Virus record (IMG/VR): IMGVR_UViG_3300021420_000089
Span: 1-35,821 of that record
Direction: 5' to 3' (one strand)
DNA from: a virus
DNA: 35,821 nucleotides
This document shows positions 1-35,821 of this stretch, piece by piece. How positions within the stretch are numbered: position 1 is the stretch's first letter; the number at the start of each line of letters is the position of its first letter. A program made the translations under genes and the position numbers. A model generated the notes under the pieces. That model was not told the origin of the DNA. It made no database searches and saw only the letters and a program-made list of their open reading frames with translations.

Positions 1-180
1 GTGCTCAAAGAGGTGTTGGCGGTTGCGCTTGATCTTAGAAAGCGTCATCAGATTACATTGACAAAGCGCTATGCGCCGATCCCGATGGCGCGAACGATCA
101 ACGGGCCACCAGCGTTCGTGAACTGCACGGAGTACATTGCGGAGGGGATCGATGGCTCGGAACCTGCACAGGTGGGCTGA
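1..180 (+). CDS. Hypothetical protein, 5' end probably outside the window
   Basis: Frame 1 is open from the first base to a TGA at 178-180 and gives 59 residues. The window opens on a GTG, but nothing upstream can be seen, so I treat this as the C-terminal part of a longer gene. The N-terminal half is basic (RKRHQ), followed by a Pro/Ala/Ile stretch and a short acidic tail. I recognise no family. The next gene starts inside it at 152 in another frame, the same tight packing seen in the rest of the window. It lies just upstream of the terminase, where small DNA-binding or terminase small subunit genes often sit, but nothing here proves such a role. Confidence 0.5.
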   Translation: MLKEVLAVALDLRKRHQITLTKRYAPIPMARTINGPPAFVNCTEYIAEGIDGSEPAQVG

Positions 181-406
181 TCCCCCGGATCGGCCGTCGA
201 GCGCTCTCACGATCCGCACCTGCATGAAGTGCGGCCTTCGGAAGCACACGCACCATAGCAACGACAACCTGATACACCGCAGCGAGTTCTACGAGCCGGA
301 TGGCAAGCTGGTCGGGGAGTTCGGGCGCACGCCTGAGTGTCGCGTCCCTGGCCGGGTGAAGGAACCAAAGGCGAAGCGACCGCCGCCAGTTGTGGGATTC
401 GTGTGA
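152..406 (+). CDS. Small hypothetical protein with a CxxC pair
   Basis: Codes for 84 residues from ATG 152; an in-frame start at 137 is possible but has no clear ribosome site. A CMKCGLRK segment near residue 24 is followed by two histidines (HTHH), which could form a small zinc site or half of a zinc ribbon. The C-terminus is basic and proline-rich (KEPKAKRPPP). It overlaps the previous frame by 29 bases and the next gene by one base (TGATG at 404-408), so translation is probably coupled. I do not recognise a family. Cys/His-containing small proteins are common in phage early or late leader regions and may bind nucleic acid or protein; here that is a guess. Confidence 0.6.
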   Translation: MARNLHRWADPPDRPSSALTIRTCMKCGLRKHTHHSNDNLIHRSEFYEPDGKLVGEFGRTPECRVPGRVKEPKAKRPPPVVGFV

Positions 407-597
407 TGGTGCGCGAGATTTCATTCAATGCCTTCGGGGACATCATTGTTACGACGGAAACCCACACCGACAGAATAGAGCGCGGCATCGTCTTGCTGAC
501 CCCAGAGCAAGTGACCAGGGCCGCACAATGGGGATGGAAGGAAATAGTCTCCGCGCCATCGGATATTGAGCATGGACTTAGGAGGGTAGAGAAATGA
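406..597 (+). CDS. Small hypothetical protein
   Basis: Codes for 63 residues from ATG 406, whose A is the last base of the previous stop codon (TGATG). The frame is open further upstream to 337, but that start would overlap the preceding gene by about 70 bases and the coupled ATG fits local practice. The sequence is a mixed alpha/beta-looking soluble protein with an N-terminal hydrophobic strand (ISFNAFGDIIV) and no cysteine, signal peptide or membrane segment. I know no family for it. It ends in an ATGA overlap with the DUF551-like gene downstream. Confidence 0.55.
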   Translation: MVREISFNAFGDIIVTTETHTDRIERGIVLLTPEQVTRAAQWGWKEIVSAPSDIEHGLRRVEK

Positions 598-950
598 CTT
601 TGCCGAACGAGATCGATGGCGCGATCGTGCTGGCGAACAGGGTATTGGACGGCATTGGCGTTGATCCTGATGGCGATCTGGCGTTGCTGGCTCGACAATT
701 CCTCCGAGCGCTGGAGCATTCCTCGTGGTTGCCGATCGAGACGCTGCCCACGCGCGAGGGGATGGAGTGCGATGCGTTGCGCATCTGGATTGCCACCCCG
801 ATGGGCTCAAAGACATTCATGTATCAGGGTGACCCAAGCGAACTGAAGAAGCACGTTCCCACAGTCACCTATTGGGCGCACTACATGCCGATCCCAACGA
901 TGGGCGGCCGGGTGTTTGATCCGCGTCACAGCAATGAACGCGCCGACTAA
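594..950 (+). CDS. DUF551-like small phage protein
   Basis: Codes for 118 residues from ATG 594 in an ATGA overlap with the preceding gene. The segment WLPIETLPTREG around residue 45 and the later VTYWAHYMPIP (about 90-100) resemble the DUF551 pattern: W-x-x-I-x-x-x-P-x-x-G near the start and a W-x-x-(L/I)-P end, a family of small phage proteins of unknown role. The N-terminal 40 residues are predicted helical (DGAIVLANRVLDGIG). Its end overlaps the terminase start by 17 bases. A terminase small subunit would be expected near here, and I see no helix-turn-helix that would support that reading. Confidence 0.6.
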   Translation: MTLPNEIDGAIVLANRVLDGIGVDPDGDLALLARQFLRALEHSSWLPIETLPTREGMECDALRIWIATPMGSKTFMYQGDPSELKKHVPTVTYWAHYMPIPTMGGRVFDPRHSNERAD

Positions 951-2292
951 CTTTCGCGTCAAGACGCCGGTCGTCTTTCAGGATCTCTTCCGGCCCCGCC
1001 GCTACAAGATATATTTCGGAGGGAGAGGCAGCGGCAAGACGATGAATTTTGCACGGGCGATCATCGCCCTGTGCCACACTGTCTATCCCACGGCTGAGCG
1101 CGGGGGCCTTCCGCTGCGCGTGCTGTGCGGCCGTGAATACATGGTGTCGATCGCGGACTCGGTGCACTTCGAGCTGAGGCAGGCGATCACGCAGCTCGGG
1201 CTCGATGCTTGGTTCAAGGTCACTGACAAGGCGATCATGTCCAAGGTGACGGGCGCGATCATTCTGTTTCGCGGCCTGCACACCAACATCATGCAAATCA
1301 AGTCTCTCGGCGGCATCGATCTATTTTGGGGCGAGGAGGCGCACTCGCTGACGCAGGACTCGTTGACGTATCTCGATCCGACGATTCGGCGCAGCGCTCC
1401 GCTCGGGCCGTTCGGCCAGGGCTCGGAGATGTGGTTCTCGTTCAACCAGCACGAGGACGACGATCCGATCTACAAGTTTGCGAAGTGCGAGCGCGGCAGT
1501 TGGGAGGACGATCGGTTCCTCGTGCGCTCCTGCATCTGGTCCGACAATCCATACTTCCCCCCAGAATTGGAGATGCAGCGCAAGGCGATGGAGCTGGACG
1601 ACGACAAGGGCATTTACGAGTGGGTGTGGGGTACGCAATGCCGGCGTCTATCGTCACGGATTATCTACAAGGGCCGCTTCACCGTCGAGGCGTTCGAGCC
1701 CCCGGAAGTGGTTGAGCGTTATCGCTACGGCGTCGATTGGGGCTTCGCGGTTGATCCATCCGTGGCGATCCGGTGCTGGATCACGCGCACGGGCGACAAG
1801 CTCGACCAGGAGCATCTATGGATCGACCATGCGCAGTACGGCTATGGTATCGAGATCCCCGAGCTGCCGGCGCTGTTCGCGGGCGATTCGCCAGATGAGA
1901 GCATTTACAAATGGACGAATACGAACAAGCGTCCAGGCATCCCTGATATTCTGCGATGGCCGATCAAGGCGGACAGCGCACGCCCAGAGCTGATCAGCTA
2001 TTGCCGTGGCGTCGGCTTCAACATGGAAGCGGCAGAGAAGTGGCCAGGATCGCTTGAGGACGGCATCGCCCACGTCAAAGGCTTCAACATCCACATCCAC
2101 CAGCGGTGCAAGCAGCTTGCCACGGAGTTTCGGATTTACAGCTACAAGGAAGACCCGAAGACGCACGAGGTGCTGCCGGTTGTTTTGGAAAAGCACGATC
2201 ATGGTCCCGATGCCGTTCGGTACGCCCTCGACGGTCTAATCCAGCGGCGTGGCCGGCTGGCAATTTGGGACAGGCTCGGGAAGATGCGGTGA
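934..2292 (+). CDS. Terminase large subunit (PBSX-like, Terminase_3/RNase H fold nuclease)
   Basis: Codes for 452 residues: the ATPase-nuclease that pumps phage DNA through the portal and cuts it. The ATPase half shows a Walker A GGRGSGKT at residues 29-36 and a Walker B-like IDLFWGEEA at 128-136 with the catalytic Glu pair. The C-terminal RNase H-like nuclease is marked by YGVDWGF (D268), the KADSARPE segment (D347) and HDHGPDAVRYAL (D426), the usual three-acid arrangement. Length is normal for PBSX-type large subunits. ATG 934 was preferred over an in-frame TTG at 916 because the Walker A then lies at the usual distance from the N-terminus. It overlaps the upstream gene by 17 bases; 32 bases separate it from the HNH gene. 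No small subunit was recognised. Confidence 0.95.
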   Translation: MNAPTNFRVKTPVVFQDLFRPRRYKIYFGGRGSGKTMNFARAIIALCHTVYPTAERGGLPLRVLCGREYMVSIADSVHFELRQAITQLGLDAWFKVTDKAIMSKVTGAIILFRGLHTNIMQIKSLGGIDLFWGEEAHSLTQDSLTYLDPTIRRSAPLGPFGQGSEMWFSFNQHEDDDPIYKFAKCERGSWEDDRFLVRSCIWSDNPYFPPELEMQRKAMELDDDKGIYEWVWGTQCRRLSSRIIYKGRFTVEAFEPPEVVERYRYGVDWGFAVDPSVAIRCWITRTGDKLDQEHLWIDHAQYGYGIEIPELPALFAGDSPDESIYKWTNTNKRPGIPDILRWPIKADSARPELISYCRGVGFNMEAAEKWPGSLEDGIAHVKGFNIHIHQRCKQLATEFRIYSYKEDPKTHEVLPVVLEKHDHGPDAVRYALDGLIQRRGRLAIWDRLGKMR

Positions 2293-2324
2293 TAAGGTGA
2301 CCCTGACGAATCAGGACACCTTCG

Positions 2325-2918
2325 ATGGCGAAGAAAAAACTACCGCCGGTAATGACGCGAGCCCAAGCCAAAGCGGCGGGGCTGAAGCGCTATTGGCGGG
2401 GGACGCCATGTCTCAAGGGGCACCGCGCTGAGCGGTTCACCTCCGACGCGCACTGCGTGGTCTGCACGGATCAAAAGTTTTGGGCGTGGTATGACGAGAA
2501 CAAGGCCCATGTTGTGGCTGGCGTGAAGGCGTGGCGCGAGCAAAACCCAAAGAGGCACCGATTGCAACGCTTGCGAGAGCTGCCAGCTAACCGCGAACGG
2601 ATGCGCCAATGGGCGAAAGATAACCCAGAGCGTTACAGTCAAAGCTGTAAAGCGAGGAACCACGCTCGTCGATCGCGTGAGCGCAATGCTCCGGGGAAGT
2701 GGACGGCTGACGATATAGACAAATTATTTGACCAACAAAAGCGGCGATGCGCGGCTTGTAGAGTGAGCATCAAGAAGGGGTACGAGATCGATCACAAACA
2801 ACCTCTCTCTAAGGGTGGAACGAACTACATTTCAAACATTCAGCTTTTGTGCTTCTCTTGCAATCGAAGCAAAGGCAGCAGACCGCACGAAGTCTGGCTC
2901 GCGGAACGGAGTTTGTGA
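2325..2918 (+). CDS. HNH endonuclease, free-standing
   Basis: Codes for 197 residues. The C-terminal HNH/beta-beta-alpha-metal core is clear: CAAC (C142, C145), EIDH (D156, H157), the Asn at 171 in YISNIQ, and CFSCN (C176, C179), so the zinc knuckles and the catalytic His are all present. A second zinc knuckle lies near the N-terminus (C29, H33, then C44 and C47). The middle (60-125) is a basic helical region, probably DNA-binding. It sits between terminase and portal, where HNH genes are common; some assist terminase cutting, others are homing-type selfish genes. The gene looks more AT-rich by eye than its neighbours. Its stop overlaps the portal ATG (TGATG), so it is fitted into the operon. 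Confidence 0.93.
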   Translation: MAKKKLPPVMTRAQAKAAGLKRYWRGTPCLKGHRAERFTSDAHCVVCTDQKFWAWYDENKAHVVAGVKAWREQNPKRHRLQRLRELPANRERMRQWAKDNPERYSQSCKARNHARRSRERNAPGKWTADDIDKLFDQQKRRCAACRVSIKKGYEIDHKQPLSKGGTNYISNIQLLCFSCNRSKGSRPHEVWLAERSL

Positions 2919-5404
2919 TGGCGAAGAAAACAGGTCGTATCGCGATCCCGAAAGGCATCAACAAACGCGATCAACGCCAAGCCGTCCGTGACGAGCAGAA
3001 GGTGAAGCAAGAATTAGCTGCGGCGGGCGCTGGCTTGCCGAGCCAGATTCCTTCCAAGAAAACACAAGACAGCTTCACGAACTTTGCGCTCAAGTTAGGT
3101 ATCGGGACCGACAATGCGCTCTCTTTGAGTTCGTACTCGTTCAATCCAATAACGCGCATCCGTGTGCTGCTGGAGTGGATTCACCGGGGCTCATGGATGG
3201 GCGGCGTGGCGATCGACCTCGTGGCCGACGACATGACGCGGGCGGGCATCGATCTCCAGAGCACGGTGAAGCCTGAGCTGATCGAGAAGATCAAGCAAGC
3301 GGCGGTGCGGTGGCGCATCTGGCCAGCGATCAATGAGACGGTGAAGTGGGCCAGGCTCTACGGCGGATCAATCTGTTTCATCATGATCGACGGGCAAGAT
3401 CCGGCAACGCCGCTACGCATTGAGACGGTGCAGAAGGGGCAGTTCCGAGGGTTGCTGCCGCTCGACCGTTGGATGGTGGACGCGCTGATCGGCACGGGCG
3501 ATCTGGTCACGGAGATGGGGCCTGAGTTCGGCAACCCGAAATTCTATCGCACGATCATCGCGCCAGGCATTCCGTACATCAAGATCCACTACTCGCGGGT
3601 GATCCGGCTGGAGGGAATCCGGCTTCCCTACAACCAGCGCATCATGGAGAATCTGTGGGGCCTCTCGGTGATTGAGCGCTTGTACGACCGCATGGTGGCG
3701 TTCGATTCAGCGAGCATGGGCGTGGCGCAGCTCATGTATAAGGCGCACTACCGCATCCTGAAAGTGGAGGGGTTGCGCGAGATCGCGGCTACCGGCGGCA
3801 CCGCCTATCAGGGCTTGCTCGCGCTCACGGCTCTCATGGCCAAGTTTCAGAGCATAGAGGGTACCACGCTCATTGACACGAAGGATGAGTACGAGGGCAC
3901 GGAAGGCGGCGCGTCAGGCATCGCGGGTGTGGGCGAGGGGCTTGAGGCGATGGCCAATCAGCTCGCTGGTGCGCTTCAGATTCCGATGACGCGGTTATTC
4001 GGACAATCGCCCGGCGGATTGAACTCGACGGGCGAGAGCGATCTGCGCATGTACTACGATGGCATCAAACAACAACAGGAATCGGAACTCAAAGTCGGGG
4101 TGCACAAGGTCTACCGTGTCATGTCCGCGAGCGAAGGGATCAAGCTCGGGGATGACTTCGACTTCGAGTTCCGTTCGTTGTGGCAGATGACGGACCAGCA
4201 GTCGGCTGAGGTGTCTGCGCGCGACACAGAGTCGATCCTGGCTGCAGAGGAGCGAGGCGTCATCAGCAAGCAGGTTGCGCTGGAGGAGATGCGCCAGCGC
4301 GGCCGATCGGCAAATCGCTGGAGCAACATCACGGATAAGGACATCAATAAAGCAGACGACGAACCGGCAGCACCAGCGATGGAAGCGGCGCTCAAGGGAG
4401 AAGGCGTTAAGCCTGAGAGCACGAAGATGCCGGCGGTCAAGCAGGCGGCGAAGCGCCCTAGCCAGGGAGATCGAGCGTTCTTGCCCCCGATGGTTGCGAA
4501 GGCGGTCGAGGAGCCTGAGATCGATTGGGAGCACGACGTGCGGACCCTCGCCAACGCCAGCAAGGCAGGAGGAAAGACCTACATTGATCGACGTGTCGAT
4601 AAAGAAATCAACATCGTGGGAAGACGCCTTGAGACGGCTCAGCCCTTGAACCTGCATGAGCAATACGAGCGGTTCCTCGTTGTCGTGATGGGGATGAGCG
4701 ATGATGAGGCGCACGAGATCGCTACCCAAGCGGAGCGCGAATGGTTCATCGAGAATGGCTTCGGAGAGGAAGGCTGGAAAGCATGGACCCGGTACATCGA
4801 TGGCAAGCTGGCGCACATCGAGCATGAGGGCGTGAGGAATCCGCCGCCGGACCCCTACGTCACGACGCGGACGGCCTTGGGACCGGGACACCACCACTCG
4901 ATCAACAAGCTCAGCGTCACGCGGGACCATGACTACAACCTGCCCATGCTCGATTACTGCGGCCTCCCGGTGATCATTGAGGCGTTCAAGGGTGAGAAGC
5001 GCTGGGCGGACGGACCCGCACAGCCGGCCGACTATGGCCATTTCTGGGGCACCGGGAGCGCTGAGGGCAAGCACGAGGGGATGGACGTCTTCGTGGGGCC
5101 TTACCGGGATATGCTCGATCACGGGCCGCTGCCGGTCTACGTGATCGATCAGTACGACAAGCGCACCGGGGAATTTGACGAGGCAAAATGCTTTATAGGC
5201 TTCCGCAACGAGCAGGAGGCGAAGGACTGCTGGGATGACGCTTATGGCACGTTCCATGTGCGGCGCGGTGGATGCACGACGCTGGACGTGGCCTCATTGG
5301 CAACATGGATGAGAACGGCTAACCTGCGGGAGCCGCTATCGACCACGCGCGGGCCGATCAGCGATCGCAAGGGCAACGGCAATGGGGCACATCCCGCAAC
5401 CTGA
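2918..5404 (+). CDS. DUF1073-type portal protein with C-terminal inorganic-pyrophosphatase-like (InPase) domain
   Basis: Codes for 828 residues, long for a portal. Residues 1 to about 470 match the DUF1073 (Acb1-like N-terminal) portal family: YSFNPITRIRVLLEWIHRGS, a core with KFYRTIIAPGIPYIKIHYSRV-type strands, and the late RLFGQSPGGLNSTGESD segment. About 470-670 is a charged linker. Residues about 674-785 look like the InPase domain of phage polyvalent proteins: YGHFWGT, EGMDVFVGP, VYVIDQYD and FDEAKCFIGF occur in the family's order. Whether the domain still hydrolyses anything cannot be told from sequence. ATG 2918 overlaps the HNH stop by one base and is preferred over an in-frame start at 2849 inside the HNH gene. 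Alternative reading: the tail is only a structural cap on the portal's internal face. Confidence 0.92.
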   Translation: MAKKTGRIAIPKGINKRDQRQAVRDEQKVKQELAAAGAGLPSQIPSKKTQDSFTNFALKLGIGTDNALSLSSYSFNPITRIRVLLEWIHRGSWMGGVAIDLVADDMTRAGIDLQSTVKPELIEKIKQAAVRWRIWPAINETVKWARLYGGSICFIMIDGQDPATPLRIETVQKGQFRGLLPLDRWMVDALIGTGDLVTEMGPEFGNPKFYRTIIAPGIPYIKIHYSRVIRLEGIRLPYNQRIMENLWGLSVIERLYDRMVAFDSASMGVAQLMYKAHYRILKVEGLREIAATGGTAYQGLLALTALMAKFQSIEGTTLIDTKDEYEGTEGGASGIAGVGEGLEAMANQLAGALQIPMTRLFGQSPGGLNSTGESDLRMYYDGIKQQQESELKVGVHKVYRVMSASEGIKLGDDFDFEFRSLWQMTDQQSAEVSARDTESILAAEERGVISKQVALEEMRQRGRSANRWSNITDKDINKADDEPAAPAMEAALKGEGVKPESTKMPAVKQAAKRPSQGDRAFLPPMVAKAVEEPEIDWEHDVRTLANASKAGGKTYIDRRVDKEINIVGRRLETAQPLNLHEQYERFLVVVMGMSDDEAHEIATQAEREWFIENGFGEEGWKAWTRYIDGKLAHIEHEGVRNPPPDPYVTTRTALGPGHHHSINKLSVTRDHDYNLPMLDYCGLPVIIEAFKGEKRWADGPAQPADYGHFWGTGSAEGKHEGMDVFVGPYRDMLDHGPLPVYVIDQYDKRTGEFDEAKCFIGFRNEQEAKDCWDDAYGTFHVRRGGCTTLDVASLATWMRTANLREPLSTTRGPISDRKGNGNGAHPAT

Positions 5405-5618
5405 CTTGGCGACATTGCTGCGGCACCGGCAGGACGAGCTGCGCGGCCGTCCCTTGGATTGGCGTGATGGCGCGCGTGACCGATTTAGGCGTATGAGAAA
5501 CGCTCAGTGGCTTGAGATTTTAGTCCTCGGATCGGTAGGCGCTTGCGCTCTTTGTATTGGATGGCTGGCGATCCTGTTGACCATAGCGATGTGGGTGAGC
5601 GGAGGGCATCTCCGATGA
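5382..5618 (+). CDS. Small single-pass membrane protein
   Basis: Codes for 78 residues from ATG 5382, which overlaps the portal's 3' end by 23 bases. The first 42 residues are polar and basic (RHRQDELRGRPLDWRDGARDRFRRM). A strong hydrophobic segment follows (LEILVLGSVGACALCIGWL then AILLTIAMWV, about 44-73), long enough for one long or two short membrane passes. The positive N-terminal side suggests an N-in start. No family recognised. It ends in an ATGA overlap with the next gene. A role in lysis or membrane attachment is possible but unsupported. Confidence 0.6.
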   Translation: MGHIPQPDLATLLRHRQDELRGRPLDWRDGARDRFRRMRNAQWLEILVLGSVGACALCIGWLAILLTIAMWVSGGHLR

Positions 5619-5830
5619 CTGATGGCAACGTTGTTCGCATCTGTGATTATGAGCGCCGCTCGCGCAATCCTGACGCTGCGCAGCCGCGCAACCCGTGCGA
5701 TGCCGACGTGATCGTGTTGCCGGTCATCAGGATTGAACGGCATGGCAATCTCGGCACCGTCGCTTGCGACATGACGGAAGAGGCGTTCAACACTTTTGTT
5801 GCTATGATGTTGGGAAGGCCATTCGCGTGA
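5615..5830 (+). CDS. Small hypothetical protein
   Basis: Codes for 71 residues from ATG 5615 (ATGA overlap with the gene before it); the frame is open upstream but the coupled ATG fits the operon. The sequence begins MTDGNVVRICDYERRSRNP, carries a beta-strand-like DVIVLPVIRIE in the middle and ends with a helix (TEEAFNTFVAMMLG). Proteins of this shape, a short basic head followed by a compact strand-helix unit, recur in alphaproteobacterial phages without assigned function. No catalytic motif, signal peptide or membrane segment is visible. The stop overlaps the next gene's GTG. Confidence 0.55.
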   Translation: MTDGNVVRICDYERRSRNPDAAQPRNPCDADVIVLPVIRIERHGNLGTVACDMTEEAFNTFVAMMLGRPFA

Positions 5831-6225
5831 GCCTGCCGCACCGTTCTTTCAAGTTCACGGCACCTGACAGCGAGCCGCTTGAGATCAGGCTCTCAGGCAA
5901 GCGGCTGTTCATGAAGCTGGATGCGCACGCTCGTGGGCGTGACCTGATGCGGCAGACGGTTGAGGAGCTTCAGAAGATCTGCGACGATCACACGAAAGCG
6001 GCGCACCGGAACGGGCTGCGTGAGTTCCCCGAGCTTGTCGTTGTGGTGATGGACGTGCAGAAGCAGATAGAGGTCGTGCCGCGCGATTGGGACATTCGGT
6101 CCATTCAGGTGTTCATCGTGAACCTAACGAAGAAGTACAAGACCACGACGCGGGACGAGGTTGCGCGGGCGATTGCGCGGGCGTTCCCGCATTACGTTGA
6201 CTATGTGGAAAGGGTGCCGTCGTGA
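5827..6225 (+). CDS. Hypothetical soluble protein
   Basis: Codes for 132 residues from GTG 5827 in a GTGA overlap; an in-frame ATG at 5764 would run far into the preceding gene. It starts with a beta-rich part (SFKFTAPDSEPLEIRLSGKRLFMKL), then a long helix (RDLMRQTVEELQKICDDHTKAA) and a second strand (ELVVVVMDVQKQIEVVP). The C-terminal TRDEVARAIARAFPHYVDYV is helical. I do not recognise a family. The gene lies among small genes between the portal and the Mu F-like protein. Its start region overlaps the stop of the upstream gene, and its own stop overlaps the next GTG. Confidence 0.55.
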   Translation: MSLPHRSFKFTAPDSEPLEIRLSGKRLFMKLDAHARGRDLMRQTVEELQKICDDHTKAAHRNGLREFPELVVVVMDVQKQIEVVPRDWDIRSIQVFIVNLTKKYKTTTRDEVARAIARAFPHYVDYVERVPS

Positions 6226-6380
6226 AGCGGCGTCTTCGCGTTTGGTGGCGTGAGCAGCGGGCGTCTCACGAGCGCGACGATCTCCCGCACCCCATGATCT
6301 GCGTGGTTGTCATCATGCTGCTGTCGCCGATCATCCTCGCATCTGTGGCGTGGGAGTCATTGAGGAAGAGGAAGAAATGA
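6222..6380 (+). CDS. Very small membrane protein (52 aa)
   Basis: GTG 6222 lies in a GTGA overlap with the previous stop, and the frame ends at TGA 6378-6380. The 52 residues have a basic head (VKRRLRVWWREQR), a hydrophobic segment around residues 25-43 (MICVVVIMLLSPIILASVAW) and a basic tail (SLRKRKK). This is the pattern of a single-pass inner-membrane miniprotein. Coupled start and stop overlaps on both sides are the main reason for calling it a gene. The function is unknown; phage miniproteins of this shape include spanins, holin partners and superinfection-exclusion factors, and nothing here chooses among them. Confidence 0.5.
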   Translation: MKRRLRVWWREQRASHERDDLPHPMICVVVIMLLSPIILASVAWESLRKRKK

Positions 6381-6589
6381 TCTGGTTCATTTGGATTGTG
6401 GCCGTCATTCTCACGTTTGCTGCAGGTGAAACCTGGTGCATTAAGACCGGCCGCAAGACGCTCTCACGGACGGTGTGGACGTTGAGCAAGGAATTTCCAT
6501 GGTTTGGCCCGCTCTTCGGGCTTGTGATTGGTGGGCTGGCGGTGCACTTTTTTTGGGGTGGCATAACCTGTTTTGCGCCGGTGAAGTGA
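6377..6589 (+). CDS. Small two-pass membrane protein
   Basis: Codes for 70 residues from ATG 6377 in an ATGA overlap; an in-frame start at 6350 lies within the preceding gene. Two hydrophobic segments are visible: residues 2-19 (IWFIWIVAVILTFAAG) and about 50-66 (GPLFGLVIGGLAVHFFW), joined by a basic loop (KTGRKTLSRTVW). Similar small proteins with an E-x-W/Y...TLSR loop occur in other phages without known function. The size and two-pass topology would suit a class II holin, but no endolysin is adjacent, so I leave the role open. The stop is followed directly by the ATG of the zinc-ribbon gene. Confidence 0.6.
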   Translation: MIWFIWIVAVILTFAAGETWCIKTGRKTLSRTVWTLSKEFPWFGPLFGLVIGGLAVHFFWGGITCFAPVK

Positions 6590-6781
6590 ATGACCATCCA
6601 ACGTGACGGCGGGACGATCCACTTCTGCTGTGACAACTGCGGCGACTCGCTGGACACTGAGGAGTCGGACGAGTTCTTCGGTGAAGCGATTAAGTATGCG
6701 AAACTGAAGGGGTGGCAGTTCTTCAAGGCAAACGGCGAGTGGGAGCACTATTGCGCTGATTGCAAGAGGGCAGCGGCGTGA
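6590..6781 (+). CDS. Small zinc-ribbon protein
   Basis: Codes for 63 residues starting at the base after the previous stop. Two cysteine pairs are spaced as in a zinc ribbon: CCDNCG near residue 13-18 and YCADCK near residue 54-59, separated by an acidic helix (DTEESDEFFGEAIKYAK) and an aromatic strand (GWQFFKANGEWEHY). The fold resembles the many small phage zinc-ribbon proteins that bind partner proteins or nucleic acid. No catalytic motif. It ends in a GTGA overlap with the minor head protein, so it is translated with the head genes. Confidence 0.65.
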   Translation: MTIQRDGGTIHFCCDNCGDSLDTEESDEFFGEAIKYAKLKGWQFFKANGEWEHYCADCKRAAA

Positions 6782-7716
6782 TAGGTGCCGGCGGGATCGT
6801 TAAGGGCGTCGGTAGGTTCTCCCGCCCAAGGCGCGGCCAGCTTCCGTTCCCCACAGCGATCAATCGAGGCATCACCGGGCCTGATCCAGCGCAACCGCTT
6901 CCGTTCCTCACGGAAGACGCGCCGCGCAACTTCTTTGCTGCGCGCAAGGCTGAGGCACAGTATGCGCGGAATCTCAGGTCAGTCGCACGCGAGATCGGGC
7001 GGTTAGTCTCACGGTTCTTCTCGCTGCCGCCGCACGAGGGCGGGGAGTTCCACTCAGAGCACTCGGCAGAGATCGTCAGCGTCGGCCGGCGGGTGCTCAC
7101 TCGCGCGAATGTGAAGGAGCTGGAGGATGCGCTCGCGCGGTATGCGAAGATCCTCGATCCGTGGGCAAGATCGGTCGCGGGTAGCATGATCGCGGACGTG
7201 GCGAGGCGTGACCTGATGGAGTGGCGACGACGGTCCCGCACCATGAGCCGGGAGCTGGCGCGCGAGATCGAGCACACGCCGATCGGTGAGCGGGTACGCG
7301 AGCTGATGGACGAGCAAGTCACGCTCATTACGAGCTTACCGCTGGTCGCGGCGCAGCGGGTGCATGAGCAAGTCATGGGCGCGCAGCTAACGTCTGCCCG
7401 GCCAGCGGAGGTTGCCACGGCGATCATGCGGACCGGCCACGTTACGGAGAGCCGGGCCAAGCTGATCGCACGCACGGAGGTCGCCAGGGCGTCCAGTGTG
7501 CTTGTCCAAGCGCGGGCCGAGTTCGTGGGGTCGACGGGGTATATCTGGCGCACCGTTGGCGACTCCGATGTGCGTCTCTTGCACCGGAAGCTGGAGGGGC
7601 AATTCATCCCATGGGACAAACCGCCGATTGCGGCAGAGCCGAACATCCGCGCGCACGCTGGACAAATTTTCAACTGCCGGTGTAGACCAGAGCCAGTTAT
7701 TCCTGACGTGTTTTGA
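6778..7716 (+). CDS. Minor head protein, Mu F-like / SPP1 gp7-like head morphogenesis protein
   Basis: Codes for 312 residues from GTG 6778 (GTGA overlap). The long helical middle (about 60-190) leads to the diagnostic C-terminal domain: SRAKLIARTEVARASS (about 233-248), GYIWRTVGDSDVRLLHRKLEG (about 260-280) and the closing HAGQIFNCRCRPEPV with paired Cys. These are the hallmarks of the phage Mu gpF / SPP1 gp7 family, which binds the portal and takes part in procapsid assembly and DNA entry. The usual genomic position is next to the portal; here small genes lie between them. The start is supported by overlap with the zinc-ribbon gene's stop. After it comes the accessory block rather than the protease. 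Confidence 0.9.
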   Translation: MIGAGGIVKGVGRFSRPRRGQLPFPTAINRGITGPDPAQPLPFLTEDAPRNFFAARKAEAQYARNLRSVAREIGRLVSRFFSLPPHEGGEFHSEHSAEIVSVGRRVLTRANVKELEDALARYAKILDPWARSVAGSMIADVARRDLMEWRRRSRTMSRELAREIEHTPIGERVRELMDEQVTLITSLPLVAAQRVHEQVMGAQLTSARPAEVATAIMRTGHVTESRAKLIARTEVARASSVLVQARAEFVGSTGYIWRTVGDSDVRLLHRKLEGQFIPWDKPPIAAEPNIRAHAGQIFNCRCRPEPVIPDVF

Positions 7717-7724
7717 GGGACCGC

Positions 7725-8471
7725 ATGGGTAGTCGTTGGTGGAAACCCGGAGAGATCGAGGCGTTGAAGCGGCTGTGGCCCGATGGGTCGCGGCAAGAGC
7801 TGGACGAGGCGCTGCCTAACCGCAAGCAACACATGCGCGCCATGATGGCTGTGCGGCTAGGTCTCAAGCGCAAGCGGCATCATCGGCGCGTGCACTTGCT
7901 CTTCGGTAAGCTGCGAGAGATCCGCGAGCAGAAAAAGATAAAAAGAGAAACTGTAGCACGTAGAGCTGGTTTCGGCCTCAATACTTTATGCGATTGGGAA
8001 ACCGGAAAGCATATGCCAGGGTGCCTTGGGCTGTTCTCATGGATTGAAGCGTTAGGGCTCGAACTGAAAATTGAACAGAGACGCACGGAGAACGACAAGC
8101 GCTTGCACATGAACCGTGCGGCGTTGATCGACCGGATCGAAGAACTGGAAGAATTGCTCGGCGTCTTCATTCGAGTGCCTGATGCCATTGGCCTCACTCA
8201 GCACGAGCGAATGGTGCTCGGCATGATCGTGAAGCGCAAAGGCGTGGTGAGCCGCGAAGCCATTTTCATCGGAGTTTACGGCGCGCGCCCTGAGATCGAC
8301 CAGCCAGACATGAAAATAGTGGACGTGGTTCTTTGTAAGATCCGCAAAGGATTGGAACCATACGGTATCAAGATCGAGACGGCGTGGGGCATCGGCTACT
8401 ACATGACGGAAGAAATGCGGGCAAAGACAGAGAGGCTGCTCGCGGAATCGTCCATGCAGAAGGCGGCCTAA
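7725..8471 (+). CDS. Three-domain DNA-binding regulator: SANT/GcrA-like HTH, XRE HTH and OmpR-type winged helix
   Basis: Codes for 248 residues from ATG 7725 behind a GAGGGA ribosome site. Residues 1-50 resemble the GcrA/SANT-type unit (W-x-x-G-E-I-E-A-L-K-R-L-W-P-D-G-S then a second helix and VRLGLKRK). Residues 60-117 are an XRE-type helix-turn-helix (KLREIREQKKIKRETVARR, LNTLCDWETGKHMPG). Residues 118-150 form a coiled coil (RIEELEELLG). Residues 156-227 match the OmpR/PhoB C-terminal winged helix (LTQHERMVLGMIV, GVVSREAIFIGVYG, IETAWGIGYYM). No receiver domain is present. It opens the accessory block in the head module and is followed by a 12-base palindrome, so autoregulation or control of the next genes is plausible. 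Function is inferred from domains only. Confidence 0.8.
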   Translation: MGSRWWKPGEIEALKRLWPDGSRQELDEALPNRKQHMRAMMAVRLGLKRKRHHRRVHLLFGKLREIREQKKIKRETVARRAGFGLNTLCDWETGKHMPGCLGLFSWIEALGLELKIEQRRTENDKRLHMNRAALIDRIEELEELLGVFIRVPDAIGLTQHERMVLGMIVKRKGVVSREAIFIGVYGARPEIDQPDMKIVDVVLCKIRKGLEPYGIKIETAWGIGYYMTEEMRAKTERLLAESSMQKAA

Positions 8472-8484
8472 CTTTTCCCCTCAG

Positions 8485-8496
8485 CCAAGCGCTTGG
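8485..8496. promoter_or_regulatory. Perfect 12-base palindrome, candidate operator
   Basis: CCAAGCGCTTGG is a perfect inverted repeat. It lies in the short gap between the regulator gene and the first secreted-protein gene, 45-56 bases before the latter's ATG. A two-fold symmetric site next to a regulator gene is the usual layout of an operator. A 12-base palindrome can also arise by chance in GC-rich DNA, so this is a candidate only. Confidence 0.35.
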
Positions 8497-8499
8497 TGC

Positions 8500-8518
8500 T
8501 ATCCTCTTCGCGATTCGT
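8500..8518 (+). promoter_or_regulatory. Upstream motif copy A shared by the two secreted-protein genes
   Basis: TATCCTC-T-TCGC-GATTCGT lies about 22 bases before the ATG of the first secreted protein and just after the palindrome. A close copy with a two-base insert occurs before the related gene at 10317. TATCCT could act as a -10 element, but no convincing -35 is visible here. It may instead be a leftover of the duplication that produced both genes. Confidence 0.3.
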
Positions 8519-8540
8519 CCTGATGATCGGAGAGCGACAA

Positions 8541-9050
8541 ATGCGGAAGTGGTCCCTTAAAGCGATTACTGCAATTTGTTTCCTGGGGCTCGCTCTGGGC
8601 ATCGGTAGCGCTCCGTTCCTGTGGGCGCAGTCTCAGGTTCCAGGCATTGGGCCGGGGCCGTACAACATCGACCTTGGCGCAATCGTCACGAACATTGCGC
8701 AGGTTCCTGGCACCTACACGTCCGCTCAGCAAACGAGCCCGGACAAGAGCGGTGTCATCTGCACCTTCAACCGGACGGCCTTTTCCGGCTCTCCGTCGAA
8801 TACGTTCGGCATTCAGATCTACGACACGGCGTCGAACACCTATCAGACGGTTGTGTCTTCAGCGGCGATCACCGCAACGCCTGCCGGTCCGATCTCGATC
8901 CTCACCTATCCGGGCGTCACGCTGATCACCACGCCCACGGGCATGGTCGCGCAGGCGATTCCGATCACCCGGTACTGGCGCGTGACGGAGACGATCACGG
9001 GTGCTGGCACTCAGGATACGTCAACGATCGGTTGTGTTTTATTGAAGTGA
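8541..9050 (+). CDS. Secreted protein A with Sec signal peptide, paralogue of the 10317 gene product
   Basis: Codes for 169 residues. ATG 8541 has GGAG nine bases upstream; in-frame starts at 8493 and 8523 would spoil the signal peptide. Residues 1-30 are a Sec signal: a basic start (MRKWSLK), hydrophobic core (AICFLGLALGIGSAPFL) and a cleavage-like WAQ. The mature part is beta-rich and polar. It shares a domain with the C-terminal half of the protein at 10317: C-x-x-N-x-T, SGSPS, a DT-x-S-x-x-Y-x-x-VV-S stretch, a Pro-Gly loop, R-x-WRV, GAGT, and an ending GC-x-L-L. Two Cys (VICTF, IGCVL) are matched by Cys in the paralogue and could form a disulfide after export. Function unknown; a cell-surface, periplasmic or virion-surface role is possible. 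Confidence 0.7.
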   Translation: MRKWSLKAITAICFLGLALGIGSAPFLWAQSQVPGIGPGPYNIDLGAIVTNIAQVPGTYTSAQQTSPDKSGVICTFNRTAFSGSPSNTFGIQIYDTASNTYQTVVSSAAITATPAGPISILTYPGVTLITTPTGMVAQAIPITRYWRVTETITGAGTQDTSTIGCVLLK

Positions 9051-9054
9051 GTCG

Positions 9055-9144
9055 ATGCAGCTAGGCATCCTCACCTTCCTCATCACCGTCGCCTACACGC
9101 CCGGCCTGGTCGATCAAACGACCGCCGGGCGTTGGACGTTATAG
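9055..9144 (+). pseudogene. N-terminal fragment of the O-antigen-ligase-like gene, cut by a frameshift
   Basis: ATG 9055 opens a 29-codon frame ending in TAG 9142-9144. It encodes a hydrophobic start (QLGILTFLITVAYTPGL) followed by TTAGRWTL. A single -1 shift after the TTA at 9139-9141 would join it to IAGSVLLLWRVRL in the frame of the large ORF, giving a continuous membrane segment as expected for the N-terminus of a ligase-like protein. The large ORF by itself has only a TTG near its start. The simplest reading is that one base is missing or one has been added here, by mutation or by sequencing error. Confidence 0.55.
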
Positions 9145-10148
9145 CGGGCTCTGTGCTGCTGCTGTGGCGCGTGCGGCTCAATCCGGGTCCAGGTCACTGG
9201 CTTGCCACCATCTTTGTGGCCTATGCGGCGGTTAGTCTAACGTGGTCGGCGTCGCCCTACGACACGATGGGCGAGCTGCTGCACCTCCTTTTTTTGGGCA
9301 TGGTGTTCCTGCTCGCGGCTGAGGAGACGAGCCTTGCCCCCTGCATCATCGGGCTTGCGATCGGCGTCTCGGTGTCTGTGCCCTTCTCGATTGCGCAGAT
9401 GCTCGGCTATTCGCCCGTGTACGTGGCGATGCCCACTTTGCCTCTTGCGGTGGGGCTATTCGTCAACAAGGCGCATCTTGCCGAGGTGGGTGTGCTGGCA
9501 CTGATCGGGGTGCTTGGCACTATTGTGGCACGGCGCGCGTGGTGGTGGGCACTCATTCCGGGGCCGCTGCTCGCCACGATCCTGCCCGAGAGCCGCGAGA
9601 CGATCCTGGTGCTCGGTATTGTCGCGGCGGCATGGGCTTGGCACATCGCGCCGCGAGCGCGCGTATTGTGGGTGCCCGGATGCGCGGTGGCAACGGCGGC
9701 GATCCTTTGCGTTGCGTTCATGCAGCCAGGCGGGACAGGAACCGTCTTTGATCGCTTTGAATACTGGCGGATCACAGCCTCACATTTGACGTGGTTCGGT
9801 TATGGATTTGGGACGTTCGCTGCGCTGATCCCCGAATTGGAGTCTGTTCACAATGAGCCGTTGCAGTTCGTCTTTGAGTTGGGAGTGGGGGCAGTTCTCT
9901 TGGCCCCTCTCGTGGTCTATGCATTATGGGCGCGTGCCGGCGTTGAGAGGCTGCTACTCGTCGCCATCATTGCTCAAGGACTCGTTTGGTATCCGCTTCA
10001 CGTCCCGACTACGGCATTTCTATTTGCGGTATTGGCGGGTTTTCTTGTTGGCGTTCACAATCGGAATCGTCGGCTCGAATCTGGTCGCGGAGCGGGTCGT
10101 CTACACGACGCTACATACGGATGGCCTGTCGTTCCAACAGCGCTTTAA
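9132..10148 (+). CDS. O-antigen ligase / Wzy-like polytopic membrane protein (N-terminus in another frame)
   Basis: This 338-codon frame encodes about ten hydrophobic segments and carries Wzy_C/WaaL-type features: PESRETILVLGI near residue 155, then a periplasmic-loop-like region YWRITASHLTWFGYGFGTF and HNEPLQFVFELGVGA near 220-255. O-antigen ligases and polymerases join polysaccharide units on the periplasmic face of the inner membrane. Only a weak TTG at 9132 is available as start; the natural N-terminus appears to be the fragment at 9055-9144. The last 25 or so residues (after HNRNRR) look like out-of-frame sequence overlapping the next small gene. Phage-borne ligase-like proteins are known in serotype conversion; here the target is inferred. 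A host-derived origin is possible. Confidence 0.7.
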   Translation: MDVIAGSVLLLWRVRLNPGPGHWLATIFVAYAAVSLTWSASPYDTMGELLHLLFLGMVFLLAAEETSLAPCIIGLAIGVSVSVPFSIAQMLGYSPVYVAMPTLPLAVGLFVNKAHLAEVGVLALIGVLGTIVARRAWWWALIPGPLLATILPESRETILVLGIVAAAWAWHIAPRARVLWVPGCAVATAAILCVAFMQPGGTGTVFDRFEYWRITASHLTWFGYGFGTFAALIPELESVHNEPLQFVFELGVGAVLLAPLVVYALWARAGVERLLLVAIIAQGLVWYPLHVPTTAFLFAVLAGFLVGVHNRNRRLESGRGAGRLHDATYGWPVVPTAL

Positions 10149-10257
10149 CGGACTGATGTTTGCAGCAAAAATATATCCGTTTGATAGGAACATCAGGTGG
10201 TCAGCTTTTTCATTCGCCTTTGCCTATGAGCGCGAGCGCTACAAGGCGACCCAATAA
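10024..10257 (+). CDS. Small membrane-anchored protein overlapping the ligase-like gene
   Basis: A frame ending at TAA 10255-10257 encodes a convincing small protein in its second half: one membrane segment (FLLAFTIGIVGSNLVAERV) followed by FNGLMFAAKIYPFD, IRWSAFSFAFAYERERYK. The tail resembles the single-helix-repeat (TPR-like) partners found after some ligase-like genes (A-x-x-x-x-P-F-D-x-x-x-R-x-x-x-A). No ATG or GTG fits; TTG 10024, 10045 or 10048 are the possible starts, so the 5' end is uncertain. The gene overlaps the ligase-like ORF by over 100 bases. Composition and the sharp change in protein character at about 10045 favour a real gene over a random frame. Confidence 0.45.
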   Translation: MRYWRVFLLAFTIGIVGSNLVAERVVYTTLHTDGLSFQQRFNGLMFAAKIYPFDRNIRWSAFSFAFAYERERYKATQ

Positions 10258-10282
10258 TTCATTGACGGCTGATGCGATCTGG

Positions 10283-10303
10283 TATCCTCGTCGCTCCGAT
10301 TCG
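10283..10303 (+). promoter_or_regulatory. Upstream motif copy B shared by the two secreted-protein genes
   Basis: TATCCTC-G-TCGC-TC-CGATTCGT lies about 14 bases before the ATG of the second secreted-protein gene and matches the motif at 8500-8518 with a two-base insert. A TTGACG sits at 10262-10267, but its 15-base gap to TATCCT is shorter than the normal 17, so promoter activity is uncertain. Confidence 0.3.
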
Positions 10304-10316
10304 TTTGAGGATGCGG

Positions 10317-11126
10317 ATGCGGTCATTTTTTAATCGGCTGTGCTCACTCCAAACAGTCTTGGCGCTGTATCTGATGCTCACGCCCGCAGCGGCATGGGCG
10401 CAGGCATGGCCGCAGAACTTTCCATCGCAGCCTCAGCTCAGTCTGTCATTCACACAGGTAGCGCAGACTCAGCTCGCGGTCACCACGACCACGGGCAATG
10501 TGGCGTTTCCGTCGAGTGCCGGGATCAACAGCAATTACGCCTACATCTGCAACACGGGCACAGCGACAGCCTGGGTGAACTATGGCGCGACGAGTGCTGT
10601 GACGGCAGTCGCCAATTCGGGCCAGGCTGTTGCGCCAAATCAGTGCAACTATCCGCAGGGCTTTCCATTCCCGGCTTTTGTCGCGGCGATCACGGCCGCA
10701 GGCACGGCCAATCTGGTCATCATTGTTGGACTGGTCACGCAGCCGCAGCTTGGCAACTATGACGTTGGCCCGCTGATCACCGCTGCTGCGCAGGCCACAG
10801 GTACGGTCAATAGCCAAGATCAGGTCAACTTCACTTCTGCGGGGGTTAACTGTTTTCTGAACGTCACAGCGACAAGCGGGTCTCCTTCCTACAATTTTGC
10901 GATCCAAGGAAAGGATACAACGTCCGGCGTTTACTACGACGTGGTTCGGTCCAGCGCGAATGCCACGTCCGGCAACATCACCACGACAACCTTTCCCGGT
11001 CAGCCGATCAGCATCGCGGCCAATCTGGCGCGCGAGAGCTTCCCGCTCCCGCGCGTGTGGCGCGTGCAGTTAGTCGTAGGTGCAGGAACGGTGACGGGAA
11101 CCGCTGGGTGCTCGGTGCTGCTGTGA
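10317..11126 (+). CDS. Secreted protein B with Sec signal peptide, two-domain paralogue of secreted protein A
   Basis: Codes for 269 residues. ATG 10317 is chosen because GAGG lies six bases upstream; in-frame ATGs at 10311 and 10272 lack that spacing. The signal peptide is basic then hydrophobic (LQTVLALYLMLTPAAAWA) with an AWA cleavage site. The first half (about 30-145) is a beta-rich domain with NYAYICNTGTATAWVNYG, typical of sandwich folds that also appear in phage tail appendages. The second half (about 150-269) repeats the domain of protein A: NCFLNVTATSGSPSYNFAIQ, a Y-Y-D-V-V-R-S-S run, LPRVWRV and the GCSVLL end. Its stop overlaps the GTG of the DUF2213 gene, tying it to the head operon. 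Function unknown. Confidence 0.7.
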   Translation: MRSFFNRLCSLQTVLALYLMLTPAAAWAQAWPQNFPSQPQLSLSFTQVAQTQLAVTTTTGNVAFPSSAGINSNYAYICNTGTATAWVNYGATSAVTAVANSGQAVAPNQCNYPQGFPFPAFVAAITAAGTANLVIIVGLVTQPQLGNYDVGPLITAAAQATGTVNSQDQVNFTSAGVNCFLNVTATSGSPSYNFAIQGKDTTSGVYYDVVRSSANATSGNITTTTFPGQPISIAANLARESFPLPRVWRVQLVVGAGTVTGTAGCSVLL

Positions 11127-12529
11127 GAGGCGCTATTCAGGATCGGGATTCGACAGGGGTCTACACGGCGTTCGAGATCGGCGACAACATGGCCGAGACG
11201 CCGGAAGGATTTCTGCTTTGCAAGAACGTGCCCATCGCGCGCACGGGAAAGATGATCTATGGGCCTGGCGAGACGCCAGTGAGCACGGGCGACGCCGGCT
11301 ACGTGGTCATCGATCGGGACGCTGAAGACCTGTTCGATGAAGAGACGATCGCCAGCTATTGGGGCAAGCCGGTCTGCGATGATCACCCGACAGAGGACGT
11401 GACGCCGGACAACTGGCGTCTTCTCTCACGCGGAGTCACGCTCAATCCGCGCCGTGGCACGGGGTCTCAGGCAGACCTCCTATTAGCTGATCTGCTCATA
11501 ACGGATCGTGCTACGATCCGGGTGATTCGTGACAAGGAAAAGCGCGAAGTCTCACCGGGCTACGATGCGGACTACAAAGAAATTTCACCGGGTCACGGAC
11601 GGCAGCGAAGGATCAGAGCAAACCATGTCGCTCTTGTTGATCGCGGCCGATGCGGCACTCGCTGCTCCATTGCTGATAAGGTCGGCCCTCGCGGGTCGCG
11701 GATCGAAACCATAGCCGACAGGAAGACGGAGACACCAATGGTGCGGACGACTGACAAGGCAACCGGATGGAAAGCCGTTCGGGACCGTATTCTGGGTGCT
11801 TGGGACGGCAAGGACAAAACCGCGCTGGACGCCGCGCTGAAGGACGCCAAGAAACTCGTCAAGGACGAGCACGAGGAAGAGGGTGAGGGCGAGCACCAGC
11901 ACATCCACATCCACACCGGCGAGGCCAAGGATGCTGACCCGATGGAGGAGATCAAGTCCACGATGGACTCGCTCGCGACCGACGTGAAGAAGATCGCCGA
12001 CCGTCTTGAAAAGGTCGAAGACAAGATCAAGGGCAAGGACGGGGAAGGGTCGCTTGAGATCACGATCCCCGAGGGAGCCGAGCATGGCGCTGGAACGGAT
12101 CGCCGGGGCGCGAAGGACTCTGCCGCGTTCGAGGAGCCGTTTGGCGAGACGATCTCACTCGCCGAGATCCTTGTCCCAGGAATCCGCGTGCCGACGTTTG
12201 ACCGGGCGAGCGATCCCAAGAAGACGCTGGACGCCATGTGCAAACTACGGCGCGATGCGCTGGAACTCGGTTACGCGGACAAAGACACGCGTCCGGTGAT
12301 TGATCAGGTCATCGGCGGCAAGGCGCTCGATCTCAAGAGCATGACGTGCGACGCGGTGAAGCCGATCTTCCTGGCTGCGGCCAACGTCAAGCGCGCTCTC
12401 AACAGCGCGAAGTCGACGGACATGACCGGGCACACCAAGCACGGCCAGCCCTCGTTGCCGCATACGATCTCGGACATGAACCGCGCGGCGGACGAGTATT
12501 GGAGCAAGCAGCCACGGGTTGGCAGCTAA
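11123..12529 (+). CDS. DUF2213-family prohead protease/scaffold-like protein
   Basis: Codes for 468 residues from GTG 11123 in a GTGA overlap; the frame is open upstream inside the previous gene. The N-terminal 200 residues match DUF2213: GFLLCKNVPIARTGKMIYGPGE, a CDDHPTEDVTPDNW segment with a conserved His, VSPGYDADYKEISPG, and NHVALVDRGRCG. The His, the Ser in VSPGY and the NHVALV end resemble the prohead protease layout, so a protease role is plausible. The C-terminal half is charged and helical (about 230-330, with an EHEEEGEGEHQHIHIH run and a K/E coiled coil TDVKKIADRLEKVEDKIKG), as in scaffold domains. It precedes the decoration and capsid genes, the normal place for protease/scaffold genes. 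Confidence 0.85.
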   Translation: MRGAIQDRDSTGVYTAFEIGDNMAETPEGFLLCKNVPIARTGKMIYGPGETPVSTGDAGYVVIDRDAEDLFDEETIASYWGKPVCDDHPTEDVTPDNWRLLSRGVTLNPRRGTGSQADLLLADLLITDRATIRVIRDKEKREVSPGYDADYKEISPGHGRQRRIRANHVALVDRGRCGTRCSIADKVGPRGSRIETIADRKTETPMVRTTDKATGWKAVRDRILGAWDGKDKTALDAALKDAKKLVKDEHEEEGEGEHQHIHIHTGEAKDADPMEEIKSTMDSLATDVKKIADRLEKVEDKIKGKDGEGSLEITIPEGAEHGAGTDRRGAKDSAAFEEPFGETISLAEILVPGIRVPTFDRASDPKKTLDAMCKLRRDALELGYADKDTRPVIDQVIGGKALDLKSMTCDAVKPIFLAAANVKRALNSAKSTDMTGHTKHGQPSLPHTISDMNRAADEYWSKQPRVGS

Positions 12530-12565
12530 GCGCAACGGCAAACCTAGAAGAGCGGAGCGGTCAAT

Positions 12566-13174
12566 ATGAACTTCCATCGGGTTATCGGCGCTCTTGCGAT
12601 GCCGTCGATTCTTCGGCCTCGCGAGCGGTTCGTGGGCCGGCAGCGCACGCGGGATGTGGCGTTCCAGTTCCGCATGGCGACAGGGTTCGCGGGTGAAATC
12701 GCTCGGCACGGCCCCTTCAGCGTCGTCTCGCGCATGGCTGACCCGACCAACCCGCCGCTCAACTACGGCGTTCCGGTCATCCTGATGACCAGCGGCGCGG
12801 TGCGGCAGTTCATCTCGTCTGACACGGGTGTCACGGACCCCTTCGGGATCATCGTGCGGCCCTATCCGATGAGCCCGCAGACCGCGACCGGCTATGGCGC
12901 AGCGGGCATCGGTGCCACCACGCCACCGACCAACTTCCCGGTCGACATCCTCGTGTCCGGCTTCGTGACCGTGGCGGTCAATGGCACGATTACCAATATC
13001 GGTGCACCGACAAGCGTGTTCGTGTGGTGCGCTGCTTCAACTGGCGCGCACATTGCGGGCGGCTTCGAGGCGGCCTCATCCGGCGGCAACACCGCGACGC
13101 TCAATTGGGACAAGACGTTCTGGAACTCGCCGGCAGGACCGGACGGGATCGCGGAACTCGGGTTCAACGTGTAA
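12566..13174 (+). CDS. Capsid decoration / structural cement protein (gp24-like)
   Basis: Codes for 202 residues from ATG 12566. The body is beta-rich with many Gly, Val and Thr: AGEIARHGPFSVVSR, GVPVILMTSGAVRQF, PFGIIVRPYP, DILVSGFVTVAVNG and an ending FWNSPAGPDGIAELGF. That pattern (a short head, a G-x-P-V strand, a -R-P-Y-P- turn, an I-L-x-x-G-x-V-x-V hairpin) is typical of phage structural cement proteins encoded directly before the major capsid protein, which bind the outside of the shell and stabilise it. Residues 20-30 (ERFVGRQRTRD) almost repeat residues 20-30 of the capsid protein. A 26-base gap with AGGAGA precedes the capsid gene. Confidence 0.8.
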   Translation: MNFHRVIGALAMPSILRPRERFVGRQRTRDVAFQFRMATGFAGEIARHGPFSVVSRMADPTNPPLNYGVPVILMTSGAVRQFISSDTGVTDPFGIIVRPYPMSPQTATGYGAAGIGATTPPTNFPVDILVSGFVTVAVNGTITNIGAPTSVFVWCAASTGAHIAGGFEAASSGGNTATLNWDKTFWNSPAGPDGIAELGFNV

Positions 13175-13200
13175 TCGGGACCGGACCTTTCAGGAGAAGA

Positions 13201-14448
13201 ATGATGCGACTAATGACAGACGATCTCGGTCCCGGCCTGGCTCCTCCGCGCCTGAAAGAGCGGTTCGTGGGCCGCATGTCGACCCGCGATCACATGACGT
13301 TCGACCAGATCGTCCAGGCAGGACGCACGCGGGACAATCTGGGCGAGGCGCTTGGTCATCGGTTCGAGGCAGCGCCCTACCGGGTCGCCAATCCGAAAAG
13401 CAACTGGCAACCGCGCTGGGGTGTTCGGGATGGCGAATGGGTGTCGCAGCGGGTCTATGACTCGACGGGCGCGTTCATGCTGGGTGAGCTGGAACGGCTC
13501 GATCAGACGGCGCATTTGCCCCTGGCGGCCGTGTTCTGGTCGCGTGACATTCAGCTCCGAGAGGACGTCTCAAGCGCGGACGAGATCACGTCCTATACGG
13601 TGCAGACCTACGGCTCGCCGGGCGGCCTTGGCGTCAGCCAGTCGGTTGGCAACTCCAAGTCATGGTCCGGCAAGGACGTGACGCAGATCCAGGGCATCTC
13701 GCTGGACATTGGCAAGATCGCCCACGTGCTGCGCATCTGGGATCTGGAGATCAAGTACACGATCCCAGAACTGGAAAGCGCGGTGAAGCTCGGTCGTCCG
13801 ATCGATGCACAGAAGTACGATGGCCTTCTGCTCAAGCATCAGATGGACATCGACGAAATGGTGTACTACGGGGACACCGGGTTCACCGAATACGGCATGA
13901 TCAATTCGGAGTACCGCAGCGGCGCGGATCAGGTCACCAACTACGCGAACGCTCCGAACGGTGCCGCCGGTTCGCCATTGTGGGCACAGAAGACGCCCAA
14001 CGAGATCCTGGCTGACGTCAACACCATCCTCAATTCGACCTGGAAGGGCGCAGCCTGGGCGGTCATTCCGAATCGGCTGCTGCTGCCGCCGACGCAGTTC
14101 TCTTACATCTCGACGCAGCTCATCTCGATCGCCGGCTCGCAGTCGATCCTGACCTACGTCCGCAACAACAACATCTTCTCGTCCAGCGGGCGTGGGCAGA
14201 TCGACATCTTCCCCTGCAAGTGGTGCATCGGAACAGGTCACGGCGGAACGGTCACCACGGAGAACGGCAACAACCGGATGATGGCGTACACGCGGGACAT
14301 GAAGTACATCCGGTTCCCGATGACGCCGCTCCAGAAGACGCCGCTCCAGTACGATGGCATCTGGCAGAAGACCACCTACTGGTGTCGGCTTGGCGTCGTG
14401 GAAATCGTGTACCCGGAGACGGCGGGGTATCTGGACCAGATCGGCTGA
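13201..14448 (+). CDS. Major capsid protein, DUF2184 family
   Basis: Codes for 415 residues from ATG 13201 behind a strong AGGAGAAG; the frame is open upstream in the decoration gene but the ribosome site fixes the start. The body carries DUF2184 marks: LPLAAVFWSRDIQLREDVSS (about 105-125), LDIGKIAHVLRIWDLEIKYT (about 170-190), MDIDEMVYYGDTGFTEYGMIN (about 216-236), LAD-V-N-T-I-L plus WAVIPNRLLLPPTQF, and IFPCKWCIGTG. This family forms the HK97-fold shell of several contractile-tailed phages. The N-terminal motif ERFVGR at 20-25 is shared with the decoration protein. Length is close to the family's usual. The ribosome site, central position and neighbours all fit a highly expressed shell protein. 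Confidence 0.92.
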   Translation: MMRLMTDDLGPGLAPPRLKERFVGRMSTRDHMTFDQIVQAGRTRDNLGEALGHRFEAAPYRVANPKSNWQPRWGVRDGEWVSQRVYDSTGAFMLGELERLDQTAHLPLAAVFWSRDIQLREDVSSADEITSYTVQTYGSPGGLGVSQSVGNSKSWSGKDVTQIQGISLDIGKIAHVLRIWDLEIKYTIPELESAVKLGRPIDAQKYDGLLLKHQMDIDEMVYYGDTGFTEYGMINSEYRSGADQVTNYANAPNGAAGSPLWAQKTPNEILADVNTILNSTWKGAAWAVIPNRLLLPPTQFSYISTQLISIAGSQSILTYVRNNNIFSSSGRGQIDIFPCKWCIGTGHGGTVTTENGNNRMMAYTRDMKYIRFPMTPLQKTPLQYDGIWQKTTYWCRLGVVEIVYPETAGYLDQIG

Positions 14449-14464
14449 TCTTGAAATCAGCTTA

Positions 14465-14472
14465 TAGGAGGT
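14465..14472 (+). promoter_or_regulatory. Strong ribosome binding site deciding a GTG start
   Basis: TAGGAGGT lies four bases before GTG 14477. It is close to a perfect anti-Shine-Dalgarno match and is the reason for choosing the GTG as start of the coiled-coil protein. The 28-base gap after the capsid gene contains nothing else. Confidence 0.7.
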
Positions 14473-14476
14473 TACC

Positions 14477-15148
14477 GTGGTTGAGACCGCAGACACCGTT
14501 CGCATCTGGTCACCGAGCGCGTTCAACCTAACGCGCGACGACGGCATTCTGATCCCCATCCGCGTCGGCTGGAATCTGGTTCCGGCCGAGTACGCGGATC
14601 ACTCGTATCTCAAGGCGCACGGCGCGGTGCGCGAAGAGGACATGACGGACGCGCAGAGGATCAAGTTTGTGCGCGCTGAAGAGGATGCTGCGTTGGCGTC
14701 CGACCGAGCGGCGGTGGATGCCGAGATCGCCAACCGACGTTCCTTGGAGGACACGGAGTTGGCGCGGCAGTTGGAGGACGAGCAGCGCTTGAAGTCGGAG
14801 GCGCTTGCTGATGGCCGCGAGCCGACGACGGAATGGCTAACCGCGCGGCGTGCTGATGAGGACAAGCGTGCGACCGAGGCTCGCGCCAAGCTGGACGCCA
14901 AGGTCAAGGCGGACGCTGGGGTTACAGAGAGGCGCAAGGCTGAAGATGCCGCTACGGCTGAGCGCCGCAAGAGCGAAGACGAGGTGGTAAAAAGGCTCGA
15001 TGCCAGGCGTCAACGCGATAAAGCGGCAGCGGACAAAACGGCGGCGGCGGATGCCGCTAGGGCTTCGGCAGCGAAGGCTAACGGCGACAAGGTTGAGGGC
15101 AAAGCGGGCAAGGCCGACAAGAAGTTTTCGGGGACACTCGAATCCTGA
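14477..15148 (+). CDS. Virion-associated protein with N-terminal HSYxKxHG domain and long charged coiled coil
   Basis: Codes for 223 residues from GTG 14477. Residues about 18-51 contain a compact unit (DDGILIPIRVGWNLVPAEYADHSYLKAHG) that is also found in the protein at 15209. From about 58 to the end the chain is a long helical, extremely charged segment rich in Ala, Arg, Lys, Glu and Asp (ERRKAEDAATAERRKSED), as in a coiled coil. The last 30 residues are Lys- and Ala-rich. It follows the capsid protein and precedes a strong hairpin. A role in capsid assembly or as an internal or connector protein is likely from position; I cannot assign a known family. Confidence 0.6.
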   Translation: MVETADTVRIWSPSAFNLTRDDGILIPIRVGWNLVPAEYADHSYLKAHGAVREEDMTDAQRIKFVRAEEDAALASDRAAVDAEIANRRSLEDTELARQLEDEQRLKSEALADGREPTTEWLTARRADEDKRATEARAKLDAKVKADAGVTERRKAEDAATAERRKSEDEVVKRLDARRQRDKAAADKTAAADAARASAAKANGDKVEGKAGKADKKFSGTLES

Positions 15149-15158
15149 TGTGCTAGTC

Positions 15159-15191
15159 AGGGGGGCAGAATAAGTTTACTGCGGCCCCCCT
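15159..15191 (+). other. G6/C6 hairpin between capsid-region genes
   Basis: A run of six G preceded by A (15159-15165) can pair with six C followed by T (15185-15191), seven base pairs, with an inner CAG/CTG pair of triplets and a small bulge. No T-run follows, so it does not look like a standard Rho-independent terminator. It ends 17 bases before the next ATG and could act as an RNA-processing or stability element, or weaken translation. Confidence 0.5.
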
Positions 15192-15208
15192 CATGTTAGG
15201 AGCGATCA

Positions 15209-15544
15209 ATGGCGAAAGAGCCCCACAAAGCAACTCAAGCAGAACTCGAAGAGGCGCGGGAGCACGCCGACAAGAAGGCGCTGGAGGAACTGCAAAGCGA
15301 CAAGCAAAAGGCGATCCTGCAACAGAAGATCGCCAACTCGATGCTCGATGCGGGCTCGATCGCGCACGAGCCAGGGGACGACAAGGTGCTGTGCTCGGTG
15401 CCGAAGACGTTCAATTTCACCATGAACGATCATCGGCGCGTGATCGTGCCGGCGGGTATCTGCCCGATCCCGAAGGCGCTGGTGGAGCACAGCTATATGA
15501 AGAACCACGGCGTCAAGCCGCTTGAGACGGCCAAGGCAGGCTGA
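15209..15544 (+). CDS. Small virion-associated protein, domain shared with the 14477 product
   Basis: Codes for 111 residues from ATG 15209 after AGGAG. Residues 10-48 form a charged helix ([19 protein letters not shown]). The C-terminal 40 residues are [20 protein letters not shown] followed by [10 protein letters not shown], matching the N-terminal unit of the product at 14477 (VPAEYADHSYLKAHG). So the same small domain is used with a helix on opposite sides in the two proteins. The ordinary position after the capsid gene suggests a head or connector part; no known family recognised. Confidence 0.6.
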
Positions 15545-15966
15545 TGCCGCTCAAGGAAGGCTCGTCATCCGAGACGATCAGCGAGAACGTCAAAGCCGAG
15601 ATGGAGCACGGCAAGCCTCAGAAGCAAGCCGTGGCGATCGCCATGAACCAAGCGGGCAAGAGCAACCGTGACAACATTCCAGGGTCGGCATATTGTGATG
15701 GCGTGACGTCGCCACCCTTCGGACCATCGGAGTCTCACGTGCACAAGGTTCCAGACAACATGCCCAATGCGGGCGCAGCTCCATCAGGTGCGAATGCGCC
15801 GCTGGGAGCTGATTGCGGCCCTCCTTCACGTGACATGGCGCGCGATGCCTCTGCGCCCGAGCGCGGGCCGGGAAACTCTACGGCCCAGTCGGTGGCCGAG
15901 ACACAGGCCCAAAACCGCAAGCTCTGGGAGAACACGGACCCTGCGTTCGTCACCGGGCAGAAGTGA
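15544..15966 (+). CDS. Small phage protein with DUF6496-like N-terminus
   Basis: Codes for 140 residues from ATG 15544 (TGATG overlap with the previous stop). The first 40 residues match a widespread phage motif: [20 protein letters not shown] then [17 protein letters not shown], seen in DUF6496-like proteins. The rest is low-complexity and disordered-looking, rich in Pro, Gly, Ala and Ser. Function is unknown; the conserved head is often found next to structural genes. Confidence in the gene is good, in any function low. Confidence 0.65.
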
Positions 15967-15972
15967 TGAGCG

Positions 15973-16512
15973 ATGGCCGTCGTCCAGAATGCGGTGACGT
16001 TCGGGAATGTGAACGAGGCGCAGTTTCGGGCTGACTTCCCCGAGTTCGCTAACCCTGTCACCTATCCGCCGACTACGATCAACTGGCATCTGAACCTCGC
16101 CAGCCTCACGTTCACGTCCGTGTGGGATCAGACGGTTGGGGCTGGTGGACTGTCAGTGCAGGACTCGGCGGTAGAGCTGTTCATCGGACACTTCCTGACG
16201 CTTGAAAAGATGGCGATGGACCAAGCGCTCCGCGGCGGTCCGGTCGGGATTCAGAAGGGACCGATAAGCTCCAGCGGTGCTGGCCCAATCAATCAGAGCT
16301 ACGCGGTGAGTGAGGTGGTTGAGCCCAACGCTGGCCATTGGAACTACACCACGTTCGGCATCCGGCTGAAGCGGCTGATCAGCTACTACGGAGCGGGACC
16401 ATTTCAGGCGAATATCGGGGCGAGCCCGACGCCATTCTCCATCGCCGCGCTTGGGGCCTTTGCGGGGCCGTGGCCGTGGCCTATACCGGGTGGGTTCGGT
16501 TTCACGAGTTAG
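15973..16512 (+). CDS. Head-tail connector / head completion protein, DUF4054 family
   Basis: Codes for 179 residues from ATG 15973. The N-terminal EAQFRADFPEFANP followed by a helical part with LASLTFTSVWDQ and the later AVELFIGHFLTLEKMAM match DUF4054, a family of head-completion (adaptor) proteins that bind the portal after packaging. The middle (GPISSSGAGPINQSYAV) is a glycine-serine hinge followed by YTTFGIRLKRLI, as in the family. The C-terminal tail is Pro-, Trp- and Gly-rich (GPWPWPIPGG). It is in the expected place between capsid and tail genes. Confidence 0.8.
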   Translation: MAVVQNAVTFGNVNEAQFRADFPEFANPVTYPPTTINWHLNLASLTFTSVWDQTVGAGGLSVQDSAVELFIGHFLTLEKMAMDQALRGGPVGIQKGPISSSGAGPINQSYAVSEVVEPNAGHWNYTTFGIRLKRLISYYGAGPFQANIGASPTPFSIAALGAFAGPWPWPIPGGFGFTS

Positions 16513-16523
16513 GAGGCGTGGCG

Positions 16524-16676
16524 ATGGCCACCGAAGTGTCAATCGTACTAAAGGTCAGATGGTGGATTCATCCGTTTATTTGGCTCTGTAGAGCCATTCT
16601 TTTGTTAGGCATTTGTCCATCTCGTAGCTGGATAGAGCGCGTTATTTCGCGCGGCATTGTGCCGATTGTCAAATGA
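16524..16676 (+). CDS. Very small membrane protein (50 aa)
   Basis: ATG 16524 lies eight bases after TAGGAGG (16510-16516), a strong ribosome site, and the frame ends at TGA 16674-16676. The 50 residues contain one hydrophobic segment (WWIHPFIWLCRAILLLGIC, about 13-31) flanked by basic residues. The stop overlaps the ATG of the next small gene. No known family. Together with the next gene it forms a pair of membrane miniproteins in the middle of the connector genes. Confidence 0.55.
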   Translation: MATEVSIVLKVRWWIHPFIWLCRAILLLGICPSRSWIERVISRGIVPIVK

Positions 16677-16849
16677 CTCCGCGCAAAGCATGGTTCCGAT
16701 ACAAGCAGGCCCGTCAGCGCGACTTCATGATGCTCGCGGCGGTGACTCTGGTGCTCGCGGCGGCTTTGTTTGCTAACCTGCTCTCGGGCTGGGCGGCGTG
16801 GCGTCACATCGGGCACATGGAACGCCACCTCGTCTTGCCGGTGGACTGA
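16673..16849 (+). CDS. Very small membrane protein (58 aa)
   Basis: ATG 16673 lies in an ATGA overlap with the previous gene, and its TGA (16847-16849) overlaps the next ATG. The 58 residues start with a basic helix (TPRKAWFRYKQARQRDF), then a hydrophobic segment (MLAAVTLVLAAALFANLL, about 20-37) and a short polar tail. One membrane pass, N-in by the positive-inside rule. No family recognised. Translation coupling on both sides is the main reason to believe in it. Confidence 0.5.
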   Translation: MTPRKAWFRYKQARQRDFMMLAAVTLVLAAALFANLLSGWAAWRHIGHMERHLVLPVD

Positions 16850-17073
16850 TGGCCATCGATCGAGCGCTTGATGTCCGCCTGCTCGGCAATCAGGTCGAAG
16901 AGCTGATCGAGTGCCTGGAGTACATCGAGTGCCAGGTGCCAGAAGAGTGCCGCGAGCGGGTGCGCAAGAACGTGCTACAGCTTGAGGGGGCGGTGGCGAG
17001 CGCGATCAAGCGGGATCAGGTGCTCAATGCGGCGCTACAGTTGCCGGCGGGGATGCGGTTCGGTGCGCGATGA
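16849..17073 (+). CDS. Small helical hypothetical protein
   Basis: Codes for 74 residues from ATG 16849, one base into the previous stop; an in-frame start at 16798 would overlap that gene. The sequence is mainly helical, with Glu- and Arg-rich stretches (VEELIECLEYIEC and EECRERVRKNVLQLEGAV) and three cysteines, so a small coiled-coil or helical bundle is likely. Its stop overlaps the ATG of the gp10-like gene (ATGA). Function unknown. Confidence 0.6.
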   Translation: MAIDRALDVRLLGNQVEELIECLEYIECQVPEECRERVRKNVLQLEGAVASAIKRDQVLNAALQLPAGMRFGAR

Positions 17074-17564
17074 AGACCGGGGTCACCAAGACCAAGAGCA
17101 TGGCATCGGTGCTGGACAAGCGGATCCGCGAGCTGGCGGACAGCGAGGTGCTTGTGGGCGTGCCACGGGAGGGGTCGCAGCGGCAGGGGGCGATCAGCAA
17201 CGCGGCGCTGGCCTACATACACGACAATGGTGCGCCTGAAGCGGGCATCCCACCGCGCCCGTTCATGAAGCCTGGGATCAAGGATGCGTCGGAGAAGATC
17301 AAGGCGCACATGAAGCAGGCTGGGCAGGCGGCCCTCCACGGGCGCGCTGAGGCTGTTGAGCGGGCATTCCATGCGGTTGGGCTCACGGCCGTGTCATCCA
17401 TCCAGGCGGTGATCCGCGCCAGAATACCGCCGCTGCTTGCGGAATCGACGCTTGCGGCGCGGCGACGGCGCGGGCGGACCGGAGATGTGCCGCTGATCGA
17501 CACTGGCGCGTTGATCGCAGCCCTAACCTATGTGATTCGGCGCAAGAGGCGCGAGGCACGCTGA
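17070..17564 (+). CDS. HK97 gp10-like tail/neck completion protein
   Basis: Codes for 164 residues from ATG 17070 in an ATGA overlap. The marks of the HK97 gp10 / Mu gpG-like family are visible: a strand VLVGVP near residue 27-32, then ALAYIHDNGAPEAGIPPRPFMKPGI (about 46-70), a long central helix (EKIKAHMKQAGQAALHGR), and an ending DTGALIAALTYVIRRK. These proteins complete the neck or tail end. It sits between the connector genes and the next unknown neck gene. Length is within the family's usual range. Confidence 0.8.
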   Translation: MKTGVTKTKSMASVLDKRIRELADSEVLVGVPREGSQRQGAISNAALAYIHDNGAPEAGIPPRPFMKPGIKDASEKIKAHMKQAGQAALHGRAEAVERAFHAVGLTAVSSIQAVIRARIPPLLAESTLAARRRRGRTGDVPLIDTGALIAALTYVIRRKRREAR

Positions 17565-17998
17565 TGGCGCAGCTAGACGTCACGGACGTTCTTTTGGACC
17601 CCGACGTTGCGGGCGACAGCTTTATTGTCGTGCGCCGGCAGGAAGTCGTGGACAACAATGGCTTCTCGCAACTGACCATAACGAAGATCCCGGCGTTCGG
17701 GCATGTGAGCCCAACGGGGGAGAACTCGCTTGTCCGTCTTGACGCCTATCAGCAAAAGGCCAGGACGATCCAGGTCATCACGAACTTTGCGTTGCGTGGT
17801 CCGAGCGAGGATGCGTTCGGGCGCAAGTGGCAACCTGACATCATCCAATGGCAACCGCCTTGGGCATCGGAAGCCTTGCATTTCATCGTCGTGACGATCA
17901 ATGCTTTCACGAACTACGGCGCGGGGTTTGTCAGCGCCGAGTGCACGACGATCGATTTCGTGGACCAGTATCCGGTCAATCGGCCCGTGGCGGTGTGA
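17564..17998 (+). CDS. Probable head-tail joining / tail completion protein
   Basis: Codes for 144 residues from ATG 17564 (TGATG overlap). It is a beta-rich soluble protein: SFIVVRRQEVVDNNG, FSQLTITKIPAFGHVSPTG, then RTIQVITNFALRG and HFIVVTINAFTNYGAG, ending near a CTTIDFVDQYP strand. The pattern of an OB-like or jelly-roll barrel with a conserved I-x-G-x-V-x-P centre is common in phage head-closure and tail-completion genes encoded right after gp10-like genes. No family name can be given from sequence alone. Confidence 0.55.
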   Translation: MAQLDVTDVLLDPDVAGDSFIVVRRQEVVDNNGFSQLTITKIPAFGHVSPTGENSLVRLDAYQQKARTIQVITNFALRGPSEDAFGRKWQPDIIQWQPPWASEALHFIVVTINAFTNYGAGFVSAECTTIDFVDQYPVNRPVAV

Positions 17999-17999
17999 G

Positions 18000-18338
18000 A
18001 TGGAAACAGAGAAGCCTCAAGAAGTCGAAGTCAACAAGGATCTAATAAATTCGCTGCGCACTGCGTTGGCGCAAGCGGAACGGGGGCAGATTCTTGACGG
18101 CGTGTTCTGCGGGATGGGCAACGGATGCTACGTTCAGAGCTTCAACGTGAGGCATCCGCAGGACATGTCAGGCATGATTTTCGAGGTGGACATGCTGTCT
18201 CTCACAATGAAGGGCGTCGTGAGTCAGCAGAGACAGAAAATGATGGAAGCTCAGATGCGTCCCGGCATCATCCTTCCACGGCAGCATGGACCGGGGGTTG
18301 CCATGACGATGCCTGGGCTCGATCCGACCAGGCGCTGA
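18000..18338 (+). CDS. Small hypothetical protein of the neck region
   Basis: Codes for 112 residues from ATG 18000, one base after the previous stop. It opens with an acidic helical head (METEKPQEVEVNKDLINSL), continues with a helix (RTALAQAERGQILDG) and a GMGNGCYVQSF loop, then methionine-rich helices (MLSLTMKGVVSQQRQKMMEAQM) and a Pro/Arg tail. No motif I know. After it, 65 bases contain a possible -10 (TATAGA at 18370) but no convincing -35. Confidence 0.55.
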   Translation: METEKPQEVEVNKDLINSLRTALAQAERGQILDGVFCGMGNGCYVQSFNVRHPQDMSGMIFEVDMLSLTMKGVVSQQRQKMMEAQMRPGIILPRQHGPGVAMTMPGLDPTRR

Positions 18339-18403
18339 GAACATCTGCGCCATTGCTCACCGAATCGGCTATAGAAGGAAGGCCGAACAGGTGAAGGAAG
18401 CAG

Positions 18404-19042
18404 ATGCTATACGACCTCGCCGGAATGACGGTGGCTGCTGCACCCGGAACTGGCGCGATTACGCTTGGTGCGGCGGCGGTCATAAGCGGGATCAGTCGGC
18501 TTACATTCGCCCAAGCCGGTGTACCTAACGGGGCAACCGTCAGTTATTCTCTGCTCGATTCTGGCAATGGCGGATGTGAAGCTGGACGCGGCGTCTACAA
18601 TGGAACGACGCTCACCCGCGCAGCGATCACGGCGTCATCTAACGGCGGTAATGCGATAAACGCTTCAAGCTCGTCGCTGGTGTTCATCACGGCGCTTGCG
18701 GAGGACATTACCAACAGGACGCGGGCAGTCACGGTGAGCACGACTGACACCGTTTTGGCATCTGATCAGATTGTCACGTACAACCGAACTGCATCACCAG
18801 CGGCGGGCAATATCAATTTGCCGGCGGTTTCCACTTTTCTCGGACCGGAACTTATTTTGGTGGACATAGCCGGAAACGCTTTCACGTATCCCTTGAGCTT
18901 GGTGCCGAACGGCACGGATTCGGTCAGCGGGTACACGGCTTCGAGCAATCCGCTGCTGAAGATCAATTCAAACTATGGCGGCATCAAAATTAAGCCCGTC
19001 GAGCCGAGGGCGACATCTGGAGCTTGGTACATCTCGCCATGA
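18404..19042 (+). CDS. Tail-appendage protein with shared fibre N-terminal module
   Basis: Codes for 212 residues from ATG 18404 behind GAAGGAAG. The first 100 residues hold a module also seen in the product at 24087: GVYNGTTLTRAAITASSNGG followed by a hydrophobic VFITALAEDI strand. The matching segment there is GTYSAGSTTLARTGIYQSSNGG then LMALAQDF. This module is typical of phage tail fibre or receptor-binding N-termini. The rest is a beta-rich, Thr/Ser/Val-rich appendage ending in the sequence GAWYISP. It opens the fibre island, and its stop overlaps the ATG of the large fibre-like gene. Confidence 0.6.
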   Translation: MLYDLAGMTVAAAPGTGAITLGAAAVISGISRLTFAQAGVPNGATVSYSLLDSGNGGCEAGRGVYNGTTLTRAAITASSNGGNAINASSSSLVFITALAEDITNRTRAVTVSTTDTVLASDQIVTYNRTASPAAGNINLPAVSTFLGPELILVDIAGNAFTYPLSLVPNGTDSVSGYTASSNPLLKINSNYGGIKIKPVEPRATSGAWYISP

Positions 19043-22000
19043 AGAACTTCCGCGCTATCGGGTTGGCCCTTGGTCTTGCTTTGGCGGCTGCAATGCCCGC
19101 GCGAGCACAGGTCGTGCAATTGCCGGCCGGCTATCTGTGGGGCAATCCGACCGGCACTGCGGCGCAGGCGCAACCAACCCCGATCGTAGGCGGAACGACT
19201 GCGATTTTGGGAGTCGTCAGCGGAAACTTTCTCGGTGTCACATCAGGAAAGATTGTTGACAGCGGCATTCCTATGTCCGCCGGAGCCGTCACTTCGGTGT
19301 TCGGCCGCACGGGCGTGGTGACGGCGCAGGCCAACGATTACAGCTTCAGCCAGCTCTCCGGGCAGATCGCCGCCGGTCAGATCCCGAACAGCACGATCAC
19401 GTCAGCGATGCTCAACTTCGTGCCTGGCACCGTCACGAGCATTTCGGCGGGGTGCGGGTCCACCACGGGCGGCTCGGCGATCACGACCAGTGGCACGCTC
19501 TCGGCAAGTGAGCCGGTGGACGCGGCGGGCACCGGCAGCAACTATGCGATCCCTAATGCGGATTGCGGCAATCTTGTAAAACTCAGCAATGCATCCGCGC
19601 AGACGCCAACGCTCGCGCAGGCCGGCACCGGTGGGAATTTCCCTGCCGGATGGTTTGCTGATGTTTGCAACATAGGGGCTGGGACTCAGACGCTCACGCC
19701 AGCGACCTCAACGATTGATGGCGCGGCAAGTCTCGCGATCGCTCAGAAGCAGTGCTTCCGCGTGGTGTCTGACGGAACCAATTATCAGCTCGCGACGCGG
19801 AGCACATCTGTCAGCAACTCTGACGGAACCCTGACGATCTCTCCGATCGTAGGGAGCGTTGTAGCATCGCTCAATCTTGCTCATTCCAACACATGGTCAG
19901 TTCTTCAGACATTCGCCACCCTCACTGTGACCGGAAGCCTGACCACGAATCTCACGGGTGGAGGAACGCAGTGCGTCCAGGCGAGCAACACGGGCGTGTT
20001 GAGCGGAACCGGCTCGGCTTGCGGGAGCGGGAGCGGAGCGGTCAACAGCGTCACGAACAGCGACGGCACGCTGACGATCAGTCCGACTACTGGCTCTGTC
20101 GTCGCGAGTCTTAATCTTGCCCACACCAATGGTTGGACTGTGGCGCAATCGATCGCCTCCGCGAGCGCGACAGCCTTTGCGGTTGGCTTGAACGGGGCGA
20201 CCAATCCGGCGTTCAACGTCGATGCTTCGACCGCGAGCATGACGGCTGGCCTCAACGTCAAGGGCGCTGGGTCAGGAGGGACCGTCGCGCTTTCGCTGAT
20301 AGACAGCGGGACGAACACGAACCTCACGATCAACGCCAAAGGCTCTGGCACGATCGGGATTGGCAACGTCTCAACCGGGGCAGTGACAATCACGCCTGCC
20401 CTGACGTTAAGCGCAGCTCTGACCTATGGCGGGGTGACGCTAAGTAATTCGGTCGCCGGCACGGGGAGCATGGTGCTCGCCACGTCACCCACGCTTGTGA
20501 CTCCAGTCCTTGGCGTCGCGGCTGGCACCTCGCTGGCTTTGGGCGGCTGCACGATAGGCAGCAATACGCTTTGCGCCGGACTCACGAACCTCACCGGGAA
20601 CGTCACGGTGACCAGCGCTAGCTTTGGTCTCACCGGGAACATTAGCGCTGCGGCATGGACCACAAATGGCATCAGGTACAAGAACATCGCCGCGACGCTT
20701 ACGGACACCTCGTCAAGCGGGACCGTAGCGGCGATCTACAACGACGTTTGGGGCGGCAACACGAACGCGGCGTCGAGCGCGACGGTCTACACGAATGCCT
20801 ATGGCTCATATTACAAAGTTCCCGTCGCCGGGACGAACGTCACGTTCACAAACGCCTATGCTCTTGGTGCGGACAGTATCAGCACGACCTCGCTGCTGAT
20901 CGGCGGCATCACCGGCTCGACTCAATGTCTGCACGTCAGCACCACGGGCCTCGTGAGCGGAACGGGGAGCGACTGCGGCAGCGGCGGCGGGAGCACGCTG
21001 ACGGCAAACTCAAGCCCCACGTCAGGCTTCACCGCCGGGCAATTGCTCTACAGCGACGGCACGCTTCTCCAGGCTTCAGGTGGCGTCACGTGGGCCGGCA
21101 CGGGTCACCTCGCTCTCGCGCCAGCGGTCAACACCTCGGCTCTAACTGTGACAAGCTATTCGCTGACTGGTTCGAGCGCGGTCGGCATGATGAGCCTGAC
21201 AGGTACGCTTAATACCTCCGGTGCAGGTGATGTGTTCGCTTTGAACATCACGGTGACCAGCGCGAACAGCATGAAGCTATTCAATCTGTACGGTGGGGCG
21301 AGCGGCACGACGAGCAAGTTCTCCATTGACGTCTTCGGCGGCATCCTCACGACCGGAGCCATTAACGGCGCACCGTTCAATTACTATTTCGGCTCGACTA
21401 CCGTGGGTAACTCCACTGCGACGTTCAGCAACGGATACGTCTTTGGCTTCGCCTCCTCGACCAACCCGGTCGTGCAGCCTGATACAATGTGGAGCCGGGG
21501 TGGTGCTGCGGCGACATGGCAGTCTGGAGGCCCGGATGCGGCGGCTCCCGTACCGCAGTTTATCCAGGCTCAGTCCGTCGTGGCCGGGACGAGCAACACG
21601 GCCGGCGTGAACTGGACGCACAACGGGAGCAGGGGAACGGGGACCGGGGCGGGCGGGAACATCATCTTCCAGATTTCGCTCGCCGGAACGACAGGCACGT
21701 CACAAAACAGCCTGACGCCAGCTCTTACGATCCTAAACACCGGATCGGTTCAGTTGAGCTACACGACGACTTATGCAAGCTGCACGGCGCTGACGACGAA
21801 TGCATCCGGCACGATCGGCTGCACGGTTTCTGCGGCAAGGTTCAAGAACATCATCGGCACGATTATGGCGGGCAATATCGAGTTGCCTGATCCGACCGCT
21901 TGGACCTACAAAGATCAGAATCGGTTTGGCGCTGGCGAGCGCGTTGGTCTCATTGCTGATGATGTGGTCAGAATGGATAATCGCTGCGCGGTCTATGACC

Positions 22001-22110
22001 CTGATGGGCAGTTGAAGAATTACGACGACCGTTGTTTTACCGCCTACATGGTGGCAGTGATCAAGCAGCAACGGATCGAAATCGACGATCTCAAGCGTAA
22101 ATCGAACTGA
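19039..22110 (+). CDS. Large tail-fibre-like protein with Sec signal peptide and C-terminal Peptidase S74 chaperone domain
   Basis: Codes for 1023 residues from ATG 19039 (ATGA overlap; an in-frame start at 19024 is not needed). Residues 1-24 are a plausible Sec signal (MKNFRAIG, then LALGLALAAAMPARA). The body is Gly/Ser/Thr-rich fibre sequence with repeats: two copies of an SDGTLTISP...SVVASLNLAH unit near residues 259 and 340, and the phage-typical SVFGRTGVVTAQANDYSFSQ near 95. The last 93 residues (from S931) match the S74 intramolecular chaperone: SAARFKNIIG, then IADDV, and VAVIKQQRIEIDDLK. Such domains trimerise spikes and cleave themselves off. A signal peptide on a protein with this domain is odd; see findings. 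Confidence 0.85.
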   Translation: MKNFRAIGLALGLALAAAMPARAQVVQLPAGYLWGNPTGTAAQAQPTPIVGGTTAILGVVSGNFLGVTSGKIVDSGIPMSAGAVTSVFGRTGVVTAQANDYSFSQLSGQIAAGQIPNSTITSAMLNFVPGTVTSISAGCGSTTGGSAITTSGTLSASEPVDAAGTGSNYAIPNADCGNLVKLSNASAQTPTLAQAGTGGNFPAGWFADVCNIGAGTQTLTPATSTIDGAASLAIAQKQCFRVVSDGTNYQLATRSTSVSNSDGTLTISPIVGSVVASLNLAHSNTWSVLQTFATLTVTGSLTTNLTGGGTQCVQASNTGVLSGTGSACGSGSGAVNSVTNSDGTLTISPTTGSVVASLNLAHTNGWTVAQSIASASATAFAVGLNGATNPAFNVDASTASMTAGLNVKGAGSGGTVALSLIDSGTNTNLTINAKGSGTIGIGNVSTGAVTITPALTLSAALTYGGVTLSNSVAGTGSMVLATSPTLVTPVLGVAAGTSLALGGCTIGSNTLCAGLTNLTGNVTVTSASFGLTGNISAAAWTTNGIRYKNIAATLTDTSSSGTVAAIYNDVWGGNTNAASSATVYTNAYGSYYKVPVAGTNVTFTNAYALGADSISTTSLLIGGITGSTQCLHVSTTGLVSGTGSDCGSGGGSTLTANSSPTSGFTAGQLLYSDGTLLQASGGVTWAGTGHLALAPAVNTSALTVTSYSLTGSSAVGMMSLTGTLNTSGAGDVFALNITVTSANSMKLFNLYGGASGTTSKFSIDVFGGILTTGAINGAPFNYYFGSTTVGNSTATFSNGYVFGFASSTNPVVQPDTMWSRGGAAATWQSGGPDAAAPVPQFIQAQSVVAGTSNTAGVNWTHNGSRGTGTGAGGNIIFQISLAGTTGTSQNSLTPALTILNTGSVQLSYTTTYASCTALTTNASGTIGCTVSAARFKNIIGTIMAGNIELPDPTAWTYKDQNRFGAGERVGLIADDVVRMDNRCAVYDPDGQLKNYDDRCFTAYMVAVIKQQRIEIDDLKRKSN

Positions 22111-22120
22111 GCTAGGCAAG

Positions 22121-23230
22121 ATGGCCGGGGAACGCATGACCCGGATAGTGGCGGTCCTCGCCGCTTTCCTCACGGCCATCGGCATGGCCTTGATCGCGCC
22201 GAGCAAGTCTCAACAGTTTGGCTTCACTGGTGCTAATGTCATTTTCCAGGCCAACTGGCAATTGCCGATCATATCTGCAAGCGGCAATCAGATCATCGTT
22301 CCGACCTACGGCGGCGGCCCCTTTCCGTTGGGTGCGCAGGGAAACAACGGCTACCTCTACGTCTCATTCGACATAAATCACTGGGCGCAGATTACGGCCG
22401 CAGGCAAGCGTCAATGGACATATGGATGCAACTCCTCCGATGGGTCGATCATTTACATCGGCGACCAGCCAGGATTCATCTACAAGATAACGAATCTTAC
22501 AAGCACGGGCAGTGCAACCGTAGCAGCGTTGTCCGCTTTTGGAAGTGCAAATTGGCAGCAAGTCTCATGCTCAAGCGATGGCTCGACTATCGTCGCGTGC
22601 GTAGGATCGCAAGGCAACGGAGACGTCTGGACTTCGAGGGACGGAGGCGCAACTGCAGTTGATCAGACGAGCGCTCTGACGCGCAACTACCTCAACTGCA
22701 CTATTTCTGGGGACGGCACGAAGATTGCCACGTCCAATTGGCTTGGGCAGGGAGCGAACGGCGACGGCGGCATTTACGTTTCAACAAACTGGCAGAGCGG
22801 AAGCCCGACCTGGGCCGCCAATCTTTTCGCCGCAAACGGTTCGACATTCGCGCAGGGACTGAAATACTCACGCGATGGTTCGACGCTCTATGCGGCGTTC
22901 AACGCCAACGGCTCGACCTCGATCATTTACAAGACCGCAACAGACGGCGGGGCATGGGCATCTGCCACTCCCGCTGGGGTGCACGGCTGGTACTGGATAG
23001 ACACCAGCGCCAACGGGCAGAGCGTCGTTGCTTCGACTCTCACGAACGTTTACCTGTCTGCCAACGCGGGTGGCGCATATACAAACCAGGTCATGCCTGG
23101 ACCATCAAATCATCAGAACGGATTTCAGACTATTTCCGACAATGGACAAATCATCGTCAATGCTGTTTATTACGGCTTCGTCAACGTATCGACCAACGGC
23201 ACCTGGCGCGTGACGAGCGCCACGCCATGA
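22121..23230 (+). CDS. Secreted seven-repeat beta-propeller-like protein
   Basis: Codes for 369 residues from ATG 22121; ATG 22136 (preceded by GGGGA) is an alternative and both keep the signal. The Sec signal is IVAVLAAFLTAIGMALIA. The mature protein shows seven short units with the pattern S-x-[D/N]-G-s-x-I-x-[V/A], starting near residues 50, 103, 149, 193, 247, 294 and 336, about 45-54 apart. Several are followed by an Asp/Trp turn (TSRDGG, TATDGGAW), as in sialidase (BNR) or Ycf48-like propellers. No catalytic arginine triad typical of sialidases is obvious, so binding rather than cleavage of glycans or peptides is more likely. It follows the S74 fibre and precedes another signal-peptide gene. 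Confidence 0.7.
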   Translation: MAGERMTRIVAVLAAFLTAIGMALIAPSKSQQFGFTGANVIFQANWQLPIISASGNQIIVPTYGGGPFPLGAQGNNGYLYVSFDINHWAQITAAGKRQWTYGCNSSDGSIIYIGDQPGFIYKITNLTSTGSATVAALSAFGSANWQQVSCSSDGSTIVACVGSQGNGDVWTSRDGGATAVDQTSALTRNYLNCTISGDGTKIATSNWLGQGANGDGGIYVSTNWQSGSPTWAANLFAANGSTFAQGLKYSRDGSTLYAAFNANGSTSIIYKTATDGGAWASATPAGVHGWYWIDTSANGQSVVASTLTNVYLSANAGGAYTNQVMPGPSNHQNGFQTISDNGQIIVNAVYYGFVNVSTNGTWRVTSATP

Positions 23231-23243
23231 AAGAGGAGATGAC

Positions 23244-23681
23244 ATGAACACGTTGCGTTGGTGTTTTGGAGCGATCCTTTTCTTTGCAACAATGGTCACC
23301 GCGTCGGCTGACGAGCCGAGGAAGATCAATTTTCTCACTGCCATCGTAGATCAGGACGGCAAGACGATCACGGAATGCGTGAAGCTATCCGAGGATACGA
23401 GCAAGTGCGCAGAGACGCAGGACTTGACGCTCGGTCGATTGGCGGTCGCCGCGCTGACGCGGCAGTACCCCGCTGATCCGACCCAATTGTCAGGCGAGGA
23501 TCAGGTCAGGCGAGCGCTCCTGGCTCAAACGATCTACAAGAATGGCGAGGCTGTTCTCGATACCAAGGACATCGACTTGCTCTGCACCTCGATCGCAAAG
23601 CTGGTCCCAAGGGTCGGCTATTCGGCGTCGGTGACGCTGCAGGCGTGGCAGCTCCTCGACCCGGTGCGCGTCAAGAAATAG
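23244..23681 (+). CDS. Secreted phage protein with LGRLAVxAL unit
   Basis: Codes for 145 residues from ATG 23244 after GAGGAG. A Sec signal (TLRWCFGAILFFATMVTASA) ends in an ASA cleavage site. The mature domain contains TLGRLAVAALTRQYP, then a charged LSGEDQVRRALLAQTIYKNG helix and DIDLLCTSIAKLVPRVG, an arrangement found in a small phage family usually without a signal peptide. Two Cys pairs in the region (TECVKL, SKCAET) could form a disulfide after export. Function unknown. Confidence 0.65.
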   Translation: MNTLRWCFGAILFFATMVTASADEPRKINFLTAIVDQDGKTITECVKLSEDTSKCAETQDLTLGRLAVAALTRQYPADPTQLSGEDQVRRALLAQTIYKNGEAVLDTKDIDLLCTSIAKLVPRVGYSASVTLQAWQLLDPVRVKK

Positions 23682-23691
23682 GATCAAACAA

Positions 23692-24087
23692 ATGTTGCTC
23701 GGCCACGATGGCATAGGGTCGGACGCTCTTGGCGGGCTGATGACTACGGCTGTCGCGGCCGTCTCCAATGTTTTCTACTCCAAGACCAAGGTGCCGTGTT
23801 CTCCTAAGCGCGGATCAACAATCGAGTGGCAGACGATTTTCTATGACGCCTACGGCAACATTGTCCAGCCGAATGGCGCGACGCTCTCGATTGCATACCC
23901 AAACGGCACCATCGAGATTGCAATGTCGCCCGGCCCATCTCCGATTTGGGTAGCGCAGTGGGATTCTCGGGGGGCCACGCCAGGGCAGGTTGCGTGGAGC
24001 ATCCACTCGAACTCACCTGTTCCGTCGTCCGTGGAGGACGGCGCGTTCGTGCTCTCGGCTAACGCAGCCAATCTGACGACATTCTGA
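23692..24087 (+). CDS. Small beta-rich appendage protein
   Basis: Codes for 131 residues from ATG 23692 (AGGA upstream); ATG 23740 is an alternative. The sequence is a beta-sandwich type with no signal or membrane part: IEWQTIFYDAYGNIV, then a hairpin (GATLSIAYPNGTIEIAM), WVAQWDSRG and QVAWSIHSNS, ending in NAANLTTF. It looks like a small Ig-like or carbohydrate-binding-like fold, common in tail appendages. Its stop overlaps the next ATG (TGATG), which fits co-assembly with the beta-helix protein that follows. Confidence 0.55.
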   Translation: MLLGHDGIGSDALGGLMTTAVAAVSNVFYSKTKVPCSPKRGSTIEWQTIFYDAYGNIVQPNGATLSIAYPNGTIEIAMSPGPSPIWVAQWDSRGATPGQVAWSIHSNSPVPSSVEDGAFVLSANAANLTTF

Positions 24088-25556
24088 TGCAGATGTTGGT
24101 CAACGAGTGCGCCTTTCGATCGGTCTCGGGCGGACTTGGCGACTTTGTTGTGGCATCGGCGCGCACCGGCTTCTTTATGCCCGCCCAACTCACGACGCCC
24201 GCGATCACGGACGGCGGGCTTTATCACTATCGCGCCGAGAGCGACGATCAGAGCCAGCACGAGAGCGGGGTGGGCACCTATAGCGCTGGGAGCACGACGC
24301 TCGCACGCACCGGCATCTACCAATCGTCGAACGGCGGTGCCAAGGTCAACTTCTCCGCTGCTCCGACCGTCCGGCTGATGGCACTGGCGCAGGACTTCCC
24401 GGTCTCGTTCCGCCCCATCCTGACCTCCACCGCGACCCGCTTCGTGCGGGCAGGCGGGAACGACAGCAACGACGGACTCACCAGCGGCACGGCCTGGGCC
24501 ACGCTGCAGCACGCGATGGACCTCATCTCGATGCTGGACACGGCGGGGTTCTTGACCAAAGTCGACATAGGGCCGGGGCTGTTCGCCGGCGTCGGGCTCA
24601 AAAGCACCGTTGGCGGCGGGATCATCTACTGGGTCGGTGCCGGCGTGGCTGCGACCACGATCGCCGATGGCCCCAACGACGGCATCTTCAACCAGGGTGA
24701 AGCCTTCGGTTGCCATGTTGGGCTGCAGTCGCCGATCTACGTCGATCAACTGACGATGACCTCCGCGTCGTCTATCGCCATCGGGCTGCAGGCCCCGTGC
24801 CAGTTTTTCACGGGCAACCCGGCGGGTGGCGGGGATATCGGCTACATCGGCACCGGCAACATCCTCGTTGACATGGAAACTGCGGGGGCCATCTTTAATG
24901 ATTTTGCCAATACCGTAGAGATCAGTGGGACGTTCTCGAATTTCCTGATCAACTTCGGAGCGAACGTCACCACTGGCTTCGGGACCGCCTACACGATCAA
25001 CGGCAACCCGACCATCTTATCATTCTTCACGGTCGGCGGCGGCGGGGTAAGCAACCACAACATCAGCGTGAGCGGAACGGTCAACGGGCCGGCATTCTCG
25101 GTTGCGCCCGGCGGCTCTCTGACGGCGGGAGGATTCCCTGGCTCAGCGGGAACGGTCCAGCCCGGCGGGCGGTTCTTCAACTTCTCCACGGGCGTGGAGT
25201 ACGGGGTGGACAGCTTCCGGCAGGTTCCGGCAACCGCCATTGTCCTGGCCAATGGGCTCAACTCGAACATCGCGCTGCCGGCCACGGGGCGGTGCCGGAT
25301 TACGGGGCCGACCGGCGCATTCAGCCTTGGCGGGTTCGCGGTGCCGACCGACGCAGAGCCTGACGGAACGGAGCTGAAGGTGTATAACGCCAGCGGTCAG
25401 CAGATGACGATCGTGAACGACGATGCTAGCTCGACGGCGGGGAACCGGATCTTTACGCTTACCGGCGCGAACGTCGTGCTGCGGGCCGGCAACTCGTTCG
25501 CGACCTTCAGCTACGACGCGACAAGTGCCGGATGGGTTCTAGAGAGCACGAACTGA
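24087..25556 (+). CDS. Tail spike-like protein: shared N-terminal module plus beta-helix-like body
   Basis: Codes for 489 residues from ATG 24087 (TGATG overlap). Residues about 60-105 share the module of the product at 18404 (YSAGSTTLARTGIYQSSNGG). A second shared unit comes next: VRAGGNDSNDGLTSGTAWATL near residue 118, matched in the product at 33894. It marks the start of a right-handed beta-helix as in DUF1565-type spikes. The middle is Gly/Asn/Thr-rich helix sequence. The C-terminus (LKVYNASGQQMTIVNDD, then FATFSYDATSAGWVLES) is a common cap of phage tail spikes. No catalytic residues can be named. The likely role is receptor binding. Confidence 0.75.
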   Translation: MQMLVNECAFRSVSGGLGDFVVASARTGFFMPAQLTTPAITDGGLYHYRAESDDQSQHESGVGTYSAGSTTLARTGIYQSSNGGAKVNFSAAPTVRLMALAQDFPVSFRPILTSTATRFVRAGGNDSNDGLTSGTAWATLQHAMDLISMLDTAGFLTKVDIGPGLFAGVGLKSTVGGGIIYWVGAGVAATTIADGPNDGIFNQGEAFGCHVGLQSPIYVDQLTMTSASSIAIGLQAPCQFFTGNPAGGGDIGYIGTGNILVDMETAGAIFNDFANTVEISGTFSNFLINFGANVTTGFGTAYTINGNPTILSFFTVGGGGVSNHNISVSGTVNGPAFSVAPGGSLTAGGFPGSAGTVQPGGRFFNFSTGVEYGVDSFRQVPATAIVLANGLNSNIALPATGRCRITGPTGAFSLGGFAVPTDAEPDGTELKVYNASGQQMTIVNDDASSTAGNRIFTLTGANVVLRAGNSFATFSYDATSAGWVLESTN

Positions 25557-25589
25557 AAATGACGCCCAAGGTGCTGGGATGATGGAAAT

Positions 25590-26141
25590 ATGCTCGGCTT
25601 CGGCTGCCTCGGTGAGTTCGCGCTCGGCGAATACGAGGCCACGTTTACCCCACCACCACCACCGCCGCCGCCCCCACCGCCCACGGCGATCGGCTCGGTC
25701 CAAGAGGGCTACATTGCGCTCCTATCGCTACAGAATAATATGATTGCGTTGCTGCCGCCGCAGAATATGATCGCGCTGATCAGGAGCGACACCGTGTCCA
25801 GGGCCAATGATCTCACGCCGGCAATAGATGCGGTCACGGAAGTTAAAACCGCCGCATTCGATTTTGGCGCGGTGCTTAATCCTGGCGTGTCGATCACAAG
25901 TGTGCTTCAGATGACGTGCTCCGTGCTGGAGGGCAACCAGGATTCGACACCCGCCGCGCGTCTTATCGGTGCCTTTGCGATCGGACAATCCCCATATAGC
26001 GATGCACCGGCACAAGCTGTCTATCAAAAAGTCGGGCAGATGGTGGATGGCACGGTCTATCGGCTATTGTGTCAGGTCCAGACATCGGATGGACAGCAGC
26101 CGCAAGCCTGGACGCACATCACATGCAAGGCACCTAACTGA
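25590..26141 (+). CDS. Tail-associated protein with eleven-proline linker
   Basis: Codes for 183 residues from ATG 25590. The N-terminal GFGCLGEFALGEY is a common anchor in phage appendage genes (GFGxLGEFALGE). A run of 11 prolines at 21-31 forms a stiff spacer. A near-duplication follows: NNMIALLPPQNMIALI. The rest is beta-rich (AVTEVKTAAFDFGAVLN, SITSVLQMTCSVLEGNQD, YRLLCQVQTSDGQQ), as in phage adhesin domains. The 33 bases upstream contain nothing else. Confidence 0.6.
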   Translation: MLGFGCLGEFALGEYEATFTPPPPPPPPPPPTAIGSVQEGYIALLSLQNNMIALLPPQNMIALIRSDTVSRANDLTPAIDAVTEVKTAAFDFGAVLNPGVSITSVLQMTCSVLEGNQDSTPAARLIGAFAIGQSPYSDAPAQAVYQKVGQMVDGTVYRLLCQVQTSDGQQPQAWTHITCKAPN

Positions 26142-26737
26142 TGCCGAACTCGTCCACGGGCGGCGCTCTTCTCCCGGCCCAGACTCCAGCTCCCCTGGAC
26201 GGAAAAGACTTGCTTGTGTTTCTCAACAATTTCTATGTCGGGATCACGGGAATGCAGGGGCTATACGTACGAGCCGCCTACCAGAGCGAGCCTCCTGATC
26301 TTCCTGATGCCGGCACCGCCTTCATGGCGTTTTTCATCAAGGACCGGAAGGCGGACAAGTTTCCATTCGTGGCTTGGTATCCGCAGGCGAGCGAGTACGT
26401 CTTGTGGCGGCATGAGCTGCTGAGCATTCTTTGCAGCTTCTATGACTTGGGCATCACGGGCCAAGCGTATGCGCTCGCGGAGCTGCTGCGGGATGGGTTG
26501 GCGATCCCGCAAAACCTGGAAACGCTCTTCCTCAACAATATGGGACTGATTTCGGTTGAAGATGTGCTATCGGTTCCGGTACTGTTGAAGCAGCGATGGG
26601 TGAATCGAGTCGATCTCCAGATGACCATCTCTCGGCAAATTATTCGCACGTACCCTGTTCTCAGCGTCCAGTCCTTCAACGGGATTCTCGTGCAGGACAA
26701 CGGCTTGCCCAATCGCGCTCTCAGCGCTCACCAGTGA
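26141..26737 (+). CDS. Neck / tail terminator protein (LIC_12616, gp12-like)
   Basis: Codes for 198 residues from ATG 26141 (TGATG overlap). It resembles the neck terminator family that caps the tail: DLLVFLNNFYVGITGMQGLYVR near the N-terminus, EYVLWRHELLSILCSFYDL (about 86-105), LAELLRDGLAIPQN, and a beta end VDLQMTISRQIIRTYPVLSV. The position directly before sheath and tube genes also suits a tail terminator. Unlike most phages, a long appendage island separates it from the other head-tail completion genes. Confidence 0.75.
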   Translation: MPNSSTGGALLPAQTPAPLDGKDLLVFLNNFYVGITGMQGLYVRAAYQSEPPDLPDAGTAFMAFFIKDRKADKFPFVAWYPQASEYVLWRHELLSILCSFYDLGITGQAYALAELLRDGLAIPQNLETLFLNNMGLISVEDVLSVPVLLKQRWVNRVDLQMTISRQIIRTYPVLSVQSFNGILVQDNGLPNRALSAHQ

Positions 26738-26743
26738 GGCACC

Positions 26744-27010
26744 ATGTCGGAAGACGCTCCCAAGCCCGTTACGCAAGATGAGCTGGACGCGCTCTACAAG
26801 CGACATTCGGATGAGATCAACGCGATGGTCTCGGAGTTCGGGGCCTCGCACGCGGCACTGGTGAATGTGCCGGATGATCAACGCAAGCCGGCTGAAGAGG
26901 CTAAGCTGAAAAGAGATTTCAACAAGAAACTTCTGGAAGCTGTGGCCCGGCATGTGAACGTCCAGAACGACCATTCCCGCCGCCTTGTGTCGGAGCCTGA
27001 TCCCAAATGA
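26744..27010 (+). CDS. Small helical hypothetical protein
   Basis: Codes for 88 residues from ATG 26744, six bases after the neck terminator. It is mostly helical and charged (QDELDALYKRHSDEINAM, then KPAEEAKLKRDFNKKLLEA), with no cysteine, signal or membrane segment. The stop overlaps the ATG of the sheath gene (ATGA), so it is coupled to sheath translation. A small chaperone or assembly factor for the sheath is possible but not shown. Confidence 0.55.
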   Translation: MSEDAPKPVTQDELDALYKRHSDEINAMVSEFGASHAALVNVPDDQRKPAEEAKLKRDFNKKLLEAVARHVNVQNDHSRRLVSEPDPK

Positions 27011-28521
27011 CGCTTCCCGTCTCAAAGCTGATTTCGGTTGCGGCGACGCTTACGGCAGCGGCTGCGCAGGGGATCAACTTCGGCAACTTCATGATCTTCG
27101 GTGACTCGAACGTCATCGACGTGTCGCTGCGCTCGCGGCTCTACAGCTCGCTGGCGGCGATTGCCACGGACTTCGGAACCAGCGCGGCCGAGTATCTGGC
27201 GGCCAAGGACTTCTTCGCGCAGACGCCGCAACCACCAACGGTGGCGATTGCCAGGTGGGCAAAGACGGCGACGGCCGGGTTGAACATTGGTGGCGCGCTT
27301 ACGGCCACGCAGCAGGGCTTGGGCAATTGGACGACGATCACCAATGGCGGCTTTCACGTCGCGGTGGATGGCGGTGCATCGACCAATATCACGGGGCTTA
27401 ATTTCTCGGCGCAGACGACGCTTGCGGGCGTGGCGAGTGTGATCCAGACCGGCTTGCAGGCGATCGGCGGGGCGTTCGCGAGTGTGACGTGCACCTGGAA
27501 TGCGACCTACGGGTATTTTCAGATCGTGTCAGGCACCACGGGAGCAACGTCTGCTGTGACTGCGCTGACCGCTCCAACGGCCGGCACGGACATCTCCGGG
27601 CAGTTGATGATGACGGCGGCGACGCTCCAGCGGCTCGTGGCCGGCATCGCGGCAGAGAGCGCGCTCACGGCGGTCACCATCCTCGACGGTATGACCACGC
27701 CGTTCTATGGGTTCTCGTTTGCCGCCGGCACCAACAACACTGACATCTCTACATCGGACTATCTGGCAATCGCCGCCTACACGGAAGCGGATACGGTCCC
27801 CCACCTCTTCGGGATCACCGTGTTCAACGTAGCGGCGGCGCTGTTGGCCGGAGACAGCACCTCGGTCGGAGCGCAGCTCAAGGCGCTCGGTTACAACCGC
27901 ACAGGCTATATCTGGAACGGCACGGACCCTTATGCCGTCTGCTCTTTGCTGGCCAAGCTGATCACGGTGAACTATCTCGCGAGCGGTTCGACGATCACGC
28001 TGGCGTGGAAGCAGCTCCCCGGCGTGGCGGCGGACAATCTCACGACCTCCCAGGCGGCGGCGCTTGATGCGAACAACTACAGCTATTATGCGCAAGTCGC
28101 GAACGGCACCTCGATCGTCTACAACGGGACCGTCGCAAGCGGCCATTATTGGGATGAGATCATCAACACCGACTGGCTTGCGAACTACATTCAGACAAAC
28201 GTCTACAACGTTCTCTTCACCACCACGACGAAGATCCCGCAGACGGACGCCGGGATGCACCAGATAGGCACGGCGATCGAGGGATCGTGCTCGCAGGCGG
28301 TCAGCAACGGCTTCCTGGCACCAGGTGTGTGGACTGGACCGGGCTTTGGACAGATTTCGACCGGCACGTATCTTTCCAAAGGATTCTACCTGTATCAACC
28401 ACCAATCGCCAATCAGTCTCAAGCGGCGCGAGCAGCGCGGCAGTCAGTGCCATTCCAGATCGCTGCCAAGGAAGCCGGCGCAGTCCATAGCGTCTCGATT
28501 TCCTTGACAGTGAACCAGTAG
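27007..28521 (+). CDS. Tail sheath protein, DUF3383 family
   Basis: Codes for 504 residues from ATG 27007 (ATGA overlap). DUF3383 features: an N-terminal VSKLISVAATLTAAAAQG strand region, a LRSRLYSSLAAIATDFGTS segment (about 42-60), YLAAKDFFAQTPQPPTVAIAR (about 63-83), and a C-terminal half with ITLAWKQLPGV and DWLANYIQTNVYNVLF. DUF3383 proteins are the contractile sheaths of several myophages (Pam3 type). Length is normal. The next gene is the tube, as expected for a contractile tail. Confidence 0.9.
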   Translation: MTLPVSKLISVAATLTAAAAQGINFGNFMIFGDSNVIDVSLRSRLYSSLAAIATDFGTSAAEYLAAKDFFAQTPQPPTVAIARWAKTATAGLNIGGALTATQQGLGNWTTITNGGFHVAVDGGASTNITGLNFSAQTTLAGVASVIQTGLQAIGGAFASVTCTWNATYGYFQIVSGTTGATSAVTALTAPTAGTDISGQLMMTAATLQRLVAGIAAESALTAVTILDGMTTPFYGFSFAAGTNNTDISTSDYLAIAAYTEADTVPHLFGITVFNVAAALLAGDSTSVGAQLKALGYNRTGYIWNGTDPYAVCSLLAKLITVNYLASGSTITLAWKQLPGVAADNLTTSQAAALDANNYSYYAQVANGTSIVYNGTVASGHYWDEIINTDWLANYIQTNVYNVLFTTTTKIPQTDAGMHQIGTAIEGSCSQAVSNGFLAPGVWTGPGFGQISTGTYLSKGFYLYQPPIANQSQAARAARQSVPFQIAAKEAGAVHSVSISLTVNQ

Positions 28522-28531
28522 GAGAAAAACA

Positions 28532-29005
28532 ATGGCCACTTACGCATTCGCCAACGTCTCGGCCACACTTCAGGGGCCGGGGGCCTCAATCTCTCTCGGC
28601 TATGGCGCTGGCGTTGCCAAGGAGGGCCTTACCTCCGAAATGCTGGAGGACAAGGATCTGCTGACGATCGGCGCGGACGGTTCGGCCATGCACTCATTGC
28701 GGTCAAGCAATGCAGCGCGGCTGCTCGTACGTTTGCTCAAGACCTCGCCGGTCAACTCACTGCTGTCTTTCGCCTACAACTTTCAACGGGCTTCAGCATC
28801 CAATTGGGGACAGAACTACCTGGTGGTGAGCGACATTGCGCGCGGCGATAACTGCGCGGGCAGGCAAGTGGCGTTCGCTCGTCAGCCGGTAGTGACCTGG
28901 GCAGAGGACGCCAACTTCAACGAGTGGCAATTCCTGGCCGGGCATTGGATCGAGCTGCTTGGTGCTGGCGTGCCTGACATCAACACGGCGACGCTGCCGA
29001 TCTAA
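28532..29005 (+). CDS. Tail tube protein, DUF3277 family
   Basis: Codes for 157 residues from ATG 28532 behind a GTAGGAGA site. DUF3277 marks: TYAFANVSATLQGPG, an acidic GLTSEMLEDKDLLTIGADGS loop, LLKTSPVNSLLSFAYNFQR (about 68-87), and a C-terminal hydrophobic FLAGHWIELLG. This family forms the inner tube of Pam3/E15-like contractile tails. The gene is between sheath and chaperone, as usual. Confidence 0.9.
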   Translation: MATYAFANVSATLQGPGASISLGYGAGVAKEGLTSEMLEDKDLLTIGADGSAMHSLRSSNAARLLVRLLKTSPVNSLLSFAYNFQRASASNWGQNYLVVSDIARGDNCAGRQVAFARQPVVTWAEDANFNEWQFLAGHWIELLGAGVPDINTATLPI

Positions 29006-29017
29006 TCCAGAGGGTCC

Positions 29018-29434
29018 ATGTTTGAGTTCGAAGTTGCCAAGGTCCACTATCGGGGCCGCAGGCTTGATGCGTTCGAGCAACTGGCCATCGCCACCAAATT
29101 CGGTGTGGTGCTGAGCCGGATGGCGATGTTGAAGAAGGAAGGCAAGCGCAAGGAGCTGTCAGCATTCACGCGGGCGATCACGCTGCTCACGGGCGAGCTG
29201 AACAACGATGATCGTGAGTACGTGTTCAACCGTGCCATGTCTTCCGTCCAGCGGCGTCAGCAGGACGGACAGAGCTACGCTCCGGTGATGGTGAACGGCA
29301 TCGTCGCCTACAACGACATCGACCTTCCGCAAATGATCGAGATCCTTTGGTATGTGCTGGAAGGGAACAAGCTGATCGATTTTTTCGACTTACCCCCCTC
29401 AACTTCGGAGGGGGGAGAAGATCAGACCTCGTGA
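29018..29434 (+). CDS. Tail assembly chaperone, zero-frame product (G-like)
   Basis: Codes for 138 residues from ATG 29018 (AGAGGG upstream). It is a mainly helical protein (RRLDAFEQLAIATKFGVVLSR, FTRAITLLTGELNNDD, LPQMIEILWYVLEGNKLIDFF) located between tube and tape measure, the invariant place of tail assembly chaperones, which bind the tape measure before the tube polymerises. Near its 3' end it carries the T-TTT-TTC slippery site and hairpin described below, so part of the product should be extended in the -1 frame. Classic phage chaperones (lambda G/GT) use the same arrangement. The identification rests on position, size, fold and frameshift. Confidence 0.8.
   Translation: MFEFEVAKVHYRGRRLDAFEQLAIATKFGVVLSRMAMLKKEGKRKELSAFTRAITLLTGELNNDDREYVFNRAMSSVQRRQQDGQSYAPVMVNGIVAYNDIDLPQMIEILWYVLEGNKLIDFFDLPPSTSEGGEDQTS
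29380..29415 (+). promoter_or_regulatory. Programmed -1 ribosomal frameshift signal: slippery heptamer, spacer and hairpin
   Basis: T-TTT-TTC at 29380-29386 is in the zero frame of the chaperone gene (codons GAT TTT TTC), a canonical X-XXY-YYZ site. A six-base spacer (GACTTA) follows. Then comes a perfect hairpin: CCCCCCTC at 29393-29400 pairs with GAGGGGGG at 29408-29415 around a seven-base loop. Slippery site, spacer length and stem all match known -1 frameshift signals, and the -1 frame downstream is open to 29595. Confidence 0.85.
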
Positions 29435-29595
29435 AATTGCCCAATGACGAGGGGTTCCTGATGGCCCCCGTCATGCGCGGCATGTGTCATTACGAAAGCC
29501 TTCTGGACGGTACGCTGACGCTGTGTGATTTTGCTCGCCTCAATAATACGATAGCCTGTTACGATGAGAACGCCCGGCGCATGAGAGATTCGTGA
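29386..29595 (+). CDS. Tail assembly chaperone extension read after -1 frameshift (T-like)
   Basis: After slippage, reading continues in the -1 frame from 29386 to the TGA at 29593-29595 and adds 69 residues to the first 123 of the chaperone, giving a 192-residue fusion. The extension starts with a linker (RLTPLNFGGGRRSD) and ends with a helical part (MCHYESLLDGTLTLCDFARLNN, then ACYDENARRMRDS). As in lambda GT, the extension probably binds the tape measure. It has no convincing start codon with a ribosome site of its own. Its stop overlaps the tape-measure ATG by one base. Confidence 0.8.
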   Translation, partial: RLTPLNFGGGRRSDLVKLPNDEGFLMAPVMRGMCHYESLLDGTLTLCDFARLNNTIACYDENARRMRDS

Positions 29596-31100
29596 TGGCT
29601 GCAACCACGCTCGAAGAATACCTCGTACACGTGGGGTTCTCTGTTGATCTGTTAGCCCAGGCTCGGTTCATGGAAATGACCGGGGTCATCGGCAAGCGGA
29701 TGATCGGGCTAGGTGCGTTCGCGGTCGAAGCAGCGGCCAAGGTTGCGGCTTCCATCGATGACATGACGGAGAAGTACCGAAGCCTCTACTACCTGTCGGC
29801 TGCAACCAAAGAACCGATCCAGGGACTTCAGGCATTCTCATTCGCAGCGACACAGGTCGGGATGAGCGTCGGGCAGGCCCAAGGCGCGATCTCGCGCTGG
29901 TCCTTGGCGATGCAGTCCATGCCTGGCCTCGACATTCTGATGGAGGGCATGGGGATCAAGCGGGGCATGTCGGTCGGTGAGCAGATCGATGCCCTCGCCG
30001 CCAAGGCCAAATATGCTCTTGATACAAACAACAAAATGTATTTGGCAATCCTTGGGCAGATTTCGTCTCTCACGGGGATCGGGCTGGACGAGCTGCGGCA
30101 GTACGCGGTGTCCCTGCCGGCGCGGCAGAAGGCAGAGCGTGATCTAGCCGAGCGGCAAAAGGAGTTCGGGTTCAACGCGGAGGACGCGGGCAAGAAGTCA
30201 GATCAATTTCAGCAGTCGCTTGGTCGGCTTGGCATGACACTCACCACGCTGAAGGAATCGTGGATGGCCGGACTGATCGAGCCGATAGGTCAGGCCATCG
30301 ATAAGGTGGATGAGTTCGTGCGGGCGCTTAATGCGCTGAAGCCGAGCGAGAAGCAAAAGGACATCCTGAGAGCTGCGGAAGGCTATTTGCCGGGAACACC
30401 TGAGGGTCGCGAACAGCAAAAGCAGGACTTGCACTGGCTGATCAGAACCATCATCGGACCGAAAGCGGAGGCTGGATGGATACGTGCGTTCGGAGGCGAA
30501 GCCACATTTGCGGAGCGTTTTGGTGAGCCGGGCAAGTCAGAGTCCGCAACGTCGGCTGCGGCCTCACGGGTCATGCAGCTTCAGGGCAGGACGGCTGGGC
30601 TGGACGCTGACTTTTCGGCGCGGCTAAATTCGGCGCTTGCCGCGATGCCGCCCGAGCTGGGAGGGTTCAAGGTCGGTTCCGGGTTTCGTACGCACGCTGA
30701 GCAGGCGGCGCTCTATGCGCAGAAGCCGGGCCTTGCGGCACCTCCGTTCCACTCGAAGCACGAGCTGGGCGGGGCGGCCGACATAGAGGGCTCTGAGGCG
30801 GCCAAGGCATGGCTGCACGCTCACGCGGGCGAGTTCGGGCTGCGATTCCCCATGTCCCATGAACCGTGGCACGTAGAGCCAATGGCGGGCTTCCAGGGCA
30901 ACGTTGCGCCGGCAGGGGGCGGATGGACGGGCGGCCCGAGGCAGAATGGCCAGACGTTCAACATCAATACGACAGTAAACGGTGCTGGTTCGGATTCTGG
31001 CCGCACGGCGCTGCTCGTTGAGCAAACGCAGCGATCTTTCTGGTCGGACGTGCTGCGCTATTCTCGCCCGGTTGACTCTCCGACCGGAGGGCCGTCGTGA
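29595..31100 (+). CDS. Tape measure protein with C-terminal VanY/M15-type peptidase domain
   Basis: Codes for 501 residues from ATG 29595 (TGATG overlap; an upstream in-frame GTG is less likely). The N-terminal part is helical and membrane-like (MIGLGAFAVEAAAKVAAS) and leads to a long helical middle (about 50-310), as in tape measures. Residues about 357-431 are an M15 zinc peptidase domain: SGFRTHAEQAALYA, KHELGGAAD with H389 and D396, and EPWHVEP with H426. All three zinc ligands are present, so it can probably cut peptidoglycan cross-links during DNA entry. The protein is short for a tape measure, so the tail should be short. Confidence 0.88.
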   Translation: MAATTLEEYLVHVGFSVDLLAQARFMEMTGVIGKRMIGLGAFAVEAAAKVAASIDDMTEKYRSLYYLSAATKEPIQGLQAFSFAATQVGMSVGQAQGAISRWSLAMQSMPGLDILMEGMGIKRGMSVGEQIDALAAKAKYALDTNNKMYLAILGQISSLTGIGLDELRQYAVSLPARQKAERDLAERQKEFGFNAEDAGKKSDQFQQSLGRLGMTLTTLKESWMAGLIEPIGQAIDKVDEFVRALNALKPSEKQKDILRAAEGYLPGTPEGREQQKQDLHWLIRTIIGPKAEAGWIRAFGGEATFAERFGEPGKSESATSAAASRVMQLQGRTAGLDADFSARLNSALAAMPPELGGFKVGSGFRTHAEQAALYAQKPGLAAPPFHSKHELGGAADIEGSEAAKAWLHAHAGEFGLRFPMSHEPWHVEPMAGFQGNVAPAGGGWTGGPRQNGQTFNINTTVNGAGSDSGRTALLVEQTQRSFWSDVLRYSRPVDSPTGGPS

Positions 31101-31714
31101 GCCTGATCCCTGCCGGCCTATCGGTTCTCGCGGCCTCGATCGACAACCTCATCAATCCGGTGCTGTTCGTGCAGCGGAACATCGGAGGGTTCGTCGCGGA
31201 CGTCACCGTGCGCGAGCACCACATAGACGAACTGGCGATGACGGACCATCCGGTGGAGCAGGGGGCGAACGTCTCGGATCATTCGTACAAACGGCCGGCG
31301 ACGGTGACCATCGAGGCGGCGTGGTCCAATTCGAGTTTCCAGTCTGGTGGTGGTCTGACCTACACCAACGCGATTTATGACCAGTTCCTCTCAATGCAGG
31401 CGGATCGGACCACCTTCAACATCGTGACGGGCAAGCGCCAGTATCAGAACATGCTGGCGGCACGGGTTTCTGTCGTGACGGATGAAAAGACAGAGCAGGC
31501 GCTTTTCATGACGGTTGAATGCAAGGAGATTCTGATCGCGCAGACGCAGATCGTGACCGTCAATTCCTCAAACATGCAAAACCAGCAGCAGGCACCGCCG
31601 ACGCAGGATGGGGCATCCTCAACCGGAGCGCCGCCCACAGGGACGCAGATACAGATCCCGGTAGGATCGAATAATGGGCTACAATCGGGTTCCTTCTCTG
31701 TACCAAGTTCATAA
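31097..31714 (+). CDS. Dit-like baseplate/tail protein
   Basis: Codes for 205 residues from GTG 31097 (GTGA overlap). The conserved core is visible: FVADVTVREHHIDELAMTDHPVEQG (about 34-58), NVSDHSYKRPATVTIEAAWS (about 60-79) and RQYQNMLAARVSVVTD. This is the Dit-like domain of contractile tails, linking tube and baseplate. The C-terminal 40 residues are a Gln/Pro/Gly/Ser-rich tail without obvious fold. The next small gene begins right after its stop. Confidence 0.82.
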   Translation: MSLIPAGLSVLAASIDNLINPVLFVQRNIGGFVADVTVREHHIDELAMTDHPVEQGANVSDHSYKRPATVTIEAAWSNSSFQSGGGLTYTNAIYDQFLSMQADRTTFNIVTGKRQYQNMLAARVSVVTDEKTEQALFMTVECKEILIAQTQIVTVNSSNMQNQQQAPPTQDGASSTGAPPTGTQIQIPVGSNNGLQSGSFSVPSS

Positions 31715-31727
31715 ATGGAGACTTCCT

Positions 31728-31895
31728 ATGACTGTTGCTGAACTCCGCAGGGCACTTGAAGGCGTGCCGGACGACATGCCTGTTCTTCGCCGTGCTAGGG
31801 AATGGGAATCGTGGGCCATACCTGATACTGCCGAGGTTGGCCGCGTAGAGAACGTGAAAGGCGACGGCAAAACGCCAGCATTTTTGATCTCCTGA
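31728..31895 (+). CDS. Very small protein of the baseplate region
   Basis: Codes for 55 residues from ATG 31728, with GGAG seven bases upstream; an in-frame ATG at 31674 lies inside the previous gene. MTVAELRRALEGVPDDMPVL is a common start of small phage proteins of unknown function, followed by an Arg-rich part and an acidic end. No family with a known role. It may be a regulator or a chaperone for a baseplate part; nothing in the sequence decides. Confidence 0.55.
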   Translation: MTVAELRRALEGVPDDMPVLRRAREWESWAIPDTAEVGRVENVKGDGKTPAFLIS

Positions 31896-31901
31896 CGTTT
31901 C

Positions 31902-32237
31902 ATGACCACCATCAACGAGATCCCCACGAAGCCATATGCCAGGACCACGACGATCTCGCTCGCGGGCGTGACATACACGCTGAATTTCTACTACAACAAC
32001 ACGGTCTATGGCGGGGGGCTGCCGAATCCATGCTGGCTGGTGGACATTGAAGATCAGTTCGGGAAAGCGATCCTCACAGCCGTGCCTCTAATCACGGGGG
32101 CTGATCTGCTCTCTCAGTTCGGCTATCTGGGGATCGGCGGGGCGCTATTGTGCCAGAGCGACTTTGATCCGACTGTTGTTCCGTCGTTCACGTCACTTGG
32201 CAGCACCGGGCATCTTTACTTCGCAACGAACCCATGA
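31902..32237 (+). CDS. Baseplate plug protein (Pam3 gp18-like)
   Basis: Codes for 111 residues from ATG 31902, six bases after the previous stop. It is a compact beta protein with the features of the phage baseplate plug family: TTTISLAGVTYTLNFYYNN, CWLVDIEDQFGKAILTAVPL, then TGADLLSQFGYLGIGG. In Pam3-like tails this protein fills the centre of the baseplate next to the hub. Its stop overlaps the hub ATG (ATGA), which fits joint assembly. Confidence 0.75.
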   Translation: MTTINEIPTKPYARTTTISLAGVTYTLNFYYNNTVYGGGLPNPCWLVDIEDQFGKAILTAVPLITGADLLSQFGYLGIGGALLCQSDFDPTVVPSFTSLGSTGHLYFATNP

Positions 32238-33226
32238 GCGATCTTTATCTCCGCAAGATCGGACTCGCAGTTTACAAGTCGAGTTCAAAGCCAGGTCAGC
32301 AAGGACCGGAAGCGCAGCAGGGCGGGCTCGACCTGTCGCAGATGAAGATCCAATTCCGCACCTTCGCTGCGGATGTGGATGCGCCGCCTACCGGGATCAT
32401 CAAGATCTACAATCTCAGTGACACAACGGCCAGAAGCGTGCGAACGGAGTTTCAGAAGGTCACGTTGCAGGCCGGGTACGAGAACGGCCCCTATGGCGTG
32501 ATCTTCCAAGGCTGGATCAAGATGGTGAAGGCCGGTCGCGAGGATGCGATCAACAGTTTCGTGGAGATTTACGCGTCCGATCTCGATCTCGTTTTTCGGT
32601 TCGCAAACCTGGAGCAAACTCTGCGCGCCAGCCAGACGAGCGCACAGGCACAGGCGCAGGCGATCCAGAACTCCGTCCAGGCTAACGGCGGCACGATCAA
32701 TGCGCAGGACATGAACGCTTTGCAGAGCACGGGCGGGACACTGCCGCGCGGCAAGGTGCTCTACGGCATGACGCAGGATCGAATGACCGACCTGGCCAAT
32801 TCGACGGGCACCACGTGGTCAGTGCAGAATGGAGAGATCCGGTTCCGCAAGTTCTCTGACGTCGATCCGGGGCAGGCCGTTGTTCTCACCTCGCAAACCG
32901 GGCTTATAGGCGTTCCGACGCAGGAGCCAGACGGCATTCACTTCACGTGCCTGATCAATCCAAACATCAAAACCGGCGCACGAGTGCGGATCAACAACAA
33001 GAGCATTCTGGCCACGAACATCGTCAACCAGGGTGCGGGGTTTCCGAAATACACGGATTGGCAGAGCAACATCCTGGCGACCACGAACGCGGATGGTATC
33101 TACAAGGTGCTGGTGGTCGAGCACGAGGGGGACATTCGCGGCAATCCGTGGTACTCGCATTGCATCGCGCTGAGCCTCGATGGCAGCGCCGGGTCGACCA
33201 CGGACGCAGGTACGCAAGGGTTCTGA
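32234..33226 (+). CDS. Baseplate hub protein
   Basis: Codes for 330 residues from ATG 32234 (ATGA overlap). Features of the gp27/gpD-like hub family are visible: KIQFRTFAADVDAPPTGIIKIYNLS near residue 37-61, then FVEIYASDLDLVFR, a Gln/Ala-rich helix (SAQAQAQAIQNSVQANGG), and a late VLVVEHEGDIRGNPWYSHCIAL segment typical of tube-like hub domains. It is directly followed by the spike gene, as in most contractile baseplates. Confidence 0.8.
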   Translation: MSDLYLRKIGLAVYKSSSKPGQQGPEAQQGGLDLSQMKIQFRTFAADVDAPPTGIIKIYNLSDTTARSVRTEFQKVTLQAGYENGPYGVIFQGWIKMVKAGREDAINSFVEIYASDLDLVFRFANLEQTLRASQTSAQAQAQAIQNSVQANGGTINAQDMNALQSTGGTLPRGKVLYGMTQDRMTDLANSTGTTWSVQNGEIRFRKFSDVDPGQAVVLTSQTGLIGVPTQEPDGIHFTCLINPNIKTGARVRINNKSILATNIVNQGAGFPKYTDWQSNILATTNADGIYKVLVVEHEGDIRGNPWYSHCIALSLDGSAGSTTDAGTQGF

Positions 33227-33230
33227 ATGA

Positions 33231-33893
33231 ATGGACGCCAGGGAGCGTTTCCACAATCCCCTTGTGCAGATCCGCGCCGCGATCCGGCAAGCGGACGCTG
33301 ATCACTGGTCCTGCCTGCCTGGCATCGTGTCAGGCACGTTCAATGCGGCAAAGCGCATCTGCGATGTGCAGCCAACGCTTCAGGTCAAGATATTCGCGGC
33401 GGATGGTTCTAGCCAGTTGGTCAACATGGCGGTGAGCCCGGACTGCCCGGTTGTGTTTCCTGGCAACAGCAAGGGCTTGCTTACGTTTCCGCTCACTGCC
33501 GGCGATGAGGGGATTCTCGTCTTTGCGGATCGGTGCATTGATGCGTGGTGGCAGAACGGAGGAATCCAGCCGCAGGCAGAGATCCGCATCCATGACCGCT
33601 CGGATGGGTTCTTTATCCCCGGTGTCAATTCAGTGCCAAACGTGGCACCAAGCATCAGCACGAGCACGTGCCAGTTCCGCAGCTTCGATGGGACGACATA
33701 CTTCGAGATCGCGAACGGTCAGATCATCAACATCGTGGCACCGGGAGGAATAAACCTCACGGGAAGTCTGCATGTTAGCGGCGACGTGATAGCCGGATTC
33801 GGCGGCGCGGATCAGGTCAATGTACGGACGCACAAGCACACTGGCGTCACGGCCGGCGGCGCTCAAACCAGCTCTCCGGTGGCAGGAACCTAA
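33231..33893 (+). CDS. Baseplate spike protein (Gp138/gpV-like) with HxH tip motif
   Basis: Codes for 220 residues from ATG 33231; an ATG at 33227 is in another frame. The OB-fold half matches Gp138_N: MDARERFHNPLVQIRAAI, FNAAKRICDVQPTLQVKI, PVVFPGNSKGLLTFPL and GDEGILVFADRCIDAWWQNG. The C-terminal half is a short beta-helix (TYFEIANGQIINIVAPGGINL, then GSLHVSGDVIAGF) that ends with VRTHKHTGV. The H-x-H pair binds iron at the tip of such spikes. This is the membrane-piercing point of the tail. Confidence 0.88.
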   Translation: MDARERFHNPLVQIRAAIRQADADHWSCLPGIVSGTFNAAKRICDVQPTLQVKIFAADGSSQLVNMAVSPDCPVVFPGNSKGLLTFPLTAGDEGILVFADRCIDAWWQNGGIQPQAEIRIHDRSDGFFIPGVNSVPNVAPSISTSTCQFRSFDGTTYFEIANGQIINIVAPGGINLTGSLHVSGDVIAGFGGADQVNVRTHKHTGVTAGGAQTSSPVAGT

Positions 33894-35240
33894 ATGGTCG
33901 CTCAGTGCAGCAATTGCTTCTTCGTGCGCGGGAGCACAGGCAGCTTCACCTGTAACCGGAACTCGCCCACGAGCCTGTCGAACGATCTTTCAACCGAGCA
34001 GGCGTCATGGCTTCCGGTTGATGACACGCAATGGTGCGGGAATTACTCGGCGACGGATCCAGGCGTCTATACGCCAGGCGTACCGCAGCCTCCCGGCGGA
34101 CAGTGCTCCAATTGCTTCTTTGCTCGCGGGACTTCGGGGAATCTCACTTGCCAGCGCATCGCTCCAGAATCCTACTCGGTAGAGGCAACAGATTCATCAA
34201 CGAGATCGGAGTGGATCAAGGTCCATGACGCGGATTGGTGCGGAGCCTATGCGGCAGTAGACCCGGCTGTTTTCAGGGGAACCGGCCTCACTCTCCTAAC
34301 CGCCAACACGACATTCTATGTTGATCCGGTCGCGGGTAATGACACCAACAACGGTCTCACTAGCGGGACGGCTTGGCAGCATCTTCAGTACGCCATCAAC
34401 TACCTTACAAAAAATTATTATCAATTCTTCTGCGCCACAGCGATCATTGTCGCTGATGGAACGCTGGCGGAAAGTGTCACTCTTAACGCGATGCCGGGGT
34501 ACAATTTTTCGCTCGCGATCACCGGGGACATAGCGGCTCAAGCTAACTGCATCATCAAGCCATCGAGTGGTGCGCCTATCACGGCCTCCGGGTTCAACGG
34601 AAGTCTCAGCATATACGGCTTCACATTGGACGGGACCGTATCCGGCAGCACATGTTTGAGCGCATCCGGGTCAACCGTGACCCTCGGCTACTTGAATTTC
34701 AATCTTGCCAATGGCCAGGGCGGCATATCCGCACAGAATTATGCGAACGTCAGCCTTGGTGCCGGAATTGATAGTTGCAATGTCAACGGCTCCCTGCCGA
34801 GCTACTTTGCTCAGTATAGTGGCTTCTCACAATTGACGATCGGCCCTGTGGCGCTCACGTTCACCGGGTCGCCTGTGTTTAGTGGTGATTTTCTATTAGG
34901 AAGCAGTTGGTCCAATTGCACCATGCTTGCGACCTTTGATGCCAGCGCGGCGACAGTCACGGGACCGCAGCTAAACTTGAAACAATACGCCAACTTCACT
35001 GACGCCTCTGGAAACAACACATCTTCTTATATTCCTGGCAGTGGTATTTTCATTGATTCGACGTCCAGTTACACGACGGGTGCCGGTCCGGCTTTCGGCA
35101 TTCAGCAGAGCGCTGGTGCTCCATCTTCAACAAATATTCCCATTCCTGGCACGACGGTGGTCATCTCGGACACCGTGAACAACACGATTGGTCTTTATGC
35201 CAATATCGGCGGATCGATCAAAAAGGTGCTCCTGACATGA
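33894..35240 (+). CDS. Baseplate appendage: two HiPIP-like four-Cys modules followed by a beta-helix-like body
   Basis: Codes for 448 residues, starting immediately after the spike stop. Two tandem modules open the protein. The first has C5, C8, C20 and C48 (QCSNCFF..., then QWCGNY); the second has C71, C74, C86 and C116 (QCSNCFFARG, then DWCGAY). Spacing and the final W-C-x-x-[Y/F] are like high-potential iron-sulfur proteins, which bind [4Fe-4S]; zinc is an alternative. From about 145 the body is a beta-helix-like spike with the shared VDPVAGNDTNNGLTSGTAW unit also seen in the product at 24087. The C-terminus is Ser/Gly/Ile-rich. Function is probably receptor or surface binding. It sits between spike and wedge genes, an unusual place for a fibre. 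Confidence 0.7.
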   Translation: MVAQCSNCFFVRGSTGSFTCNRNSPTSLSNDLSTEQASWLPVDDTQWCGNYSATDPGVYTPGVPQPPGGQCSNCFFARGTSGNLTCQRIAPESYSVEATDSSTRSEWIKVHDADWCGAYAAVDPAVFRGTGLTLLTANTTFYVDPVAGNDTNNGLTSGTAWQHLQYAINYLTKNYYQFFCATAIIVADGTLAESVTLNAMPGYNFSLAITGDIAAQANCIIKPSSGAPITASGFNGSLSIYGFTLDGTVSGSTCLSASGSTVTLGYLNFNLANGQGGISAQNYANVSLGAGIDSCNVNGSLPSYFAQYSGFSQLTIGPVALTFTGSPVFSGDFLLGSSWSNCTMLATFDASAATVTGPQLNLKQYANFTDASGNNTSSYIPGSGIFIDSTSSYTTGAGPAFGIQQSAGAPSSTNIPIPGTTVVISDTVNNTIGLYANIGGSIKKVLLT

Positions 35241-35605
35241 GAGTGCGAACCCAGGATGCGAATGGCGACATGCTGTTCGGACTTTCGACAGCCGACTTCC
35301 TGGTCAACTCAAGCGCATGCGTGCGGCAGCTTGTGCTGACCACCTTGCGGCTGATGCAGGGCGAGTGGTTTCTCGATGTGACTGCCGGCGTGCCGTATGC
35401 GACGGAGGTGATCGGAACTGGCACCAAGTCGCTCTACGATCTCGTGATCCGACAGGCGATCCTTGGCGTGCCGGGGGTCACGGAGCTGATCAATTACTCC
35501 AGCCAGTTCACTCCGCAGACACGACAGCTCGTCATTCCGCCTAGCGTGCTGATCCAAACGCAGTATAGTCAGGAACCGATTCCCTTAGGGCCAGTGACGA
35601 TCTGA
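35237..35605 (+). CDS. Baseplate wedge protein, gp25-like / DUF2634-like
   Basis: Codes for 122 residues from ATG 35237 (ATGA overlap). The compact alpha/beta pattern of the gp25/W family is visible: LVLTTLRLMQGEWFLDVTAG near residue 31-50, then GVPYATEVIGTG, VIRQAILGVPGVTELINYSS, and a strand tail. These proteins connect the baseplate to the sheath. Its stop overlaps the next gene's ATG (TGATG). Confidence 0.82.
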   Translation: MRVRTQDANGDMLFGLSTADFLVNSSACVRQLVLTTLRLMQGEWFLDVTAGVPYATEVIGTGTKSLYDLVIRQAILGVPGVTELINYSSQFTPQTRQLVIPPSVLIQTQYSQEPIPLGPVTI

Positions 35606-35821
35606 TGACGAGTCTCGCGGTCCAAATCACGCCTCAAGGTCCGGTCGCGCCAACGTTCGCGCAGATCCTCGCCTCCCTTCAGGCGTCCTATTCCTCGATC
35701 TACGGCAGCGATGTTAATTTCGGACCTGGCACTCAGGATGGAGCATGGATTGCAGAGATTGCGACCGCGATCAATGACTGCAACAATTCTTTGATCGCGG
35801 TCTACAATTCGTTCTCCCCGC
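35605..35821 (+). CDS. Baseplate J-like protein, 3' end outside the window
   Basis: ATG 35605 (TGATG overlap) opens a frame that runs off the window edge after 72 codons. The N-terminus has the family pattern: QILASLQASYSSIYGSDVNF, then GTQDGAWIAEIATAINDCNN and a VYNSFSP end, typical of the start of baseplate J (gp47/Mu-like) wedge proteins. It is in the expected place after the gp25-like gene. Confidence 0.8.
   Translation, partial: MTSLAVQITPQGPVAPTFAQILASLQASYSSIYGSDVNFGPGTQDGAWIAEIATAINDCNNSLIAVYNSFSP

Follow-up and report, generated by a model that had tools for sequence, protein, structure and literature searches.

A phage protein that probably fuses GcrA-like, XRE and zipper-borne CtrA-type DNA-binding units

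In a 35,821-nucleotide stretch of viral DNA (IMG/VR record IMGVR_UViG_3300021420_000089, positions 1 to 35,821; henceforth the window), we examined a gene whose 248-residue product, P0001, we read as a phage transcription regulator fusing three regulators that alphaproteobacterial phages normally encode separately, a reading to which we assign a probability of roughly 55%. The fused parts look like a GcrA-like helix-turn-helix (HTH), a small protein of the XRE type and a protein that carries a leucine zipper along with a CtrA-type winged helix. That one chain holds three DNA-binding-type units had been proposed in an initial annotation and is borne out here, although the N-terminal unit is only weakly shown. 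The same annotation had seen no receiver domain, and indeed no receiver family in Pfam or NCBIfam matched P0001, whose residues 1-116 are taken by other units. The gene, its parts and its upstream neighbor are as follows:

6760 to 7716, plus strand: MuF head morphogenesis gene (Phage_Mu_F, E 1.3e-11), probably on the same transcript as P0001
7725 to 8471, plus strand: whole gene for P0001, 248 residues, open from ATG to stop, GAGGG lying 5 bases upstream of the ATG
7725 to 7880, plus strand: N-terminal three-helix unit, weakly GcrA-like, residues 1-52 (hhalign, predicted helices)
7893 to 8072, plus strand: XRE helix-turn-helix with low GC3, residues 57-116 (Pfam HTH_3, XRE fold)
8082 to 8159, plus strand: leucine zipper, residues 120-145 or thereabouts (heptad register)
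8187 to 8402, plus strand: OmpR-type (CtrA-type) winged helix, residues 155-226 (Pfam, NCBIfam, fold, tree), with its recognition helix at about residues 196-210
8409 to 8465, plus strand: C-terminal helix, residues 229-247, present in many stand-alone relatives (model, alignment A4)

Judged by sequence comparison, a stand-alone phage protein made of a zipper and a CtrA-type winged helix recurs in fused form as residues 117-248 of P0001. The winged helix matches Pfam Trans_reg_C at residues 155-226 (E 1.7e-8; 34.8 bits, cut-off 26.2), and its best NCBIfam match is CtrA over residues 155-229, at 41.2 bits and under the whole-protein cut-off of 350. Among solved OmpR-type domains, the model of this part has ArlR (6is4) as its first match, with an rmsd of 1.6 and a Foldseek E of 1.5e-3, none of the 493 Foldseek matches falling under 1e-3. 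The CtrA gene is the best match of P0001 in five of seven whole genomes, one of them just 44% identical to reference CtrA. The winged helix is common to host CtrA and P0001, as is the greater part of the recognition helix, but CtrA has a phosphorylated receiver, whereas in P0001 the zipper accompanies two further heads. Where the recognition helix ends, 31 of 32 relatives keep Lys209, which in P0001 is replaced by Gly.

A search with P0001 returned receiver-less CtrA-type domains in phages of Rhodobacter, Roseobacter and Paracoccus (31 records, all with query coverage below 80%), and an alignment seeded by three genes from genomes G005 and G006 led to 67 IMG/VR loci whose frames are mostly short, with a coiled coil and then a winged helix. 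The closer of these stand-alone relatives align to residues 117-248 of P0001; L060, among the closest, is 42.5% identical over residues 116-242. Among 397 Hyphomicrobiales genomes, 19 or more carry the family, with no fewer than 22 full-length matches between them, and its zipper and winged-helix proteins match PHROG 731 and 31800. A receiver-less OmpR-type helix, which the initial annotation had thought unusual, is therefore standard within a phage family of considerable size. P0001 fits this family in that its zipper register and winged helix fall into one alignment and it groups with the family in a tree of 41 rows, beside L060 and L061 at 82/88 and with host CtrA elsewhere, bootstrap being unsettled. 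The A5 family profile matches P0001 at E 1.3e-46, P0001 being itself a row of A5. The stand-alone proteins, L060 and L061 the closest, share with P0001 the zipper and winged helix, and in many cases the C-terminal helix as well, but are without an XRE or GcrA-like unit and usually lie behind a DUF6551-like gene, whereas P0001 lies in a head operon. Such a gene is directly upstream in only 32 of the 67 loci, too few to serve as a strict mark of the family (with Pfam, whose cut-off here is 26.8 bits, the two that were tried reach 23.6 and 20.1), and P0001 has MuF there instead; gemA is present in seven of the 67. Single phages can carry the CtrA-type winged-helix gene in tandem (L077:2619-3315 and L070:815-1683).

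The coiled coil of the initial annotation was confirmed as a leucine zipper by its register across 32 aligned sequences. In P0001 the a positions are residues 124, 131, 138 and 145 and the d positions residues 120, 127, 134 and 141. This register is the best of seven, with 79% hydrophobic residues at a and d positions versus 11% elsewhere. Hydrophobic residues (L, I, V, M or F) occupy position 127 in 97% of the 32 sequences, positions 134 and 141 in all of them, position 138 in 94% and position 145 in 100%. Dimeric zippers carry Asn at an a position, and position 131 is Asn in 18 of the 32 sequences and Arg in P0001. A free zipper protein made from the internal start M129 was considered and set aside, no good ribosome site being seen there.

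The XRE unit is matched by Pfam HTH_3 at residues 63-99 (23.7 bits, cut-off 23.0), with HTH_19 and HTH_31 scoring below their own cut-offs. Folded with AlphaFold2 on an alignment containing 20 XRE sequences, it is predicted to adopt the XRE fold, pLDDT exceeding 90 from residue 61 onward. XRE structures match the model at Z 11-12 overall (1y7y: Z 11.2, rmsd 1.6, 64 residues), restriction-controller and HipB-type structures being among them; the VIA rows of this comparison span residues 52-118 and hardly cover residues 1-50. The GC3 of residues 57-119 is 0.49, versus 0.75 and 0.73 in the flanking parts, and a value as low was found in only 41 of 8244 stretches from 36 other gene frames of the window, all within two genes. 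This aberrant GC3 suggests a separate origin for the XRE part. The closest XRE found in genomes of the class (L208, 40% over 52 residues) is unfused to either other unit, as is the same gene in phage contig L217. In alphaproteobacterial phages, the XRE gene or the DUF6551-like/CtrA-type pair is immediately preceded by a DUF2312 gene (L217:1785-2722, L216:2222-2836 and L074:1825-2966); the L216 record itself gives DUF2312, and we take the L217 and L074 genes to be DUF2312, GapR-like, as well.

The N-terminal unit weakly resembles the N-terminus of GcrA. Compared by hhalign with 11 GcrA N-termini, it aligned with 30% identity over 46 columns (P 81%, E 1.2e-5 for that one comparison) and a score of 28.6, against maxima of 15.3 for 60 shuffles, 13.9 for 59 unrelated segments and 14.8 for four other HTH sets. 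GcrA was chosen for this comparison since the initial annotation had named it, and other SANT-type families were left out. Alone against Pfam, the unit matched nothing up to E 10, a GcrA HMMER profile did not match it, and a PDB sequence search returned no match of note. A whole-family PF07750 match, which includes the GcrA C-terminal part, is absent, and the XRE unit comes next instead. Relative to host and phage GcrA (for example phiCbK gp222, PMC3556154), P0001 has weakly similar N-terminal helices, but is under all GcrA family cut-offs and does not have the GcrA C-terminal domain. In a first AlphaFold2 model, residues 33-80 formed one long helix because its alignment had no XRE sequences, and for that region the model was rejected in favor of a second; the mixed alignment A7 and the GcrA rows of A6 were both misaligned and dropped before folding. 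In the second model, helices span residues 10-17, 23-29 and 33 onward at a pLDDT of about 75. Structure prediction for each part, which the initial annotation had proposed as a check, thus yielded the expected folds for the XRE unit and the winged helix, and for the N-terminal unit three helices at moderate confidence.

The units of P0001 are known or have relatives; the combination itself was not found elsewhere. The homologues sharing its domain order that the initial annotation proposed to seek did not turn up in IMG/VR, queried with the whole of P0001 and with its N-terminal half (scans with single proteins that recover close relatives only), in INPHARED or PLSDB, in 397 Hyphomicrobiales genomes (five with weak XRE-type or chance matches) or in 385 genomes of the class, where weak matches occurred in eight and the clear ones were XRE proteins. 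A comparison that took in 48 of 72 related-phage loci, and had no positive control, gave no counterpart of P0001. A match of L055 over residues 11-104 was rejected because it lay in no sensible gene frame.

Fusions of receiver-less OmpR-type helices to a second HTH exist beyond P0001. In L070, directly behind the stand-alone module gene, a second regulator (1180-1695) has, like P0001, an XRE unit and then a CtrA-type winged helix in one protein, but unlike P0001 it has no zipper and no GcrA-like unit; its XRE part is found by hhalign (P 93%, E 3.3e-7), and both of its Pfam matches are under cut-off. Rhodobacter phage RcSalem gp58 and the regulator of Paracoccus phage vB_PmaS-R3 also join a receiver-less CtrA-type winged helix to a second N-terminal domain, which is DUF6456 in these proteins, whereas P0001 has the GcrA-like and XRE units there. 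DUF6456 is joined to a CtrA-type winged helix in the phage regulators L003:2168-2773 and L006:2156-2956. According to PMC9638019, homologues of GafA, the gene-transfer-agent activator, are annotated under this domain name. A second receiver-less design, in which an N-terminal HTH-like stretch (MNHPLRGTFVGNSIVRLADEG...) precedes the CtrA-type winged helix, was seen in several Hyphomicrobiales genomes (L196-L203, L205 and L206) and in phage contigs L096, L099, L103, L104 and L106. In L096 a gcrA gene follows the gene of this design within 40 bases.

Separate genes for the other two units do occur near the stand-alone module. In fetched stretches of 6.4 kb or less, a GcrA N-terminus was present in 8 and an XRE frame in 23 of 105 module loci, as against 0 and 1 of 69 capsid-anchored control loci and 2 and 6 of 40 MuF-anchored ones; since the controls are late regions, part of this excess is expected. 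A GcrA-type frame adjoins the module on the same strand in L096, L105, L182, L186 and L195. Of the loci put to Pfam, L096, L105, L184 and L186 have GcrA above the cut-off, and L195 has it under the cut-off, with other HTH families scoring higher.

The window has the surroundings of a tailed phage, with terminase, portal, MuF, DUF2213, capsid and DUF3383 genes; in the portal frame (2849-5404), residues 695-821 form a C-terminal inorganic-pyrophosphatase-like domain (PF18823, 64.5 bits, cut-off 26.8). The ATG of P0001 comes 8 bases after the MuF stop. In related loci where both were found, the gap between MuF and DUF2213 ranges from none to about 3.1 kb and carries unrelated cargo, which marks this interval as an insertion site. 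The initial annotation had suggested a late-gene or moron regulator, and a moron-like position is upheld, the gene lying in a variable insertion site and being probably co-transcribed with head genes. Because it stands 8 bases behind a head gene in the head operon, P0001 is probably made late, together with the head proteins, and its position among late genes argues against a role in first switching these genes on. A promoter and terminator scan around the gene gave nothing above chance. The rest of the insertion (window 8538-11126) holds two secreted-looking genes and a hydrophobic, probably membrane protein (9132-10148). None of the three matched a PHROG, and in Pfam the first two had no match up to E 0.01 and the third chance-level matches only.

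A sister contig, L221, is 99.99% identical to window positions 9376-22445, begins after the P0001 gene, also contains the last bases of the window (46 of 46 compared) and then runs on. The 27 kb beyond the window encode RecT, a PDDEXK protein, MT-A70 and an outer-membrane barrel; the MT-A70 type DNA methyltransferase of the sister contig is at L290:18670-19290 (PF05063, 91.9 bits). GANTC sites, to which this enzyme might have a link, are the ones read by GcrA. No second CtrA- or GcrA-type gene was found in these 27 kb, an apparent GcrA match being an out-of-frame chance match. The CtrA-type site TTAA-N7-TTAA, exact or with one mismatch, was absent from the window and the 27 kb beyond it (about 63 kb), where 1.55 one-mismatch sites were expected in the window alone. 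The 67 module loci hold 2 exact sites versus 0.8 expected and 42 one-mismatch sites versus 27.7 expected, excesses too weak to use. The lack of sites in about 63 kb, together with the change at residue 209, makes host targets or a shifted specificity likelier.

P0001 might instead be confined to promoters of its own phage, where it could, for instance, repress early or lysogeny genes at a late stage or else activate transcription, with no host CtrA or GcrA targets, which we consider rather unlikely. Its stand-alone relatives do lie in phage gene clusters beside the DUF6551-like gene or near gemA, and in Mu the middle-gene activator is next to gemA; yet P0001 itself is in the head operon, its phage has no CtrA-type site over the roughly 63 kb searched, and no regulator region was identified there. 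The location between the head genes MuF and DUF2213 would also suit a protein that coats DNA or travels with the virion, its heads holding phage DNA during packaging or entering the cell with it and serving no regulatory role. We find this highly improbable, since every identified unit belongs to a class of sequence-specific regulators, relatives fill this variable insertion site with unrelated cargo, and the 48 related-phage records have no counterpart.

The remaining alternative concerns the gene rather than its targets: a foreign XRE fragment may have been dropped into another regulator gene in a recent, perhaps non-functional fusion, or the join may be an assembly error. The drop in GC3 over residues 57-119 agrees with this, as do a 41-mer of the stretch with no exact match in IMG/VR (the window's own record maybe excluded) and the start of the sister contig past the P0001 gene. 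However, neither joint interrupts the frame, the residues that define the fold of each unit are retained, and L070 also carries an XRE-to-winged-helix fusion, so that we hold the fragment or assembly explanation to be improbable. Against the three-regulator fusion itself we count the GcrA-like unit missed by HMMER and Pfam, the lack of CtrA-type sites, Gly209 and the want of a homologue with the same order.

On the three-regulator fusion, P0001 is best read as a regulator that dimerises through its zipper, works independently of phosphorylation and recognises DNA in a CtrA-like manner. The zipper would take the receiver's role as dimeriser and hold two chains together, and with the receiver so replaced DNA binding would not wait for phosphorylation. 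Besides its CtrA-like head, each chain would present one of XRE type and probably one that is GcrA-like; a dimer could thus bring up to six DNA-reading heads, which would favour a long composite site. P0001 may then repress or override host promoters of the CtrA/GcrA type, or reshape the phage's own transcription late in infection. In a bolder form, which we regard as unlikely, GcrA-like and CtrA-like master cell-cycle heads, with a phage XRE between them, would be welded onto a zipper dimer that ignores the phosphorelay and would hold promoters of the CtrA/GcrA circuit in one state during virion assembly.

Earlier papers describe CtrA acting on phage promoters (PMC9437464), phage homologues of GcrA (PMC3556154), a phage regulator of the XRE type with targets in common with host XREs (PMC10688885) and a phage, Jorvik, that requires host CtrA (PMC10589892). 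A literature search for zipper-CtrA proteins, with coverage short of the whole literature, returned no paper describing them. The units of P0001 are similar to regulatory switches that drive the cell cycle in the bacteria it probably infects. A common phage protein keeps the DNA-reading head of CtrA and has a leucine zipper for the receiver, sometimes with GcrA-type or XRE genes nearby. This zipper-CtrA family offers a direct test of whether phages bypass the host cell-cycle phosphorelay, and P0001 would be the case with all three regulators in one protein.
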